Below are positions 1 through 64,000 of a DNA stretch of 64,000 nucleotides, one piece after another. The stretch's first letter is position 1. Every line of letters starts with the position of its first letter. The stretch lies in contig NZ_CP150300.1 of the NCBI RefSeq assembly GCF_037991315.1, positions 1,116,001 through 1,180,000 on the forward strand, in the 5' to 3' direction. This stretch comes from Paenibacillus sp. FSL H8-0079 (lineage in GTDB: Bacteria; Bacillota; Bacilli; Paenibacillales; Paenibacillaceae). The translations under genes were made by a program, and so were the position numbers. Below the pieces are notes generated by a model. It was not told the DNA's origin. It saw only the letters and a list, made by a program, of their open reading frames with translations, and searched no databases.

Positions 1-1
1 T

Positions 2-229
2 GATCTGAACCTCGCGTGTCGGTATGCGCATCACATTGTGGCTGTTCACAACAAGTCCATCTACGCAGAAGGTAAACCGGAGGATATCGTTACACAAGAG
101 ATGGTCCGTAAGGTTTTCCAGATGGAATGTGAGATTGCTGTTGATCCGCTGTTTGGCACACCAACTTGCATCCCACATGGAAGAGGAAGGAAGCTGAATG
201 GGGAACAGCGTTATACACAACTGGCTTGA
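2..229 (+). CDS. ABC transporter ATP-binding protein, C-terminal end (iron-siderophore type), partial
   Basis: The reading frame is open from the left edge, so only about 75 C-terminal residues are present. It starts inside DLNLACRYAHH, the stretch after Walker B that includes the H-loop, and continues with the HNKSIYAEGKP strand and a FGTPTCIPHGR tail. This pattern is typical of FecE/FhuC/YusV ATPases that energise ferric-siderophore import at the cytoplasmic membrane. A GTG at 38 could be read as a start but lies inside the domain. Next to the siderophore biosynthesis operon it fits uptake of the same or a related siderophore. The family is clear; the substrate is inferred. Confidence 0.8.
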   Translation, partial: DLNLACRYAHHIVAVHNKSIYAEGKPEDIVTQEMVRKVFQMECEIAVDPLFGTPTCIPHGRGRKLNGEQRYTQLA

Positions 230-316
230 GGATCAAAAAGTCCGCTTTTGATTACTTCAATAATGATTCAACCATCCACATCAACTCCATTGCATGAGCA
301 TGCAGATAACAAATTA

Positions 317-351
317 GGCAAGCCGTTGGTAAACCATGTCCCAGGCTTGCC
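317..351 (+). terminator. possible weak terminator after the ABC ATPase gene
   Basis: GGCAAGCC (317-324) pairs with GGCTTGCC (344-351) around a 19-nt loop, followed by the moderately T-rich CGGTTTGTTGTG. The tract is not a clean T-run, so termination is only possible. Confidence 0.3.
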
Positions 352-443
352 CGGTTTGTTGTGCCTACTATTCGATAAAAGCATACCTACATCGACTCAA
401 ATCCACGCTAAATTCAATCTTATTTTTCCTTAAAAGTTTATTA

Positions 444-473
444 TTGACAATATAGCTCGAATTGCCATAAAAT
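444..473 (+). promoter_or_regulatory. sigma-A-type promoter of the siderophore operon
   Basis: TTGACA at 444-449 is a perfect -35. TAAAAT at 468-473 is a 5/6 -10 with an 18-bp spacer. The Fur box lies just downstream, where it would block the start site. The 5' leader to the first gene is nearly 300 nt. Confidence 0.7.
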
Positions 474-484
474 AGATTTTGTAT

Positions 485-503
485 GATATTGATAATCATT
501 ATC
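485..503 (+). promoter_or_regulatory. Fur box (iron-dependent operator)
   Basis: GATATTGATAATCATTATC matches the classical 19-bp Fur consensus GATAATGATAATCATTATC at 18 of 19 positions. It starts 12 bp past the -10 hexamer, so Fur-Fe(II) would overlap the transcription start and repress the operon when iron is plentiful. Confidence 0.88.
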
Positions 504-579
504 AATATTAAATTACAATAAAAATTGATGAAAGTATGAGCAATATAAGTTGAACTAATCATTTACATGCAACGGAGAG

Positions 580-691
580 GACAGAAAAAACCTGAAAAAG
601 CGAAGCGTTCGCCTTTATCCCCGGATTTTTCCCTTGAGAAAAGGGAATCAAAAAAATCTGGGGATAACAGCGATTGGAAGGTTGTTCTGTC
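580..691 (+). repeat. large stem-loop element in the siderophore operon leader
   Basis: The inner stem pairs TTATCCCCGGATTTTT (615-630) with AAAAAATCTGGGGATAA (651-667) with one G-U, capped by CCCTT/AAGGG. The outer arms GACAGAA (580-586) and TTCTGTC (685-691) also pair. No T-run follows, so it is not a simple terminator. The layout resembles a miniature intergenic repeat inserted between promoter and gene, but copy number cannot be judged from this window. Confidence 0.55.
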
Positions 692-770
692 ATTGTAGTG
701 TCAGCGTAAATAATCTTTAATTCAACCTATATAGGAGCGAGTACCTTCATTCGATCGAGGAGGATTTTCA

Positions 771-1796
771 GTGTTTCCGAAAGGGATTCATAATCTGCAA
801 AACCGACTCATTATAAGCAAAGCGAGAGAAATGGGCATCACCTGTGAGCCACTTCTTGAGGGATGCGAAGATTTTCTGAAGCTGTCTGTAGGGGACAAGC
901 AGATCATTATTAACAAAACCAGATCTCATCGTCTGCCGTTAATTGCTGGTTTGCTCGCGAAGAACAAGCAGGCATGCAATAAGTTGCTGCATGAACAGGG
1001 CATGCCTGTACCGTCATTTATCGTGATCCCGGAGATGGGAAGCGAAGCAGCAGATTTTCTGAAAAGGCATGGCTCTATTGTAGTGAAACCGCTGGATGCG
1101 AGCAGCAGCATGGGCGTGACGCTGGATGTACGTACCGAAGATGAACTGGAGGCAGCCATTCGTCTTGCGAGTGCCCACGGCAGCAGCATAATGTTGCAGC
1201 AATATGTGACTGGAATCGATTACAGAGTGCTGATTATTAACGGTGAAGTGGCGGCTGTGAATGAGTATCGACCTGTCTATGTTGAGGGAAACGGGACTTC
1301 AACCATACGGGCGTTAATCAAGCAGTTGAATCAGGATCGAATCGAGATGACGCACATTGGCGAGTATGAAGCATTTCCCGAGGTTAATGCAGAAGCTGAA
1401 CGTCTGCTGGAGGTATTACGAGCAGAAGGCATAACACTGGATGAAGTGCCTGCCGCCGGAAAAGAAATCGAGCTATACGATCTCCGTAACTCAGCCGCCG
1501 GAAAAATCAGTGAATTCTACAAGGATTGTACCGAAATCATTCATCCCGAGAATGCGCGAATGATCATTCAGGCGGCAAAGACTCTTCAGATCGATGTAGC
1601 AGGAGTCGATGTTCGTTGTCGTGATATCCGCACCCCGATCTCCAGAGATCAGGGAGGTATCTTAGAAGTAAACGCCTTGCCAGATCTGACACACCACGTC
1701 TTTCCCCATGGTGGAACAACTCGTGATGTGGTTCGGTTATACCTGGAATACCTTTGTCAGCAGCAACTCGAATATAAGACGTATAACAACGGATAA
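771..1796 (+). CDS. ATP-grasp ligase of the siderophore operon
   Basis: GTG start at 771 with AGGAGG at 758-763. The 341-aa product has the ATP-grasp order: an N-terminal subdomain (NKQACNKLLHEQGMPVPSF, about residues 65-83), the ATP-binding strand VVKPLDASSSMGV (about 104), QQYVTGIDYRVLIINGEVAAV (about 143), and the metal-binding end ILEVNALPDLTHH (about 301). It resembles the ligase half of cyanophycin synthetase and GshF-like enzymes, which join a carboxylate to an amine through an acyl-phosphate. It is first in the operon, where staphyloferrin B loci carry the L-Dap genes sbnA/sbnB instead. It may add an amino acid to a siderophore precursor; that role is inference. Confidence 0.8.
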   Translation: MFPKGIHNLQNRLIISKAREMGITCEPLLEGCEDFLKLSVGDKQIIINKTRSHRLPLIAGLLAKNKQACNKLLHEQGMPVPSFIVIPEMGSEAADFLKRHGSIVVKPLDASSSMGVTLDVRTEDELEAAIRLASAHGSSIMLQQYVTGIDYRVLIINGEVAAVNEYRPVYVEGNGTSTIRALIKQLNQDRIEMTHIGEYEAFPEVNAEAERLLEVLRAEGITLDEVPAAGKEIELYDLRNSAAGKISEFYKDCTEIIHPENARMIIQAAKTLQIDVAGVDVRCRDIRTPISRDQGGILEVNALPDLTHHVFPHGGTTRDVVRLYLEYLCQQQLEYKTYNNG

Positions 1797-1864
1797 AAGG
1801 TGTATAAGCAGAATCACAGGCAGCAAGTTCAGCCTGAATCGATTATAAGGAGCGTTAGAGGGCT

Positions 1865-3220
1865 ATGTCAGTAGAAGTGCAGATGGAATATCTGAAGATG
1901 CAAAATGAGAAGGAATCCAATGCAAGATCGTACCCCAGACATTTCCCGCTTGTCATTAGCAAGGCCCATGGGGTGAAGATTACCGATACGGAAGGCCGCG
2001 TATTTTACGACTGTCTGGCTGGTGCAGGAACATTGGCGCTGGGACATAACCATGACACGGTGGTCAACGCCATTCGCGATGTTCTGGATCAGCAGATTCC
2101 GCTACATACACTGGATTTGGCAACGCCGCTGAAGCTTTCATATATGCAAGAACTATTCTCCATCCTTCCGGAAGAAATGCGAGATAAAGCCAAGATTCAG
2201 TTCTGTGGTCCAACCGGAGCGGATGCCGTAGAAGCAGCCATTAAGCTGGTCAAACATGCCACAGGTGGCAAGTCCATTCTTGCCTTTCAAGGTGGTTATC
2301 ACGGTTCAACCCAAGCGACGATGTCGATGAGTGGCAATCTGAGCAAGAAACAGCATCTGCAAAGCCTGCTGCCGGATGTTCATTTCCTGCCGTTTCCTTA
2401 TGAATACCGTTGCCCATTTGGTGTTGGTGAAGGCATGACGGCCCAATTAAGCGCACAGTATATCGAAAACTTACTCGATGATTGTGAGAGCGGTATTGCG
2501 GCACCATGTGGGGTCATTGTAGAGACCGTACAGGGCGAAGGCGGGGCGATTCCGGCAGATATCGAATGGCTCAAGGAGTTACGCCGAATCACAGCAGAGC
2601 GAAATATTCCGCTCATCATCGATGAAGTGCAGACGGGCATTGGACGGACAGGCCGGATGTTTTCATTTGAACATGCCGGAATCATACCCGATGTAATCAT
2701 CTGCTCCAAAGCAGTTGGCGGAAGTTTGCCGATGTCTGTCGTCATCTACAAAGAAGAGCTGGACCAATGGCAGCCTGGTGCACACACAGGTACGTTCCGT
2801 GGCAATCAGCTAGCCATGGCTGCGGGACTTGCCACACTTCGTTTTATCCGGGAACAGGATATCCTGCACAACGTAAATCTGCGTAGCGAGCAATTCATGA
2901 ATCAACTGAATGCATTGAAAGAACGGTATGCACAGATTGGTGACGTGCGGGGCAGAGGGTTGATGATTGGCGTTGAAGTGGTTGATCCAGCAGGACGTAA
3001 GGATCGTCTTGGACATTATCTGCCTAATGGTGCGCTGGCTGAGTCCATTCAGCGTGAATGTTTCAAGAATGGATTAATTGTGGAACTGGGTGGGCGTCAT
3101 TCAGCTGTTGTTCGTTTTCTGCCGCCTCTGAATATTACAGAGCAAGAATCGAACGCGATCCTTGCGATCTTTGAGAAATCGGTAGCTGAAGCGATTGCCC
3201 TAGCAACGGCCGCATGCTGA
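1865..3220 (+). CDS. PLP aminotransferase class III, diaminobutyrate--2-oxoglutarate aminotransferase type
   Basis: 451 aa, the usual length for the Dat/RhbA/AcsF family. The PLP site is visible: GPTGADAVEAAIKLV (115-129) for phosphate binding, IIDEVQTGIGRTG (251-263) with Asp253, and the Schiff-base lysine K282 in CSKAVGGSLP. FRGNQLAMAAG follows. The family transfers an amino group from glutamate to aspartate semialdehyde to give L-2,4-diaminobutyrate. In achromobactin loci the equivalent gene (acsF) supplies the diamine building block, and it probably does so here. A RBS-like AGGAGCG precedes the ATG. The stop overlaps the MFS start by 7 bp. Confidence 0.88.
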   Translation: MSVEVQMEYLKMQNEKESNARSYPRHFPLVISKAHGVKITDTEGRVFYDCLAGAGTLALGHNHDTVVNAIRDVLDQQIPLHTLDLATPLKLSYMQELFSILPEEMRDKAKIQFCGPTGADAVEAAIKLVKHATGGKSILAFQGGYHGSTQATMSMSGNLSKKQHLQSLLPDVHFLPFPYEYRCPFGVGEGMTAQLSAQYIENLLDDCESGIAAPCGVIVETVQGEGGAIPADIEWLKELRRITAERNIPLIIDEVQTGIGRTGRMFSFEHAGIIPDVIICSKAVGGSLPMSVVIYKEELDQWQPGAHTGTFRGNQLAMAAGLATLRFIREQDILHNVNLRSEQFMNQLNALKERYAQIGDVRGRGLMIGVEVVDPAGRKDRLGHYLPNGALAESIQRECFKNGLIVELGGRHSAVVRFLPPLNITEQESNAILAIFEKSVAEAIALATAAC

Positions 3221-4647
3221 AGCTGTCCCTGATGAAGAGGCATGCAGTATTACTCGCGATTCTGATCGGTGCTTTTTCTCTGGTGCTGACCAACAGTGCA
3301 TTTAACCTGCTGCTGCCTTATTTTGTGCAATACTATCAGATCTCTACGACAGCAGGCGGATGGATCATCGCGCTGTACATGCTGGCTATGACGTTAACGA
3401 TGCCGCTGGCTTCCCTGATCGTGGACCGACTGGGCCGTAAGCAGACGTATATGCTGGGCATCACCATCTATGGAGTGTTCTCGGTGGCAGGTGCGTTGTT
3501 TTATCACTCCATCGAAGTACTGTTGCTGGTCCGTTTCATGCATGGGGTCGCGGCAGGGTTGATGATTCCGTTATCGCTTGTGCTGTTGTTTGATGTATAT
3601 GGACCAGAGGTGCGGGGACGAATTACAGGAGCGTGGGGCTTACTGCTTATGCTGGCTCCGGCTGCCGGGCCAACGCTGGGTGGTTTCATCATTCAGTATG
3701 GGCGGCTTGAAATGTTGTTCTGGCTCAATGTGCCACTGGCTGTGTTTTCATTCATCGGGTGCGGTCGAGTCATTCAGACCTATATTCCTGCCCGTAGGAA
3801 AAAATGGCATCCATCCAGTGTCATGATGCTGATCGGCGCTGTAAGTGCCCTTAGTCTGGGGGTGCAGTTGTATTCAAGTCCTGTCGTGGCAGTATGGGTA
3901 CCTTGGCTGCTGATTGCGCTCGGTGTGGTGTTGCTCATTCGTTTTGTCCAGACCGAGAACGGTCGCAAGGAACCGCTGATCCGGTACCAGTTGCTGCGGC
4001 GTAATGCCGTCTTTCCGCTGACCGTATTGATCTCGACCATTCAGGATTGTGTCATGTTTGGTGTGATCTTTGCATTGCCGTTGTTGTTCCAGGACGTCTT
4101 CCACCTGTCGCCGGCCCTGTCCGGTGCGCTGTTCATTCCCTTGTCGATCTGTACAAGTCTGTTCATGTGGATTGGCGGCAGCTTGCTGGATCGCGGTCGG
4201 TCCAGGCATTTTATCGCATGGGGCACGTTGTTGGTGTCGATATCGATCTTGTCGTTTGCAGTTCTGCCCATGGGAGCATCAATCTGGATCATCGGAATAC
4301 TCATGGCGTGCCGGGGAATTGGCGTTGGCCTGTCAGGCATGAGTATCTCTGCTATCGGTTTACAAGCATTACCGGACGAAGACATGCACGAAGGGTCGGT
4401 GTTATCGACCACGATTGAGCGGCTGGCTTCTTCGTTTGCGGTGATGGGCATGACCCTGTATTACGATATGCGTTGGCAATGGCTTGCCGGGGCAGGAACG
4501 TCCATGGAGATGGCCAAATGGGGAGCGCTCAAAGAGATCTGTATCGGACTTGGCTGCGCCATACTGCTTACACTTCCCCTGGTCTTACTTATAACCCGAA
4601 AGAAGGTTGGCATCATTGTTCGAGATGGAAAACAAGCTCCGGTCTGA
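3214..4647 (+). CDS. MFS transporter, DHA2-like, probable siderophore exporter
   Basis: 477 aa with about 14 hydrophobic segments. The MFS motif A appears as DRLGRKQTYM after TM2, and GPTLGGFIIQYG matches the drug:H+ antiporter motif C region. It sits where SbnD (staphyloferrin B) and YhcA (achromobactin) occur, so export of the finished siderophore is the likely role. ATG 3214 overlaps the previous stop; an in-frame ATG at 3232 (MKRHAVLL) is an alternative start. The 3' end overlaps the next gene. Confidence 0.85.
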   Translation: MLKLSLMKRHAVLLAILIGAFSLVLTNSAFNLLLPYFVQYYQISTTAGGWIIALYMLAMTLTMPLASLIVDRLGRKQTYMLGITIYGVFSVAGALFYHSIEVLLLVRFMHGVAAGLMIPLSLVLLFDVYGPEVRGRITGAWGLLLMLAPAAGPTLGGFIIQYGRLEMLFWLNVPLAVFSFIGCGRVIQTYIPARRKKWHPSSVMMLIGAVSALSLGVQLYSSPVVAVWVPWLLIALGVVLLIRFVQTENGRKEPLIRYQLLRRNAVFPLTVLISTIQDCVMFGVIFALPLLFQDVFHLSPALSGALFIPLSICTSLFMWIGGSLLDRGRSRHFIAWGTLLVSISILSFAVLPMGASIWIIGILMACRGIGVGLSGMSISAIGLQALPDEDMHEGSVLSTTIERLASSFAVMGMTLYYDMRWQWLAGAGTSMEMAKWGALKEICIGLGCAILLTLPLVLLITRKKVGIIVRDGKQAPV

Positions 4648-6412
4648 GGCTGAGCAGCAGGCCCATGAACATTCGTGCAAGCTGTTGCTGAACTGTTACA
4701 TCCGTGAGCTTGCGTTAGAGAAGGAAAGCGATATTCCGATCAATCCGAATACGCTGACGTACGCTGTTGCTTTTCAAGCCAGCGGGGTGACGGTGAAGGG
4801 ACAATTGGCCTATTACTCTGCTATGGGAGAGCATGAATACCTCAGCATGCAATCTGGCGGGGAAACCGTGCATTATCGCGACCTAGTTCGCTGGATCACA
4901 TCTGAGCTAAGCGGGAATGGGGAACAGGGAGCGAGTTCGGATCCACATGGAATACTGAAGAGTTCTATGGAAATGAAGCGTTCACTTGAGGTGGATCTTG
5001 CACATCTAAAGGGCGAGAATACGAATCATGTAGAGGCGGCGTATGCCAGAGATTTTGCACAAAAGGTAGATAACAGTGTGGGCAACCTCACGTTGTATAT
5101 CGAACAAGCAGCCGGTCTGGACATCCACGACTATCGGACATCGGAACAGTCACTGTTGTATGGTCATCCGTTCCATCCGTTTCCGAAGAACTCCAAAGGC
5201 TTCAGCGAGCAGGATGTTCAGAAGTACAGTCCGGAGCTACGGACATCGTTTCAACTCTGTTATATCGCCGTAAGGAAGGATGTTTATGTGCAGGAATGGG
5301 TGGATGACGAGGCGGTAATGGATTTGCATAATCTCCTGCGGAGCCATGTGGAGCCGATTTTAAAAGAAAAGAGCGGGATGTATGGGCTGCTGCCTGTTCA
5401 TCCATGGCAATACGCGTACATATCACGGTTGTCCGAGGTACAGCACTATATTCAAGATCAAAAATTAATTCTGCTCGGCAATGCGGGGCCTACCGTCTAC
5501 CCAACTTCTTCGGTCCGTACGGTTTATATTCCGGCATGGAACTGCAATATCAAGCTGTCACTGAACATGCAGATCACGAACATGATTCGCACCAATAGTG
5601 CCGAGCAGATGCGCAGAACACTGGATGCCTCTAAGTACGTCAGCCAGCATGACTGTTTCGGTGCTGAACCGAACACGCATATTGCGTATGAGACAGGCGT
5701 AGCGACATGTGCCTTTGATGATGAAGAGTTAACCAGTCTGTTTACGGTAGCTTATCGGCCCATTGAGTTCGACCCTGCGAATACGTATGTCTTATCCAGT
5801 CTAGTTGAGGCACCGCTTCCAGGGATGCGATCGCGGCTGATGACGTTGCTGTGCGGTGACCGTGACATAGCTGAGCGCTGGCTGGATCGATATCTGCAAT
5901 GTTCTCTACTGCCGATTGTACGGGCGGCGGGTGAGAAAGGCATTCATTTTGAAGCTCATTTGCAGAATACCCTTGTGACCTTAAAGGATGGGTTGCCTGT
6001 TGATTTTATCGTCCGCGATCTGGAAGGGGTCAGTGTGGATGAGGAACTTATAAGTGAGCAAGAACGTGCAGTGTCCGATTTACTATTTTATTCGCGTGAG
6101 AAAGCTTGGGCGCGGACATCGTACTATTTTATCGTTAATCATCTGGGGTCTCTGATTCATGCCATGGCGCGAGATGTGAACGTCCCGGAGGAGCATTTCT
6201 GGAAGCAGGTACGTGAAGTACTTGTAGATGAATTGGAACGAACGGGCAATGCATATGTGCGACATCTGCTGACGACGGATGCATTTCTGGCCAAACAAAA
6301 TTTGGTGAGTTGTCTAAGAGGGATCAGTCAGACCCCGGCTTACGTGCCGGTGAGCAATGTAATGAAACGAATAGGGAGTGAAGTGCGTGGGAGTCGTGGG
6401 ATACAAGGCTGA
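4625..6412 (+). CDS. IucA/IucC family siderophore synthetase (SbnE/AcsC-like)
   Basis: About 595 aa, the usual NIS synthetase size. Visible landmarks: GHPFHPFPKNSKGF near residue 180 (ATP and carboxylate binding), LLPVHPWQY near 257, KLSLNMQITNMIRTNS near 300, EAHLQNTLV near 442 and DLEGVSVD near 466. These enzymes adenylate citrate or a citrate derivative and condense it with an amine or alcohol. ATG 4625 lies inside the end of the MFS gene, so translation is probably coupled; TTG codons at 4607 and 4616 are in frame, and TTG 4616 has AGAAGG nine bases upstream, so the exact start is uncertain. Confidence 0.9.
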   Translation: MENKLRSEAEQQAHEHSCKLLLNCYIRELALEKESDIPINPNTLTYAVAFQASGVTVKGQLAYYSAMGEHEYLSMQSGGETVHYRDLVRWITSELSGNGEQGASSDPHGILKSSMEMKRSLEVDLAHLKGENTNHVEAAYARDFAQKVDNSVGNLTLYIEQAAGLDIHDYRTSEQSLLYGHPFHPFPKNSKGFSEQDVQKYSPELRTSFQLCYIAVRKDVYVQEWVDDEAVMDLHNLLRSHVEPILKEKSGMYGLLPVHPWQYAYISRLSEVQHYIQDQKLILLGNAGPTVYPTSSVRTVYIPAWNCNIKLSLNMQITNMIRTNSAEQMRRTLDASKYVSQHDCFGAEPNTHIAYETGVATCAFDDEELTSLFTVAYRPIEFDPANTYVLSSLVEAPLPGMRSRLMTLLCGDRDIAERWLDRYLQCSLLPIVRAAGEKGIHFEAHLQNTLVTLKDGLPVDFIVRDLEGVSVDEELISEQERAVSDLLFYSREKAWARTSYYFIVNHLGSLIHAMARDVNVPEEHFWKQVREVLVDELERTGNAYVRHLLTTDAFLAKQNLVSCLRGISQTPAYVPVSNVMKRIGSEVRGSRGIQG

Positions 6413-8366
6413 AGCAGGCGGCAGGACAGAAGCAGTATACGTGGGTGTACAAGAACGGATCATGCGGCAGACGCTGGAGGCGATGTGGTTTGAAGGCATC
6501 TTGGACAGTCATGTAAGTGGGAGCGAGTGGAGAACCAGCGGCCTTACATCTTCCGGCGATTCTGTAGCGTACACGTGTGAAGCGGAGCGAAAGTTTTCAT
6601 TTGGTCGGGTGAAGGTGAAGAAGGGATCGATTCAGAGGGAAGGCGTTTCCTGCACCGATCTGGATCTGTTTTTGGAGGAAATCGTGCTGAACGCATTAAA
6701 GGGTGCAAACGTGACGGCTTTTATCCAGGAACTGCTCGAAACGATGGCAAAGGACAGTCAGTGCCGAGCAATATTACCCTTGAACATTCCGAGTGAAGAT
6801 CGGCATTATGATGCGCTCGAAAGTCACATGACCGACGGTCATTTGTACCACCCGAGCTATAAGTCGAGACTGGGATTTTCTTTGAAAGACAATCTGGCCT
6901 ATGGCCCTGAATTTAACTCGGAGGTTGCATTAGTCTGGGTTGCTGTGAAAAAAGAATTGGCTCAGACCGCTGTATCCACGGGGTATACCTCTGAAGAATT
7001 GGTGGGGCAGCATCTGACCGCAGAGGACGTAGAGCGATTTCAACAGATCCTACAACAACAAGGTCGTACGGACACGGGCGAGAACGTCAAGGCATATGCG
7101 GCGAGTGCAGATCAGCTTGGTAGCAGTGCCGAGGTTGGTGAAATAACAGCTGTTCAAGATAGCTTAATAGGCTCGAGCGTTGGTAGCAAAGACAGCAAGG
7201 TGGATGGGGAAATAGGTTCTGACGCGGATGATCGCTATGTGTTCATTCCAGTTCATCCATGGCAATGGGAGCATCAGTTGGAATCGGTATTTGCCCGTCA
7301 GCGCATGGATGGGGACATCGTGTATCTTGGTCCATCGTCTTCGCCCTATCGTGCACAGCAATCGATTCGTTCGCTCTCGAACCGGGTAAATCCGGAGGCA
7401 CCTTACATCAAGCTGGCCCTTAGCATCACCAACACATCGAGCACACGTATTCTGGCACAGCATACGACCCAGAACGCGCCACTGATCAGCGATTGGCTGG
7501 ATGAACTTGTTCGTGAAGATGAGCTGTTGCAGCAGGCGCAGTTTGCCATTTTAAAAGAAATCATGGGACTGTCGTTCCGTTATGAGCAGTTGCCTGCAAC
7601 GCAGTATGGACGGGCCTACGGCACACTCGGTGCGATCTGGCGGGAGAATGTATCGGTTCATCTGAAGGAAGGCGAGACGGCGTGGCCGCTGAATGCACTG
7701 ATGTTGGTGCAGCCGGATGGTGTTCCGTTTATCCAGAATGCTGTAGAACGACATGGTGTGGAAAAGTGGAGCGAGGCCCTTGTTCGCACAGTTACACTGC
7801 CGATTATTCATTTGCTCTATGCACACGGGATTGCGCTGGAATCTCATGCTCAGAATATCATTTTGGTGCTGGAAGATGATCTACCGAAACGAATCATTAT
7901 CAAGGATCTGCATGATGGTGTTCGCTACGTACCGGATCAACTGTTGCACCCGGAACGGGCACCGAAGCTGAACCCCGAGCCAGAAACTCACCGTAAATTC
8001 AATCGGTATTCCTTCATCTATGCCGGAGATGTGTCGGAAGTCCGCGATTATACGTATGACGCATTCTTCTTTATCTGTATGACAGATATTGCGTTGGCTT
8101 TGGAGAAGTTTGGATTGTCCGAAGAAGCGTTCTGGCAACTGTGCGCAGATGTAATTGTAGATTATCAGAAGCAGCACCCGGAGTATATGGAACGGTTCGT
8201 TGCATTTGACCTTTTTGCCGAAGATGCACTGATCGAAGAGATGACGAAGCGCCGTCTGTATGGGGATGGAGAGTTATATTTCCGCAAGGCGAGCAATCCG
8301 CTCAAGATATCAAAGGATGCACTTGAATCACAGGGAACACCCGAATTAAAAGGAATCGTCGAATGA
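6387..8366 (+). CDS. IucA/IucC family siderophore synthetase (SbnF-like) with central insertion
   Basis: About 659 aa, some 60 longer than usual. Landmarks: DGHLYHPSYKSRLGF (about 150), VFIPVHPWQWEHQLE (about 285), KLALSITNTSSTRIL (about 344), ESHAQNIILVLED (about 488) and IKDLHDGVRY (about 509). The extra length is a Gly/Ser/Asp-rich, low-complexity stretch between about residues 218 and 280, just before the HPWQ motif. GTG 6387 is favoured because GGGAG at 6374-6378 sits 8 nt upstream; GTG 6378 is also in frame. The gene overlaps its neighbours at both ends (ATGA at the 3' end). Confidence 0.88.
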   Translation: MGVVGYKAEAGGRTEAVYVGVQERIMRQTLEAMWFEGILDSHVSGSEWRTSGLTSSGDSVAYTCEAERKFSFGRVKVKKGSIQREGVSCTDLDLFLEEIVLNALKGANVTAFIQELLETMAKDSQCRAILPLNIPSEDRHYDALESHMTDGHLYHPSYKSRLGFSLKDNLAYGPEFNSEVALVWVAVKKELAQTAVSTGYTSEELVGQHLTAEDVERFQQILQQQGRTDTGENVKAYAASADQLGSSAEVGEITAVQDSLIGSSVGSKDSKVDGEIGSDADDRYVFIPVHPWQWEHQLESVFARQRMDGDIVYLGPSSSPYRAQQSIRSLSNRVNPEAPYIKLALSITNTSSTRILAQHTTQNAPLISDWLDELVREDELLQQAQFAILKEIMGLSFRYEQLPATQYGRAYGTLGAIWRENVSVHLKEGETAWPLNALMLVQPDGVPFIQNAVERHGVEKWSEALVRTVTLPIIHLLYAHGIALESHAQNIILVLEDDLPKRIIIKDLHDGVRYVPDQLLHPERAPKLNPEPETHRKFNRYSFIYAGDVSEVRDYTYDAFFFICMTDIALALEKFGLSEEAFWQLCADVIVDYQKQHPEYMERFVAFDLFAEDALIEEMTKRRLYGDGELYFRKASNPLKISKDALESQGTPELKGIVE

Positions 8367-9139
8367 GGATTAACACGCTGAAGGAAAAGATTGCACGTAA
8401 ACAGCCAGTGTATGGCCTTTTTGTATCCATTCCGCATCCGGTCATCATCGAGATGATCGGCCATGCGGAGTATGACTTTGTCATTATTGATCTGGAACAT
8501 GCCGCAACATCGATGGAATCGGTGGAAGAGTTGGTTCGTGCAGCGGAACTGGTCGGCTTAACCCCGTTGGTTCGGATTTCGAAGGTGGAGCGAGCGGAGA
8601 TTCTTAAAGTGCTTGACTGTGGCGCACAAGGGATCGTCATTCCGCATGTCGAGCAAGTGGAGCAGGTGGAAGAAGCGGTTCGTCACGCTTACTATCATCC
8701 GGTTGGCATGCGGAGCTTGAATAGCGGTCGTCCCGGTGTATTCGGTAAATATCCGCTCACGGGATATATCGAGGAAGCTAATGAACAAGTGATGGTTGTA
8801 CCGATGATCGAAAGTGCGGAGGGCGTGCGGCAAAGTGCACAGATTCTGTCTCACCCTCAGGTGAACTTTGTATTGGAAGGGGCGGCAGATCTGTCGCAAT
8901 CCCTCGGCGTGCCATGGCAGACCGAGCACCCAGATGTGAGACGTGCGCTGGATAAATTGCATGCTATCGCGCATCAGTGCGAAGTACCTTATGCTACGGT
9001 CACTAGAGGCGTGGATGACATGTCGCTCTGGGCTGAGCGGGGAGTACATATATACGTGCTTGGTGATGATCGGAATACGGCGTTTCGGGCATATGCCCAA
9101 AAACGGAATGACTACAGGAATGCGGGTGGGCAGATATGA
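8363..9139 (+). CDS. HpcH/HpaI aldolase family protein, SbnG-like citrate synthase
   Basis: 258 aa, the same length class as SbnG of the staphyloferrin B locus. The class II aldolase barrel shows VIIDLEHAA (metal and acid residues), QGIVIPHVEQ, RSLNSGRPGVFGKY and VVPMIESAEGV. SbnG makes citrate from oxaloacetate and acetyl-CoA without the TCA-cycle enzyme, giving a citrate supply dedicated to the siderophore; achromobactin loci carry the equivalent AcsB. ATGA overlaps couple it to both neighbours. The specific reaction is inferred from family and operon position. Confidence 0.85.
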   Translation: MRINTLKEKIARKQPVYGLFVSIPHPVIIEMIGHAEYDFVIIDLEHAATSMESVEELVRAAELVGLTPLVRISKVERAEILKVLDCGAQGIVIPHVEQVEQVEEAVRHAYYHPVGMRSLNSGRPGVFGKYPLTGYIEEANEQVMVVPMIESAEGVRQSAQILSHPQVNFVLEGAADLSQSLGVPWQTEHPDVRRALDKLHAIAHQCEVPYATVTRGVDDMSLWAERGVHIYVLGDDRNTAFRAYAQKRNDYRNAGGQI

Positions 9140-10491
9140 AACCTAGTGTATGGCATGCGATTGATGAACTGCAATGCGGGACGGAAGACCCGGTATGTGC
9201 TTACGTCTATGATCTGGCTGGCATTCAGGAACAGGTACGTCAGATGTTAGACAGCATGCCTGGGAACACACAGTTGTTCTACGCCATTAAGGCGAATCCA
9301 GATCCGCGGATCATTGAGGCGTTGCTTCCATTGGTGAAGGGCTTTGAAGTGGCTTCAATTGGAGAGTTGCTCAAGGTTAGAGCTGTAAGCCAAGCAGTTC
9401 CGATTCTGTTCGGTGGTCCGGGTAAAAAGGAGAGCGAGCTGAGGCTAGCCATCGAGAATGGCGTGAGTTACATCCATGTGGAAAGTTTGCTGGAGCTGCG
9501 GCGCATCATCGCGATTGCGAAAGAGCGAGAGAAGGAGCATGTTCAGGTGGAGGGGAGCAAGCAAAAGCAAGAATGGAACCGGAAATCGGAGCAGGGATAT
9601 ATGCAAGCGTACGGCGAGGAACGGATGCAAGCGCAGGAGGTTCGCATTCTGCTCCGAATAAACCTGCGAAGCAGTACGCTACCTCGGACGAAGATTGTTA
9701 TGGGCGGTGGGCCGAGTCCTTTTGGAATCGATGAAGAGGCGGTGGAAGAAGCCATCGAACTTATTTGTGTGGAAGGCGCGGGTTTAGTTCGGTTAAGCGG
9801 GTTCCACTTTCACTCCTTGTCCAACAATATGGACGCCAGGCTGCATGCCGAGATGATCGAACTGTATTTGCAAAAGGTGGAGCAGTGGCAGCAGCAGTAT
9901 GATCTTCCTGTGGAAGTGGTGAATGCAGGAGGTGGGTTCGGTGTCACGTATGATGGTAGTCCCGGATTCGACTGGCCCTTGTTCACTTCTCTGCTGGAGC
10001 AAAGTGAAGCCAGAGAGCGCCTTGCTTCACGCGGAGGCCAGCTGTATTTTGAATCGGGTCGACTGCTGGTGGCAGACCACGGGTATTACGCCGCAGAGGT
10101 TACGGATATCAAAACCTCTCATGATCAGTATTTTGCTGTGTTAAGGGGAGGTACGCACCACAATCGTTTGCCTGCTTCATGGGGACATAACCACCCGTTT
10201 CAAATTATGGAGACGGACCGATGGAAGCATTCATTTGACCGACCAGAGGTAGGAAATGGTCGAGTCCATATCGTAGGTGAGCTGTGTACACCGAAGGATC
10301 GCATGCATTCCGATGCGGAGATAGCGCTGCTACGGGTAGGAGACATTGTTGTATTTGAAAAGTCTGGAGCTTATTGCTGGACCATTTCGCATCATGATTT
10401 TCTGGGGCATCCGCACCCGGCATTCCATTATCTAACGGAGGACAATAATCATGTCAACACTGATGAAGCGTTCCAGTCTGCAAGCCGCTGA
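9136..10491 (+). CDS. PLP-dependent fold-III decarboxylase (SbnH/AcsE-like)
   Basis: 451 aa. The PLP lysine is K52 in LFYAIKANPDP. Other family marks are GGGPSPFGID, FHFHSLSNNMDA, FESGRLLVADHGYYAAEV and GELCTPKDRMHSD, as in diaminopimelate/ornithine-type decarboxylases. SbnH removes CO2 from the growing staphyloferrin B intermediate, and AcsE makes ethanolamine from serine; the substrate here cannot be read from sequence. A charged Lys/Glu/Gln-rich insertion sits at about residues 136-168, making the protein longer than the roughly 400-aa SbnH. ATGA overlap with the aldolase; the 3' end runs 41 bp into the next gene. Confidence 0.87.
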   Translation: MKPSVWHAIDELQCGTEDPVCAYVYDLAGIQEQVRQMLDSMPGNTQLFYAIKANPDPRIIEALLPLVKGFEVASIGELLKVRAVSQAVPILFGGPGKKESELRLAIENGVSYIHVESLLELRRIIAIAKEREKEHVQVEGSKQKQEWNRKSEQGYMQAYGEERMQAQEVRILLRINLRSSTLPRTKIVMGGGPSPFGIDEEAVEEAIELICVEGAGLVRLSGFHFHSLSNNMDARLHAEMIELYLQKVEQWQQQYDLPVEVVNAGGGFGVTYDGSPGFDWPLFTSLLEQSEARERLASRGGQLYFESGRLLVADHGYYAAEVTDIKTSHDQYFAVLRGGTHHNRLPASWGHNHPFQIMETDRWKHSFDRPEVGNGRVHIVGELCTPKDRMHSDAEIALLRVGDIVVFEKSGAYCWTISHHDFLGHPHPAFHYLTEDNNHVNTDEAFQSASR

Positions 10492-12298
10492 ACGCGGGAT
10501 TATGGCTGATCTGATGAATTCATTCTTGTCGGAGCAATTGCTTCCACTGGAAGGGTATTCGTTCATTGATTTTGCCGCGGCCCCTGCACCGTTCCGTCGA
10601 TTGTACAAGGGATATGACAGCGAAGAGCATAATCAGAATGTAGCTTCTCGCTATAGATTACACACTCAAGGTGTACTGTGTCTGGTTGAAGCAGGGGTGA
10701 GACAGGGGACTCAATGGGTTCAGGGTTCACCGATCTATGAGGAGAAAGCAGATGGAATCTGGGTTCTCCTTGATTCTCCGGTAGAGGTTGGACGTGCGGT
10801 GTTACAGAAGGTTTTGTCGGATGAGGCTTATACGCAGCCCGGAGTGGCAGAGTTTCTTGCTAGTCTCGACATTGCTGTGGAGCAGTATGCTCTGGGCTGG
10901 GAACAAGTCCAGTATCTGTCCGCCAATGTCCCGGCGTCTGCTTATGAGTGGTTTATCAAGGGTGAGCGCGTTGCGGCATTGCGGGATCGTCCATTTCACC
11001 CATCGTCCAAAGCCAAGGTGGGATTCAACGCAGAAGATGTAACACGCTATGCAGCGGAATTCGGGAAGGCGATTTCGCTGCGCTGGGTGGCTATACGGCT
11101 GGATGCCGTGCAGCAAGGGTGTGAAGATGGGCTGTCCATTTTGGACGTGTTAGACGATGTTCAGCGCGGAGTGGTGGAAGCCGAGTTTGCCCAAAAAGGG
11201 ATCACGTTGGATGAATATCTGCCGATGCCTGTACATCCGTGGCAATTGCAGCATATGATTCTGCCCCGTTTCACTGGGGAGATCGAAGAAGGCAGCATTG
11301 TCGTATTGGACCTAGAAGTGGGCGACGTACAGGCAACATCCTCTCTACGCTCGATGGCTCCGTCAACCGAATCTAATCTGATGCTCAAGCTACCGGTTAG
11401 TGTGCTGTCACTGGGGGCTGCTCGCTATCTTCCCGTAGTCAAGCTGCTGAATGGTCTTGCTGGGGAACGGATGCTCCGACAGGCCGTTGCGTGTGACGAG
11501 ACGTTGAAGGACAAGGTGTTCATGTGCGAAGAGCAGAACTGGTGGGGCTTTATGCCAGAATCCATGGGACTGTTCGATGATCATCCACGCCATCTGGCTG
11601 CACAGATTCGTGTGTATCCCGCTGAATTGCTTAATGAAGCCTACAAAGTCATTCCAATGGCTGCACTGGGTGTGAATCTGGAAGGTAACCATCTATTAAA
11701 GGACATTCTGGGTGATGATCTGAGCAGCACGAATGTTCTCGACTTTTATGCCAGTATAGCTACGACGTTTTATGATATCGTGATGCGTCTGTTCAAGGTG
11801 GGTGTTGTACCTGAGATTCATGGTCAGAACTGTTGTCTGGTGTTACGAGATAATCAGGTAAAAGGTCTCTTGTTCCGCGATCATGATTCCGTGCGTCTGC
11901 ATCAGCCTTATCTGGACAAGCATGGGATCGCAGACCCTGCTTATCATATTCGCCCAGGCTACTCGAACAGCTTGTATAACGAGACGATTCAGAAGCTGAT
12001 TTTCTATGTGCAATCTTTGGGGACGCAGGTGAATCTGGCTGCGATCATGGAGGCACTCAGCGAGGTGTATCACATCCCGGAAACGAAGTTATGGGAGATC
12101 ACGGAGCAGGCTTGGAAGGAAGCGCTGCAACATGTGCAGCTTCCCCAATCCGACCGGGCCGCGCTCGCTCATGCGATATTTGAGAGCGAGGAATGGCCCG
12201 TGAAGTTAGTTGTCCGTCCGCTGCTTGAAGCGGATGGGGTGCCTGGCGCGATGCCATCGGGCAAAGGCGTAGGGTGGAACCCTTTTTACAAGGGATAG
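10451..12298 (+). CDS. IucA/IucC family siderophore synthetase (AcsD/SbnC-like)
   Basis: 615 aa. Motifs: RDRPFHPSSKAKVGF (about 178), LPMPVHPWQLQH (about 256), ATSSLRSMAPSTESNLMLKL (about 298), EIHGQNCCLVLRD (about 457) and LLFRDHDSVRL (about 475). The C-terminal LLEADGVPGAM...GWNPFY is typical of AcsD-like type A enzymes that attack a prochiral carboxyl of citrate. GGAGG at 10437-10441 precedes ATG 10451. Last gene of the operon, with a strong hairpin terminator 65 bp downstream. In sbn operons the equivalent SbnC is near the front, so the position differs. Confidence 0.9.
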   Translation: MSTLMKRSSLQAAERGIMADLMNSFLSEQLLPLEGYSFIDFAAAPAPFRRLYKGYDSEEHNQNVASRYRLHTQGVLCLVEAGVRQGTQWVQGSPIYEEKADGIWVLLDSPVEVGRAVLQKVLSDEAYTQPGVAEFLASLDIAVEQYALGWEQVQYLSANVPASAYEWFIKGERVAALRDRPFHPSSKAKVGFNAEDVTRYAAEFGKAISLRWVAIRLDAVQQGCEDGLSILDVLDDVQRGVVEAEFAQKGITLDEYLPMPVHPWQLQHMILPRFTGEIEEGSIVVLDLEVGDVQATSSLRSMAPSTESNLMLKLPVSVLSLGAARYLPVVKLLNGLAGERMLRQAVACDETLKDKVFMCEEQNWWGFMPESMGLFDDHPRHLAAQIRVYPAELLNEAYKVIPMAALGVNLEGNHLLKDILGDDLSSTNVLDFYASIATTFYDIVMRLFKVGVVPEIHGQNCCLVLRDNQVKGLLFRDHDSVRLHQPYLDKHGIADPAYHIRPGYSNSLYNETIQKLIFYVQSLGTQVNLAAIMEALSEVYHIPETKLWEITEQAWKEALQHVQLPQSDRAALAHAIFESEEWPVKLVVRPLLEADGVPGAMPSGKGVGWNPFYKG

Positions 12299-12362
12299 AG
12301 GTTGAGTAGTGTTGGTGTAGGAGTGTATAGAGAAGAAGTGGCGTGCTAAAGGATGGATCTAG

Positions 12363-12392
12363 AAGGTGACCCGTTTGATGGGTTGCCTTTTT
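12363..12392 (+). terminator. intrinsic terminator of the siderophore operon
   Basis: AAGGTGACCC (12363-12372) pairs over ten positions (two G-U) with GGGTTGCCTT (12380-12389) around loop GTTTGAT, followed by a short T-run. It ends the operon. Confidence 0.85.
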
Positions 12393-12490
12393 GGCTTGTT
12401 ATCATTGAGAGTTGAAATGCTTGGAGGGATAAAACGTTCATCATTCTGGCTAAAAAATCTTGTGAAATGGAGGTACAGGAAAGAGACTGA

Positions 12491-12499
12491 TGGTATAAT
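12491..12499 (+). promoter_or_regulatory. extended -10 promoter candidate for the glycoside hydrolase gene
   Basis: TGGTATAAT is a full TGnTATAAT extended -10 about 112 bp before the start codon. No convincing -35 is seen, as is common for extended -10 promoters. The rest of the 218-bp stretch from 12393 to 12610 shows no other recognisable element. Confidence 0.45.
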
Positions 12500-12610
12500 C
12501 GGGTTATGTGTTATAGTCATACTTGTGTATTATCGAAAAGGTTTTCGGAAAAAGCGACAGCTACGTTGTAACCGTAATCATAATTTACTTGAAGAAAGTG
12601 AGAATCTACC

Positions 12611-15600
12611 ATGAATCAGAAGAGGTTTTTTAATGACGGATGGCAATTTGCGAAAAGCAAGCTGGATGTTACGGAACCTGCGGGTCTGGTGTATGAACCT
12701 GTAGAGCTTCCCCATGATTGGCTGATATATAATACGCTCGAACTGTATGAAGACAGCATCGGATGGTACCGCAAGACGTTCCATTATACGAAGGATGAGC
12801 GGCAGCTTTTGCTTTGTTTTGATGGCGTATACATGGATTCTTCGGTGTATGTGAATGGGCAGTTGGTTGGAGAGTGGAAGTATGGCTATTCTGCTTTTGA
12901 ACATGAGATCACGAAAGCACTGGTGGAAGGCGATAATGAGATTATGGTCAAAGTGGTACATCAGAGCCCGAACAGCAGATGGTATTCCGGGGCCGGAATC
13001 TATCGCCATGTGTGGCTGAAGACGAGAGATCGTAACCATATCGTCACGGATGGAACGTATGTATCCATCAAGCAGCAGGCGGATGGCTGGCAGGTGGAAT
13101 TGGATACGGAGCTGAACCTGGAACAGAATCAGCAAGCAGAACTGGTGCATACGATCTTGTATGAAGGTCAAGTGGTGGCATCCAGTCAAGCGAATGTTAC
13201 GACTTTGGCGAGTGAGAATGCGGTTATATCTGCAGATAGCCAACAGATCATTGTGGAGAATCCAAACTTGTGGAGCCCAGATGCACCGCATCTGTATGAA
13301 CTGGTGACGGAGCTGCGGTTGACCTCGGATGATCAGGAACAACGGACAGTTGAATCGGTATCACAGCGCATTGGATTCCGGGATATCAAGCTGGATGCCA
13401 ATGAAGGGTTCCACCTGAACGGGGTCAAGATGAAGCTGAACGGTGTATGTGAACACCATGATCTCGGGGCGCTGGGAGCTGCTTTTAACCTAACGGCACT
13501 GCGCAGAAGATTCGTTTTGCTCAAAGAGATGGGCGTTAACGCCATCCGCACCGCGCATAATATGCCTGCCAAAGAGTTCATGGAACTCGCCGATGAGATG
13601 GGTATGCTGGTTGTGTCGGAAGCCTTTGATATGTGGGAACGTGCTAAAACCCCATACGACTATGCGAGATTTTTCCCAGAGTGGGTGCATACCGATGTGA
13701 AGAGTTGGGTGAAGCGCGACCGTAACCATGCCAGCTTGATCATGTGGAGTATTGGGAACGAAATTTACGATACCCACGCCGATGAACGTGGACAGGAAGT
13801 AACCCGAATGCTGATGGATTATGTGCTGGAATTTGATCCAAAAGGCAATGCAGGCGTAACGATTGGTTCGAACTACATGCCTTGGGAAAATGCACAAAAA
13901 TGTGCGGACATCGTGAAGCTGGCAGGCTACAACTACGCGGAAAAATATTACGACAAACATCATGAAGAGCATCCGGACTGGATCATCTATGGTAGTGAGA
14001 CTTCTTCCGTAGTACAGAGTCGTGGCATCTATCACTTCCCGTTCGAACAGCCGATTCTGGCAGATGATGACGAGCAGTGCTCGGCTTTGGGTAACAGTAC
14101 GACGAGCTGGGGCGCGAAGTCGGCGGAATATTGCATTTTGGCAGAACGGGATACACCGTATTCGCTGGGTCAGTTCCTGTGGACCGGATTCGATTATATC
14201 GGAGAGCCGACACCGTATCATACGAAGAATTCGTATTTTGGACAGCTGGATACAGCAACGTTCCCGAAAGACTCCTATTACATCTACCAAGCGGCTTGGA
14301 CGGATTATAAGAAAAGTCCGATGGTTCACCTGTTCCCTTACTGGGATTTCAGCCCGGGTCAGATTATTGATGTACGCGTGTGCAGCAACGCGCCGAAGAT
14401 TGAGCTGCAACTCAACGGTAAAACCATTGGCACGTACGATATCGATCATGCGAATGGAACACAGCTGTCTGGCTGGTGGAAAGTGCCGTATGAAGAGGGC
14501 GAGCTGAAAGCGATCGCTTACGACGAGAACGGTAAGATCATTGCAACCGATGTGCAAAGATCCTATACGGATGCGAAGAGAATCCGTCTGCAAGCGGATC
14601 GGGAGCAACTACAAGCGAATGGCACAGACCTCATTTTTGTAGAAATTGATGTAGAAGATGAGGCAGGTAATCCGGTTCACAATGCGAACAACCGCGTGCA
14701 AGTTCAGGTGAGTGGTGCAGGTCGATTGCTGGGTCTGGATAATGGGGACAGCACCGACTATGATCCATACAAAGGATTGAGCAGAAGACTGTTCAGCGGC
14801 AAACTGATGGCGATCATCGGAGCGACAAATGAAGCTGGAACGGTACGGATTGAAGTTTCTTCCGAAGGGTTGGAAGGGGCTACGGCTGAGTTTGAATCGC
14901 AGGTTGTGGATGGGGAACTTGATAGTGAGAAGCAAGTTCAACCTGTCTTCGTGAACAATGAAGAACGTCCAGTGCTTACGGGAAATGCTCAGGAGATTCC
15001 TTTGCGGAAAATCGAGATCATCAGTACTGCAGGACAGTTGCTCGATCCGTCCAACCCGGAGCTGGTCGTAACCGCCAAACTGTATCCTGAGAACACCTCC
15101 TACCGGGATATCGAGTGGGCTGTTGTGAATGATGCGGGGATCGAGTCCAACATTGCCAAAGTGGAAGCTGTTCAAGCAGAAACGGGCGACAACGGTGAGC
15201 ATCAACATGCGGTGAAGGTATCAGCTATAGGTGACGGGGAGTTCCGACTTCGCGCAACCAGTACCAACGGTACGGATAAAACGAAACTCATCTCCCAGCT
15301 GGAGTTCAAGGCGGACGGTCTGGGTACAGCATACAAAGATCCATACGGCTTCATCACGGGCGGACTGTACGATTACACCAAAGGTGAGGTAGGTAACGGT
15401 AATGAGCGCGGGGTAGCGACAAGTCGTGACGGAGAGACGCATGTAGGCTTCCGTAATATTGACTTCGGACCATACGGCTCCGATACGATTACCATTCCGA
15501 TCTTTACGTTGTCTACTGAGGAGTACTTCATTCAGATCTGGGAAGGTATGCCGGATGAAGAGGGAAGCACGATGATCGCAGATGTGGTGTATGACAAAGA

Positions 15601-16093
15601 GTCCATTTGGAATGTGTACCAGGAAGAGACGTACCAATTGTCCAAACGCCTTAGCGGGATCACGTCGATCTGTTTTGTGTTGAAGCAGAAGATTCATATT
15701 AAAGGGTTCTCCTTCGAACGTCAGAGTCGGGCCTTTGAACAGAATGCGGCTGCATCCTGTGATCATCTCTACGGAGATACGTTTAAAATTGAAGCTGATC
15801 GAGTAGAAGGTATCGGGAACAATGTGTCGCTGGAGTTTGAAAACATGGACTTTACGGCAGAAGGTACATCGAAGCTCGTGATTTATGGCCATTCACCGAT
15901 TGATAAGAATACCATTCATATTCGTTTTGCAGGTGCGGACGGACAGAGCAACCAGTTGGTTGAGTTCACACAGTCGGGTGGATATGAGGAGCGGGTGTTT
16001 GAGCTTGAGCAGGTGACAGGTGAGCAAAAAGTAAGCTTTATCTTCCTGCCAGGCAGTCAGTTTGACTTCGGCTGGTTCCGATTCGAGAAATAA
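12611..16093 (+). CDS. glycoside hydrolase family 2 protein (beta-galactosidase-like), 1160 aa
   Basis: N-terminal jelly-roll (about 1-140; GWYRKTFHY, SRWYSGAGIYRHVWL), an Ig-like domain (to about 260) and a TIM barrel with NGVCEHHDLGALG (277-289). The acid/base is probably E384 in SIGNEIYD and the nucleophile E463 in YGSETSS. C-terminal Ig/DUF4982-like and beta-rich modules fill the rest. There is no signal peptide, so it is probably cytoplasmic and acts on imported oligosaccharides. The family and catalytic residues are clear; the exact sugar is not. The gene is monocistronic between an extended -10 promoter and a shared terminator. Confidence 0.88.
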   Translation: MNQKRFFNDGWQFAKSKLDVTEPAGLVYEPVELPHDWLIYNTLELYEDSIGWYRKTFHYTKDERQLLLCFDGVYMDSSVYVNGQLVGEWKYGYSAFEHEITKALVEGDNEIMVKVVHQSPNSRWYSGAGIYRHVWLKTRDRNHIVTDGTYVSIKQQADGWQVELDTELNLEQNQQAELVHTILYEGQVVASSQANVTTLASENAVISADSQQIIVENPNLWSPDAPHLYELVTELRLTSDDQEQRTVESVSQRIGFRDIKLDANEGFHLNGVKMKLNGVCEHHDLGALGAAFNLTALRRRFVLLKEMGVNAIRTAHNMPAKEFMELADEMGMLVVSEAFDMWERAKTPYDYARFFPEWVHTDVKSWVKRDRNHASLIMWSIGNEIYDTHADERGQEVTRMLMDYVLEFDPKGNAGVTIGSNYMPWENAQKCADIVKLAGYNYAEKYYDKHHEEHPDWIIYGSETSSVVQSRGIYHFPFEQPILADDDEQCSALGNSTTSWGAKSAEYCILAERDTPYSLGQFLWTGFDYIGEPTPYHTKNSYFGQLDTATFPKDSYYIYQAAWTDYKKSPMVHLFPYWDFSPGQIIDVRVCSNAPKIELQLNGKTIGTYDIDHANGTQLSGWWKVPYEEGELKAIAYDENGKIIATDVQRSYTDAKRIRLQADREQLQANGTDLIFVEIDVEDEAGNPVHNANNRVQVQVSGAGRLLGLDNGDSTDYDPYKGLSRRLFSGKLMAIIGATNEAGTVRIEVSSEGLEGATAEFESQVVDGELDSEKQVQPVFVNNEERPVLTGNAQEIPLRKIEIISTAGQLLDPSNPELVVTAKLYPENTSYRDIEWAVVNDAGIESNIAKVEAVQAETGDNGEHQHAVKVSAIGDGEFRLRATSTNGTDKTKLISQLEFKADGLGTAYKDPYGFITGGLYDYTKGEVGNGNERGVATSRDGETHVGFRNIDFGPYGSDTITIPIFTLSTEEYFIQIWEGMPDEEGSTMIADVVYDKESIWNVYQEETYQLSKRLSGITSICFVLKQKIHIKGFSFERQSRAFEQNAAASCDHLYGDTFKIEADRVEGIGNNVSLEFENMDFTAEGTSKLVIYGHSPIDKNTIHIRFAGADGQSNQLVEFTQSGGYEERVFELEQVTGEQKVSFIFLPGSQFDFGWFRFEK

Positions 16094-16203
16094 TGAAGCT
16101 TCACTAATGGCGAGAGGGATGCAAGGGTCCTTTTCAACCTCAACGTGTTAATGGAGCAGCTACAGATGCGATGTATTAATTAATCATCTGTAGTTTATGA
16201 AGA

Positions 16204-16243
16204 CACAAAAACCTGCGAAGCCGAGGCTTTGCAGGTTTTTGTG
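16204..16243. terminator. bidirectional intrinsic terminator
   Basis: A 19-bp stem, CACAAAAACCTGCGAAGCC with GGCTTTGCAGGTTTTTGTG (one G-U) around a 2-nt loop, lies between convergent genes. The A-tract on one arm and T-tract on the other suit termination from both sides. Confidence 0.88.
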
Positions 16244-16278
16244 CGACCATATAAAGGTGAAAAATTATGGAATTAACT

Positions 16279-16737
<459 letters not shown>

Positions 16738-16804
16738 TTAGAGCTCAGTTAGATCGACATCGTATGAGAAACACAATTAAGCAGGATGAATAAGGGAGGT
16801 ACAT

Positions 16805-17710
16805 ATGAAAATTATTTTTAGTAGTTCGCCTTTGGATGAGAAGAAGGTAGATGAAAGTTATGAACAGGAGTATGTATGTGCCAAGGAACTTGGCTTTGAG
16901 GTGGGACTGGTTCATCTGGAAGAATTAATAGTGAACAAGCGTCCGGAACTCGCTGTGAGACGACTGAAGAAAGCAACAGAACGAGAGGATGTACTGTACC
17001 GGGGCTGGATGCTGACACCAGAAGCGTACGGGCTACTATATAAGGCGCTGGCATCGAAAAATCTATATCTTATTAACACACCAGAGCAATACAAGCATTG
17101 CCATTACCTACCAGAGTCATATGACGTAATTAAAGGATATACACCGCACTCGGTCTGGGTTCCTATGTCAGAGATTCAGGCTTCACCAGATGCCGTTAGG
17201 GAGGCTACGCGAGGATTTGGTAATCAGCCAATTATCGTTAAGGATTATGTGAAATCTCGTAAACATGAGTGGAAGGAAGCCTGTTACATCCCAGATGCTG
17301 CGGATGAGGAACATGTGAAGCGGGTTGTGCATAACTTTGTGACGCTGCAAGGTGAAGAATTGAATGTAGGGCTTGTATTCAGGGAGTATGTTCAGTTGGA
17401 GTTTCTGTCCTACCACGACCAGAGCGGTATGCCGTTATCACGAGAGATGCGGGTGTTTATGTTAGACGGTAAGCCTGCATACATCTCTAACTATTGGGAT
17501 GAAGGACAGGACGAAGCGTTTAGAGATGCACTCACTTCATTTCTGGACATTGCACAAACGATTCAAAGCCGTTTCTACACGATGGATTTTGCCAAGGTGG
17601 AAGGCGGATCTTGGATTGTTCTTGAACTCGGTGACGGCCAGGTGGCGGGGTTACCGGATTATGCGGATCCGTTGACGTTTTATGAGCAATTGAAGAGAGC
17701 ATTAGTGTAA
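16805..17710 (+). CDS. ATP-grasp domain protein (DUF4343-like)
   Basis: 301 aa, ATG with AGGGAGGT upstream. The N-terminal half (KIIFSSSPLDEKKVDESYEQE) is the pre-ATP-grasp Rossmann-like part. The C-terminal half has PIIVKDYVKSRKHEW (about 141, ATP-binding lysines), FREYVQLEF (about 198) and a closing VLELGDGQVAGLP (about 277) with the metal-binding acid. This form occurs as a free-standing protein in many bacteria and its substrate is not known. Single gene with its own terminator. Confidence 0.75.
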   Translation: MKIIFSSSPLDEKKVDESYEQEYVCAKELGFEVGLVHLEELIVNKRPELAVRRLKKATEREDVLYRGWMLTPEAYGLLYKALASKNLYLINTPEQYKHCHYLPESYDVIKGYTPHSVWVPMSEIQASPDAVREATRGFGNQPIIVKDYVKSRKHEWKEACYIPDAADEEHVKRVVHNFVTLQGEELNVGLVFREYVQLEFLSYHDQSGMPLSREMRVFMLDGKPAYISNYWDEGQDEAFRDALTSFLDIAQTIQSRFYTMDFAKVEGGSWIVLELGDGQVAGLPDYADPLTFYEQLKRALV

Positions 17711-17716
17711 ACAACT

Positions 17717-17760
17717 AAGAAGAGTTAACTCATGGAGATCATGAATTAACTCTTCTTTAA
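17717..17760 (+). terminator. intrinsic terminator
   Basis: AAGAAGAGTTAACTCATG (17717-17734) pairs with CATGAATTAACTCTTCTT (17740-17757) with one mismatch. It lies seven bases after the ATP-grasp stop. Confidence 0.75.
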
Positions 17761-17802
17761 GTTAAGTTCAAATGGAATATTCGATACGTGTGGTGTGGAT
17801 TC

Positions 17803-17895
17803 TTAATTATTAGTTACTGAAAAATAAAGTATGAACGGAAGCGCTAAAATAAAAAGACCGATAATGATAGCGAAGATGATACTCTTTTTATTCAT
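17803..17895 (-). CDS. 30-aa single-pass membrane micropeptide, not otherwise recognised
   Basis: On the minus strand an ATG at 17895 follows AAAGGAGC with a 6-nt gap and opens a 30-codon frame. The product starts MNKKSIIFAII, is strongly hydrophobic through residue 26 and ends SVTNN. A good ribosome-binding site, a two-lysine N-terminus and an uninterrupted transmembrane segment make it a credible small membrane protein. It is divergent from the lipoprotein gene beside it. Function unknown. Confidence 0.55.
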   Translation of the reverse strand: MNKKSIIFAIIIGLFILALPFILYFSVTNN

Positions 17896-17983
17896 TGTGT
17901 GCTCCTTTCAGAGATAAAGCATATCTGATAAAATTCAATTCATAATTAATATCCAATTATATCATATTTTGGAGGAGGATCTA

Positions 17984-18364
17984 ATGAAGCGCTTCTGGAT
18001 ATTGTGTGTGTTGATACTCGTATTGTCAGGTTGTGGTCAGAACAATAGAGAGAAAGCCATTGAATATCTAACGCAAAATCAGAGAAACGATGCATCACTC
18101 ATTGTATTTACCGACCGTCTTTCGGAGCGGCCATTTATTGTTGATTTACAGACGCAATTAAATGAAGTGAATAACGAAAATTTGAGATCAGAAGGCCCAA
18201 TTACCAGTGTGAATTTTTATAATGTGCGTGATGAAAATAAGTTTAATTATGAGAAGATTTTCGGTCTGAAATCATATCCGTACATGATCCTGTTCGAGAA
18301 AGGCCACATCACATTGGAAACGCAGGAACCGGAAGAGATCGTTCAGTATTTTAAACAGAAGTAA
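17984..18364 (+). CDS. small lipoprotein with thioredoxin-like features
   Basis: 126 aa. The start is ATG 17984, directly preceded by GGAGGAGGA; an upstream TTG at 17969 lacks support. The signal peptide MKRFWILCVLILVLSGC ends in the lipobox LSGC, so the protein should be anchored outside the membrane. The mature part has a C-terminal FGLKSYPYMILFEKG segment resembling the cis-proline strand of thioredoxin folds, but no CxxC active site is seen, so redox activity is unlikely. It precedes the WXG toxin gene but shares no obvious role. Confidence 0.7.
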   Translation: MKRFWILCVLILVLSGCGQNNREKAIEYLTQNQRNDASLIVFTDRLSERPFIVDLQTQLNEVNNENLRSEGPITSVNFYNVRDENKFNYEKIFGLKSYPYMILFEKGHITLETQEPEEIVQYFKQK

Positions 18365-18531
18365 GACTCTACAAAAAACGTGCACGAATATGCAAAATAT
18401 CTGGCTATTAAATGTTCCATGCCTACTGAATCTTTAACGAGAAAATGAATCCTCCGTTTGATTCCAATCGACTTCTTCACTTGTTAAAATTTAGGTATAA
18501 CTACTATGGTCAGGTTGGCGGTGAAGATAGG

Positions 18532-19725
18532 ATGCAACGTATTCAGGTACATCCCGATGTGCTGGACGAGAAAGCTCGATTGGTCCAGCAAAAGAAATTA
18601 GAACTCGATCGAATCGTTAGAGAGCTGGAGAAATCCATCTATATGTTGCAATCCGAATGGTCGGGTGTGACAGGAGAGCGTTTCTTCTGGGATTTTATGC
18701 AGGTGAAAGAAGTGTTCCCGACTACACTCGGGCTGTTGGATAAAATCCAGAATGAGTTTACGTTTATCGCGAGGAACTTCAGAACAACGGACGGCTCCGG
18801 CGAGGTTGCGCTGTACATTCCAGAAGAACTAAAGCCAAGCTTCGGCACCGGACTGGTCGATAAAGCAATTGGTGACACCGTTACGGGACTTGGTGAGACG
18901 GCAGAAGCGTTCATTTATAATCCGTTTAGTACATTAACCAGTCTGGCCTATGCCATGACTATGGGTAAGGTAGTTGACGTTGGACGTGGCATTGGATTCG
19001 CATGGGATGCGGCCTGGGGCACGGGAACGGCAAGGTCTGACATCGAGGAGTTTATTGATGAGCAGAAGAAGCAGCTCGATGAGGATAAGTCGGGTTATTA
19101 TAAAGGTGCCATGGTAGGCCAGGCTTTCTCTTATTTTCTCTTTGGCAAAGCCTTGCACTCGAAGGATCACAATGAATCGGGTGGAGCAGTGGAGGGTAAA
19201 AAGGAGAAGAGTGAGGGAAATAGTCTGAATCATGATGGAAGGCTAAGAACGGAAGGCACTAAAACCACATACACAAATTTATTCGGAAATGAAATATCTT
19301 GGACAAATCAAGGTCCTAAGGATATAGATGCAATTATTGAGAAAAATTTAAGAAGCTTAAAAACTGGCGATATTTTAGAGGGGCAAGTTGCAGAGACAAT
19401 AAAAGAGACAGGTAGATTACAAGGTACAGGTATAGAATTGAAATTGCAAAATAAGTTGAAAGCAGGCGATATCGATATTCTAACAGACTCGCATATTATT
19501 GAGGTCAAGAAGTCTTTAAGTGCCTTAGATGAAAAGCAACTGGATAAGTTGATCAATCCATCAAATAAAAATTATTTTAACTATGACAATCGAGAAGTTA
19601 TATATTACATTGAAGATGTAACTGTAAAAAATAAAACTCAATCTGATTTAGTTGGAAAATTAAAAGATCAAAATATAAAATTAATCAGCTCATTAGACGA
19701 ATTGAAGGAGGCTATAAGTAAATGA
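18532..19725 (+). CDS. WXG100-type polymorphic toxin with C-terminal PD-(D/E)XK nuclease-like domain
   Basis: About 397 aa from ATG 18532 (open frame from 18445 without a ribosome-binding site). The N-terminus is a helical WXG100-like hairpin with EWSG near residue 42, as in type VII secretion substrates. A Gly/Ala-rich pre-toxin region (about 100-205) is followed by a linker and a C-terminal domain with GDIDILT...HIIEVKKS, the D...ExK core of PD-(D/E)XK nucleases (about 311-326). Base composition turns AT-rich from about 19250, where the tip begins, as expected for exchangeable toxin tips. The stop overlaps the next gene by ATGA, as for toxin-immunity pairs. Nuclease activity and secretion are inferred. 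Confidence 0.75.
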   Translation: MQRIQVHPDVLDEKARLVQQKKLELDRIVRELEKSIYMLQSEWSGVTGERFFWDFMQVKEVFPTTLGLLDKIQNEFTFIARNFRTTDGSGEVALYIPEELKPSFGTGLVDKAIGDTVTGLGETAEAFIYNPFSTLTSLAYAMTMGKVVDVGRGIGFAWDAAWGTGTARSDIEEFIDEQKKQLDEDKSGYYKGAMVGQAFSYFLFGKALHSKDHNESGGAVEGKKEKSEGNSLNHDGRLRTEGTKTTYTNLFGNEISWTNQGPKDIDAIIEKNLRSLKTGDILEGQVAETIKETGRLQGTGIELKLQNKLKAGDIDILTDSHIIEVKKSLSALDEKQLDKLINPSNKNYFNYDNREVIYYIEDVTVKNKTQSDLVGKLKDQNIKLISSLDELKEAISK

Positions 19726-20207
19726 GTTCAGTAATCATTCTAAAAAAAATCTCAAATTATTCTCCGGAGCAGACTCTTGAGGACTTTAAGTATGCAGCAC
19801 AGAGAGCGAATATGTATTGTTTTCATTTAGCAGTTGATCATGATACAGATAACAACTTTCAATCTGCAGAAGGCACACTATCTGAAGTGGATGAAGAGAC
19901 CCTATCAAATACTGATGATGAAGAAACTATTAGGTACTTCACTTTTAACGTGAATAAAGTTGTCGAAAATTCATATGATAGTTTTACGTGGCTCACCCAA
20001 TCAACAGATTACTTTTGGGCAGCGGATGTTGTAAATATTAATCATGAATATGAATTTATTTATAGGTTTGTAGTAGAGTATTTTCAAGATAACACGGAAG
20101 ATTACTTATGGTTTGATGATGCTGAGTGGTATTACACAGCTGACGATATCTTGAGATTAAGTCAAAGGCCGTACAACCCAAAGTGGTGTAGCGAAAAGGT
20201 TGTATAA
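19722..20207 (+). CDS. probable immunity protein for the WXG toxin
   Basis: 161 aa, acidic (many Asp/Glu, such as DEETLSNTDDEET) and without signal or membrane segment. It starts inside the toxin stop codon (ATGA). AT-rich like the toxin tip. No family was recognised. Its position, overlap and charge are those of a cytoplasmic inhibitor that would bind a basic nuclease domain; this is inference from context. Confidence 0.6.
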   Translation: MSSVIILKKISNYSPEQTLEDFKYAAQRANMYCFHLAVDHDTDNNFQSAEGTLSEVDEETLSNTDDEETIRYFTFNVNKVVENSYDSFTWLTQSTDYFWAADVVNINHEYEFIYRFVVEYFQDNTEDYLWFDDAEWYYTADDILRLSQRPYNPKWCSEKVV

Positions 20208-20278
20208 GTTACGAGGGTGGAGGATTATTCTAGATGGTTCTACTCCGCTATTTAGAATGAAATAATGATACTACTTAA

Positions 20279-20313
20279 AAGCACTTCTACCATACAAACG
20301 TAGAGGTGCTTCT
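20279..20313 (+). terminator. intrinsic terminator after the toxin-immunity pair
   Basis: AAGCACTTCTAC (20279-20290) pairs with GTAGAGGTGCTT (20300-20311), one G-U, then TCTTACT. It isolates the pair from the next gene. Confidence 0.75.
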
Positions 20314-20343
20314 TACTATATAATCCTAGGAGAACAGCTCGCC

Positions 20344-21015
20344 ATGATACTAAAAAAACGACTTTTTATAATCGGATGCTGCATTGGATGTGTATTCTTA
20401 TTTGTTCTAACTTATAGCCTCTATAAAGAGAAAAAAATGTATGAACAGTATCTAACGATGAATGTACAACAAGATATGGTTGATACGAAGAGTGCGATTA
20501 TAAATAATGATATTTTGTTTGACCGAATACTGGAGGATGGAGAACAAGCCAGCCAGCTCTATTACAACTTTACAGATATGACGAAGATTATGAATAAGTA
20601 TAACTTGATGAATCTAAGTTTCAGCGAAGAAGCCAACTGGCTGGTAAAACCCGCAACTTTATTCACGAACGATCTAGGTCTAGATGATGTAATGCCACCT
20701 ACGCTTTACCGCATGCGAATGACGTTCGAGAGACTGGAGATAACCAGTTATCCTGTAACAACTGAGCTTAAAGCAAGAATTAAGGGGTATCAACAGTTAA
20801 ATTATCGATGGCTGAACATTGTTGGGGATTTTGAATCCAAGGAAATTAACGGTTATAGAATACATCATGTATGTCACGATTCAAGTTGGGTACTTACTTT
20901 GGGCAGGAAGCAGATTGATAATGTTAATTTCATAATAGCTCATACCCAAAGTGGAGTACTCCTGCCGTTCAGAGGCGATAGTGAGTGCTCCTTTTTCTTA
21001 TATTCGAACAACTAA
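20344..21015 (+). CDS. hypothetical membrane-anchored protein, 223 aa
   Basis: The N-terminus MILKKRLFIIGCCIGCVFLFVL is a transmembrane anchor after two lysines; the remaining 195 residues should be outside the cell. No known domain was recognised. TAGGAG lies 11 nt before the ATG. It follows the toxin-immunity terminator, and its AT-rich codon use matches the accessory region. Possibly an orphan of the same island; function not assigned. Confidence 0.6.
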   Translation: MILKKRLFIIGCCIGCVFLFVLTYSLYKEKKMYEQYLTMNVQQDMVDTKSAIINNDILFDRILEDGEQASQLYYNFTDMTKIMNKYNLMNLSFSEEANWLVKPATLFTNDLGLDDVMPPTLYRMRMTFERLEITSYPVTTELKARIKGYQQLNYRWLNIVGDFESKEINGYRIHHVCHDSSWVLTLGRKQIDNVNFIIAHTQSGVLLPFRGDSECSFFLYSNN

Positions 21016-21131
21016 TGAAAATATCCCCATACTGGACGATAATAGAGTAGAGAACATTTTACCTATTCCAAATCATTAGCTGATATCACCTACATATCCA
21101 CAACCATCCTATATCCACAAGAGGTACATTC

Positions 21132-24100
21132 ATGAAACAAGGCATATATGAACAGCTTATCAACACCATCACCAGACAGGAGATTTCGGCGCTGGACCCG
21201 GATGTGTATAACATTGGGACCGAGAAGCTGGATGCAGAGGAAGCGCGCAAGCTGCTGTCCACATATTTGGCGGCGGTGACGCGGCGAGCGCTCAAGATTG
21301 TGCGGGAACAGACGGAAGATAAGACGGCAGTGTTGGCGCAGATCCGAACGTGTAATGAGATTATTGCTACCCTCAAAGGCACTCTGGGGGAAGAAGAGTA
21401 CAACGAATTGCAACTGGATGAGCAGGGGGAAGTGCTGACCCATGTGTATTCCAAGCTGAACAGCATTCGTGCGGTCCGGGATACCAAGATCGTTCGTCCA
21501 GATACACCGATCTCCCAAAGCTCTTTGTTCACAGGTGCAAAGTCCGAACCGAGTATGTTATTAGAGTTGCAAAAGGAGATCGTGACAGCCGATCGGATCG
21601 ATTGGCTGGTATCGTTTTATCAAATTCAGCGGGCTTCGCCTACTTCTGGAACAGCTTCAACAATTCACGGCGAGCGGTGGCAAGCTGCGTATCATCACAA
21701 CTACATACATGGAAGCAACCGACCTGAAGGCCATTACTGAACTCAGCAAATTACCTAACACAGAAATCCAGATTTCGTATGATACCAAAGTGACACGGCT
21801 GCACGCCAAAACGTACATTTTCCACCGTGATACTGGATTCACCACAGCCTATGTCGGCTCCTCTAACCTGTCCAACCCGGCACTGACCAGTGGTATGGAG
21901 TGGAACCTTAAGGTGACGGAGAAGGATTCACTCGATGTGCTATGCAAGATTGAAGCGACCTTCGAGAGTTACTGGAATGACCGTGAATTCACGCGATATG
22001 TGGCTGAGGATGAAGGACATGAGGCACAGTTGAAGGCGGCTCTGAATCGTAGAAAAGATCAATCCAACCACTTTCACCTCGACATCCAGCCTTACGATTA
22101 TCAGAAAGAAGTGCTGGAACAGCTTCACGCCGAGCGTACGCTGTACGGACGAACCCGCAACCTAATCGTCGCCGCAACAGGCGTTGGCAAAACGGTCATT
22201 TCAGCCTTCGATTACAAGCTATTCCGGGCAAGCCATGTGGGAGCCAAGCTTCTTTTTGTCGCCCATCGGGAAGAAATCTTGAAGCAAAGCCGGGACACGT
22301 TCCGGTATATCCTGAAGGATATGAACTTTGGTGAGCTGCATGTCGGGAATCACCGAACGGAGGCGCTGGACCACCTGTTTGTTAGCATTCAGAGCCTTAA
22401 CTCCATGAAGCTGACGGAGATCACCAGCCCAGACTATTACGATTACATCATCGTGGATGAATTCCACCATGCCGCTGCTCCTTCGTACCAGAAGCTGTTG
22501 TCCCACTACGAACCGAAGATCTTGCTGGGACTCACCGCGACGCCTGAACGGATGGATGGCAAAGACATTACCGCCTACTTCGATCATACGATTGCCGCCG
22601 AGATCCGTCTAACCGATGCCATTGACCGGAAGCTACTGAGTCCTTTTCAATATTTTGGCGTCACCGATACTGTCGATCTATCCCAGGTGAAGTGGTCGCG
22701 TAAAGGCTATGACTTGAACGAACTGGAGAAGCTCTATACCCATAACAAAATCCGTGCCAACCAGATTATCCAAAGTCTGAACAAATACGTAACCGATCTG
22801 GATGATGTGAAGGGACTTGGGTTCTGCGTTGGGGTGGATCATGCAATGTATATGGCAAAAATATTTGACGAAGCCGGCATTCCATCCATGGCCCTGCATG
22901 GCGGGTCGAACGAACAGGAGCGTCATTCTGCGAAAGGACAGCTGGTGGACGGGGAACTGCGCATGATCTTTGTCGTTGATCTGTACAATGAGGGCGTGGA
23001 TATCCCTGAGGTGAACACCATCCTGTTCCTGCGTCCTACCGAGAGTCTGACCGTATTCCTGCAACAGTTGGGACGTGGACTACGGATGGCGGATGGTAAA
23101 GAGTGCCTGACCGTGCTCGACTTCATCGGGCAAGCGCATCAGGAGTACAGGTTCCAGGATAAGTTCCGTGCTCTGATCGGCGCCACCAAACATTCCATCT
23201 CGTACTACGTCGAGAATGGATTTTCGAACTTACCACGCGGTACGTTCGTTCAATTGGAAAAGCAAGCGAAGGAATACGTCATGCGCAACCTCAAGCAGAT
23301 GAGTCGTAATCGCAGGGCTCTGATCCAGAAGCTGCAAACGTTCCAACAAGACACCGGACTGCCGCTGACCTTGGCTCATTTTGTAGAGCATCACGGGATG
23401 ACTCTATATGAATTGTATGGTGGACGTACGGGCAAAAGGTATTTCCGTGGCATGTTGGCCGAAGCCGGATTAACAGCACCTATTGAAGATGAACACGAGG
23501 AGTATATTCGCAGATTGCCATCTGTGTTGAGGATCAACTCCCGAAGCTGGCTGACGTTCCTGATCGACTTTATTGAAAAAGGCAAAGAAGCAACCACCGA
23601 CGATGAACAGCGCATGCTCATCATGTTCTATTACACCTTCCATCGGGCTGCGCCCGAGAAACTAGGTTTGAGCAGCATCGAAGAGGGTTTGCAGCGTGTG
23701 CTGTCTTGTGAGGCAATCCGAGCAGAGCTTGTGGATATTTTTAAATATAATCTGGCTCATCTGCGATTTGTGGATAAAAGCAATTCGTTCCCGTACACTT
23801 GTCCACTGGATATCCACTGTATGTACTCCATCGACCAAGTGCTCGCCGCCTTCGGTTACTGGAATGCCCAGCAATCACCCGCCTTCCGTGAAGGTGTAAA
23901 ATATTTTGCAGACGAACAGACGGATATTTTCTTCATTACGTTGAACAAATCAGACAAAGATTTCTCTCCATCTACGCTGTATGAGGACTATGCGATTAAC
24001 GAGCGTTTGTTCCACTGGCAGACTCAAAGCAGGGTGTCGGAGCATACGGCTACCGCGCAGCGGTATATCCATCATCGGGAGACGGGCAACCGAATCGTGC

Positions 24101-24268
24101 TGTTCTTGCGGGTATAAGGAAGAGCATGGCTATACATCTCCATTTGTCTTCCTGGGCGAAGCGGACTATGTAAGTCATGAGGGGAACAAACCGATGAGCT
24201 TTGTATGGCGATTAAGGGAATAGATGCCTGCGAAGATGGTGGCGGTAGCGAATAAGTATATTGTTTGA
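21132..24268 (+). pseudogene. DEAD/DEAH helicase with N-terminal PLD-like domain and DUF3427, disrupted
   Basis: Three frames together encode one protein of about 1045 aa. Frame one (21132-21618) ends properly at DRIDWLVSF. After one extra T in the run 21615-21618 the sequence continues in another frame as IKFSGLRLL through [14 protein letters not shown] to LHAKTYIFH and GSSNLSNPA (PLD HxK motif), AATGVGKTV (Walker A), VDEFHH (DEFH box), [10 protein letters not shown] and [13 protein letters not shown] (motif VI). Near 24107-24112 a second shift leaves RIVLFLR in one frame and [18 protein letters not shown] in the next, and TAG at 24221 precedes a remnant tail MPAKMVAVANKY ending at 24268. 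Several independent lesions point to true decay rather than one sequencing error. Confidence 0.82.
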
Positions 24269-24283
24269 CAGAGCAACGTGAGG

Positions 24284-24309
24284 AACCTGCTGTGAAAAGC
24301 AGGTTTTAT
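24284..24309 (+). terminator. intrinsic terminator
   Basis: AACCTGCT (24284-24291) pairs perfectly with AGCAGGTT (24298-24305), followed by TTATT. It lies just after the helicase pseudogene. The remaining 140 bp to the next gene show nothing clear. Confidence 0.75.
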
Positions 24310-24445
24310 TATTCAAAATTGTAATTAATGGTGGAAATGTGTGGATTTCTGTTGGATAATGATTCTATAAGCCTAGTTCTCATTCGATAGTCTGATCTAT
24401 TAGAACTACGTGTGAATAGAGATAAATAAGGAAGGTGATAAAGAC

Positions 24446-24766
24446 ATGGAAAGTGATGAAGTACATACCTCAAGTAAAAAAAGTGGAAATTATAAATTTT
24501 GGATCGTAATGGGATTTATATTGATTTTGCTTGCCGTGACAAACCCAAGTAAAGAAGATTTCGTTGAGTGGGTCGTAAACTCTTCAATAGAAGAGTCAGA
24601 TAATGAATGGGTCAGCGCAGGAATCAATCTGTTTGGGAGTTCAGTTATTAATGGCGTTACTACGCAACAAGATCTAGTATTCGTTTCTATTTTCCAAATG
24701 GAGTTTGGAACAGAAAAAACTTCCACATTGGGTTTCGGAAAACGCTTCTTTATTAGACTTCCTTAA
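24446..24766 (+). CDS. DUF4359-like membrane-anchored protein
   Basis: 106 aa. After a short hydrophilic start, WIVMGFILILLAVTNPSKEDFVEWV forms a membrane segment running into the TNPSKEDF motif typical of DUF4359 proteins. The C-terminal half (QDLVFVSIFQMEF...LGFGKRFF) matches that family's beta-rich end. AAGGTGAT precedes the ATG at suitable spacing. Function unknown. It is followed after 54 bp by a lipoprotein gene in the same direction, possibly co-transcribed. Confidence 0.6.
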   Translation: MESDEVHTSSKKSGNYKFWIVMGFILILLAVTNPSKEDFVEWVVNSSIEESDNEWVSAGINLFGSSVINGVTTQQDLVFVSIFQMEFGTEKTSTLGFGKRFFIRLP

Positions 24767-24820
24767 TTCTGAAGAAATGAAATTACTGCTATACAGCTAA
24801 TTGGATAGGAGAATAAAACG

Positions 24821-25345
24821 ATGAAGTATTTACTAGTCATAATGTTGATCATTGTAATTACAGGCTGTGATTCTAGTACCGATTTGACTAATAAAGAAAA
24901 TACTATAACTACTGAGTCAAGTACATATGAGAGTGTTGAAAATGAGAAAAGCAATGTGGAGTGGACCACATATCATAACAGCAGATTCGGCTTCAGTATT
25001 AGTTATCCTGGTGATTGGATAGCAGGAGAGGAATCAGATAATGGGGATGGGAAGCAGCTATATGTGGGCAACCCGGATATTGATATTCGCGTATATGGTA
25101 GTCATGTTTTCGAAGGTATAGAAGATTCAGTATCAGAATCGATGAAATATCAAAGTTTAAAACTCGATAGCGGGGTAAAGGCAGATATGTGGGTTGGTTA
25201 TGAGGATGGAATGGTTTTACTGGAGTTATCCTGGATGTCTGATGATGAAATTGAATACAACTACTACGTTAAAGTATCAAAAGATTTTTTTGATGAAAAC
25301 GAAAAAACTATACTTCGTATTGCTAAAAGTATGAAAGCCATTTAA
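24821..25345 (+). CDS. lipoprotein with PsbP-like domain
   Basis: 174 aa. Signal peptide MKYLLVIMLIIVITGC with lipobox ITGC. A Ser/Thr/Glu-rich spacer is followed by YHNSRFGFSISYPGDWIAG, the start of PsbP/MOG1-like domains often seen in secreted lipoproteins of firmicutes. AGGAG lies upstream of the ATG. Part of the accessory stretch; no specific role can be read. Confidence 0.65.
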   Translation: MKYLLVIMLIIVITGCDSSTDLTNKENTITTESSTYESVENEKSNVEWTTYHNSRFGFSISYPGDWIAGEESDNGDGKQLYVGNPDIDIRVYGSHVFEGIEDSVSESMKYQSLKLDSGVKADMWVGYEDGMVLLELSWMSDDEIEYNYYVKVSKDFFDENEKTILRIAKSMKAI

Positions 25346-25391
25346 AAGGTAAATCGGTTATATTTTTATAAGTTCTAAGGAGAATAAGTGA

Positions 25392-26126
25392 ATGAATGAA
25401 ATAATATGGCTCGTTATTGGTGTTGTTACATTATCTGTTGTTGCTGGACTATTACAGCCTTCTAAAAAGAAAAAAAGAAGAAAGTCCAACCCAGCCAAGA
25501 AACAGACTACTAAAAAACCTGTGAGTAGAGGATTTAATCGTGCCTCCTCTACGTGTAGATCAGACGAAGTGATTCTAACTTTACCACTAGATAAAATGAC
25601 CGGAGCAGAGTTCGAACGTTTACTTACACTCTATTTTAGAGACAACGGTTATAACGTAAAAGAAGTTGGCGTTGGGGGTAAAGATGGAGGAGTAGATCTG
25701 GTTATTACGGATAAGCGCGGTGAAAAAACAGCAGTCCAAGCCAAATGTTATGCCGATCATAATAAGGTGCAAGTAATGACTGTTCGTGAGCTGGTAGGTG
25801 CGAAAAGGAATCATGACTGTATTTTGTCTCTAATCGTGACCACATCTGATCTTACGGGTCCAGCAAGAAAAGAAGCCGATCAATTCAAAGTGGATTATTG
25901 GCACGGTGGTTTAGTAGACAGCAAGCTACGCAGTTGGGGTAAATGGGTGCCATCCAATAGAAAAATGAAAATTGCACCGATTAAGAACGAGCAAGCGTCA
26001 TCTAAGACATTATCTAATATCAAATGTAGTTGTGGTTCTTTAATGGTTAAACGTAAGAATAAAGCTGGGGCGGAATTTTGGGGATGTAGTAGCTACCCTA
26101 CTTGTAGAAAAACGAAAGCTATCTGA
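25392..26126 (+). CDS. Mrr-like restriction endonuclease with membrane anchor and topoisomerase-type zinc finger
   Basis: 244 aa. Residues 4-22 form a transmembrane segment followed by a very basic stretch (KKKKRRK). The Mrr-type PD-(D/E)XK fold spans about 63-170: LDKMTGAEFERLLTLYF, GGKDGGVDLVI (Asp102), VQAKCY (Gln116, Lys118) and the closing EADQFKVDYWHGG. The C-terminus (about 208-244) has CSCGSLM...WGCSSYPTCRKT, the four-cysteine finger seen in bacterial topoisomerase I tails. AAGGAG lies 9 nt before the ATG. Such proteins are DNA-cleaving and may act in defence or repair; the target is unknown. Confidence 0.8.
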   Translation: MNEIIWLVIGVVTLSVVAGLLQPSKKKKRRKSNPAKKQTTKKPVSRGFNRASSTCRSDEVILTLPLDKMTGAEFERLLTLYFRDNGYNVKEVGVGGKDGGVDLVITDKRGEKTAVQAKCYADHNKVQVMTVRELVGAKRNHDCILSLIVTTSDLTGPARKEADQFKVDYWHGGLVDSKLRSWGKWVPSNRKMKIAPIKNEQASSKTLSNIKCSCGSLMVKRKNKAGAEFWGCSSYPTCRKTKAI

Positions 26127-26150
26127 ATGACCTCAATAAAATGACGGTGA

Positions 26151-26195
26151 AACAAAGGCGAAGCAGCTTGTAAGCTGCCTTGCCTTTGTTATTTT
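26151..26195. terminator. strong intrinsic terminator between convergent genes
   Basis: A near-perfect 19-bp stem pairs AACAAAGGCGAAGCAGCTT with AAGCTGCCTTGCCTTTGTT around a 2-nt loop (one mismatch), followed by ATTTTTAT. It serves the endonuclease gene and may also slow the opposing XRE gene. Confidence 0.85.
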
Positions 26196-26206
26196 TATGT
26201 TCAAGA

Positions 26207-26548
26207 TCATTTTAATATTTCACGTATCACATTTTTGGTTAGTTGAATACTGTCAGGGGAGGAATCTCTTAACATTTCTAAAATCTCCTGTATAACTACT
26301 TCTGACTCTGTGAAATGAAAATCCTCGTCTACATAAGCGAAAAGCTGTATTAAGTTTACTTCAAGTGACTCAGCGATCTTTGCCAGGTTCACCAAAGAAA
26401 CATTCTTTTCTCCACGTTCGATCTGTCCTATGTATGAAAAATGAAATCCACCTTTTTCTCCGAGGGATTCCTGTGAATACCCTCTTTCTTTGCGTAGTGC
26501 GCGAATTCTGGCTCCGACTAGCTTCAAAACTTCTCTGTCCTCGTTCAT
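26207..26548 (-). CDS. XRE-family helix-turn-helix regulator
   Basis: 113 aa from ATG 26548, preceded on the minus strand by GAGGTG. The HTH lies at about residues 12-60: GARIRALRKERGYSQESLGEKGG, then FSYIGQIERGEKNVSLVNLAKIAESLEV. A short C-terminal part (FHFTESEVVIQEILEML) may dimerise. Divergent from the HEPN-like gene, with about 140 bp between the starts, so it may control both. No ligand domain is seen. Confidence 0.85.
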   Translation of the reverse strand: MNEDREVLKLVGARIRALRKERGYSQESLGEKGGFHFSYIGQIERGEKNVSLVNLAKIAESLEVNLIQLFAYVDEDFHFTESEVVIQEILEMLRDSSPDSIQLTKNVIREILK

Positions 26549-26689
26549 GGTATTCACCTCTCTATGTTCAAAAGTGTAGACAAGTTTCCTCAAGGTAAAC
26601 ACCGAACAAAGAATACAAATAATTTATTTGATTACTATATGTATCATTTTATTGTATAATACTGGTATTAACTCTTTGGAGGGATGACA

Positions 26690-27205
26690 ATGGCAAGAAA
26701 TTGGTCCATAACCGAAGCACATTGTAATCACCAAGTAGATTTTACCCCACGTTTGCAAGACCATGATATCTCCACACAATCTAGGTCCAAACATATTCCT
26801 GCTTACCATATGCTACGTACCACAATAATGGCCTATCACCAACATGCTAAGTATCATCTCCAACTTGCCGCCATCATGTGTAATCACAATCAGTTTAAAG
26901 TCTGCCTAATTCTATGTAATTGGGCTCTAGCCTCCATGATTAAGGCGCTTTATATCCATAAGCATCATTCAGTTCATCCACCCAAGGAACTCACCATGAA
27001 CGAAATCTTGCCTCTAGTGCATACTGACACTGAACCCGGATTGGATATTGCCTTGTTTGTCGGTACGATACAACATATGTCATCTTTGGAGGACTGTCCA
27101 TATGATCAGCCACTAAAACCAAACAACATCGAAAGGCTTATTCAACGAACGGAAGAGAGATTGGATGATTTATCTGCACGTTTGATGAAGGATTCATCAG
27201 AGTAA
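26690..27205 (+). CDS. HEPN-like domain protein
   Basis: 171 aa. The start is ATG 26690, about 7 nt after TGGAGGG; ATG 26684 is too close. TATAAT at 26655-26660 is a possible -10. The core (about 44-110) has YHQHAKYHLQLAAIMCNHNQ and VCLILCNWALASMIKALYIHKHH, the two-helix pattern of HEPN domains seen in RNA-cleaving toxins and in nucleotidyltransferase partners. The canonical R-x4-6-H RNase motif is not evident, so catalysis is doubtful. The product is rich in His, Cys and Gln. It is divergent from an XRE regulator, a common toxin-control arrangement. Confidence 0.5.
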   Translation: MARNWSITEAHCNHQVDFTPRLQDHDISTQSRSKHIPAYHMLRTTIMAYHQHAKYHLQLAAIMCNHNQFKVCLILCNWALASMIKALYIHKHHSVHPPKELTMNEILPLVHTDTEPGLDIALFVGTIQHMSSLEDCPYDQPLKPNNIERLIQRTEERLDDLSARLMKDSSE

Positions 27206-27352
27206 GATTTATTTTTTGAGTAGCATCTTAGGGTTAAATGCTTGAGTAATCTATGTTACGCTTACAAGATGACATCATCCAAATAAAGGATATATGATGC
27301 AGAGATTACAAAGAACTTTCTTTGCTTTGCATCTGGAAAGTAGGTGTACATT

Positions 27353-27625
27353 TTGAAAAGAGTAATTGCTATCGTGTTTTTCATATTATCTATAATGGAA
27401 TTGGTTACATTAATCCTAATTGGTAAAAGCTTGATGACTGGGTACATGGAACCGAGTACGTTTAGCGGGATAATTTCATTCCCACTATGCACTACGTACC
27501 TCTCGATCTGGATGTTTTTTTCACGGCAAGAATTTACCGGAGGACGAGTCGCGGGACAGATCAGTTTGACAGCGGCATCGTTGACGTTGTGCCCATTGGT
27601 GTGTTTGTTGATCATTTTCTATTAA
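27353..27625 (+). CDS. small integral membrane protein, three predicted segments
   Basis: 90 aa if TTG 27353 is the start, which gives MKRVIAIVFFILSIM and places TAGGTG 6 nt upstream; GTG 27344 is also in frame. Hydrophobic segments at about 4-25, 40-58 and 66-88. No family recognised. It is followed by the MazG-like gene in the same direction. Confidence 0.5.
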   Translation: MKRVIAIVFFILSIMELVTLILIGKSLMTGYMEPSTFSGIISFPLCTTYLSIWMFFSRQEFTGGRVAGQISLTAASLTLCPLVCLLIIFY

Positions 27626-27717
27626 ATCAACCCATCCCTCCCCATAGTAAATGGTATAATGGCAAAAATGGAGATTCTGGCTCGAAGGCTCTCACAGCAG
27701 AAAGGATGTTATGCCAC

Positions 27718-28044
27718 ATGCCTACATACAACAAATTGGTGCGGGACAAAATTCCGCATATTATCACATCCAGTGGCAAGGAATGCCGCACACGTATTCT
27801 GGACCCGGAGGAGTATAAGCAAGAGTTAAGAACGAAGCTGCAAGAAGAATCGGATGAGTATGTAAATGCAGCAAGCGATCAGGAAGCGCTGGAAGAGTTG
27901 GCCGACATGCTGGAGGTGATCCGGACGCTGGCGGAGGTGCATGGTGCGAATGCGGCCCAGCTGGATAAGCTTCGGGCAGACAAAGCTGAGGAGCGTGGTG
28001 TATTCCAGGAACGGGTGTATCTGATCGATGTCGACGAAGCTTAA
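27718..28044 (+). CDS. MazG-like phosphoribosyl-ATP pyrophosphohydrolase-type protein
   Basis: 108 aa from ATG 27718; the frame is open much further upstream, but MPTYNKLVRDKIPHII is the normal N-terminus of this family. The alpha-helical NTP-pyrophosphatase core shows LQEESDEYVNA and EELADMLEVIRTLA, supplying the ExxE...ExxD metal ligands. Members hydrolyse nucleotide triphosphates and are thought to act in housecleaning. The 3' end overlaps the start of a broken PLD-like gene by 17 bp. Confidence 0.8.
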   Translation: MPTYNKLVRDKIPHIITSSGKECRTRILDPEEYKQELRTKLQEESDEYVNAASDQEALEELADMLEVIRTLAEVHGANAAQLDKLRADKAEERGVFQERVYLIDVDEA

Positions 28045-28349
28045 CGTTAAACTGATTACAGATAACTTGGCAGACGAACTGATTGCCCGGATGCAGCATG
28101 CATCCGGGATTTATATTATGACGTCCTTTATTATGCATTCCTGGGTGAAAATACTGGCCCCGCACTTAAGCGGGCGGCGGAGCGTGGGGCGGAAGTACGG
28201 ATGCTTGCAGGAGATTATCTTTACATAACACAGCCAGAAGGATTGCGGGCGCTCTGTGAGGTTGATCCACGAATTGAGACACGTTTGTGGCGAAGTAGGG
28301 GCACTTCTTTTCACCCGAAAGCTTATCTGTTCGATGCCGATTGTACATA
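28028..28349 (+). pseudogene. truncated, frameshifted PLD-like nuclease N-terminal fragment
   Basis: ATG 28028 opens with KLNVKLITDNLADELIARMQ and IYIMTSFIMHS. Around 28159-28161 one base appears to be missing: the next frame continues LKRAAERGAEVRMLAGDY, LYITQPEGLRAL and SFHPKAYLFD, the first HxK motif of PLD-superfamily proteins, then stops at 28347-28349. The missing remainder would normally hold the second motif or a helicase. The end overlaps the convergent MerR gene by 27 bp, so a deletion probably joined the two. Confidence 0.7.
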
Positions 28350-29093
28350 AACCATAATCGCCTGATACAAAAACCTCAAAAAATCCTCATTGCCAAACTG
28401 ATCAAAATAACCCGCATAGCGACGATCCGTCGTATAGGCTACTGCAATACATCTCAGAATCTCATCATCACATACCATGAACTGCTCCAGACAACTCTTC
28501 CATTCACGCACTAACGATTGCACCTCACCAGAATCAGGAGACAGATCCTGGTGCTTCGCCAACTCCCGAAATACCTGCTCCATGTTGACCGAAAACTGGT
28601 GGTAAGCTTGTTCTTGCTCTTCTACAGACAGCTGGCTCACATTAGCTTCAAACTCCTGATATTTCTCGGTATCTCCATATACAAACTTCGCCTCCGATTC
28701 ATATTGCTCTTGAATGGACAGAATGGAAGAATCGTCAAACAGATGAAGATGAGAGAGATCGGTTCCATCCAGATACTCGTCCAATTGGTCGATGATGGTT
28801 TCGAGCTTTTGTTTGCGTTGAACGAGTGTGCTGCGATGCTCTCTTAGGGTATCTTTCTGTTCTTCTTTGGAAAGTTGCATCATGGAGGCAATGTCTTTTA
28901 AGGAGAAATTCATTTCTTTGAACAAGAGAATCATCTGCAGATTCCCCAGTACCTCTTGATCGTAATACCGATAGCCGTTGTCCTCGACTTTGCTTGGTTT
29001 TAAGAGATCCGTTTTATCGTAATAATGTAATGCGCGTTTCGTGATGCCAGTAATCTGAATGATATCTTTAACGGTGAAATAGGGTGTCTTCAT
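28323..29093 (-). CDS. MerR-family regulator with TipAS domain
   Basis: 256 aa from ATG 29093 (AAAGGA upstream on the minus strand). MerR HTH at the N-terminus: YFTVKDIIQITGITKRALHYYDKTDLLKPS, then a dimerisation helix (KEEQKDTLREHRSTLVQRKQKLETIIDQ). The TipAS-type effector domain fills residues about 130-250 (FVYGDTEKYQEF...YHQFSVNMEQVF), which in relatives binds hydrophobic ligands such as thiopeptides. Second gene of a two-gene operon; its start lies 26 bp inside the zincin gene. Probably controls the 19-bp-spacer promoter upstream of the operon. Confidence 0.85.
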   Translation of the reverse strand: MKTPYFTVKDIIQITGITKRALHYYDKTDLLKPSKVEDNGYRYYDQEVLGNLQMILLFKEMNFSLKDIASMMQLSKEEQKDTLREHRSTLVQRKQKLETIIDQLDEYLDGTDLSHLHLFDDSSILSIQEQYESEAKFVYGDTEKYQEFEANVSQLSVEEQEQAYHQFSVNMEQVFRELAKHQDLSPDSGEVQSLVREWKSCLEQFMVCDDEILRCIAVAYTTDRRYAGYFDQFGNEDFLRFLYQAIMVYVQSASNR

Positions 29094-29994
29094 TCCAAAA
29101 TTCCTTTGTTTCAGCAAGGATGACACTTGCCGGAGTGATGGTTGCTTCGGTAATTGGTGTACCTGTTTTGTTCAGATAATATTGGATTAAGTGATAACCG
29201 CAGGCATAGCCAGCCGCATAGGGCAAACCTACGGGCGTGAAGTTTTGCATGATGGCAAGTTCATCGCCGTATAGATAGGGATTAATCTGCTCAAAACCGG
29301 TGACATGCAGCTGGTCTTTCATCTTCGGTTTGATTACTTTATTCAAAGTCTCCATATCCGTTTTAGCTACCCAGGGGCCTAGCAACTCTTCTCCATACAG
29401 GGATGTCGCAAAACTCTCGGCCAGCCCCTCGCTAACAACCATTTCGCCAAGCGTAACATGTTGATCCCACTGGATATGTTGATATCTCACATTATGATTG
29501 CATTCATGAGCTAACACGGATTGAATACGAGGTAGAGTATACCTATTGGGGATCAGGTTCGCAATAATATAACCCGGTATTCCACCATCTCCGCTGATGC
29601 CTTCGTTCATGGTGAGTGAAGGACTGTTCTTATCGCCTAATAAAATCGTGTATAGATATTCGGAGACCGATAGCTCAATCCCGTGATCTGTAAAGGTGGA
29701 TAGACTCCTACGAACAGCTTCATGACACTGTTGCCAAAATGCTTCGGAAGAGATCGCTGCTAACGATTCGTTAATCTCAGGTGTGATATCTGCGGGAGCG
29801 ATATTCATAAAGTTATTCATCATGATCACGTCGAAGCCATTAGGTTCGCTTGATCGAAAAGGGATCTGTTGAATGTTCCATTTGTTCATAAAGGGACTCA
29901 TCATTCGCTCGCGGTATAACTCCAATTTCTCCTCGGGTGCAGCCTGGATGATCTTTTCATAAATTTGATCTGAGCGTAACGCGGTAATTTTCAT
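29068..29994 (-). CDS. DUF2268-type predicted zinc metalloprotease
   Basis: 308 aa from ATG 29994, with AAGGAGAG upstream. HECNH at 163-167 is an HExxH zinc motif within SVLAHECNHNVRYQHI, and VVSEGLAESFATSLYG about 30 residues later supplies the third ligand Glu, as in DUF2268 zincins. No signal peptide, so cytoplasmic. It is first in an operon with a MerR/TipAS regulator. The substrate is unknown. Confidence 0.8.
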   Translation of the reverse strand: MKITALRSDQIYEKIIQAAPEEKLELYRERMMSPFMNKWNIQQIPFRSSEPNGFDVIMMNNFMNIAPADITPEINESLAAISSEAFWQQCHEAVRRSLSTFTDHGIELSVSEYLYTILLGDKNSPSLTMNEGISGDGGIPGYIIANLIPNRYTLPRIQSVLAHECNHNVRYQHIQWDQHVTLGEMVVSEGLAESFATSLYGEELLGPWVAKTDMETLNKVIKPKMKDQLHVTGFEQINPYLYGDELAIMQNFTPVGLPYAAGYACGYHLIQYYLNKTGTPITEATITPASVILAETKEFWNEDTLFHR

Positions 29995-30026
29995 CGTTAA
30001 TCTCTCCTTCATGTAAGCTTGAGATC

Positions 30027-30057
30027 ATTATCAAGTATGACCTTACGTTACAGTCAA
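30027..30057 (-). promoter_or_regulatory. MerR-type promoter with 19-bp spacer and palindromic operator
   Basis: On the minus strand -35 TTGACT (30057-30052) and -10 GATAAT (30032-30027) are separated by 19 bp, the overlong spacing typical of MerR-family targets. The spacer holds an imperfect palindrome at 30038-30056, TGACtgTAacgTAagGTCA read on the minus strand. This is the expected site for the TipAS regulator encoded in the same operon. Confidence 0.75.
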
Positions 30058-30320
30058 GCATTGATGTTACACTGCTGGCTCTCTGAATGATTCTGCATCT
30101 TCATTGCGAATATCAGACCAGACAGGATATAGATCAGGTTTTCATTGATCCCTCCACCAACAAATAACTTCACAAAACGCTTACAAACTTTCAATTCTAC
30201 CCTACCTTTTCCGCTGTGAAGCTGAGATAATGGGAGAGGAATAAGGTATGAAACAGACGCGACAACCATGTTCATCAACAGCCCAAAAATAAAAGCTGCA
30301 TATCCATAGGAGGATTATTA

Positions 30321-31619
30321 ATGACGACACAACCATTGAATCTGATCCAATCCACGGAGGGCCAAGCGTTGCTTGCCCAAATGTATGGACAATCACAAGT
30401 AGAGGAACAGACTGCACGTTACACGAAGCTGAACGCAACGTTCCAAGAATACTTTGGCGCGCAAGAAGGAAGCAAGTTGTTTAGCGCGGCAGGACGTAGT
30501 GAGATTGGAGGCAATCACACGGATCATAACCATGGTAAAGTGCTGGCGGGCAGCATTACGCTGGATACGATTGCAGTGGCAGCACCAACTGCGAAGTCGG
30601 TTATTACGTTTTACTCAGAAGGCTACGACAAGAAATATGTAATCGATCTCACGGATCTCACGCCAAATACAGAAGACGATGGCACAACAGCATTGATTCG
30701 CGGTATGGCTGCGGGATTTGGAGAATTCGGATATAAGGTTGGCGGCTTTCAGGCGTATCTCTCAAGTAACGTGTTCTCGGCATCAGGAGTGAGTTCCTCG
30801 GCCTCATTTGAGATGCTGATCTGTACGATTTTGAATCACTTCTATAATGATGGCGCAATGGATGTTGTCACTTTGGCCAAAATCGGTCAGTATGCGGAGA
30901 ATCATTATTGGAACAAACCTTCCGGTTTGCTGGATCAGATGGCTTGTGCGTACGGGGGACTCATTGCTATTGATTTTGAAAATCCTGCACAGCCGGTCAT
31001 CGAGCCTGTTCAGTGGGATTTCCAACAAAATGGCTACTCATTGGTCATTGTGAATACTGGTGGCAACCACGCTGATCTGACGGAAGATTACGCTGCTGTG
31101 CCGTATGAGATGAGAGCGGTTGCTCAGGCGCTGGGCAGTGAGTATGTTCGGGAAATTACAGCTGACGCCATTTATGCTAACCTCAAGAAGGTTCGTGAAG
31201 CGGCTGGGGATCGTGCCGTGCTGCGTGCACTTCATTTCCTGGAGGAAAACAATCGTGTCGACGGTCAGGTTCAGGCGTTGCGGGATGGACGTTTTGCTGA
31301 TTTCCTGAAACTGATTACGGCGTCCGGTAACTCGTCATGGAAGTGGTTGCAGAATGTATATCAAAGTGGTGCTGTGAAGGAACAAGAGATTGGCATCGCA
31401 CTGGCACTGACCGAGAATTATCTGCAAAACCTGGGTGATGGCGCTTGTCGTATTCATGGTGGTGGATTCGCAGGGGTTATTCTGACGATCCTTCCAAACG
31501 AAAAAGTTGAAGAGTATATGTCTTGGATGCACGGCATGTTGGACACGCCGATTATTGTTGTTAATGTGCGTGCACAAGGTGCAGTATGCCTGAATGCATT
31601 GATCGCTAACGCGAGCTAA
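30321..31619 (+). CDS. galK: galactokinase
   Basis: 432 aa, ATG with TAGGAGGA upstream. GHMP kinase motifs: GRSEIGGNHTDHNHG (58-72, the galactokinase signature with a variant GRxExxGxHTD core), the ATP loop VFSASGVSSSASFE (about 151-164) and motif 3 CRIHGGGFAGV near residue 375. It phosphorylates galactose at C1 in the Leloir pathway in the cytoplasm. No galE or galT is in the window, so it stands alone here. The GH2 enzyme at 12.6 kb could release galactose, but the genes are not linked. Confidence 0.88.
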   Translation: MTTQPLNLIQSTEGQALLAQMYGQSQVEEQTARYTKLNATFQEYFGAQEGSKLFSAAGRSEIGGNHTDHNHGKVLAGSITLDTIAVAAPTAKSVITFYSEGYDKKYVIDLTDLTPNTEDDGTTALIRGMAAGFGEFGYKVGGFQAYLSSNVFSASGVSSSASFEMLICTILNHFYNDGAMDVVTLAKIGQYAENHYWNKPSGLLDQMACAYGGLIAIDFENPAQPVIEPVQWDFQQNGYSLVIVNTGGNHADLTEDYAAVPYEMRAVAQALGSEYVREITADAIYANLKKVREAAGDRAVLRALHFLEENNRVDGQVQALRDGRFADFLKLITASGNSSWKWLQNVYQSGAVKEQEIGIALALTENYLQNLGDGACRIHGGGFAGVILTILPNEKVEEYMSWMHGMLDTPIIVVNVRAQGAVCLNALIANAS

Positions 31620-31656
31620 ACGCAGTCAGATTAATAGTTCTAATATGATTCAACGA

Positions 31657-31684
31657 AGTCCGGGCCATGCCCGGGCTTTTTGGG
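31657..31684 (+). terminator. intrinsic terminator after galK
   Basis: GTCCGGGC pairs with GCCCGGGC around a CAT loop, followed directly by a T-run. Confidence 0.8.
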
Positions 31685-32265
31685 TTTTTCATTTTTTGAA
31701 AAATCTCCAAACCTTGAAGGTCCGTAATGTGTTATTTATATAATGGTTTAGTTAGGTGGGTAGTGTTCATCTGGGTGTCGTTGTGGGTGGAATGAAGATG
31801 TAAACCAGGAGCTGACTGTGGTGGTGTACAGTGAATTACTGTGCCTGCTGCTCGTAATCCAATCGATGAATCAGGAGGGCTTCGTATTTCACGTATATCT
31901 GGTTGGAGTGAGGAGCTAGCATTATGATTGTAGAGGCAGTGATGAGTGTAAAGATGTATACAAAGCGTCGCTGCCTGACAAAGTTATAAACCATTACCTT
32001 CACATATTTATGCAAATTGCTGAAATTATTCTGGTAACAACGTCCTATAATTTATGATGTGTTAGGTTTACTGCCTGAAATGTATAAAGACTTTTTACTC
32101 ATTTCTTATATGTCGTATACACGATTCACAGAAGATGGACTATAATGATTCTACTTCTTTGGGAAAAAGAGGAATGGATTAGGCTGAGGGGCCTTATTAT
32201 TACAAGTGAAAGAGCCATGTATCTTTACAAGGCCCTAAAGTTAGAAAGGTTAAAGTTCTTATAAT
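31685..32265. other. about 580 bp without a recognised gene
   Basis: No open frame here has both a ribosome-binding site and protein-like composition. A 28-codon GTG frame at 32059-32145 and a TTGAAG-N19-TATAAT pair ending at 31744 were seen but are weak. The stretch may be remains of lost genes. Confidence 0.4.
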
Positions 32266-32394
32266 TTACTTAAGAGGTTTGATGTCATCAGGCACTGAGC
32301 CTGTTTTGACTTCATAAGTATCATAATCCACCATTGTAAATATTTCCTGAGTCTTATTTCCTTTTACATACCCCGTCAGTGACACACTTACTTG
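32266..32394 (-). pseudogene. C-terminal remnant of a second copy of the adjacent lipoprotein gene
   Basis: On the minus strand 42 codons read QVSVSLTGYVKGNKTQEIF then TMVDYDTYEVKTGSVPDDIK before a stop at 32268-32266. This aligns throughout with the C-terminus of the intact lipoprotein directly upstream (ISLSGHVENNKETEISILI then DYDTFEVQTAVVPKELL). There is no start codon or signal peptide, and the fragment overlaps the last codons of the intact gene. It is the tail of a tandem duplicate whose front half was deleted. Confidence 0.8.
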
Positions 32395-32720
32395 ATTTTT
32401 TGGTCAAGTAACTCTTTGGGTACAACGGCTGTTTGAACTTCAAACGTGTCATAATCAATGAGGATGGAAATTTCAGTTTCTTTATTATTTTCAACATGAC
32501 CACTCAAACTGATATTGTGACTAAGATCTTTTGGCATAAATTTATGATCAGTGAATTCCACTTCAGTATTATAGTGATCAATAAAGTATTGATGACCCAC
32601 TTGAGTTGCTTCTTCAATAATTTTATCTTGATTCGGCATAGAATTACATCCTCCCAATATAAGGGCTAAGATTATAAGTGTGATAGATACAAATTGAATA
32701 TTTTTAAAAATATTCTTCAA
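32388..32720 (-). CDS. small cystatin-like lipoprotein, possible immunity protein for the lipase toxin
   Basis: 110 aa. Signal peptide with a hydrophobic core VSITLIILALILGG and lipobox LGGC, so it is anchored on the outer face of the membrane. The mature part is a small alpha+beta domain (IIEEATQVGHQYFIDHYN helix, then strands ISLSGHV, EISILIDY, FEVQTAVV) resembling DUF4467/DUF1433 lipoproteins. It is divergent from the lipase gene. In S. aureus the type VII lipase TslA is neutralised by a surface lipoprotein of similar kind; the parallel is an inference. A truncated second copy follows it. Confidence 0.6.
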   Translation of the reverse strand: MKNIFKNIQFVSITLIILALILGGCNSMPNQDKIIEEATQVGHQYFIDHYNTEVEFTDHKFMPKDLSHNISLSGHVENNKETEISILIDYDTFEVQTAVVPKELLDQKIK

Positions 32721-32795
32721 CCTCCTATATATGTGAACTTAACACTTTATAAATATACTTTAACTTTTTAGTTCAGTAAACAGAGAGGAGTTTTT

Positions 32796-33911
32796 ATGGA
32801 TAACTATATAACTGATAAAACATATAAGGAAATTTCGGAACTGGCCTATCTTAATTTAAATGAAGGGGATTACCCTGATACGCTGGATTCAGCTAATTGG
32901 AAAGTGGTTGAGCCAGATGGAGCAAAATTGCACAGAAAGTCTGGGTTCGACGCAATTGTTTTAAAGAATGATCTTACAGATCAGATTGTCATCGGTTATC
33001 GGGGAACGGAACCGGAAGGGAAGTTGACTGATAAAATCGCGGACTGGGAGACGGACGCTTTGGATGTCGTGGGGGGCAGAACAAAAAGGCTTGAAGATGC
33101 CGTAACCGACCCTGAGCGTCATAATATCTTCAAAAATAGTCCATTCAAACTCATGATGGATAATTCAAGTTGGGAAAACAATCAGTTTCATCAAGCTGAA
33201 GAATTGTATGAGGCTGTACAGAAGGCTTATCCTGATTCAGATATTTCGCTAACAGGCCATTCTCTTGGTGGTGGTTTGGCTCAATATGTAGCTGCTCGTC
33301 ATGATGTGTCTGGTATGACGTACAGTGCTCCAAGTGTAATAAATCTGCTGGATGATATAAGTTTGGCTAAGGTGAATGAAGGTCACTTTGACAACAAAAT
33401 GGTTAATGTGGTTCATCCGAGTGATTCTGTAGGAGCTGGTGGAATAAGTGAATATGATAGGCACGTTGGACTTACGGTGTACAAGGGACAGGATTTTGAT
33501 ACCGCTAATGCGATGTATCAGAACTGGAAGTTTCAACTACAGTTAAAGGTTCCTTTTCAACCTCTCGGTGCAGGCTCGCCGATGTTGGTTCATGACGTTG
33601 GAATAGATGTAGATCTGGATAAGCTGTACATTGGAAATATCGTTAGATTATTGGATTCCTTCTCGAAGGACGAAGGCAAGGGGTACCATTCTATGAAGCA
33701 ATATGAATTTGATAAGGATGGCAACTTAATTGGCCCGTTAATTGATCGGAGTACGGGAGAGACGCTTGATATTTCTCCAAGATGGACTGCACATCAGAAA
33801 GCAATGGCTGTGTTCTCTAATGTGATGTCTGGTGCAGTAGCTTCGTTTATATCCGGAGTAGGTAGTTCTGGTGGCGGTAAGATTCAATTAACACCGGAAG
33901 AATTAGCGTAG
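32796..33911 (+). CDS. class 3 lipase-fold protein, probable type VII secreted lipase toxin
   Basis: 371 aa with GAGAGGAG upstream of the ATG and no Sec signal. The alpha/beta-hydrolase domain takes the N-terminal two thirds: DQIVIGYRGTE, the nucleophile elbow TGHSLGGG with Ser156, probable Asp210 in VHPSDSVG and a later histidine (H266 is a candidate). The C-terminal part ends in a Gly/Ser-rich tail. Two small helical genes of the WXG100 kind follow at once and a lipoprotein gene is divergent. That set matches the S. aureus reverse-arranged lipase effector TslA with its small partners and lipoprotein immunity protein. Toxicity and secretion are not shown by sequence alone. Confidence 0.75.
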   Translation: MDNYITDKTYKEISELAYLNLNEGDYPDTLDSANWKVVEPDGAKLHRKSGFDAIVLKNDLTDQIVIGYRGTEPEGKLTDKIADWETDALDVVGGRTKRLEDAVTDPERHNIFKNSPFKLMMDNSSWENNQFHQAEELYEAVQKAYPDSDISLTGHSLGGGLAQYVAARHDVSGMTYSAPSVINLLDDISLAKVNEGHFDNKMVNVVHPSDSVGAGGISEYDRHVGLTVYKGQDFDTANAMYQNWKFQLQLKVPFQPLGAGSPMLVHDVGIDVDLDKLYIGNIVRLLDSFSKDEGKGYHSMKQYEFDKDGNLIGPLIDRSTGETLDISPRWTAHQKAMAVFSNVMSGAVASFISGVGSSGGGKIQLTPEELA

Positions 33912-33923
33912 TCTGCTCGGGAA

Positions 33924-34148
33924 ATGAGACTGAGTTTGAGCGGATTTTCCAACGATGCACAAGCTTCTATTCAGATGTTCCAGACCCATATAGCAACGAG
34001 CGAAAGTCAGTCGTTTACACCGATTGCTTATAATGCAACAGCTACTTTGCAACAAATTAACCGTTGGTACCAGGAATCCATAAGTGAGATTGCAGATTAT
34101 ATTGAACGAAAGAGAGAAGATTTTGTAATCGCTGATCAGCAACAATAA
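33924..34148 (+). CDS. small helical WXG100/DUF5344-like protein, probable secretion partner
   Basis: 74 aa, starting 13 bp after the lipase stop, so probably coupled. Two amphipathic helices flank a turn (MFQTHIATSESQSFTPIAYNAT, then LQQINRWYQESISEIADYIERK). No WxG is present, as in several accessory proteins at LXG and lipase toxin loci. Likely role: binds the C-terminal part of the lipase for targeting to the type VII apparatus. Confidence 0.5.
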   Translation: MRLSLSGFSNDAQASIQMFQTHIATSESQSFTPIAYNATATLQQINRWYQESISEIADYIERKREDFVIADQQQ

Positions 34149-34190
34149 TAATGGGATTTATATAGATAGATTAACAGGAGGAAAGTGGAC

Positions 34191-34487
34191 ATGGGCAGAA
34201 TATCCGTATCCCTGTCGGATTTACGAAGAGCCGTTCAACAATGCGAACAATTGCAGCAACGACTTGTACAACAGGAACAGAAGATGCGTTCGATTCATGG
34301 GAGGTTGCAGCAGGACTGGGTAGGAAGATCGGCAGAGGAGTTAACTTATAAGATGCAGTCTTTTGTAGAGGGAGCATCTGTGAAACTGACTGAACTTGAA
34401 GCTCATAAGGAGGAATTAAAGCGATATATTCGCAAGATGGAGGAAGCAGACAGAGAAGATCAAAGAAATCGCAGCAGGATACAGTGA
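34191..34487 (+). CDS. WXG100-family protein, probable secretion partner of the lipase
   Basis: 98 aa from ATG 34191, nine bases after AGGAGG; GTG 34185 is in frame but too close. A helical hairpin: LSDLRRAVQQCEQLQQRLVQ, then the turn QDWVGRSAEEL carrying WVG (W-x-G), then a long second helix to residue 98. This is the ESAT-6/WXG100 architecture. Third gene of the lipase operon. Confidence 0.7.
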   Translation: MGRISVSLSDLRRAVQQCEQLQQRLVQQEQKMRSIHGRLQQDWVGRSAEELTYKMQSFVEGASVKLTELEAHKEELKRYIRKMEEADREDQRNRSRIQ

Positions 34488-34509
34488 TTGTCTATATCTG
34501 CTCACACGT

Positions 34510-34552
34510 AAATAGTTAGATAGGAAGTAATCTTCCCACCTAACTATTTTTG
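34510..34552. terminator. intrinsic terminator between convergent genes
   Basis: AAATAGTTAG (34510-34519) pairs with CTAACTATTT (34540-34549), with an inner GAAG/CTTC pairing, then TTG. It closes the lipase operon and may serve the opposing lipoprotein gene. Confidence 0.75.
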
Positions 34553-34607
34553 CTTCGTTCATACAATTGTATCGATTGAAGTCACTTGGGTAAGCAGCTA
34601 TTACTAA

Positions 34608-35141
34608 TTAATGTAAATCAGTATTATTCTTGTTCAAAGTTTGAATTTTCTCTTGGATATACTGGTGGTAATCGCGGAAGCTACTGATGTGATGCAAAGA
34701 ATCGGAGTTCTCAGACTGAATCTTAATTTTACCGTCCTGAGGTAAATTTTTCATCTCAGCCACGACGGATTTGGAACCTTGGATATCACGGGACATCTCC
34801 TGAATTTGCTGTAATAATGCTGGATGGCCTTCATGCTGGAGCATTTCGGCGAGGGGTCTCATTTCCTCCAGCTTCTGACTCGACCGTTCAAGCGTGGTCA
34901 TTACTTTGTCTCCATCTGTACTTGCACTAAGTGAAACCATCCGGTGGATATGATCTTTCTCCATACGCTCAAGCGCCTCAAGATGGGAAGCTTCCAGTCG
35001 TTTGGGATCGCTCCAACTCTCCGACCGAACGGTGTTATTCTGTTGCTGGGAAGCATTATTCGCAGTGCCATTACCACAGCCCCATAACAGAGTTGAGCAA
35101 GTTAACACGGCTCCAACGGCGATGAACCTTTTTAACCTCAT
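34608..35141 (-). CDS. lipoprotein of unknown function, mostly helical
   Basis: 177 aa. Signal peptide MRLKRFIAVGAVLTCSTLLWGC with lipobox LWGC. The mature part is charged and helical (LEASHLEALERMEKDHIHRM, LERSSQKLEEMRPLAEMLQH) with probable coiled-coil character. No family was recognised. It converges on the lipase operon through a shared terminator; nothing else ties it to that system. Confidence 0.65.
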   Translation of the reverse strand: MRLKRFIAVGAVLTCSTLLWGCGNGTANNASQQQNNTVRSESWSDPKRLEASHLEALERMEKDHIHRMVSLSASTDGDKVMTTLERSSQKLEEMRPLAEMLQHEGHPALLQQIQEMSRDIQGSKSVVAEMKNLPQDGKIKIQSENSDSLHHISSFRDYHQYIQEKIQTLNKNNTDLH

Positions 35142-35333
35142 ACTGTCACTCCTTCGGTAATTTCCTGAAGGTAGTATGAGCTATATTATCCAAAATCATG
35201 CTTCTTCTCTTCATTTCTTTCCCAGTATGTAATTGGATAACCTTTTAAAATCTCGAGAGTACATATCTTCGCTAATTTTTGTAGCCTGTATTTTCACGCA
35301 CAGTTTCAACGTTATGTAACGAGGTGATGCATT

Positions 35334-35696
35334 ATGAATCTTTATACTAACAACATCTGGCGCTGGACCATCAATCTTCTGTATCCTGCCATTATCTTTG
35401 TCTTCCAAAGTTGGGGACCGATATTGGATTCATGGACGGGTCCAATTTTGTTTGTCGCGCTGTTCTGCTTTCTATGGAGCGATGTAAAAGACATGTTCCT
35501 CTCAACGGGACTGACATGGTTTATGGCCATTCCGTGCTGGTGGTATCTTATCGAGCGCCCGAAACCATCATTCGGTGCGGAGAATTTTGCCGCACATCTA
35601 TGGTTAATTGTACTTATGTACATTTTCTTCGTGCTCATTCCCCAGACGTTAATCTTGACTACTCGGTTGCGGGTAATGAATTATTATAAGAAGTGA
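35334..35696 (+). CDS. small multi-pass membrane protein
   Basis: 120 aa with four hydrophobic segments (about 12-27, 36-48, 56-68 and 86-106), rich in Trp and Phe. No family recognised. It is followed after 47 bp by another membrane protein gene, so the two may form an operon. The 190 bp upstream show no clear promoter. Confidence 0.55.
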   Translation: MNLYTNNIWRWTINLLYPAIIFVFQSWGPILDSWTGPILFVALFCFLWSDVKDMFLSTGLTWFMAIPCWWYLIERPKPSFGAENFAAHLWLIVLMYIFFVLIPQTLILTTRLRVMNYYKK

Positions 35697-35743
35697 ACGT
35701 CAATTTAGAATAGGTGGCCGCAACAAGGATTAGGAGGTAACAT

Positions 35744-36247
35744 ATGAATCGTCTCAAAAGAATCAACAAGCCATACTTCATATTCCTCATCTGGAACGTA
35801 CTCATGATTGGTGCTGTACGAGGGTTAACCTTTCAGCACGAACCCGGCAGAGGGGTGTCTGGCAACGGTAATCTAGGGCTTTTAGTGTTATTTCCATCTC
35901 TTCTGACCTTTCTCATTCTATGTATCTGGACGATGTTTCTATCCAAATGGTGGTTGCATGATCAGCGTCAGCGCTGGGGAGGGAAGATGCATGCCTCAAT
36001 ACCCCTGGTTGCTTTCCTACTGTGTGTGTTGTCAGTCTTTCTGGAGTTACACATCATCAATGACTTACGCATACAACTCAACGGATTTACGAATGATCCG
36101 GATTCCGCAGTGTACCGTTTTGGCTGGCTGAATCAGTACACGAACACCTTGTTTTACAATGTTCCGATCCTGCTGTTCGGTCTGTCTTTTTCAATATTGA
36201 CAGGTTGGCTGATGGAATGGAAATTTCGCAGGACTAGATATGCATGA
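35744..36247 (+). CDS. multi-pass membrane protein
   Basis: 167 aa, ATG with TTAGGAGGT upstream. Hydrophobic segments at about 11-25, 43-65, 85-103 and 137-157. No family recognised. Likely the second gene of a two-gene unit; the bidirectional terminator 28 bp downstream ends it. Confidence 0.6.
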   Translation: MNRLKRINKPYFIFLIWNVLMIGAVRGLTFQHEPGRGVSGNGNLGLLVLFPSLLTFLILCIWTMFLSKWWLHDQRQRWGGKMHASIPLVAFLLCVLSVFLELHIINDLRIQLNGFTNDPDSAVYRFGWLNQYTNTLFYNVPILLFGLSFSILTGWLMEWKFRRTRYA

Positions 36248-36274
36248 TTCGAACTGCAAACGTAATACCTTAGA

Positions 36275-36324
36275 AACTTAAAACCCCTTATCCGTCGGTT
36301 CATACGGGCAAGGGGTTTTAAGTT
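36275..36324. terminator. bidirectional intrinsic terminator
   Basis: AACTTAAAACCCCTT pairs perfectly over 15 bp with AAGGGGTTTTAAGTT. It lies between the membrane protein gene and the end of the germination operon. Confidence 0.85.
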
Positions 36325-36328
36325 CTTG

Positions 36329-37492
36329 TTACACTTTCCTCTTATACTTCCCTGTATACGGGATCGTGAGGTGGATTTTCAGATCGTGGATCGAGTCTTC
36401 GGTAAGCATCATCTTGCTCCCGTTGTTTGATAACTTGCGCCAGAGCTTCGGATTTTTGCGATACAGCTTCTCCTGAAGACCGTAAATATCCACACCACGC
36501 TCAAGGCCGTGACGATAGGTCTGCATGATCTGCTCCCGCAACTTCACTTCACTAATCTGGATCATCTCTTCATAAGAGGTGGGCACCAAGTATTCGTACA
36601 GGGCAGTGAGGTAGTGGGCATCAATGTTGAACGTAACGTCTTCACCCTGAATGACAGGTTTAATTTTGATCTTAGGCAATCCTACACTGAGTGCTCCATA
36701 GATCGTTCCATCCTTCTGCACAAGCAAGGGAGCACGCCGCATGTCTTTGATTAACCAATGATAACCGGGAAGCTGACTGCGTGGAAAGTATTCAAAGTCA
36801 TAGCCAGTCTTCTCGAAAAAGGCCCCTTCCACCAGAAACAAATCATGTTTCTTTTCATTCTCAGCCCACTGGGTATTGTTCAATGCAAGACTCGGCAGAT
36901 ACGTCGTTGTAGCTGGATCATTATGCGTTGCAATGAGCTTGAAGCTGAGCACGGGCGGATACAACGATTCTTCCATATAAGTAGGGAGCGGATTGTGAAG
37001 AATACTATCCAGCGGTGACATATTATAGATGGACGTTGCGCTCAGAATTTTCTCCAGTGGTTCGCGGGTTCCATACACCCAAGTTGTATAACGGGATTCT
37101 GGAAAACGTCCCAGCATATCGAACACTTCTTTGATATGTTTACTGGTGAGCACACCTTCTGCCATAACGATGGCGGTCACATGCCCCCAGGCCATGTGTA
37201 ATTGAGCCGTACGGAACAGCTCGTTCAGCGCCAGACTCATGGTTTTCCCTTCGGCATGTCCAACCCATACTGGTGGGGTATCTGCACTTTTGGTCGAACT
37301 TTCACTTTTGGCGACACTGGCAAAATCCAGCGTTTGCACATACAGATGATACATGCCGTCCTTATAATCAATCCCAAAGGCTTTGGCGTAGTCTACCTGT
37401 TGGATTTCAAATGCACTCCAGCATCCACTCGTCATCACGCACATCGATAGGCTTAACAGCCCCAGTATACATCGCTGCAACAAACGCTTCAT
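36329..37492 (-). CDS. spore germination lipoprotein, Ger(x)C family
   Basis: 387 aa. Lipoprotein signal ending TSGCW (lipobox near residue 24), then SAFEIQQVDYAKAFGIDY, typical of GerC proteins. The rest has the family's three-domain layout, with YGLQEKLYRKNPKLWRKL near the C-terminus. GerC is the lipoprotein subunit of the GerA-type nutrient receptor in the inner spore membrane. Its ATG overlaps the gerA-like stop (ATGA). Last gene of the operon. Confidence 0.88.
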   Translation of the reverse strand: MKRLLQRCILGLLSLSMCVMTSGCWSAFEIQQVDYAKAFGIDYKDGMYHLYVQTLDFASVAKSESSTKSADTPPVWVGHAEGKTMSLALNELFRTAQLHMAWGHVTAIVMAEGVLTSKHIKEVFDMLGRFPESRYTTWVYGTREPLEKILSATSIYNMSPLDSILHNPLPTYMEESLYPPVLSFKLIATHNDPATTTYLPSLALNNTQWAENEKKHDLFLVEGAFFEKTGYDFEYFPRSQLPGYHWLIKDMRRAPLLVQKDGTIYGALSVGLPKIKIKPVIQGEDVTFNIDAHYLTALYEYLVPTSYEEMIQISEVKLREQIMQTYRHGLERGVDIYGLQEKLYRKNPKLWRKLSNNGSKMMLTEDSIHDLKIHLTIPYTGKYKRKV

Positions 37493-38991
37493 CGTCCGTT
37501 CCCTTTCTTGCGGGGCTCCTGGGTCTCGAGATAGACGGGTCTACGTTTACCCAGCCCTTTTGGCAGTTTGAATAATGAAGCTATCGCTTGTTTGAAATGA
37601 AGCGGTGTTAACGGAGTGAGATACGGAATGCCAAATGATTTGAGATCGGTCAGGTAGATGAGGAACAGAATCAACGACAGGATGAACCCATAGATGCCGA
37701 GGGAAGCTCCCAGGACAAAACAAAGGAACCGCAGGATCAGCACAGAACTGGTCATGACCTGATTCACAATGGTTGCTCCAGCTACGACGGTAACTGCGAT
37801 GATGACAATCATAAGGGGAGAGACCATGCCGGCTCGGATGGCGGAATCTCCAATAATGAGACCTCCGACGACAGTCAATGTCTGGCCGATGGCACTAGGC
37901 AAACGTACCCCCGCCTCTCGGAACAACTCCATCAGTAGCATAATGAGAAACATCTCCATTCCCGATTCCATCGGCAACCCCATTCGTCCAACGGATATCG
38001 TTGCAACCAGTGGGAAGGGGATCTGATCCATATGAAAGGATGTCAGCGCAATATAAAAGCCAGGCAGGAACACGGTGATCATCAGACCGAGAAAGCGGAG
38101 CATCCGTCCTACGTTCACAGGTAAGAAAGGAAAACTGGCATCCTCCGGTGATTTGAGCAAAAGAAACAGATTGACTGGCCCAATAATGGCGCTGGGATTG
38201 CCGTCGACAATGAGGATAAAACGTCCGTTAAGGAGACATTCCGCAGCAAAGTCAGGCCTACCCGTATAATGGGTAACGGGAAACAAAGTAATCTTCGAAG
38301 GAGACAGCAATTCTTCCAGTTCATTGGCGGTCAAAATGCGTTCGGTCTCAATCTTGCGCAATCGATCCTGCACGTCTTCGATCAGCTCCGGATTGGCGAT
38401 ATTCTTGATATACATCAGTGCCACCTTGGTTGCAGAACGTGTACCGATCAGTTCGATATTGCAAGCCAGTTGGTTCGTACGCAAACGTGTGCGTATCAAG
38501 GCAATATTGACGGCAAGGGGTTCAATAAACCCGTCTCTTGCCCCACGAATCGAAACTTCGGTGGTCGACTCCTCCGGTGTCCGTGTCGGGATATTGGAAA
38601 TATCAATACTCCACATGGCTTGAAGAGAAGGGATACAGATCAACATATGACCTTCAAAAACACGGAGAGACATCAGCTCGGTTCCAAATGCCGGATCTTG
38701 CAGATCCATCCGGGTCCATTGCAGGCTGATGCATTTCTCAATGTCGGACGTACGGAAAAAGTGTGTTTGCTCATACGTTCGTTTGAGTTCCGGGAGAATA
38801 ATATCATAGATCGCTTCACTGTCCACCATACCGCTGCAATATACCATAAGGATCTGCATCGGAGATTCACCGATCATGTGACTATTAATGATGACGTCGT
38901 CAGATCCGGCAAAAAAGGTGTTCAGGTTATGCTCGTTCATTCGGAACGGTTCAACGTCACGATTATTCTTGGGCTGGGTTGAGATCGGCAT
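37489..38991 (-). CDS. spore germination protein, GerA family
   Basis: 500 aa. The start ATG 38991 follows AAGGAGG by about nine bases on the minus strand. A cytoplasmic N-terminal region (to about 240) contains the INSHMIGESPMQILMVYCSG and LLSPSKITLFP stretches. A membrane half follows with PFPLVATISVGRMGLPMESG and LREAG/LPSAIGQTLTVVGGL, strongly conserved in GerA subunits. With GerB and GerC it forms the germinant-gated ion channel. It overlaps gerB by 29 bp and gerC by 4 bp. Confidence 0.9.
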   Translation of the reverse strand: MPISTQPKNNRDVEPFRMNEHNLNTFFAGSDDVIINSHMIGESPMQILMVYCSGMVDSEAIYDIILPELKRTYEQTHFFRTSDIEKCISLQWTRMDLQDPAFGTELMSLRVFEGHMLICIPSLQAMWSIDISNIPTRTPEESTTEVSIRGARDGFIEPLAVNIALIRTRLRTNQLACNIELIGTRSATKVALMYIKNIANPELIEDVQDRLRKIETERILTANELEELLSPSKITLFPVTHYTGRPDFAAECLLNGRFILIVDGNPSAIIGPVNLFLLLKSPEDASFPFLPVNVGRMLRFLGLMITVFLPGFYIALTSFHMDQIPFPLVATISVGRMGLPMESGMEMFLIMLLMELFREAGVRLPSAIGQTLTVVGGLIIGDSAIRAGMVSPLMIVIIAVTVVAGATIVNQVMTSSVLILRFLCFVLGASLGIYGFILSLILFLIYLTDLKSFGIPYLTPLTPLHFKQAIASLFKLPKGLGKRRPVYLETQEPRKKGNGR

Positions 38992-40084
38992 GTTCGGGAG
39001 CCTCCTTGTCCTTTTTGTGGATTAATGCAGCAATCGTTAATATCACGGTAACGACGGATACATAGGCGAGCATGACCGGGAACTGAATATGGTCCACATA
39101 ATAATCCACATAATCAATGCGCCACCACTGCATCGCCATGAAGCTCATGATGACGGTAATGGTGAGAATAGCAATATATCGTTTCTTCGGTCTACGGAAA
39201 TTCAGCAAATCCACGATGAGATACATGGATATAGCCACCCTTGCGAAGGAACCACTAAGCCACTGATAGATGGACAAAAAATCAACGTGTTGCAGCAACT
39301 TACCGATATTCACCAGTTTCCATTGCTCATAGGGACTGTTTCGTTGTTTTGCTGCTTCTTCGGGGCCGAATTCCACAATGGCTCCGATGGTTGGTCCGAT
39401 CGCCATACTGAGCATAAACACGCCGAGGATCAGGACGTACCACCACCGAATTTTGCCTTTGACTTCATGTTGGAACAACATGAGAATCCAGATTTCCATA
39501 AGCCCGGCAAGGGAATAAATCATGCCCCGCCACACGGGACCCATACCGTTCTCCATGATCGGGAACAATAGACTGTAGTCTTTATATTTCATATTGGCGG
39601 ACATTACAAAATAACCAAGCAAAATGACAAAGGGGAGCAGCAGACTGGAAGTCATCGCAATGGATCGTATGCCCTTGGACGCCGCCCAGGCAGCAACCAG
39701 CGCTCCGCCACCGGCCAGAACATAGGGCGGTGTAAATTGAAGATAAGTGGATACGGTCCAGTTGGTTGTCTCATATAGCGTATGCGTGCCAAGCGTGAAC
39801 AGCAGAATGGAAGCGGAGATGCGGAAGATCCAGGAAGGAATGGCTCCGAATTCTCGGGTGATCCAATCTGTTAATCGCTGTCCACGTACTCGCCGAATGA
39901 TGATGTACATCATACATAGAAACAACATGAACAAGGGAGCCGCTGCTACAACAGACAACCATCCGTCTCGACCTGCTGCTTCCAGAATTGCTGGAATGGA
40001 CAAGACATGGCAGACCAGTCCGGCACTTAATAAAATGATGGAAAAGGACAACCAGATGGTAATTTGACCTTTTTCACGACTCAT
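38963..40084 (-). CDS. spore germination permease, GerB family
   Basis: 373 aa from ATG 40084, preceded on the minus strand by AAAGGAGGA; the frame extends to 40102 without support. Ten hydrophobic segments of the APC-superfamily fold, starting GQITIWLSFSIILLSAG. GerB is the germinant-binding permease subunit. First gene of the operon, giving the order B-A-C instead of the usual A-B-C. Confidence 0.88.
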   Translation of the reverse strand: MSREKGQITIWLSFSIILLSAGLVCHVLSIPAILEAAGRDGWLSVVAAAPLFMLFLCMMYIIIRRVRGQRLTDWITREFGAIPSWIFRISASILLFTLGTHTLYETTNWTVSTYLQFTPPYVLAGGGALVAAWAASKGIRSIAMTSSLLLPFVILLGYFVMSANMKYKDYSLLFPIMENGMGPVWRGMIYSLAGLMEIWILMLFQHEVKGKIRWWYVLILGVFMLSMAIGPTIGAIVEFGPEEAAKQRNSPYEQWKLVNIGKLLQHVDFLSIYQWLSGSFARVAISMYLIVDLLNFRRPKKRYIAILTITVIMSFMAMQWWRIDYVDYYVDHIQFPVMLAYVSVVTVILTIAALIHKKDKEAPEHADLNPAQE

Positions 40085-40118
40085 GGGAATCCTCCTTTCC
40101 AATGAAGGAAGTTTACGT

Positions 40119-40148
40119 TAGGTTGTACAGCATATGGGAAGTTGATTC
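40119..40148 (-). promoter_or_regulatory. possible sigma-G (forespore) promoter of the ger operon
   Basis: On the minus strand GAATC (40148-40144) and CAACCTA (40125-40119) are separated by exactly 18 bp, matching the sigma-G layout GMATR-N18-CATNMTA with one mismatch in each box. Receptor operons are usually transcribed by sigma-G in the forespore. Confidence 0.4.
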
Positions 40149-40279
40149 CTTTTTCAGATTTTTTCACAGAAAGCGGCAAACGAGATGGACGAGCCAGGCA
40201 GAAAGCTTTAACATACAGATATAGCAATGTCGAAGACAACTACTGAGCGAAGTATAGAGAAATAGGGAGGAAACCTGTG

Positions 40280-41173
40280 ATGACAAATACGACGAAGGCA
40301 CCTGGAGAGACGAAAGTTGGCTTTATTGGTACAGGCGTGATGGGTAAAAGCATGGCTGGGCACATCCAGCAGGCTGGATATCCGCTGCATGTGTACACGC
40401 GAACTGCTGCCAAAGCGGAAGCGTTGGTGAAAGAAGGTGCCGTATGGCATGATACACCAGGCAAACTGGCTGCCGCGTGTGATGTCATCATCACAATGGT
40501 GGGGTATCCGAAAGATGTAGAGGAGATTTATCTCGGTGAGGATGGTCTCGTGGCCAATGCCAAACCGGGTTCATATCTGATTGATATGACGACATCCAGT
40601 CCGTTACTGGCTGCACGAATCTTTGAAGCTGCGGAAGCCAAAGGACTGCATGCACTGGACGCGCCTGTGTCGGGCGGCGATATCGGAGCGCAGAACGCCA
40701 AGCTGTCCATTATGGTTGGTGGTAGTTCGGAGGCCTTTGAAGCCGTGCGTCCGGTGTTTGAGCAGATGGGCAGCAACATTGTGCTGCAAGGCAAGGCGGG
40801 AGCCGGGCAGCATACCAAAATGTGCAACCAGATTGCCATTGCCTCTGGCATGATGGGCGTATGCGAAGCACTCGCCTATGCCAAGACATCTGGTCTGGAC
40901 GCGGAGACTGTGCTGAAGAGCATTGCTACCGGTGCAGCCGGAAGCTGGTCGCTCAGCAATCTCGGTCCGCGCATGATCGCAGGCGACTATGAGCCTGGAT
41001 TCTATGTGAAACATTTTATCAAAGACATGGGAATTGCACTGGAGTCTGCAAAAGCGATGGGCATGAAAACGCCTGGACTGGCTCTGGCCGAATCCCTGTA
41101 TCAAGAAATAGCGAATAATGGTCTGGAAGAGAAGGGTACACAGGTGCTCTACACCTATTATCTTCAGGCTTAA
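40280..41173 (+). CDS. NAD(P)-dependent 3-hydroxyisobutyrate dehydrogenase-family oxidoreductase
   Basis: 297 aa. ATG 40280 lies about nine bases after GGGAGG; GTG 40277 is an alternative. Rossmann motif VGFIGTGVMGKSMAGH (about 13-28), substrate loop DAPVSGGDIGAQ (about 127-138) and catalytic lysine in GQHTKMCNQ (about 176-184), followed by the helical C-terminal domain. Family members oxidise beta-hydroxyacids or reduce tartronate semialdehyde or glyoxylate; the substrate is not clear here. Single gene, divergent from the ger operon. The 276 bp downstream (to 41449) hold only a weak AACAGC/GCTGTT hairpin. Confidence 0.85.
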   Translation: MTNTTKAPGETKVGFIGTGVMGKSMAGHIQQAGYPLHVYTRTAAKAEALVKEGAVWHDTPGKLAAACDVIITMVGYPKDVEEIYLGEDGLVANAKPGSYLIDMTTSSPLLAARIFEAAEAKGLHALDAPVSGGDIGAQNAKLSIMVGGSSEAFEAVRPVFEQMGSNIVLQGKAGAGQHTKMCNQIAIASGMMGVCEALAYAKTSGLDAETVLKSIATGAAGSWSLSNLGPRMIAGDYEPGFYVKHFIKDMGIALESAKAMGMKTPGLALAESLYQEIANNGLEEKGTQVLYTYYLQA

Positions 41174-41449
41174 CAACCAAGAGAACAGCAGCGTATTCTT
41201 TTTCTATCCAGGAAAGGTTGCGCTGTTTTTTTCAATTTTATGGCCTTTTTATGCGTCTAAAGTCACAGGATTGGTTAAATGTTCATATGTACTTTGCGTA
41301 TTGGAGAGATTTTGATCGTTTTCACTTTATTTTTACCCCGCTTTATCCGACATAAGTAATAGTAGTTTACATAATGAATGTGTCAAAGGATGTTATTCCT
41401 CCTGTAATGGTCACCCGTAACCCACACTATAATAGAACGGAGCTTGCCC

Positions 41450-42181
41450 ATGTTCAAGAAAATCCTGTCTCTGTTCAAGACACAGCCAGAGCTTGCGAAC
41501 CAGATTACAGCCTCCGCTTCAGCCTTACCATCGACGACAACCATTCCCCCGCGTATGGTCCGCAGTAAGCGCAAGAAAAAAGCGGAAGGGGATTGGACAC
41601 GTCAGCCGGAGGAGCCCAGTACAGCAGATCAGCTGATAGGTCTTCCAAGTCAATATAAAGTGCTGAACGACTTACTCGTTACCAATCCGAAGTCGCGCTC
41701 CGGTTATTCACAGGTTGATCATGTCGTGATCGGTCCGCGGGCAATTTTCGTGATCGAAACGCGGAATCTGACGACAGGTGAGATCCGCGGTGGCCGAAGA
41801 GAAGCCAATTGGTCGGTCAGCAGCAGCCGGGTCAAAATGTACAATCCTCTCATGCAGCATCGTGCACATGTGGAAGCCATCCATGCGCACCTCGGAGATT
41901 ACAAAAGAGTACGCCTTGTCTCCATGGTGACCTTCACGAACCGTTGCCGGATCAGTGTTGATCCTGCTGTGAGATATGTGAATTCGGATGAACTGATCAT
42001 CTACGATCATGAATTGGTAGAGACCATTCAGCGCAAGACAGAGCGACTTGAGACTGAAGTTCCCGAGACTGTATTTCAAGAGAAGGATATTCAGGCGATC
42101 TACGCTCTGCTCTCATCGGTCAATTCTACGGATCCTCAGATTCGGTCAGAACACATGGAGAAAGCTAAAGGTATTAAATAA
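41450..42181 (+). CDS. NERD-domain protein
   Basis: 243 aa from ATG 41450 with GGAG upstream; TATAAT at 41428-41433 is a possible -10. After a basic linker (KRKKK) the NERD domain runs from about 65: YKVLNDLLV, GYSQVDHVVIG (Asp90) and AIFVIETRNLTGEI-like sequence with Glu103. NERD domains are PD-(D/E)XK-related nucleases; here the usual ETK reads ETR, so the catalytic lysine is replaced by arginine. No other domain is attached. Confidence 0.75.
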   Translation: MFKKILSLFKTQPELANQITASASALPSTTTIPPRMVRSKRKKKAEGDWTRQPEEPSTADQLIGLPSQYKVLNDLLVTNPKSRSGYSQVDHVVIGPRAIFVIETRNLTTGEIRGGRREANWSVSSSRVKMYNPLMQHRAHVEAIHAHLGDYKRVRLVSMVTFTNRCRISVDPAVRYVNSDELIIYDHELVETIQRKTERLETEVPETVFQEKDIQAIYALLSSVNSTDPQIRSEHMEKAKGIK

Positions 42182-42193
42182 TTCCGCTTCACG

Positions 42194-42226
42194 AACACTG
42201 TTGTCCCTACGGATGGCAGTGTTTTT
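42194..42226 (+). terminator. intrinsic terminator
   Basis: AACACTGTTGTCC (42194-42206) pairs over 13 positions, three of them G-U, with GGATGGCAGTGTT (42211-42223) around loop CTAC, then T-run. Confidence 0.82.
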
Positions 42227-42444
42227 GTGTTGCGTTGGTAGTTAATACAGGGATAGTAAAAGGCTTTAGACACAGGTATATCGTCGTATACAACCGATTT
42301 TTGACTTATGATAGAATGTAGACCATGTCCAATTGTGAATCAAGCATGTTATCTGAAAGGATATTTTTGGTAGTAAGTGTTCAAGGTTTGAAACAGAGGT
42401 TAATGGTTCTCAGGAATATACATACGATAGGGGAAGATTATACG

Positions 42445-43338
42445 ATGAAATGGAATTACACGATAAAGACGTTCACGGTCATATTCGGTTTGGCAGCGAT
42501 TTTGACAGCTTGTGGTGGTGGAGCTAAAGAGACATCATCATCGCCGGAGTCTGCTTCTGGTGCAGAAGTCGCTTCGTCAGAGACAAGTAGCTCGAATGCT
42601 ACCGTAACAGAAACAGCAGCATCCGGTTCGAATGGGAGTGAACAGACAGGTTCAGCTACAGAAGAAACTTCTTCCACTGACGACGGCAAGATTGGAAAGG
42701 ACTCCACATTGGAAGAGTTGAAGCAGCAGTATGCAGATCAGCTTGGTTATATCCGTATCCCTCTGAATGATCATCCGGTGCGTCGGGTTAGTGAGGAAGG
42801 TTCAAAAAATATTAATGTTGCCAACTATAGTGATGCTGTTGTGGACATGAATGCAGGGGTGCCGATTCATTCCGATTCGCAGCGGTTGATTGATGATGCC
42901 TTTCCTTTTTTCACAACCGTACAAGCACCTGACGAATCTTATATAACTTGGGAAGAAGCAACCAATCTGGAGCGTGCCATGGTGAAAACACTGTTTATCG
43001 CCCGTGAAGGCCTCTTGATTACAGAAGATGCGATGAAAAATAAGGATTATAGCAGTACATCGTTCCAGGATTCCAAGGATTTCTTCAGCGTCACAGCGAA
43101 ATTTGAATCTATGGCACCCGTAGCTCAACATCCGCGTGACATCACGTTGAGTACGTTATACGACAAAGCCCGCACGTCGTGGGGCAAGCTTGCTGAGATG
43201 GATCCGGAGCAGGATGAAGCGGCGTTTGCAGAGATGTATAAGACGACGAGAACCGATGCCAACAATGCGATGGGATTGCTTAATGTTCTGTTGTCTACGA
43301 ATGAGGAAGAGCGGATTGAAGAGATCTACGGTAAGTGA
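42445..43338 (+). CDS. lipoprotein with Ser/Thr-rich linker, function unknown
   Basis: 297 aa from ATG 42445 (GGGGAAG upstream); the frame extends to 42325 without support. Signal MKWNYTIKTFTVIFGLAAIL and lipobox LTAC. Residues about 25-90 are a Ser/Thr/Glu-rich flexible linker, then a helical domain (PFFTTVQAPDESYITWEEA, MVKTLFIAREGLLI). No family recognised. Monocistronic, with its own terminator. Confidence 0.65.
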   Translation: MKWNYTIKTFTVIFGLAAILTACGGGAKETSSSPESASGAEVASSETSSSNATVTETAASGSNGSEQTGSATEETSSTDDGKIGKDSTLEELKQQYADQLGYIRIPLNDHPVRRVSEEGSKNINVANYSDAVVDMNAGVPIHSDSQRLIDDAFPFFTTVQAPDESYITWEEATNLERAMVKTLFIAREGLLITEDAMKNKDYSSTSFQDSKDFFSVTAKFESMAPVAQHPRDITLSTLYDKARTSWGKLAEMDPEQDEAAFAEMYKTTRTDANNAMGLLNVLLSTNEEERIEEIYGK

Positions 43339-43370
43339 ACAGAGGTATTGAATAGAATATGAATGAGCTA

Positions 43371-43410
43371 AACCCTGACTGCCTGTGATAATCGGCTGTC
43401 AGGGTTTTAT
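43371..43410 (+). terminator. intrinsic terminator
   Basis: AACCCTGAC (43371-43379) pairs with GTCAGGGTT (43398-43406), followed by TTAT. The 250 bp from here to terB carry the ECF promoter and nothing else recognised. Confidence 0.75.
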
Positions 43411-43470
43411 GTGTTATATCCGAATAGATTTCGAAAAAACGAAGTGTAGAGAAGATTTTTGAAATCCGCT

Positions 43471-43496
43471 TGAAACTATATTCAGAACGACGCGTA
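43471..43496 (+). promoter_or_regulatory. sigma-W-type ECF promoter of the ter locus
   Basis: TGAAAC at 43471-43476 and CGTA at 43493-43496 are separated by exactly 16 bp, a perfect match to the TGAAAC-N16-CGTA layout used by sigma-W in Bacillus. The related yceCDEFGHI ter operon of B. subtilis is a known member of ECF (cell-envelope stress) regulons, which supports the call. It lies about 160 bp before terB. Confidence 0.82.
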
Positions 43497-43658
43497 TCAT
43501 AAGGTATTAATTGTTTTTTAATGTAGAATATTGCCGTATTTCAGAGTATAGTTAAGGAATAATTTAACTTATATTCAATCATGATGTAGGGATGAAAATT
43601 ACTGAAAATCATGAAAAAAAGTAAAGAACACCATGTTTGAAACTATTGGAGGTTGAGT

Positions 43659-44105
43659 ATGAGTTCATTTAAAAGCTGGTTAAATTCAACAAAACAAGGA
43701 CTTGAAGAGCAAGTCAAAAAGTTTAAAAATAAAGATTTTATGGACGCCGTAGTTGCAGGTTGTGCACTGGTTGCTTTCGCGGATGGTTCCATTGACGAAG
43801 CCGAGAAGAACAAGATGGCCGGTTATATTAAACTGAGTCAGGAATTGAAAGTATTCGACATGGGCGAAGTGATTACACGCTTCAATCATTACGTGGCGAA
43901 CTTTGAGTTCTCTCCGGAGATCGGGAAGCAGGAAGCACTGAAAGCCATTGGGAAGTTCAAATCCAAGCCGGATGTGGGCCGCGTTATTGTGGGCGTATGT
44001 AGCGCGATTGGTTCAGCTGACGGCAACTTTGATGATCAGGAGAAAAGAGTGGTTACCGAGATATGCATTGTACTTGGACTGAATCCGGGTGAATTCAATC
44101 TCTAA
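43659..44105 (+). CDS. terB: TerB-family tellurite resistance protein
   Basis: 148 aa; ATG 43659 lies six bases after GGAGG, while TTG 43653 is too close. TerB helical bundle: MDAVVAGCALVAFADGSIDEAEKNKM (about 28-53) and VIVGVCSAIGSADGNFDDQEKRVV (about 108-131), each with the acidic ADG-(S/N)-D/F-D metal-binding loop. TerB is thought to bind metal ions at the inner face of the membrane together with TerC and TerD. First gene of the ter locus, behind the sigma-W-type promoter. Confidence 0.9.
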   Translation: MSSFKSWLNSTKQGLEEQVKKFKNKDFMDAVVAGCALVAFADGSIDEAEKNKMAGYIKLSQELKVFDMGEVITRFNHYVANFEFSPEIGKQEALKAIGKFKSKPDVGRVIVGVCSAIGSADGNFDDQEKRVVTEICIVLGLNPGEFNL

Positions 44106-44140
44106 GTAGCTATTTTACATATGAAGGGAGGTGAAAATCA

Positions 44141-44734
44141 GTGGCAAGCATTAATTTGGTCAAAGGACAGAAGATTGATTTAACCAAAGGCAATGCAGGA
44201 CTTACTGAGGTGATTGCTGGTCTCGGTTGGGACCCGGTAACTGCCAAAGGGTTCTTCGGAAGAAAGAAACAAGCGGATATCGATTGTGATGCATCGGCAA
44301 TCATGTTAAATGAGGAAGGCAAGTTGGTGAAGGACTCCAACCTGGTTTGCTTCCACAACAAGCAAAGTGCATGTCGTTCGGTTATCCATTCAGGTGACAA
44401 TTTAACAGGTCAGGGAGACGGTGACGACGAACAGATCAAAATGGATCTGTCCCGTATTCCTGCTGATGTTCATAAAGTATTAATCGTTGTTAATATCTAC
44501 GATTGTGTCAATCGCAAGCAAGATTTTGGCATGATTGAGAAGGCTTATATTCGTATTCTGGATGGTAAAAATTCCAGTGAGCTCGTGAAGTTCAATCTAT
44601 CCGAAAACTACACAGGTTCAACAGCGTTGATCTGTGGTGAATTGTATCGTCATGGAGGCGAATGGAAATTCTCGGCAATTGGAGAGGGTTCCCATGCGGT
44701 ACATATCAACGAACTCGCTCGCAGGTACTCCTAA
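44141..44734 (+). CDS. terD: TerD-family calcium-binding stress protein (copy 1)
   Basis: 197 aa from GTG 44141 with GGGAGGTGA upstream. TerD beta-sandwich: [47 protein letters not shown] (calcium site, about 87-100) and GELYRHGGEWKF. It differs from the next two copies by a GFFGRKKQ insertion after the GWD motif and by cysteine in DCDA. TerD proteins bind Ca2+ and are induced by envelope and oxidative stress. Confidence 0.9.
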   Translation: MASINLVKGQKIDLTKGNAGLTEVIAGLGWDPVTAKGFFGRKKQADIDCDASAIMLNEEGKLVKDSNLVCFHNKQSACRSVIHSGDNLTGQGDGDDEQIKMDLSRIPADVHKVLIVVNIYDCVNRKQDFGMIEKAYIRILDGKNSSELVKFNLSENYTGSTALICGELYRHGGEWKFSAIGEGSHAVHINELARRYS

Positions 44735-44824
44735 GTACAAGATTTAACCTAAATCGACAATAATCCTGATATTCATATGTCACGATAACTACAATACATT
44801 TAAATAAGCGAGGATGATCATACG

Positions 44825-45400
44825 ATGGCAATTAATCTCTCTAAAGGTCAAAAAATCGATCTGACTAAAACGAACCCAGGTTTGACAAAAATCACAGTAG
44901 GCTTGGGCTGGGATACCAATAAGTATGATGGCGGAAAAGACTTTGACCTGGATGTATCGGTATTCTGTGCCAATGCAAACGGTAAAGTAGAAGGCGAGAA
45001 AAACTTCATCTTCTTCAACAATCCACAAAATGAAAATGGTTCTGTTGTTCACACCGGTGACAACCGTACAGGAGATGGCGATGGTGATGATGAGCAAATC
45101 AATATCGACCTGCCTAACGTACCCGCAAATGTAGAGAAGATTGCATTCTCCATTACGATCTACGAAGCTACAGAACGTAGCCAGAACTTCGGACAAGTCT
45201 CCCGTGCTTATGTGCGAATCGTCAACGAAGCAAACAACGAAGAACTGATTCGTTTTGACCTGGGAGAAGACTTCTCCATTGAAACGGGTGTAGTTGTTGG
45301 TGAATTGTATCGTCATAATGGCGAGTGGAAGTTCAGTGCCATCGGTAGTGGTTACCAGGATGGATTGGTTGGATTGACACGCGATTACGGTTTGCAATAG
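44825..45400 (+). CDS. terD: TerD-family calcium-binding stress protein (copy 2)
   Basis: 191 aa. Standard Ter[37 protein letters not shown] and [14 protein letters not shown] (79-92) with a full set of acidic calcium ligands, then [15 protein letters not shown] and [28 protein letters not shown] precedes the ATG. Corresponds to YceC/YceD-type proteins of the B. subtilis ter operon. Confidence 0.92.
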
Positions 45401-45428
45401 GACGTACAGAACGACTTACAGGATGGGA

Positions 45429-45457
45429 AGAACCGTCTCCTGGACGGTTCTCCTTTT
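45429..45457 (+). terminator. intercistronic hairpin, possible attenuator
   Basis: AGAACCGTC (45429-45437) pairs perfectly with GACGGTTCT (45443-45451) around TCCTG, then CCTTTTC. It lies between TerD copies 2 and 3 and could reduce downstream transcription. Confidence 0.6.
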
Positions 45458-45493
45458 CATTTAATCACATATTTTGGAAAGGTGGAAAAACAA

Positions 45494-46075
45494 ATGACGA
45501 TCAGTCTTGCCAAAGGACAACGTATTGACCTGACTAAGACGAATCCGGGCCTTACCCGTGTGGTGGTTGGTTTGGGTTGGGATACAAACAAATATAGTGG
45601 TGGAGTCGACTTTGACCTGGACGCTTCGGCTTTTTTGTTGTACGAAGATGGAAAAGCCAAAGGTACGGATGACTTTGTTTTTTACAACAATCCAAGCGGC
45701 GGTGCGGGTTCAGTAACACATACTGGTGATAACCGTACAGGTGAAGGTGACGGCGATGATGAGCAAGTTGTTGTTGACTTCAGCAAAATCCCTGCGCACA
45801 TTCACCGGATCGGTATTACGGTAACCATCTATGATGGAGATGGACGAGGGCAGAATTTTGGACAAGTCTCCAACGCTTTCGTTCGTGTTGTAGATGCTGC
45901 AAGTGATCGGGAAGTACTTCGGTTCGACCTCGGAGAAGACTACTCTACCGAAACAGCTGTGGTGTTCTGTGAGTTCTACCGTGCAGGTGCGGACTGGAAA
46001 TTCCAGGCCGTAGGCAGCGGCTTCACAGGTGGACTATCTGCTTTATGCAAAAATTATGGACTGGATGCACAATAA
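45494..46075 (+). CDS. terD: TerD-family calcium-binding stress protein (copy 3)
   Basis: 193 aa from ATG 45494, with AAAGGTGG upstream; GTG 45482 is in frame but poorly placed. [50 protein letters not shown] and RGQNFGQVSNAFVRVV. The calcium site is intact. Closest to copy 2, so probably a tandem duplicate. Confidence 0.92.
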   Translation: MTISLAKGQRIDLTKTNPGLTRVVVGLGWDTNKYSGGVDFDLDASAFLLYEDGKAKGTDDFVFYNNPSGGAGSVTHTGDNRTGEGDGDDEQVVVDFSKIPAHIHRIGITVTIYDGDGRGQNFGQVSNAFVRVVDAASDREVLRFDLGEDYSTETAVVFCEFYRAGADWKFQAVGSGFTGGLSALCKNYGLDAQ

Positions 46076-46100
46076 CTTGGCATAGAAAGGTGAGTCTGCT

Positions 46101-47357
46101 ATGGCGATTTCTGTCGTGAAAGGCCAGAAGAGTGATCTGACCAAAACCAATCCGGGCTTGTCCCGTCTAACGGTAGGCATTGGTTGGGAGGCAGCCTCGG
46201 GTGTGGAGCTGGACACATCAGCATTCCTTCTGGGTTCAGACAATAAAGTGGCTGGAGATGAGGATTTTATCTTTTATAACCAGCCCTCTACCTCGTTCAT
46301 CACGTATAAGGATGGCGGGCAGGTTGGTGGCGAGAAGAAACAGTTCGCCATTGATCTTGACAAAATTCCTGCTCGAATTGAGAAAATCGCCTTCAGCCTG
46401 ACGATTCATGACGGTGAAGCACGAAGCCATCATTTTGGACAGGTTCAGCATGGTTTTCTACGGTTTGCCAATGCAGCTACAGGTCAGGAAGTGATGAGAT
46501 ACGATCTGGGGAGCGGTTTTACAGTGGAGACCGCGATTGTCATCGGTGAATTGTATCGCCATAACGGAGAATGGAAGTTCAATGCAATAGGATCGGGTTT
46601 TGCAGGTGGTTTGAATGCACTCTGCGCTAACTTTGGTGTGGATGTGGATGGTGGATCAGAACCTGCACCAACGACTTCAACCGTTCCTCCGACAGCTGTA
46701 CCTACTCCACCACCCCCGGTGCCCGCACCAGAACCGACGCCTTCCCCTGTGAATTCGATCAATTTCAGCAAAATCGAATTGAAGAAGAAGGGCGACACCA
46801 TTAACCTCAAGAAAAATGCGGGGGGACTTGGTGAAATCCTGATTAACCTGAACTGGAATCAACAGGGTAGCAAAGGGTTATTTGGTCGTAGCAAGAGTGT
46901 GGATCTGGACTTGGGTTGCCTGTTCGAGATGAAGGATGGTACACGGGACGTGATTCAGGCTTTGGGACAAACGTTTGGCTCACTGAACCGTTTCCCTTAC
47001 ATTGCTCTGGATGGGGATGACCGGACGGGATCGGTTAAGACGGGAGAGAATCTACGGATTAATGGTGCCCGCATCTCGGAAATTGAGCGTATCCTGGTAT
47101 TTACCTATATTTATGGTGGTGTGGCCAACTGGTCTCAAGTAGACGGTGTGGTAACCATTCAGCAGAAGGACGGTCCCGATATCATTGTTCGAATGAACGA
47201 ATACGGGAGTCCGCTCGGCATGTGTGGCATTGCCATGTTACGCAATGTGAACAATGAGACATTCAGCATTGAACGAATCGTGCAGTTCTATAATGGGCAT
47301 CAGGCGTTGGACGAAGCTCATGACTGGGGAATGCAGTGGGTTGCAGGAAGAAAATAA
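46101..47357 (+). CDS. TerD-TerA-like fusion protein with proline-rich linker
   Basis: 418 aa. Residues 1-182 are a TerD domain ([34 protein letters not shown]), but the stretch corresponding to GDNRTGxGDGDDE reads SFITYKDGGQVGGEKKQ, so the main calcium site is lost. Residues about 185-217 are a Pro/Thr linker (PTPPPPVPAPEPTPSP). The C-terminal part (about 218-418; INLKKNAGGLGEILINLNW, GLFGRSKSVDLDLGC, ALDGDDRTGS) is a second, TerA-like domain with acidic ligands. Ends the first block of the locus before a terminator. Confidence 0.85.
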   Translation: MAISVVKGQKSDLTKTNPGLSRLTVGIGWEAASGVELDTSAFLLGSDNKVAGDEDFIFYNQPSTSFITYKDGGQVGGEKKQFAIDLDKIPARIEKIAFSLTIHDGEARSHHFGQVQHGFLRFANAATGQEVMRYDLGSGFTVETAIVIGELYRHNGEWKFNAIGSGFAGGLNALCANFGVDVDGGSEPAPTTSTVPPTAVPTPPPPVPAPEPTPSPVNSINFSKIELKKKGDTINLKKNAGGLGEILINLNWNQQGSKGLFGRSKSVDLDLGCLFEMKDGTRDVIQALGQTFGSLNRFPYIALDGDDRTGSVKTGENLRINGARISEIERILVFTYIYGGVANWSQVDGVVTIQQKDGPDIIVRMNEYGSPLGMCGIAMLRNVNNETFSIERIVQFYNGHQALDEAHDWGMQWVAGRK

Positions 47358-47446
47358 TCATTCGTAATTATTCAATATAAATGCTGTATCGGTCAGCACC
47401 ATTGCAAGGATACTGTTGACCAACGTTATCCTCGATAATAGACCAT

Positions 47447-47479
47447 CAATCCCTCCAGATTAAGGAGGGATTGGTTTTT
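47447..47479 (+). terminator. intrinsic terminator inside the ter locus
   Basis: CAATCCCTCC (47447-47456) pairs perfectly with GGAGGGATTG (47464-47473), followed by GTTTTTA. It separates the TerB/TerD block from the biosynthetic block, which then depends on read-through or an unseen promoter. Confidence 0.8.
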
Positions 47480-47546
47480 ATGCCCCGACAGCTGGAATCA
47501 ATTCATGCAGATTGGCTATTGCCAAAGGTGCGAGGAGGAGACAATC

Positions 47547-48767
47547 CTGAAATATTTCAATTTTTTGAGTCTGGAAGAAGAAGATACTTTATTTTTCTCT
47601 TCACCCGTCTCGTTCAATCACCGGACTTCCAAAGATTTACTGGCATATGCTGTTGGGGCTGCTTTATATATGCCCGCGACGCGCACACATATCGCGGACG
47701 ACATTATGAATGGTAAGCATGAAGGTCTAACGACTATTATTATTGATCTGGAAGACGCTGTGGGTGACGACCAAGTGGAGTTTGCCGAACAGTGTCTGGT
47801 ACAGCATCTAACTCAACTGATGACTTATATGGAGACAGGCATGCTTAGTCAGGATCGAATGCCTCTTCTGTTTGCTCGTGTACGTTCACCACAACAGTTG
47901 GAACGTATGATTGATACGTTGGGAGAACTGGTATCCATGCTGACAGGCTTGGCTTTGCCCAAGTTTTGTGTGGATAATGGCAGAGCCTATTTCGATCAAA
48001 TCCGCAAATACAATCAACTGAAACCGGAGCATTATCCTGTTCTCTATGGCATGCCCATATTGGAGACTGCTTCGATAATCTATCGGGAGACACGTTGGGA
48101 GACTTTGCTGGACCTTCGAAACATCCTCGATGAGAATGATGAATATGTGCTTAATGTACGCATTGGTGCAACCGATTTCTCTAGCTTGTTTGGATTACGT
48201 CGAAGCCCGGAATTGACTATATACGATATCGCCACGATCCGTGACTGCATCTCGGATATTATCAATCTGTTCGGACGGATGGACAAGCCGTATGTGATCT
48301 CAGGTCCTGTCTGGGAATATTTCAGTCAGCGGGAGCGCGTGTTCAAACCTCAATTACGACAGACCCCATTCGAAGAAACCCTGGGCAAATCAGGGCTGCA
48401 TCTGAGAATGAAATATATTACGAACACAATGGATGGATTGATGCGTGAAGTCATGATGGACAAGGAAAATGGAATTGTAGGCAAAACGATCATTCATCCT
48501 TCTCATATTAAGCCCGTACAAGCGATGTACGTTGTTACACATGAAGAATATTCCGATGCACAAGACATCATCGCCCGTAATGACGGTAGCCTGGGTGTGT
48601 TCAAAAGTAATTACTATAACAAAATGAATGAGATTAAACCACACTTGAGCTGGGCAAATCGAATTCTAATCCGATCACAAATATATGGGGTGTTACATGA
48701 ACAGCAGCATTTTGTCGGGCTCTTGCCCAAGCACGAACAACAACATAACTACGTTCCCAATTCTTGA
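47547..48767 (+). CDS. CitE-like HpcH/HpaI lyase-family protein of the ter locus
   Basis: About 406 aa. GGAGGAG at 47534-47540 is ideally spaced for CTG 47547, which gives (M)KYFNFLSLEEEDTLFF, the normal N-terminus of this family; ATG 47505 has no ribosome-binding site. The barrel shows LYMPATRTHIADDIM, TIIIDLEDAVGDDQV (metal acids), LFARVRSPQQL, YGMPILET and VRIGATDFSSLFGLR. Related to CitE/malyl-CoA lyases but conserved with ter genes, where comparative work on Ter systems places it in a pathway to a nucleoside-like compound. Its actual substrate is unknown. Confidence 0.82.
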   Translation: MKYFNFLSLEEEDTLFFSSPVSFNHRTSKDLLAYAVGAALYMPATRTHIADDIMNGKHEGLTTIIIDLEDAVGDDQVEFAEQCLVQHLTQLMTYMETGMLSQDRMPLLFARVRSPQQLERMIDTLGELVSMLTGLALPKFCVDNGRAYFDQIRKYNQLKPEHYPVLYGMPILETASIIYRETRWETLLDLRNILDENDEYVLNVRIGATDFSSLFGLRRSPELTIYDIATIRDCISDIINLFGRMDKPYVISGPVWEYFSQRERVFKPQLRQTPFEETLGKSGLHLRMKYITNTMDGLMREVMMDKENGIVGKTIIHPSHIKPVQAMYVVTHEEYSDAQDIIARNDGSLGVFKSNYYNKMNEIKPHLSWANRILIRSQIYGVLHEQQHFVGLLPKHEQQHNYVPNS

Positions 48768-50130
48768 TCAATTCAGTCTGCACGTTCAGGTTACACATAA
48801 CCCGCTGGAACTTCCACTAGAATCTCTATTTTCCATGGCTGCACGAATCAATAAGAAACGTTCATTTCTGTTTGTAAGCAAACTGCTGGGCAAGCACATC
48901 CCGGTTAACCCGTATACCTCGCTTCTGAGTGGCGCGGCATTGGCTGTTCTGCTGTACGAGCACCTGACTGATAAGACGGAAGAGACGAAAGATCAGATAG
49001 TCAAGTGGAAACGGGAAATGGTCGAGGGGTTAATTGATCCCAAGCAAGCCCGGCAAGTGTACAACATGCTGTTGCAAGAAAGCTTGAGTTTGCCGGAAAC
49101 GATTCGTTTTGTTGGTTTTGCCGAGACCGCTACAGCGTTGGGTCACAGCATGTACGAGATGTTTGCTGATCAAGCTTCTTATATTCACACCACTCGCGAG
49201 TATGTTCCAGCGATGCATCCAGATATTCAATTTGAAGAAGAACATTCCCATGCGATGGCTCATCGTTGTTATGCGTTGGATCATGAAGCTTTTGCAGGAG
49301 AGGGCCCGATTGTTCTGGTGGACGACGAGATTACGACGGGCAAAACGACGTTGAATATCATTCGGGATATTCAGGCTAGATATCCCCGCAAGCAATATGT
49401 GATTGCTTCATTGCTGGACTGGCGTACGGAAGCGGACGAGAATCGATTTGCCGAACTGGAAGTTGAGCTTGGGATTACGATTACACCATTAAGCCTGCTG
49501 AAGGGCCGCATTGATGTGGTGGGTACTCCACAGTTGGAAGCAACACCCCAAGATGAGCAGCTGTCTCATCCTGCCGTGACCATTCAGACATCTACCGTTG
49601 CCGATGCCTTCGAACAGCTGCATGCCACTTCGGAGGATGGTGAAGGTAAACGTAGTACAGCGAGCTACGTCCAGCATACGGGCAGGTTTGGTATGCAATC
49701 CCGGCATAATGGCGTATTACGTCAGGAGATTAGCCAGATTGCAGAACGACTTCGGTCGCAGCGTACGGGAGAACGGACGTTGGTGATGGGAACAGGGGAG
49801 TTCATGTACATTCCGATGCGTATTGCTGCCGAGATGGGAGAAGGCGTGTTGTATCAATCCACTACTCGCAGTCCAATCCATACACAACCAGCTCCAGGAT
49901 ATGCTGTTGTTAGTGGGGCTGGATATGCTTCACCGGAAGACGCATCTGTTCGTAACTTTATCTACAACGTCGCCCCGGGACAATATGATGAGATTTTTGT
50001 TCTGTTGGAGAGACAGATGTCTAGAGAGCGAATGGAACCGATGGTGAAGGTACTGGAGCAGTTAGGATGCGGACACATTCATATTGTATATTGCGGCTTG
50101 CCAGAGAAGACAGGGGACAACGAGCAATGA
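48697..50130 (+). CDS. phosphoribosyltransferase with C-terminal TRSP-type domain
   Basis: 477 aa from ATG 48697 (GGGGTG upstream), overlapping the preceding gene by 71 bp; ATG 48685 is in frame too. PRTase domain (about 20-270): FVGFAETATALGHSMYEMF and the PRPP loop IVLVDDEITTGKTTLNII (about 205-222). C-terminal domain (about 310-470): GRFGMQSRHNGVLRQEISQIA and LVMGTGEFMYIPMRIA...VLYQSTTRSPI, a second PRTase-related fold with a TRSP-like signature. Expected to transfer or release a phosphoribosyl group in the ter-associated pathway. Confidence 0.82.
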   Translation: MNSSILSGSCPSTNNNITTFPILDQFSLHVQVTHNPLELPLESLFSMAARINKKRSFLFVSKLLGKHIPVNPYTSLLSGAALAVLLYEHLTDKTEETKDQIVKWKREMVEGLIDPKQARQVYNMLLQESLSLPETIRFVGFAETATALGHSMYEMFADQASYIHTTREYVPAMHPDIQFEEEHSHAMAHRCYALDHEAFAGEGPIVLVDDEITTGKTTLNIIRDIQARYPRKQYVIASLLDWRTEADENRFAELEVELGITITPLSLLKGRIDVVGTPQLEATPQDEQLSHPAVTIQTSTVADAFEQLHATSEDGEGKRSTASYVQHTGRFGMQSRHNGVLRQEISQIAERLRSQRTGERTLVMGTGEFMYIPMRIAAEMGEGVLYQSTTRSPIHTQPAPGYAVVSGAGYASPEDASVRNFIYNVAPGQYDEIFVLLERQMSRERMEPMVKVLEQLGCGHIHIVYCGLPEKTGDNEQ

Positions 50131-51278
50131 ACTTAACTACACTGGAGCTAATCAGACAACGTGAGATTCCATCTCCCGAACCGATGGGCAGCTATGCTGC
50201 ATCGGACGTTGTTTTCCTACTGAAGGATATCAGCCATGTTGATCTGGAAAAGGGAACGGGTGAACGGGAGCAAGCGATCCAATCCGGGGTTCATTATTCG
50301 GAGATGCTGCCCGTGGAATATCAGCCTACAGCAGAATACATCGAACTGTTTCACCAGACGCTGGAACAATCCGCCGCAAGAATTGCACTTCATACCGCCA
50401 TTGTGGCTGAGAAGATTGTAGAGCGCAGGGGACTGAATCTTGTGCTGGTATCTCTGGCTCGAGCCGGAACCCCTGTGGGCATCCTGATCAAGCGTTATAT
50501 TGAATTGAAATACAAGGTGACGATTCCGCATTATAGCATTTCAATTATTCGTGGCAAGGGTATGGACGAGAATGCAATTTTATATATTTTACAGCAACAT
50601 GGGCTGGAAACAGCCATTCAGTTTGTAGACGGCTGGACAGGCAAAGGGGCTATTCGCAAAGTGCTGAAAGAGTCCTGTGACCAAATGGAACAGACTTATG
50701 GCGTAAGTCTCGATGACGATTTAGCTGTGTTGGCCGATCCGGGGCAATGTTCAGGAACTTTTGGGACAAGGGAAGATTATCTTATTCCTAGTGCTTGTCT
50801 GAATTCCACCGTCTCGGGACTCGTGAGCCGTACAGTACTTCGGGATGATCTGATTGGGCCGGCAGATTTTCACGGAGCCAAATGGTATCGTGAGTGGTCC
50901 TCTGACGATGTGTCGAACCAATACGTAGATACGATCGCTCAGCATTTTCCACAGGTGATGAACCAAGCGGAGATTCGCTCGGAGGACAATGCTACTGGTA
51001 CTTCGGAAATCACCTGGAAAGGCTGGCAGGATATCGAGTCCATCCAGCAATCCTTTGGCATTGCGAACATCAATCTGATTAAACCCGGAATCGGAGAAAC
51101 AACCCGGGTGTTATTGCGCCGGGTCCCCTGGAAAATTCTCGTGGATCGACTCGATAATCCGGATTTGCAACATATCATGATGCTCGCCAGAGACAGAAAT
51201 GTGCCGGTTGAGGTATATCCGGGATTAACCTATTCCTGTTGCGGCATTATTCAATCCCTGGGAGGTGGCGGAGAATGA
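50127..51278 (+). CDS. StiP-like / PELOTA-associated protein of the ter locus
   Basis: 383 aa from ATG 50127, overlapping the previous stop (ATGA). N-terminal part: GSYAASDVVFLLKDISHVDL. Middle part: LVLVSLARAGTPVGILIKRYI, VTIPHYSISIIRGKGMDENA and VFVDG-like VDGWTGKGAI, a PRTase-like arrangement. C-terminal part: FGIANINLIKPGIGETTRVLLRR with SCCGIIQSLGGGGE, the PELOTA-type RNA-binding segment. Database names for this family (cysteine protease StiP) rest on thin evidence. A second PRTase-like enzyme of the same pathway is the likely reading. Confidence 0.72.
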   Translation: MNLTTLELIRQREIPSPEPMGSYAASDVVFLLKDISHVDLEKGTGEREQAIQSGVHYSEMLPVEYQPTAEYIELFHQTLEQSAARIALHTAIVAEKIVERRGLNLVLVSLARAGTPVGILIKRYIELKYKVTIPHYSISIIRGKGMDENAILYILQQHGLETAIQFVDGWTGKGAIRKVLKESCDQMEQTYGVSLDDDLAVLADPGQCSGTFGTREDYLIPSACLNSTVSGLVSRTVLRDDLIGPADFHGAKWYREWSSDDVSNQYVDTIAQHFPQVMNQAEIRSEDNATGTSEITWKGWQDIESIQQSFGIANINLIKPGIGETTRVLLRRVPWKILVDRLDNPDLQHIMMLARDRNVPVEVYPGLTYSCCGIIQSLGGGGE

Positions 51279-52126
51279 TGATCTACGCAAGTGATCTGGA
51301 CCAGACGCTGGTGTACTCCCGTCGTGCGCTCCGTATTCCCGAAGATACACCGGGACTTGTTCCCGCAGAGTGGATTAACGGCAAGTTGTCCGCTTTTATG
51401 TCAGCATATGCACTGGAGCGCTTGCAGTCTTTGCCACAAGACATTGTATTTATGCCTGTGACTACACGTACAGTGGAGCAGTATCGGCGCATTCATATTT
51501 TTCAGAGCGAATGTATTCCGAAATATGCGGTGACGAGCAATGGTGGCAACATTATTGTTGACGGTCAGGTAGACGATGAATGGAATCTGCATATTCGTTC
51601 TTTGCTTCGTCAGGAGGCAGCTACTCCTGAAGAGATCCTGGATTTGTTTGATGACGTACTGAGCCCGGAATGGGTGATTAATCAGCGATTGTGTGATGAG
51701 CTGTTCTTTGCATTGTTGATCGAACGTGACAAGCTTCCAATGGAGCATATTGCGGAAAAGATTCGGGTGTTAGAGACACTGGGATGGGAGAGTTCAATCC
51801 AGGGTCGGAAGCTCTATCTGGTGCCTTCGGCCGTAAACAAACGAGCTGCAGTGGAGCATATTAGGCAACGCATTGGCGATGTGCCTGTGATTGCTTCGGG
51901 TGATTCCTTGCTAGATCGTTGTTTGCTGGACTTTGCGCAGCATGCCATTGCTCCATCTCACGGAGAGTTGCATGTGGAGAGACAGCGTGTACCTGAGCAA
52001 GTACCGTATCAATTTACGGAACAATTCGGTGCATTTGCAGCAGATGAGATTCTCGATTACGTTCACCGTATTCATAACGATCAACAGACCCAGATAGACC
52101 ATGCCGAGATAAGGGAGACCGTATAA
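51275..52126 (+). CDS. HAD-superfamily phosphatase of the ter locus
   Basis: 283 aa from ATG 51275 (or 51278), with GGAGGTGGCGGAG just upstream and ATGA overlap. HAD motif I YASDLDQTLVY (DxDxT), motif II PVTTRTVEQYRR, and motif III/IV region VNKRAAVEHI and ASGDSLLDRCLLD. Resembles sucrose-phosphatase/Cof-type hydrolases. Probably dephosphorylates an intermediate made by the neighbouring PRTases. Confidence 0.82.
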   Translation: MMIYASDLDQTLVYSRRALRIPEDTPGLVPAEWINGKLSAFMSAYALERLQSLPQDIVFMPVTTRTVEQYRRIHIFQSECIPKYAVTSNGGNIIVDGQVDDEWNLHIRSLLRQEAATPEEILDLFDDVLSPEWVINQRLCDELFFALLIERDKLPMEHIAEKIRVLETLGWESSIQGRKLYLVPSAVNKRAAVEHIRQRIGDVPVIASGDSLLDRCLLDFAQHAIAPSHGELHVERQRVPEQVPYQFTEQFGAFAADEILDYVHRIHNDQQTQIDHAEIRETV

Positions 52127-53176
52127 ATGAAAAAAATGAAGATTTACTTCAACCGTTGGTTCTCTGTAACGTACCATTATATGAATGCGATTCGGGACAA
52201 TGAGGACGGCATGGAATTTGAGATCTACGGTACTCACCCTGATCCGGGACACATGGCATTACAGGGCTGTGATGTTGCAGAAGTTGAACCGCGTGTAACG
52301 GGCCGGGAATATGTAGATTTTTGCCTCGACTTTTGCCGTCGTCATCAGATTGATGTGTTTATTCCACGCTGGAACATGCTGGACATCAGCAGACATATCT
52401 CCCTGTTCGAAGAGATCGGTACACGGGTTATCGTATGCTCGGATACGGAATTGCTGGAACAATTGATGGAGAAAGACCGCTTCTATGAATCGGTGCGTGA
52501 GAAGGGCATTATGGAGATTCCGGATTATTTCACGGTTAATAATGCTGCACAATTCCAGCAAGCCTATGAGGCGCTGCGTGCACGTGGACACGATGTATGC
52601 TTCAAACCATGTAATGGTGAGGGCGGCATGGGATTCCGGGTGATCAACAATGAGCGTGATCCGTTGCAGGAGTTGTTCGGGTATGCGCTGAACTCGATTT
52701 CATATGAAGATGCCCTGCGTGCGTTCTCTTCTGCTCCGTCCTTTCAAAATGTCATGGTGATGGAGGTACTGGAAGGATATGAATACAGCATTGATTGTCT
52801 TTCGGATCGCAATGGGAAACTATTAACGGCTATTCCGCGTAGAAAAGAAAGAGGACGTTTGCGCTTGCTCGAAGAAAACGAGGAATTGCTCGCGATTGCC
52901 CGTAATGTGGCAGAGGTATATCGAATTCCTTATAATTTTAATATTCAGATGAAATATCGCAAGGATACACCGAAGCTGCTGGAGATCAATCCGAGAATGT
53001 CGGGTGGATTGCATATGTCTTGTCTGTCGGGCGTGAACTTCCCTTATCTGGCGGTCAAGTCTGCACTAGGCCGTGATATTGGACCACTTCATCCGAAGTT
53101 TGGTCTTCTGGGAAGTCATATCGAACAGCCATTTATAATCGACGTTCAGAAGGTAAGCGGAGTACATCACGTCTAG
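52127..53176 (+). CDS. ATP-grasp ligase of the ter locus
   Basis: 349 aa, beginning directly after the HAD stop. The N-terminal part MKIYFNRWFSVTYHYMNAIR is a pre-ATP-grasp domain. ATP-grasp: RFYESVREKGIMEIPDYFTV, HDVCFKPCNGEGGMGFRVI (about 155-173), VMEVLEGYEYSIDCL (about 208) and KLLEINPRMSGGLHMS (about 284) with the metal-binding Glu/Asn. Resembles CarB/PylC-type carboxylate-amine ligases. Last gene of the biosynthetic block; it probably adds an amino acid or similar group to the nucleoside-like product. Confidence 0.82.
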   Translation: MKKMKIYFNRWFSVTYHYMNAIRDNEDGMEFEIYGTHPDPGHMALQGCDVAEVEPRVTGREYVDFCLDFCRRHQIDVFIPRWNMLDISRHISLFEEIGTRVIVCSDTELLEQLMEKDRFYESVREKGIMEIPDYFTVNNAAQFQQAYEALRARGHDVCFKPCNGEGGMGFRVINNERDPLQELFGYALNSISYEDALRAFSSAPSFQNVMVMEVLEGYEYSIDCLSDRNGKLLTAIPRRKERGRLRLLEENEELLAIARNVAEVYRIPYNFNIQMKYRKDTPKLLEINPRMSGGLHMSCLSGVNFPYLAVKSALGRDIGPLHPKFGLLGSHIEQPFIIDVQKVSGVHHV

Positions 53177-53195
53177 CTGAGAATTTTCATCAACA

Positions 53196-53225
53196 TTGAC
53201 ACCTTCTGGATGGTTTTTTTACAAT
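53196..53225 (+). promoter_or_regulatory. sigma-A-type promoter candidate for the xpaC-like/telA pair
   Basis: TTGACA (53196-53201, perfect) and TACAAT (53220-53225, 5/6) with an 18-bp spacer, 98 bp before the next start codon. The spacer's T-run also trails the preceding gene. Confidence 0.6.
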
Positions 53226-53239
53226 ACGGATAAGAGGTT

Positions 53240-53286
53240 ATTCAAAAAGTCCATCTTCTCGGTACTGAAAACCAGACTTTTTGAAT
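53240..53286 (+). repeat. leader hairpin, possible dispersed repeat
   Basis: ATTCAAAAAGTC (53240-53251) pairs perfectly with GACTTTTTGAAT (53275-53286) around a 23-nt loop. It lies in the leader just after the candidate promoter. The sequence style suggests a mobile or dispersed intergenic repeat, or an attenuator; not decidable from one copy. Confidence 0.5.
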
Positions 53287-53323
53287 ATGCACTGTATGTG
53301 TTGTTAAGGCAGGAGGACAAGTA

Positions 53324-54076
53324 ATGTTACGGAAAACGAAGATAGGTATAGGCGCATTGGTCGGTTATGGTCTCGCGGCGATCTCGAGTCCCTTTCTACC
53401 GGATGTGATCACGTGGGCGATTCCCGCACTGGCAACTGTGGTCGGGGGACTGATTCCTTCACGTTCCACGCCACGTACACAGGTCGAGGGTTCGTCATCA
53501 GCCCCTGTACCCATAACAGATATCGGCAATGAACCATCCCGCTTGAACGGTGGACAAGCACCGAGCGCAGTGCCAACAGGGGCCATAGATGCTTCTCCGG
53601 CACAGCCTCATTCGAGTTCCACTCCCGCACAACATGCGGGCACAGAACAAGTGAAGCCTTCCCGGACCGAACCAGATCCTGTATTTGATCCGGTGATTGA
53701 ATACCTGGAAGTTCTGGAGGACATGATCATTTCTGAAGGTCAGAAGAATGAGCTGGATAATGAGATCGTGGAGAAATCACTGGCGTTGTTTGCCCGTTTG
53801 CAGCGTGTGATCCCTTCCCTTCAGGAGCTAAATAACGGGGATATTAACCATACGGTGCGCAGACTGATTTTGAAAGACCTGAACGGTTTTATTAATCCAT
53901 TTCTACGTTTAAGTGGAGAAGCCAAACGCAATAATCGGCGTATGTTGCTGAATGGTCTTCGAGACGTGGATTCCAAGATATCGGATATTGTATCAACGAT
54001 TGAACATAAAGACTTAATGGAGCTTCAGAACAAAGCGGAACTGATACATCAACGTTATAACAGCTCTGAATTATAG
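53324..54076 (+). CDS. XpaC/YceG-like protein next to TelA
   Basis: 250 aa, ATG with AGGAGGA upstream. Two N-terminal hydrophobic segments (about 7-25 and 30-43), a Pro/Ser/Thr-rich spacer (about 46-118), then a helical domain (YLEVLEDMIISEGQKNELDNEIVEKSLALF...). Position just before telA matches the XpaC-like partner found with TelA in firmicutes. Twelve bases separate it from telA, so the two form an operon. Biochemical role unknown. Confidence 0.65.
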   Translation: MLRKTKIGIGALVGYGLAAISSPFLPDVITWAIPALATVVGGLIPSRSTPRTQVEGSSSAPVPITDIGNEPSRLNGGQAPSAVPTGAIDASPAQPHSSSTPAQHAGTEQVKPSRTEPDPVFDPVIEYLEVLEDMIISEGQKNELDNEIVEKSLALFARLQRVIPSLQELNNGDINHTVRRLILKDLNGFINPFLRLSGEAKRNNRRMLLNGLRDVDSKISDIVSTIEHKDLMELQNKAELIHQRYNSSEL

Positions 54077-54087
54077 GAGGGATTGGC

Positions 54088-55191
54088 ATGGCAACGGAAT
54101 GGGCTCAGTTGAAGCAGGAAGATGAGCAACGGATTAACCAGGAAGCAACACAGCTTATTCAGAAAGTGTCCCAAAGTGATCCTGCTCACCTGGATACCTT
54201 AATGGATGATATCGGCAAGTTAGGCGTGAAAACACAAGAGAGAGCAGGACAGACCCTCAAGCTGCTTGATCGTCCAGTCAATGAACTGATGTCGGGGAAT
54301 CGGGCCGAGGTATCGAACATGATCCTGAAGCTCCGTGATGAATGTGAGAGTTTACAACAGAGTAAAAATGTGAGTTTTGTCGGGAAGTTGTTACGTAAAA
54401 GCCCGCTGAAAAACTACGTGTACCGTTATCAATCTGTTCGCACGAACATTGATGCCATCATTAACGGGTTGCGGGACGGTAAGGACAACCTGGAAGAAAG
54501 CATCGTGAATATGCGTCAGTTGAAACGTTCTTCCATTCAGGAGATCTACAATCTGCAGACCAAAATTTCCTTCGGTAATCAACTGAAAGCATTGTTTGAA
54601 ACCGAGATCGCCAAGCCTGAGAACGAGAATCGTAAAGCACATCTGGAGCGTGGGTTGCGCAAAGTGGTAACACGTACCCAATCCATGACAGAGATGATCA
54701 TGCTGTACAATCAGGCAATCGCAGCTACCGACATCATTAATGATAACAATGACAAGCTGATTGATTCCGTTAATAATGCCATTGATAAAACAGCGAATCT
54801 GATCACCGTTTCGGCCATGATTGCGATGGCTCTTAATGATCAGGAGAAGGTCATTTCCGCTGTGGAAGCTACGAATAAGACGATTGAAGATCAATTCAAG
54901 GAGAACGCCAGATTGTTGAAGACAACGACGGAGAAAACGAATGAGCTGTTGTCCAAACCGGCTATGTCCCTTGAAGCAGTCAATCAAGCGATGGGTGATC
55001 TGATGTCTGCGCTGGATCTGTCCGAGCAGTCCAATCGCCGTATCATCGAAAGCTGCAATGACTACACCAACAAGATGACAACACTTAACGCCAAAATGAG
55101 CGATCGACTGGGGCTGGAAGGGCCGAAGGCTGCTGCCATTCCGGAGAAAAACAAACCGGATTCCAGTGCTTTAGGATCTTTCCTAGATTAG
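54088..55191 (+). CDS. telA: TelA-family toxic anion resistance protein
   Basis: 367 aa, TAGGAGGGA upstream. Long helical protein with the TelA core: FVGKLLRKSPLKNYVYRYQSV (about 96-116), LEESIVNMRQLK, TKISFGNQLKALFETEI and TANLITVSAMIAMALNDQEKVI near residue 247. Homologous to YceH of the B. subtilis ter operon and to TelA of tellurite-resistance plasmids; the mechanism is not established. Ends the ter locus. Confidence 0.9.
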   Translation: MATEWAQLKQEDEQRINQEATQLIQKVSQSDPAHLDTLMDDIGKLGVKTQERAGQTLKLLDRPVNELMSGNRAEVSNMILKLRDECESLQQSKNVSFVGKLLRKSPLKNYVYRYQSVRTNIDAIINGLRDGKDNLEESIVNMRQLKRSSIQEIYNLQTKISFGNQLKALFETEIAKPENENRKAHLERGLRKVVTRTQSMTEMIMLYNQAIAATDIINDNNDKLIDSVNNAIDKTANLITVSAMIAMALNDQEKVISAVEATNKTIEDQFKENARLLKTTTEKTNELLSKPAMSLEAVNQAMGDLMSALDLSEQSNRRIIESCNDYTNKMTTLNAKMSDRLGLEGPKAAAIPEKNKPDSSALGSFLD

Positions 55192-55252
55192 GTAATAGAA
55201 TAGGGACTCGCTGCATATGGCATGGACATCACTACATGTATTTATTTTCTAT

Positions 55253-55279
55253 GAGGGACGCTAAGTGCGTCTCTTTGTT
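55253..55279 (+). terminator. intrinsic terminator after telA
   Basis: GAGGGACGC (55253-55261) pairs over nine positions (two G-U) with GCGTCTCTT (55267-55275) around TAAGT, then TGTTT. Confidence 0.7.
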
Positions 55280-55337
55280 TCATTTGTTTGATAGAATGAA
55301 GTTAAAATCTGGGGTTGTGCGAAGGAGCTTGCTGAAC

Positions 55338-55904
55338 ATGCTGGACTTTTCATTCGAGATTATTGATGAGACCAAGATTAATATTCAATACAAATATGGC
55401 AGTGAGTTCTTTAACTTTAACCTGTATTTTGCAAACGGGGAGTGGACACTGCATCCATTTGACGGCATACTGATCCAAAATCGTGAAATGTGCAGTCTGA
55501 TTGTGTCTGAGTTGCTTCGTAACAAAGATTTTCATGTCATGTTGGCCAAAGAGAAAATTATCCTATCCCAGCTGCGTACGAGTGTTAATCTCCAGTCCAA
55601 CGAGCCGGATGAATGGGTAGCAGATCGAAGAAACGCAGATTATTCCAGTCATGATGATGAATTGATGGATTACATAGGGAACCACAGTTTCGAAGAAGTA
55701 TTGCAGCTTGAGCAAGAACAGATTGAGTCCAGAGTGCAGTTCTTCCAACAGATCATTCAGAGAATGTTTATGGAGGGACTTGGACCGGAAGATGCTGATT
55801 TTATCAAAGTTCAAGCCGTGATTCGGATATATAAAGAGACATACGATCGTCTTGGTGAGTTAAATGATCACAATAGGGGTGATCGTGGGCGCAGAAGATG
55901 GTAA
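55338..55904 (+). CDS. hypothetical cytoplasmic protein
   Basis: 188 aa if ATG 55338 is used, which has AAGGAG ten bases upstream; the open frame from 55236 would span the telA terminator and is less likely. Charged, no signal or membrane segment. N-terminal half beta-rich (FSFEIIDETKINIQYKYGSE), C-terminal half helical (EQIESRVQFFQQIIQRM). No family recognised. Confidence 0.6.
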   Translation: MLDFSFEIIDETKINIQYKYGSEFFNFNLYFANGEWTLHPFDGILIQNREMCSLIVSELLRNKDFHVMLAKEKIILSQLRTSVNLQSNEPDEWVADRRNADYSSHDDELMDYIGNHSFEEVLQLEQEQIESRVQFFQQIIQRMFMEGLGPEDADFIKVQAVIRIYKETYDRLGELNDHNRGDRGRRRW

Positions 55905-56108
55905 TGAACATCTCGCTTAGTATGTAAACAGATAACTATATTTCTGCGAAGTTAGGCAGATACTCCTGATTTGCAAGTGTCATATGGAGGGCGATCTTCA
56001 TATGTTATTTTACAGGGATCTCCCAGAGAGAGAAGTTCTGGTGGAGCCTAGGGCCACCATCATTATTCTCCCTTTACACTGGCAGATCACTTGGCTTGCA
56101 AGAATCGT

Positions 56109-56801
56109 TTACTTTCTCCGACCCGAGATATACCCCGTAGATTTGTGAGGGTGCTTCTCGCAGCACTTTTGTCCAGTAGATTTATGAGGGTGTTTCTCGC
56201 AGCACTTTTGTCCGGTAGATTTATGAGGGTGTTTCTCGCAGCACTTTTGTCCGGTAGATTTATGAGGGTGTTTCTCACAGCATTTGTGCCCGGTAGATTT
56301 GTGAGGATGCTTCTCGCAACACTTGTGTCCCGTCGATTTGTTAGGGTGAGATGGTTTTCCACAGGATTTGTTTCCGCTAGATTTATTGCCGCCACGAACG
56401 ATGCATATCGATTTGACGTGATATGTTGGAATACGAACCACTTCCTGACGATCTGTTGTGATAATTAACTGGTTTTGGTTAGCCTCAGCTAGGATTCCTT
56501 CCACCTCATCCCGGCTGCCTTCATTAATCAGTACACGTCTGAAACGCAGTGCCTGTAAGACTTCCAAAAAGGAGTTAGAAGGAATAGGATTGTTCATTGG
56601 AGTTGAGCTACCACTGGAGCGACCTGTGTCGGTGATGCTTTTGACATTTAATCCATTTACATATACGCATCCTTTTTTACAGCTAACGGCCATATAATCC
56701 CCACGAACATCTATCAATTTACCTTGAACCGCTTCCGGACCCCGATTGACTTTGACTTCTCTCCCGAGCAAACCTCGTATTCCCTGACCATTCATAGACA
56801 T
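56109..56801 (-). CDS. CotB-like spore coat protein with Cys/His-rich tandem repeats
   Basis: 230 aa. The N-terminal half (about 10-135) holds two Sm-like beta modules, GREVKVNRGPEAVQGKLIDV and RRVLINEGSRDEVEGILAE, matching the twin domains of CotB-type spore coat proteins. From residue 155 come five 13-residue repeats of the form KSTG(H/Q)KCCEKHPH and a partial sixth, followed by ISGRRK. Each unit has two Cys and two His, suggesting metal binding or disulfide crosslinking, and a Ser-Thr pair that a kinase could use. AAGGGG lies before the ATG. Divergent from the cotH gene, as expected for a CotB/CotH substrate-kinase pair. Confidence 0.78.
   Translation of the reverse strand: MSMNGQGIRGLLGREVKVNRGPEAVQGKLIDVRGDYMAVSCKKGCVYVNGLNVKSITDTGRSSGSSTPMNNPIPSNSFLEVLQALRFRRVLINEGSRDEVEGILAEANQNQLIITTDRQEVVRIPTYHVKSICIVRGGNKSSGNKSCGKPSHPNKSTGHKCCEKHPHKSTGHKCCEKHPHKSTGQKCCEKHPHKSTGQKCCEKHPHKSTGQKCCEKHPHKSTGYISGRRK
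56145..56339 (-). repeat. five tandem 39-bp coding repeats
   Basis: Five head-to-tail 39-bp units within the coat gene encode KSTG(H/Q)KCCEKHPH. The units nearest the 3' end of the gene are almost identical; the first two (56300 region) have diverged. The unit length keeps the reading frame, so copy number can change by slippage. Confidence 0.92.
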
Positions 56802-57145
56802 TGTATTGACCCCTTCCAGAACATAAGTTCAGATCAACTAAAATGACGGATGCGTTGTAATCTCTCAATCTGCATTCAAGTTTGTCTGTAGTTTAATCAT
56901 ATGTGGCATGCTCGTTGGAGGGACTAGCCAACAAACCATTTGTATATCAAATTGGCTATCATCTATAAAAAGTTTTGTATATTCATAGATGATAGATTCC
57001 TTATTTTTTTTCGTATTCGAGTACACTACATTCGCATTTGCTTGATTGATCCTGTGCATATGCCCGTTCGATCTGCTGTGCTCCTGCATAGGATGCAGGT
57101 AGTACTTAATGGACCCATATTACAGGTCATGAAAGGCGGATGAAC
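56802..57145. promoter_or_regulatory. divergent intergenic region between the coat genes
   Basis: About 340 bp, AT-rich. An inverted repeat CTATCATCTAT (56956-56966) / ATAGATGATAG (56985-56995) lies near the middle and may be an operator or RNA hairpin. No clear consensus promoter was identified; sporulation promoters are degenerate. Short frames of 67 and 74 codons here lack ribosome-binding sites. Confidence 0.4.
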
Positions 57146-58204
57146 ATGGGTTTACCTGTCTACCGGATTGCTGTACATGCCAAGGAGTATCAACAACTGA
57201 CATCCGATATATGGTCTGAACAACTGGTTAAAGGCTCCATACAGATGGACGGCAAACAGATCCCGATCCGGATTCGTTATCGAGGAGGGCATACACGCGG
57301 TTATCCCAAAAAGTCATTCGAAATTCGTACGTCCAGTCGAACGTATCATTTTAATGCGGAGTATGATGACCCCTCGCTGCTTCGAAATGCGCTGTCTTTT
57401 CGTTTCTTCGAGTCCATTCGTGTACCTGCCCCCTCTACTCGGCACTGCGTGCTCTACCTTAATGGGGAGCTGTTGGGAGTATATCTGCGGATCGAAGGGG
57501 TGAAATCCTTCTTTTTTCGCCAAAGGAAAATGCCTGTGCGCAGTATCTTCTATGCGATCAATGATCATGCCGGGTTTACGATTAATTCCAACTCATCATC
57601 AACGAGCACAAGCGCGAACCTATTGTCAGGATACAGTCTAATCCGCGGTAAGGATGTGGATAAAACCCGGCTGCGGACGTTTATTCAACAACTGAACACG
57701 AAGTCCAGACTGGAATTGTTTCGTTTTTTACAGTCGAGGATTGATACGGACAACTATCTGGGCTGGCTATGCGGGGCTGTACTTACGGGCAACTTTGATG
57801 GATTTGATCAGAATTACACGTGGTACGAGAAAATAAAAACCAAAAAGTATGGTATCCTGCCATGGGATTATGAAGGAACCTGGGGAAGAAATTGTTACGG
57901 GGCGAAGGTCGATGCCAGCCTTGTTCGCATCCAGGGGTATAATAAACTTACGGGCAAAATGCTGGCCTTCCGACATTTTCGTGAGCAATATAAGAAGCTT
58001 CTACGGCAGCATCTGATGAATGCTTTTACAGAGAAGCGAATTATGCCTATAGTCCATCGATTACACAATGACATTCGAGAAGAGGTCGACCAAGATCCTT
58101 ACATGAAATGGCCCATGGATGTATTTGTGGGTGAACCGGAGCGGATTCGTACCTATGTGGCGGAACGGCGGGAATATTTGACTGATAGATTACATCAGCT
58201 GTAG
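57146..58204 (+). CDS. cotH: CotH-family spore coat kinase
   Basis: 352 aa; ATG 57146 has AAAGGCGG about six bases upstream, ATG 57140 is also in frame. CotH kinase features: IRYRGGHTRGYPKKSFEI (about 43-60, ATP-binding lysine), GVYLRIEGVKSFF (about 110), DTDNYLGWLCGAVLTGNFDG (about 200-219) and GILPWDYEGTWGRN (about 236-249) with the metal-binding Asp. In B. subtilis CotH phosphorylates CotB and CotG during coat assembly; the CotB-like gene is its divergent neighbour here. Confidence 0.88.
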   Translation: MGLPVYRIAVHAKEYQQLTSDIWSEQLVKGSIQMDGKQIPIRIRYRGGHTRGYPKKSFEIRTSSRTYHFNAEYDDPSLLRNALSFRFFESIRVPAPSTRHCVLYLNGELLGVYLRIEGVKSFFFRQRKMPVRSIFYAINDHAGFTINSNSSSTSTSANLLSGYSLIRGKDVDKTRLRTFIQQLNTKSRLELFRFLQSRIDTDNYLGWLCGAVLTGNFDGFDQNYTWYEKIKTKKYGILPWDYEGTWGRNCYGAKVDASLVRIQGYNKLTGKMLAFRHFREQYKKLLRQHLMNAFTEKRIMPIVHRLHNDIREEVDQDPYMKWPMDVFVGEPERIRTYVAERREYLTDRLHQL

Positions 58205-58221
58205 GAACTTAACTAGCGTGA

Positions 58222-58244
58222 GGGAGGGAGACCTTCCTTTTTTT
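58222..58244 (+). terminator. intrinsic terminator after cotH
   Basis: GGGAGG (58222-58227) pairs with CCTTCC (58232-58237, one G-U) around GAGA, followed by a run of seven or more T. Confidence 0.75.
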
Positions 58245-58381
58245 ACTGCCAAAATGATGAGAAGTTTATTGTATTGGGAAAAGTAGGGTAATAAGAATAG
58301 AAGCGGGATTGTAAAATACGCTATAATAACCATATGTGTACATAGAAATGATTACATATTGGACGCAGTGGAGAAAACAAC

Positions 58382-58453
58382 ATGTCTAATGGAGGCTCTG
58401 AGCTGGAACGTATGATCGGTTTAGGGTGCTCCGGGCCGGAGGAATGCTTATGA
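58382..58453 (+). CDS. 23-aa leader ORF before the ABC exporter
   Basis: ATG 58382 follows AGTGGAG with an 8-nt gap and encodes 23 residues (MSNGGSELERMIGLG, then CSGPEECL). Its TGA overlaps the ABC gene ATG at 58450 (ATGA), so the two are translationally coupled. The ABC gene's ribosome-binding site GGAGG (58438-58442) lies inside the leader ORF. A short leader ORF also precedes bmrCD of B. subtilis (bmrB), where ribosome stalling controls exporter expression. TATAAT at 58322-58327 is a possible -10 without a clear -35. Confidence 0.5.
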   Translation: MSNGGSELERMIGLGCSGPEECL

Positions 58454-60258
58454 TCAAGCTGTTGTTCTACTTGAAGAAGTACCGAGTTGCCGCGATTGCA
58501 GCCTTGGTCATGATGTTAATTGAGCTGACAGTGGAGCTGGCTCAGCCTTATCTGATCTCCAAGATCATTGATAACGGAATTCAGCAGGGAGACTTATCTG
58601 TCGTCTGGTTATGGGGCGGCGTGCTAGTTGCTAGTGCTGTTGTGGCGTTTGCTGCCGGAATTGCGAGTTCGTTCTTTGCATCCCATGCAAGTCTGGGGTT
58701 CGGATACGATCTGCGGGAGAAGCTGTATGAGAAAGTGCAAACGTTCTCTTATGCTGTCTTCAACCGGTTCGCGACGTCTTCCCTGATTACCCGATTAACG
58801 GGGGATGTGACCCAGGTTCAGGACACGGTCTTCATGAGTCTGCGCTTCATGACACGTGTACCGCTGGTGGTCATTGGTAGCATGATTATGGCGGTGATCG
58901 TGAATCCGAGGTTGGGTCTGCTGCTTGTTGTCATGGTGCCTGTACTGCTCGTCGTTGTGGTGTGGATGATCAAAAAGGCAGCGCTGCTGTTCCGCAATGT
59001 GCAGCGCAGACTGGATGCCGTCAACGGAGTCATCCAGGAGAATCTCACAGGCATCCGGCTGATCCGTGTCTTCGTGCGGATGGGCCATGAGATTGAACGC
59101 TTTGCCGGATTCAGCGGCAAGCTGATGAAAGGCACGATCTCCGCGCTACGCCTGACGGAGACGACGATGCCGTTCATGCTGCTCATGATGAACGGTTGTA
59201 TCATCGCCGTGTTATGGTTTGGACGAGTAGACATCGCCTCTGGTAATGCGACCGTGGGTGAAGTGGTCGCCGTGATTAACTACCTGCTTCGCACGATTGG
59301 TGCCATGTCTGCATTGTCATGGATTCTGGTAACCTTCTCCAGAGCGAGCGCTTCGGCGCAACGGCTGAATGAAGTATTCAATACAGAGGACACCTCAGAG
59401 ACTGAACAGACAAAGGCATTATCAACGTCTACACCATCTGCTGGCTCTGTGAAATCTACGCACACTCCGCAATCGGTATACTCAGCGAAGAAACAGAGCG
59501 CTGTGCAGGGAGCGGTTGAATTCCGTAGTGTAGGCTTCAGTTACCCGAATAGTGATATTACAGTACTGAATAACGTCACCTTCACTGCAAAAGCGGGGGA
59601 GCGCATTGCCATTATGGGAGCAACAGGCTCAGGCAAATCCTCGCTGGTACAGCTCATTCCGCGGTTATATACAGAGGATCAAGGAAAGGTACGGATTGAT
59701 GGTGCCGATGCCGCAGAATTAGATCTGTCCATGCTCCGTGGTGCGATTGGTTATGTGCCGCAGGAGGTCATCCTGTTTACCGGTTCTGTACGGGAGAATA
59801 TTGCTTGGGGCCGGGAAGATGCTACATTGGAAGAGATCGTGGAAGCCGCGAAGCGCGCCCAGATCCATGAAACGATTGAAAATTTACCAAACGGTTATGA
59901 TACATTGCTGGGTCAACGGGGAGTTAATCTCTCTGGTGGACAGAAACAGCGACTTTCCATTGCACGAGCACTGGTACGTAGACCGAGAATTCTGATTCTG
60001 GACGATAGCACAAGTGCGTTGGATGTAGCTACAGAAGGCAGACTGCTGGATGCATTGGAAGAATTGTCGTGTACCACGTTTATCATCACCCAGAAGATCA
60101 GTTCGACCACTTCGGCGGACCTGATTCTGCTGCTCGATGATGGACAACTCATTGGACAGGGAAAACATGAAGACCTGATGGAATCGTCAGAGCTGTATCG
60201 TCGAATCCATGAATCACAATACGGGGAGGGTGCACAGCATGTTCAAAGCATTCATTGA
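58450..60258 (+). CDS. heterodimeric ABC exporter subunit with degenerate ATPase site (YfiB/BmrC-like)
   Basis: 602 aa from ATG 58450, seven bases after GGAGG. Six-helix exporter domain (to about 310; IIDNGIQQGDLSV, RFATSSLITRLTGDV), a Ser/Thr-rich linker (about 318-353), then the ATPase: Walker A GATGSGKSS (about 390), signature LSGGQKQR (about 494), Walker B LILDDS where the catalytic Glu is Asp519, and H-loop ITQKIS with Gln548 instead of His. Such changes mark the degenerate half of asymmetric exporters. Overlaps the partner gene by 20 bp. Confidence 0.88.
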   Translation: MIKLLFYLKKYRVAAIAALVMMLIELTVELAQPYLISKIIDNGIQQGDLSVVWLWGGVLVASAVVAFAAGIASSFFASHASLGFGYDLREKLYEKVQTFSYAVFNRFATSSLITRLTGDVTQVQDTVFMSLRFMTRVPLVVIGSMIMAVIVNPRLGLLLVVMVPVLLVVVVWMIKKAALLFRNVQRRLDAVNGVIQENLTGIRLIRVFVRMGHEIERFAGFSGKLMKGTISALRLTETTMPFMLLMMNGCIIAVLWFGRVDIASGNATVGEVVAVINYLLRTIGAMSALSWILVTFSRASASAQRLNEVFNTEDTSETEQTKALSTSTPSAGSVKSTHTPQSVYSAKKQSAVQGAVEFRSVGFSYPNSDITVLNNVTFTAKAGERIAIMGATGSGKSSLVQLIPRLYTEDQGKVRIDGADAAELDLSMLRGAIGYVPQEVILFTGSVRENIAWGREDATLEEIVEAAKRAQIHETIENLPNGYDTLLGQRGVNLSGGQKQRLSIARALVRRPRILILDDSTSALDVATEGRLLDALEELSCTTFIITQKISSTTSADLILLLDDGQLIGQGKHEDLMESSELYRRIHESQYGEGAQHVQSIH

Positions 60259-62077
60259 GCCTTTCCGTCAGCCACCGCCGCCGATTGATCCTGAGACGTT
60301 ACGGTCAGGTGGTGGCCGCAAACCCAAGGCACGAGCGAAGAACTGGTCAGGTACATTAGGTCGGATCTGGACCTATCTGGCAAGGCGTAAGGTCAAGCTG
60401 TCCATGGTGCTGTTGATGGTGTTTGCCAGCTCCGCACTCGCTTTGCTTGGTCCTTACATGGTGGGGGTAGCCGTGGATGATTTCATCGCGGGTGAAGCTG
60501 GCTCAAGCTGGACCCGGTTTCTGATTGGATTAACGGCAGTTTATGTCTTATTCTCGCTCACATCCTGGCTCCAGAATATATGGATGATCGAAATTGCACA
60601 GGAAACCGTGTACCGCATGCGGTATGATCTATTTTCCCATCTGCACAAGCTGCCGATTCCATTCTTCGGTAAACGCCAACAGGGTGAGATTATGAGTCGG
60701 GTGACTAATGATATTGAGAATGTCAGCGGTACGCTGAACAGCTCGGCCATCCAGATTTTTTCGAGTGTGTTAACACTTCTTGGAACGTTTGGCGTCATGC
60801 TCTGGCTCAGCCCACTGCTGACCCTGCTTACCTTTATCGTTGTGCCTTTGATGGCCATCGGCATGCGCTGGATTACGCGTAGAACGGGACCGCTCTTCAA
60901 GGAGCGGCAACGTAATCTGGGTGAACTCAACGGTTATATCGAAGAGACGTTATCCGGGCAGCGGATCATTAAGGCATTCTCCCAAGAGGAGCGGGTGATT
61001 CGCGGTTTTGAGGAACGAAATACCCGCATCCGGATTTCCGGTTTCTGGGCACAGACGATCTCTGGTTTTATCCCGAAACTGATGAATGGATTGAATAACC
61101 TGAGCTTTGCAATTGTGGCGGGCATCGGTGGTATTCTGGCGATTCAGGGTTCCGTTACGGTTGGGGTGATTATTATCTTTGTGGAATATGCCCGTCAATT
61201 CACTCGTCCGCTGAATGATCTGGCGAACCAGTGGAATACGTTATTGTCCGCGATTGCGGGGGCTGAGCGCGTATTTGAGGTGCTGGACGAAGATGAGGAA
61301 GCGAAGGATGAAGGGGCAGCGATATCTCTGGACAAGGTAGAGGGAGCCGTTCGCTTCGACAAAGTATCCTTTGGATACGATGAAGGACGTAACATTTTGC
61401 ATGACATCAGCTTTGAAGCCAAACCGGGTGAGATGATTGCCCTTGTGGGTCCGACCGGAGCGGGGAAAACAACATTAATTCAGCTATTATCCCGCTTCTA
61501 TGATCCGACGGGTGGCACCTTAACGGTAGATGGACGCGATATGACCACCATTCGGCGTGAGAATCTGCGGTCCCATATGGCGTTTGTGCTTCAGGATTCA
61601 TTCCTGTTTCAGGGCACGATTCGGGAAAATATTCGGTTTGGCCGTCTGGACGCGACAGATGAAGAGGTGGAAGCAGCCTCCCGGCTGGCGAATGCCCACT
61701 CCTTCATTGTGCGAATGAAGGATGGGTACGACAAAGTGCTCCAAGCAGACGGAAGCGGCATTAGTCAGGGGCAGAAGCAGCTGCTCGCCATTGCCCGGGC
61801 AATTCTGGCCGATCCGTCCATCCTCGTTCTGGATGAGGCAACCAGCAGCATCGATACCGTCACAGAGATCAAAATCCAGGAAGGGCTGCAGCGTCTGATG
61901 CAGGGACGAACCAGCTTTGTCATTGCCCACAGGCTCAACACGATCCGTCAGGCTGATCGAATTCTGGTGCTGAAGGATGGTTATCTCCTGGAGCAAGGCT
62001 CGCATGATGCCCTACTGGAACAAGGCGGTTTCTATAGCGAGTTGTATTACAGTCAGCTACGTAAGAAGGCACAGTAG
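60239..62077 (+). CDS. heterodimeric ABC exporter subunit with intact catalytic residues (YfiC/BmrD-like)
   Basis: 612 aa from ATG 60239 with GGGGAGGGTG upstream; ATG 60209 is in frame but unsupported. Exporter membrane domain (about 45-330; HLHKLPIPFFGKRQQGEIMSR-type coupling region), then the ATPase: Walker A GPTGAGKTT (about 404), Walker B LVLDEATSSID with Glu, and H-loop VIAHRLNT. The signature is ISQGQ rather than LSGGQ, which pairs with the degenerate Walker B of the partner. Likely multidrug or lipid-like substrates; the terminator lies 43 bp downstream. Confidence 0.9.
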   Translation: MFKAFIEPFRQPPPPIDPETLRSGGGRKPKARAKNWSGTLGRIWTYLARRKVKLSMVLLMVFASSALALLGPYMVGVAVDDFIAGEAGSSWTRFLIGLTAVYVLFSLTSWLQNIWMIEIAQETVYRMRYDLFSHLHKLPIPFFGKRQQGEIMSRVTNDIENVSGTLNSSAIQIFSSVLTLLGTFGVMLWLSPLLTLLTFIVVPLMAIGMRWITRRTGPLFKERQRNLGELNGYIEETLSGQRIIKAFSQEERVIRGFEERNTRIRISGFWAQTISGFIPKLMNGLNNLSFAIVAGIGGILAIQGSVTVGVIIIFVEYARQFTRPLNDLANQWNTLLSAIAGAERVFEVLDEDEEAKDEGAAISLDKVEGAVRFDKVSFGYDEGRNILHDISFEAKPGEMIALVGPTGAGKTTLIQLLSRFYDPTGGTLTVDGRDMTTIRRENLRSHMAFVLQDSFLFQGTIRENIRFGRLDATDEEVEAASRLANAHSFIVRMKDGYDKVLQADGSGISQGQKQLLAIARAILADPSILVLDEATSSIDTVTEIKIQEGLQRLMQGRTSFVIAHRLNTIRQADRILVLKDGYLLEQGSHDALLEQGGFYSELYYSQLRKKAQ

Positions 62078-62120
62078 CTTTTGGATAATATGTGACATGT
62101 ATTAGAAAGCTCGTAGGTAT

Positions 62121-62171
62121 GCAAAAGAGCAGGGATGAGGGCATGATGCTCCTCACTTCTGCTCTTTTTGC
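62121..62171 (+). terminator. intrinsic terminator of the ABC exporter operon
   Basis: AAAAGAGCAGGGATGAGG (62123-62140) pairs, with internal mismatches, with CCTCACTTCTGCTCTTTTT (62151-62169); the pairing arm carries the T-run. Confidence 0.82.
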
Positions 62172-62348
62172 ATATCTTATTGAAGAAACATGGGAAATGA
62201 AACTGTAATTATGTGTTAAAATATGGGTATGATGGAATGGGTTATTTTTTGGAAGGTTGCCAAAGGTTTAGAAGCATGAAAATGAATTATTACACGTAGG
62301 CCTGTAGTCAGTCATGTGATGCATTAAAAGAGAGGAGGGCAATGCGGA

Positions 62349-62684
62349 ATGGAATTCAAATTTGGGAATGCTGCTATTCTTCTGCCCCCTTTACACATTA
62401 CGATTATCGCAATCATTATTATTTTCATTCTAGTAAGGTGGAGCAAGCAATTAGAAACAAGACGTTTTACGGTTTTCTTTTACTTTTTGATTAGTACTTT
62501 CATTACTCCAATTTATTCTCAAAGTACAACAAAAGGTGTATTTGAGCTATGGATCCCCGCAGGGTTTATCGTGATTTTCTTTTATTTAATTCGCAGCGAA
62601 AGAAATCATCCATCTAAAATGAAAGCGAGTATCTTAGGATTTTCAATAGCGTTATATCAGTTAATCCTTCAATATATCGGATAA
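62349..62684 (+). CDS. small membrane protein, three to four segments
   Basis: 111 aa, GGAGGG nine bases before ATG 62349. Hydrophobic segments about 9-28, 39-56, 66-80 and 93-109, with RSERNHPSKMK between the last two. No family recognised. AT-rich relative to its neighbours. Single gene with its own terminator. Confidence 0.55.
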   Translation: MEFKFGNAAILLPPLHITIIAIIIIFILVRWSKQLETRRFTVFFYFLISTFITPIYSQSTTKGVFELWIPAGFIVIFFYLIRSERNHPSKMKASILGFSIALYQLILQYIG

Positions 62685-62713
62685 CGGGACGGGACAGTTC
62701 AATTAGAACAAGT

Positions 62714-62744
62714 AAGCAGCCGGTCAACCAACGGGTTGCTTTTT
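62714..62744 (+). terminator. intrinsic terminator
   Basis: AAGCAGCC (62714-62721) pairs with GGTTGCTT (62734-62741, one G-U), followed by a T-run. Confidence 0.7.
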
Positions 62745-62843
62745 CTTTAAGCTAATGGTCAGGTCAGTTCCAATATGTATTGAAATTACGAGGTCTGAAA
62801 TCAAGTACATTACGTTTCTAAACGAAGTTATAGGTTGAAAACA

Positions 62844-62877
62844 AAAGAGCAAATCCTGTGATCAGGATTTGCTCTTT
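62844..62877 (-). terminator. intrinsic terminator of the 5'-nucleotidase gene
   Basis: AAAGAGCAAATCCT (62844-62857) pairs perfectly with AGGATTTGCTCTTT (62864-62877). Read on the minus strand the stem is followed by TTGTTTT. Confidence 0.85.
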
Positions 62878-62882
62878 CTCAT

Positions 62883-64000
62883 TTAACTGCCACTAACTTT
62901 CCAGTTGTCCGCCTGCTCCACCGTTAACGGCTGGTGTCTGCGGATGTAATCTTCCACCAGAGCTGCCATATCCGTGGCGCCTTCATGCAGCACCTTTTTG
63001 CCTGGATACATCGCATAATCCCCGCCGCCAGCAGCGCGGTAGCTGTTCATCACCACAGAGTATGTGCCATCCATATCCATGGGTTTACCTTCACGTTCCA
63101 ACTTCACAACTCGACTGCCGACAGGTTGGGAGATATCCAGCTCGTACTCTAGGCCGGCCCACATATCATAATTATAATGCTGAGGTTTGGGCTCCATATA
63201 GGCCGGATTGACTGCCACCTCGCCAAAAGCATTCACTTCAAAATAACGTGCTGTTTGTTCCAGTGCATCACGGATATCTTGACCGCTCAGCTCCAGCACC
63301 GTCAGCGTGTTGGGATAGATGAAGTTGGATAACACGTCCCGAACGGTGATATGGCGTCCGAATCCACGAGCTTCTTCACTCAGCATGGCGGTATTGGACA
63401 GATCAGCCCCAGTCGCTTCCATCTGCACTTGATGTACAAAAGCAATGAATGGATGTGCCTTGAGCCGAAGGGACGTAGCATTGGTGATCGATAAATCCCC
63501 ATCCACCTCGCCAATGGGTTGATCAAGCCATGCTTGTGCCTCGATTTCTACCTCATCTGTAAGTTTCATGACTGTCGCATCCGGCTCAACTTCACTATAT
63601 TCATCCAGAAGTAACAGTCGAGCCTTCTTATTGGTAATCTGCCACTTCCCGCCTGATGATAGTTCCAACTGAACAGATACATGTCCCGCACCAGTCCCAC
63701 TGAAACCCGGCTGAATGACGGTTACGCCATGAATACTAGCGGTAAGTTGACGATGTTGATGTCCGGTAAGCAATACATCGATGCCTTCGATTTCCCGGCA
63801 GATGGCATAGCCTTGATTTTCTCCGGTTAACCGTTCGGCAGGCTCGCCTGTCTCCAGATCACTCTCAAATCCCCCATGATAACTCACAATCAATACATCT
63901 GGTTGTTCATGCTCGCGTATATAGCTAACCCACGTACGAATGGTCTCCAAGGCATCAAGGAACTGTAAACCCTCAATATTTTTCGGGTGCTCCCAGTTCG
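62883..64000 (-). CDS. 5'-nucleotidase / 2',3'-cyclic phosphodiesterase family protein, partial
   Basis: The minus-strand frame stays open to the right edge, reading NWEHPKNIEGLQFLDALETI before the TTG at 63950, so the start is outside the window and about 372 C-terminal residues are present. The metallophosphatase part shows VLIVSYHGGFESDLE and DVLLTGHQHRQL (GHxH metal ligands). The 5'-nucleotidase C-terminal domain follows (ATGADLSNTAMLS, YPNTLTVLELSGQDIRDALEQ, VVMNSYRAAGGGDY). Members hydrolyse nucleotides or cyclic nucleotides, often at the cell surface; the missing N-terminus hides any signal peptide. Confidence 0.88.
   Translation of the reverse strand, partial: NWEHPKNIEGLQFLDALETIRTWVSYIREHEQPDVLIVSYHGGFESDLETGEPAERLTGENQGYAICREIEGIDVLLTGHQHRQLTASIHGVTVIQPGFSGTGAGHVSVQLELSSGGKWQITNKKARLLLLDEYSEVEPDATVMKLTDEVEIEAQAWLDQPIGEVDGDLSITNATSLRLKAHPFIAFVHQVQMEATGADLSNTAMLSEEARGFGRHITVRDVLSNFIYPNTLTVLELSGQDIRDALEQTARYFEVNAFGEVAVNPAYMEPKPQHYNYDMWAGLEYELDISQPVGSRVVKLEREGKPMDMDGTYSVVMNSYRAAGGGDYAMYPGKKVLHEGATDMAALVEDYIRRHQPLTVEQADNWKVSGS

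Follow-up and report, generated by a model that had tools for sequence, protein, structure and literature searches.

The pSG1 cluster of Sodalis (L021), which we take from its gene content to be of the achromobactin type, combines a Dat aminotransferase, an MFS gene, three IucA/IucC synthetases, an AcsB-like citrate synthase, a PLP decarboxylase and ABC uptake genes. All of these recur at the locus studied here, an operon in a 64-kb stretch of Paenibacillus DNA (the window, meaning the whole stretch analyzed), whereas the Sodalis cluster has no annotated ATP-grasp gene and its type A synthetase and decarboxylase fall on the serine side. Staphyloferrin B-type clusters (L025 and L094) share with the window the MFS-E-F-G-H order, SbnE- and SbnH-side enzymes and siderophore-uptake genes nearby, but the window has Dat and no sbnA/sbnB, its SbnC-like gene stands at the end and an ATP-grasp gene is added. 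As seven of the eight functions occur together in the achromobactin-type cluster, the mixture alone is not new; what the window holds is the gene set of a known pathway's variant plus one extra bond-forming enzyme that has been retained with the set.

Inspection of the open reading frames in the window gave eight intact genes on the plus strand between positions 771 and 12298, overlapping or closely spaced and flanked by a Fur-box promoter on the 5' side and a terminator on the 3' side. Pfam profiles assigned them to RimK-type ATP-grasp, class III aminotransferase, MFS, IucA/IucC with FhuF (three genes), HpcH/HpaI and Orn/DAP/Arg decarboxylase, and PF04183 scored well above the Pfam cut-off in the three synthetase genes (160.9–250.8 bits against 25). 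This is almost certainly an NRPS-independent siderophore (NIS) operon. Its features and those around it are as follows:

1–229, plus strand: 3' end of an ATPase gene, the last gene of an upstream siderophore-uptake operon (the window holds its last 229 bases)
444–473, plus strand: sigma-70-type promoter, TTGACA-18-TAAAAT (11 of 12 matches; consensus match only)
484–504, plus strand: Fur box (perfect 15-mer core at 490–504)
543–734, plus strand: MITE-like dispersed hairpin repeat of 192 bp in the leader (genome copies; hairpin z −6.7)
771–1796, plus strand: gene A, stand-alone cyanophycin-synthetase-like ATP-grasp ligase, 341 aa (ORF, profile and sequence matches)
1865–3220, plus strand: gene B, diaminobutyrate–2-oxoglutarate aminotransferase, Dat/AcsF-like (ORF, NCBIfam)
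3214–4647, plus strand: gene C, MFS exporter (ORF, Pfam, NCBIfam)
4607–6412, plus strand: gene D, type A IucA/IucC synthetase, SbnE side (Pfam, trees, alignment columns); start uncertain, TTG 4607 or in-frame ATG 4625
6378–8366, plus strand: gene E, type C IucA/IucC synthetase, AcsC/SbnF-like (Pfam, NCBIfam, tree); start uncertain, GTG 6378 or in-frame ATG 6462
8363–9139, plus strand: gene F, SbnG/AcsB-like citrate synthase (Pfam, PDB match)
9136–10491, plus strand: gene G, SbnH-like PLP decarboxylase (Pfam, PDB match, tree)
10451–12298, plus strand: gene H, type B IucA/IucC synthetase, AcsA/SbnC-like (Pfam, NCBIfam, tree)
12361–12391, plus strand: intrinsic-terminator-like hairpin with T run (−17.7 kcal/mol, z −4.1)

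The uptake operon comprises a substrate-binding protein, two permeases and the ATPase, and its remainder lies outside the window (L020, 6230–10229). In 9 of 11 related loci the four uptake genes precede gene A in this order; this operon 5' of the biosynthetic genes was absent from the first-pass annotation.

The core of the Fur box, TGATAATCATTATCA, is perfect at 490–504. Allowing two mismatches or fewer, the 15-mer has two overlapping matches in the window against 0.61 expected, and 11 shuffles also reach two, so the weight rests on the perfection of the core, its position and its conservation: a Fur-like core lies 5' of gene A in all 12 loci compared (the window and L009–L019). Judged from these signals, the operon is probably iron-controlled. 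The terminator hairpin was found from folding statistics, a simple scan not listing 12361–12391, and Rfam at gathering thresholds gave no match within the window. The first-pass annotation had described the eight genes in this order, under Fur control and ending in a terminator; the frames are all open, with overlaps or short gaps, and the Fur core and the hairpin with its T run likewise bear it out. The leader repeat, which that annotation did not mention, has at least 40 copies in the genome (this one counted) and one fragment, and was not detected 5' of gene A in L010, L018 or L019. It is an insertion, outside the operon proper.

With a larger reference set (five more reference clusters, added after the first AU tests), gene D was held apart from AcsD/PvsD (AU p 0.0073) and gene G from AcsE/PvsE (AU p 0.0126), while the earlier tests on a smaller set left a serine-side placement unrejected (p 0.141 and p 0.354). 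Several reference rows are long-branched, as flagged by the tree program, and a Moraxella row fell on the SbnE side in one tree and next to the serine side in the larger-reference gene D tree. The columns at AcsD positions 443 and 505 hold Pro and Cys in 5 of 5 serine-type rows and Ala with Tyr or His in the 22 others, the window included. Acceptor-reading residues of AcsD named in a passage of PMC3323832, E442, R501 and K563, are identical in all 27 rows and so do not discriminate between Dab, Dap and Ser; a passage of the same paper reports AcsD activity with L-Dab barely over background. Trees and columns support a place on the staphyloferrin B side for the first synthetase (D) and the decarboxylase (G). 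Were the product instead achromobactin or a close analogue, D would esterify citrate with serine, G would give O-citryl-ethanolamine, E and H would add Dab and 2-oxoglutarate, and the ATP-grasp enzyme would be accessory. We regard this as distinctly unlikely, given that the larger reference set rejects the serine side for both D and G and that columns 443/505 are of the SbnE kind, although seven of the eight functions match the Sodalis cluster, E groups closer to AcsC than to SbnF (weakly, 86/89), H closer to AcsA than to SbnC, and the smaller reference set tolerated a serine-side D and G. Against the curated SbnF and SbnC cut-offs, which belong to narrow NCBI "exception" models, E and H score low (492 against 900 bits and 381 against 700 bits). 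Gene F matches PDB entry 4tv5 (207 bits) and gene G matches 6knh (349 bits), which we take to be SbnG and SbnH, respectively. PMC7857480 gives the name SbnH to a related entry, 6knk.

Gene B passes NCBIfam NF005393, the diaminobutyrate–2-oxoglutarate transaminase subfamily, with 729 bits against 671, and thereby has the Dat-type feature of achromobactin, whereas D and G, judged from the larger-reference trees and the alignment columns, do not have the serine-type character of AcsD and AcsE. A single Paenibacillus SbnB query found no match in the genome (G000) at E ≤ 1e-10, and a single Paenibacillus SbnA query found only matches of 35%, which we read as CysK; CysK-like genes at that match level are present in all six genomes searched. 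Supply of Dap by SbnA/SbnB encoded elsewhere in the genome was rejected on these grounds, and the presence of Dat supports L-2,4-diaminobutyrate (Dab) as the diamino acid. The first-pass annotation had likewise preferred Dab to Dap and called D and G SbnE- and SbnH-like, and both assignments hold up, the second with the dependence on references given above. It had also read the operon as a hybrid of two logics. That description is partly supported, SbnE- and SbnH-side enzymes being encoded together with a Dat, but SbnG- and SbnH-like genes already stand beside Dat in the Sodalis achromobactin-type cluster, and having them does not by itself make a hybrid.

Among solved structures the best sequence match to gene A is cyanophycin synthetase (7wac, 151 bits), whose ATP-grasp part it resembles. 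Cyanophycin synthetase has further parts beyond ATP-grasp, which gene A lacks, and forms its bond on a carboxylate. Against the NCBIfam model of that enzyme gene A reaches 224.8 bits, the cut-off being 877, and at 341 aa it is not the full-length enzyme. Residues K106, E299 and N301, presumably the ATP-grasp core, are invariant in all 34 cluster-linked alignment rows, Y166, C283 and D305 are peculiar to the cluster-linked enzymes, and dN/dS is 0.10 in both comparisons with unsaturated dS (a third was saturated): gene A is under purifying selection. An AlphaFold model built from 12 close sequences was unusable (pLDDT 39). Identity with PvsA was rejected, the pairwise BLASTP giving E 0.008 over 144 residues; three PvsA proteins match one another at 41–48%, while in that search the window protein reached no better than E 0.03, and the two belong to different Pfam and NCBIfam profiles. 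With gene A cyanophycin-synthetase-like and not PvsA, ATP-grasp ligases have probably joined siderophore pathways at least twice.

To place gene A among its neighbors we used a survey of 394 genomes of the family, counting that of the window. In 53 of them a gene A match stands 673–3233 bases upstream of a gene D match, on the same contig and strand. Every genome whose gene D match reaches about 50% identity has this arrangement (53 of 53), against 0 of 35 in which the gene D match is more distant (E ≤ 1e-60, 45% identity or less), and on this contrast a passenger role for the ATP-grasp gene was rejected. The first-pass annotation had proposed its conservation with the set as a test of its own reading, and since the gene is so conserved, that test does not refute it. 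Matches to all eight proteins kept this order in each of the 11 named Paenibacillus loci compared, where gene H extends past the fetched stretch and gene G of L015 is in pieces. Another 21 family loci, more distant (L060–L080), were examined, and each carried genes A, D and H. The G026 locus is without the Dat and MFS genes and keeps the other cluster genes; outside Paenibacillaceae the cluster was seen in two loci, L088, with several genes in two frames, and L092. Gene A very probably belongs to the siderophore pathway. Its relatives at 41–43% identity in three genomes (L089–L091) have no NIS gene within the 20 kb fetched, so the family has other uses. The enzyme might then not build the secreted siderophore at all, making a precursor dipeptide, modifying the chelator for export or release, or protecting the cell; its first place in the operon, adjoining Dat, and the relatives outside siderophore clusters would suit such a role. 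The strict linkage with one type of gene D and the ATP-grasp gene of vibrioferrin-type clusters argue against it, and we consider it unlikely.

The best explanation, to which we give moderately good probability, is a Fur-repressed NIS operon for a Dab analogue of staphyloferrin B carrying one more amide-linked unit. The underlying staphyloferrin B-like scaffold, with Dab in place of Dap, we think reasonably likely; that gene A adds a single amide-linked unit has about an even chance. In this pathway F would provide citrate and Dat (B) Dab; D would couple the two through an amide bond, like SbnE with Dap; G would turn N-citryl-Dab into N-citryl-1,3-diaminopropane by decarboxylation, as SbnH acts on citryl-Dap; E would place a second Dab on the other citrate arm; and H would cap an amine with 2-oxoglutarate. 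Gene A would attach an amino acid or comparable unit through an additional amide or peptide bond, at a free amine or a carboxylate; PvsA of vibrioferrin makes its bond on a free amine. C would export the product and the upstream ABC system import the ferric complex. The plain Dab scaffold without the extra unit has a calculated composition of C18H28N4O11 and a mass of 476.175 Da ([M+H]+ 477.183); one added residue would bring the calculated [M+H]+ to, for example, 548.220 (Ala), 592.210 (Asp) or 577.246 (Dab). The gene set, regulatory signals, conservation and enzyme lineages can be read from the DNA itself, and the product of this soil bacterium is likely an undescribed citrate-based iron-binding molecule. 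Among the matches listed from openly licensed PMC papers (titles, abstract starts and passages), none described the eight-gene cluster. More tentatively, the clusters may form an NIS family whose hallmark is a cyanophycin-synthetase-like ATP-grasp ligase, acquired separately from PvsA and amide-linking a unit onto a Dab staphyloferrin B scaffold, that spread through Paenibacillaceae and reached two other families of the same class.

Vibrioferrin-type pvsABCDE clusters (L024, L095 and L096) share with the window IucA/IucC synthetases, an MFS gene, a PLP decarboxylase and an ATP-grasp gene placed first or close to it, but have two synthetases and no Dat annotated in the stretch. They provide a precedent for an ATP-grasp gene among siderophore genes of this kind, although PvsA belongs to a different ATP-grasp subfamily. 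Should the proposed pathway be right, common Paenibacillus would contribute a further siderophore scaffold, and an ATP-grasp ligase would have entered an adenylating NIS pathway in a second, independent instance. The Paenibacillus cluster L047 shares Dat-MFS-D-E-F-G-H in the same order, with proteins 32–63% identical to the window's where listed and its gene G in the sister group of the window's (99/98), but its genome has no ATP-grasp match. L047 could suggest that the window encodes a plain Dab analogue of staphyloferrin B, the ATP-grasp enzyme being redundant with one of the three synthetases, and passages from the literature have three synthetases and a decarboxylase as enough for the staphyloferrin B scaffold; with gene A retained and under purifying selection, we find this very improbable. 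Clusters with the ligase and those without it, such as L047, make a natural pair in which to compare the effect of one added ligase on a siderophore and its transporter.

The host genome is a single contig of 6.7 Mb, with the window at G000:C1:1116001-1180000. The first-pass annotation claimed an eight-gene NIS operon between a Fur-box promoter and a terminator, and this held throughout: all eight genes are open, from 771 to 12298, and comparisons with Pfam, NCBIfam and PDB sequences assigned them to the families named. The operon is bounded by a promoter-like site, a Fur box and a terminator-like hairpin.

Features of the operon (gene families from Pfam, NCBIfam and PDB sequences)
444-473, promoter-like site
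543-734, MITE-like hairpin repeat of 192 bp, between the Fur box and gene A
771-12298, + strand, genes A to H, in order:
gene A, stand-alone RimK/cyanophycin-synthetase-type ATP-grasp ligase
gene B, diaminobutyrate aminotransferase (Dat)
gene C, MFS exporter
gene D, IucA/IucC synthetase
gene E, IucA/IucC synthetase
gene F, SbnG-like citrate synthase
gene G, SbnH-like decarboxylase
gene H, IucA/IucC synthetase
12361-12391, terminator-like hairpin

A four-gene siderophore ABC uptake operon lies directly upstream, largely beyond the window edge. Farther along, the window holds a tellurite/stress (Ter) cluster at 46101-55191, with TerD, C-C bond lyase, PRTase_2/TRSP, StiP-PELOTA, ATPgrasp_Ter and TelA genes.

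Whether the ATP-grasp gene is conserved with the rest of the set in other genomes, a point raised by the first-pass annotation, could be answered in the affirmative. Within the genus, 32 of 75 genomes gave a strong ATP-grasp match (E < 1e-100), and these are exactly the 32 with a strong gene D match (E < 1e-90). Across 394 family genomes, gene A was matched in 60 (E <= 1e-30) and gene D in 88 (E <= 1e-60); in 53, the two share a contig and strand, and A precedes D by 673-3233 bases, counted from match to match. The remaining 7 of the 60 ATP-grasp matches are 29-34% identical and do not adjoin gene D; their open frames span 618-953 aa. The remaining 35 of the 88 gene D matches (<=45% identity) have no ATP-grasp neighbor of that kind. 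The surroundings of five of these 35 were inspected: L045, L048 and L051 are of SbnA/SbnB/SbnH type, and L043 and L044 carry Dat, luciferase-like and RraA-like genes. The latter two represent another Paenibacillus NIS cluster with a luciferase-like monooxygenase, and no decarboxylase or citrate synthase was seen in their fetched stretch. Two loci with weaker gene D matches in the genus search, L046 and L047, have the window's gene order minus the ATP-grasp gene; Dat is present in L047, and none was seen in the fetched stretch of L046. Two comparisons each gave gene A a dN/dS of 0.10, with four neighbor genes ranging over 0.03-0.19; in a third, dS of gene A was saturated.

The named loci found by searching with gene A were 73-95% identical and all from Paenibacillus (P. 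amylolyticus, P. xylanexedens and relatives). Gene A was matched (E <= 1e-50) in 19 of the 398 genomes sampled across the class, five of the 19 being outside the family. Two of the five have the cluster; the other three (L089-L091, 41-43% identical) have a stand-alone ATP-grasp relative with no NIS gene within the 20 kb fetched around it, adjoined by an RsgA-type GTPase gene in both loci checked (L089 and L090).

Cluster contexts were inspected in the 11 named loci, some of which coincide with places in the genomes searched; in L042, L049 and L050; in 26 further loci (L060-L080 and L083-L087); and in L088 and L092, which lie outside the family. The L050 cluster has broken frames. No MFS gene was seen in the fetched loci L060-L064, L079, L080 and L083. 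No separate gene F was seen in L079 and no separate gene E in L080, each with an over-long frame alongside, and L080 has a gene H of just 37% identity. In L083, neither Dat nor MFS was seen between the ATP-grasp gene and gene D, and the sole class III aminotransferase relative found in its genome (G026) is 39% identical and away from the locus, which offers a natural test for the origin of L-2,4-diaminobutyrate (Dab). Directly before gene A, 21 of the 24 distant loci examined have a same-strand frame of 258-338 aa, not found in L077, L079 and L088. This frame was FhuF-like by Pfam in all four tested (L042, L060, L066 and L072) and probably serves iron release; no such gene was seen in the window or in L084-L087. 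In L042, the FhuF-like gene, at 13955-14731 directly upstream of the ATP-grasp gene, has a 2Fe-2S C-terminal domain. In L012 and L013 (also G067 and G033), all that is left of the uptake operon is roughly the final quarter of its ATPase, the binding protein and both permeases being lost, and the biosynthesis genes remain; in the L012 and L013 genomes, no close copy of the binding protein was found elsewhere, the best other relatives being 31-33% identical.

The leader repeat occurs 40 times or more in the genome, the window's copy included, plus one fragment (40 of 245 candidates scored). It has similar inverted ends, folds as a single long hairpin (-62.4 kcal/mol, z -6.7) and gave no Rfam or phage match. 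Upstream of gene A it was not found in L010, L018 and L019, three of the 11 relatives, and an insertion interrupts it in L012 and L013. In the three without it, 70-82 bp separate the Fur box from the gene start, compared with 281 in the window. GAGC flanks the window's copy at either end and occurs once at the empty site of L010, so insertion probably made a 4-bp target duplication. Being downstream of the Fur box, the repeat should be transcribed within the leader.

Staphyloferrin B is built by SbnE from citrate and L-Dap, with decarboxylation by SbnH, a second L-Dap added by SbnF and 2-oxoglutarate by SbnC (PMC3179956, PMC9301485). Achromobactin starts with AcsD making O-citryl-L-serine (PMC3323832), which AcsE decarboxylates (PMC7857480), and AcsF is the proposed source of its Dab (PMC3179956). 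A 64-row synthetase tree, with long reference branches and a warning from the tree tool, placed gene D within type A, on its SbnE side (a side supported at 99/93), and grouped E with the type C synthetases AcsC/SbnF and H with the type B synthetases AcsA/SbnC. With small reference sets, AU tests did not reject placing D with AcsD/PvsD (P = 0.141) or G with AcsE/PvsE (P = 0.354), the serine side; with Bacillus badius, Agrobacterium, Methylocystis, Cupriavidus and Pantoea clusters added, that placing was rejected for both (P = 0.0073 and 0.0126). The Moraxella row changes sides between the 64-row and the enlarged-reference tree. Near the reported acceptor site, alignment columns 443 and 505 (AcsD numbering) split the two sides: all 5 serine-type rows have Pro/Cys, and all 22 others, the window's among them, pair Ala with either Tyr or His. 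The reference-cluster labels (SbnE, PvsD etc.) denote gene content rather than tested products. SbnB had no match in the window's genome, and SbnA matches reached 35%, a level common to all six genomes searched, which we read as putative CysK-like genes. Because Dat is in the operon, Dab is likely the diamino acid at both positions. The acceptor-reading residues of AcsD are identical in every alignment row and so do not discriminate; AcsD itself is reported to barely use Dab (PMC3323832).

Among solved structures, the ATP-grasp part of cyanophycin synthetase comes closest to gene A in sequence (7wac, 151 bits). Fifty-three positions are invariant in 34/34 cluster-linked rows, and seven of them, including Y166, C283 and D305, differ in all three cluster-free relatives; D305 is aligned to the Gly of the cyanophycin synthetase EVNAAPG stretch. 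Gene A would add one amide-linked unit to the scaffold, at a free amine or at a carboxylate.

Vibrioferrin-type clusters of Vibrio, Cupriavidus and Pantoea likewise begin with an ATP-grasp gene or carry one close to their start, and one is annotated in a Piscirickettsia cluster of this type (PMC12838400). The Vibrio, Cupriavidus and Pantoea proteins are 41-48% identical to one another; in that run the window's protein matched them no better than E 0.03, and a pairwise comparison gave E 0.008. The Vibrio protein matches other profiles than gene A. Any shared role is thus convergent at most. In the accessible portions of the openly licensed literature searched, we found no description of the gene combination, and an unidentified IucA/IucC-like cluster is reported from two Paenibacillus strains (PMC11233627). 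The product is open to direct testing, and nothing found overturns known chemistry. NIS carboxylate siderophore operons are already known as a kind; the ligase added to a Dab/SbnE/SbnH core makes a new form of it.
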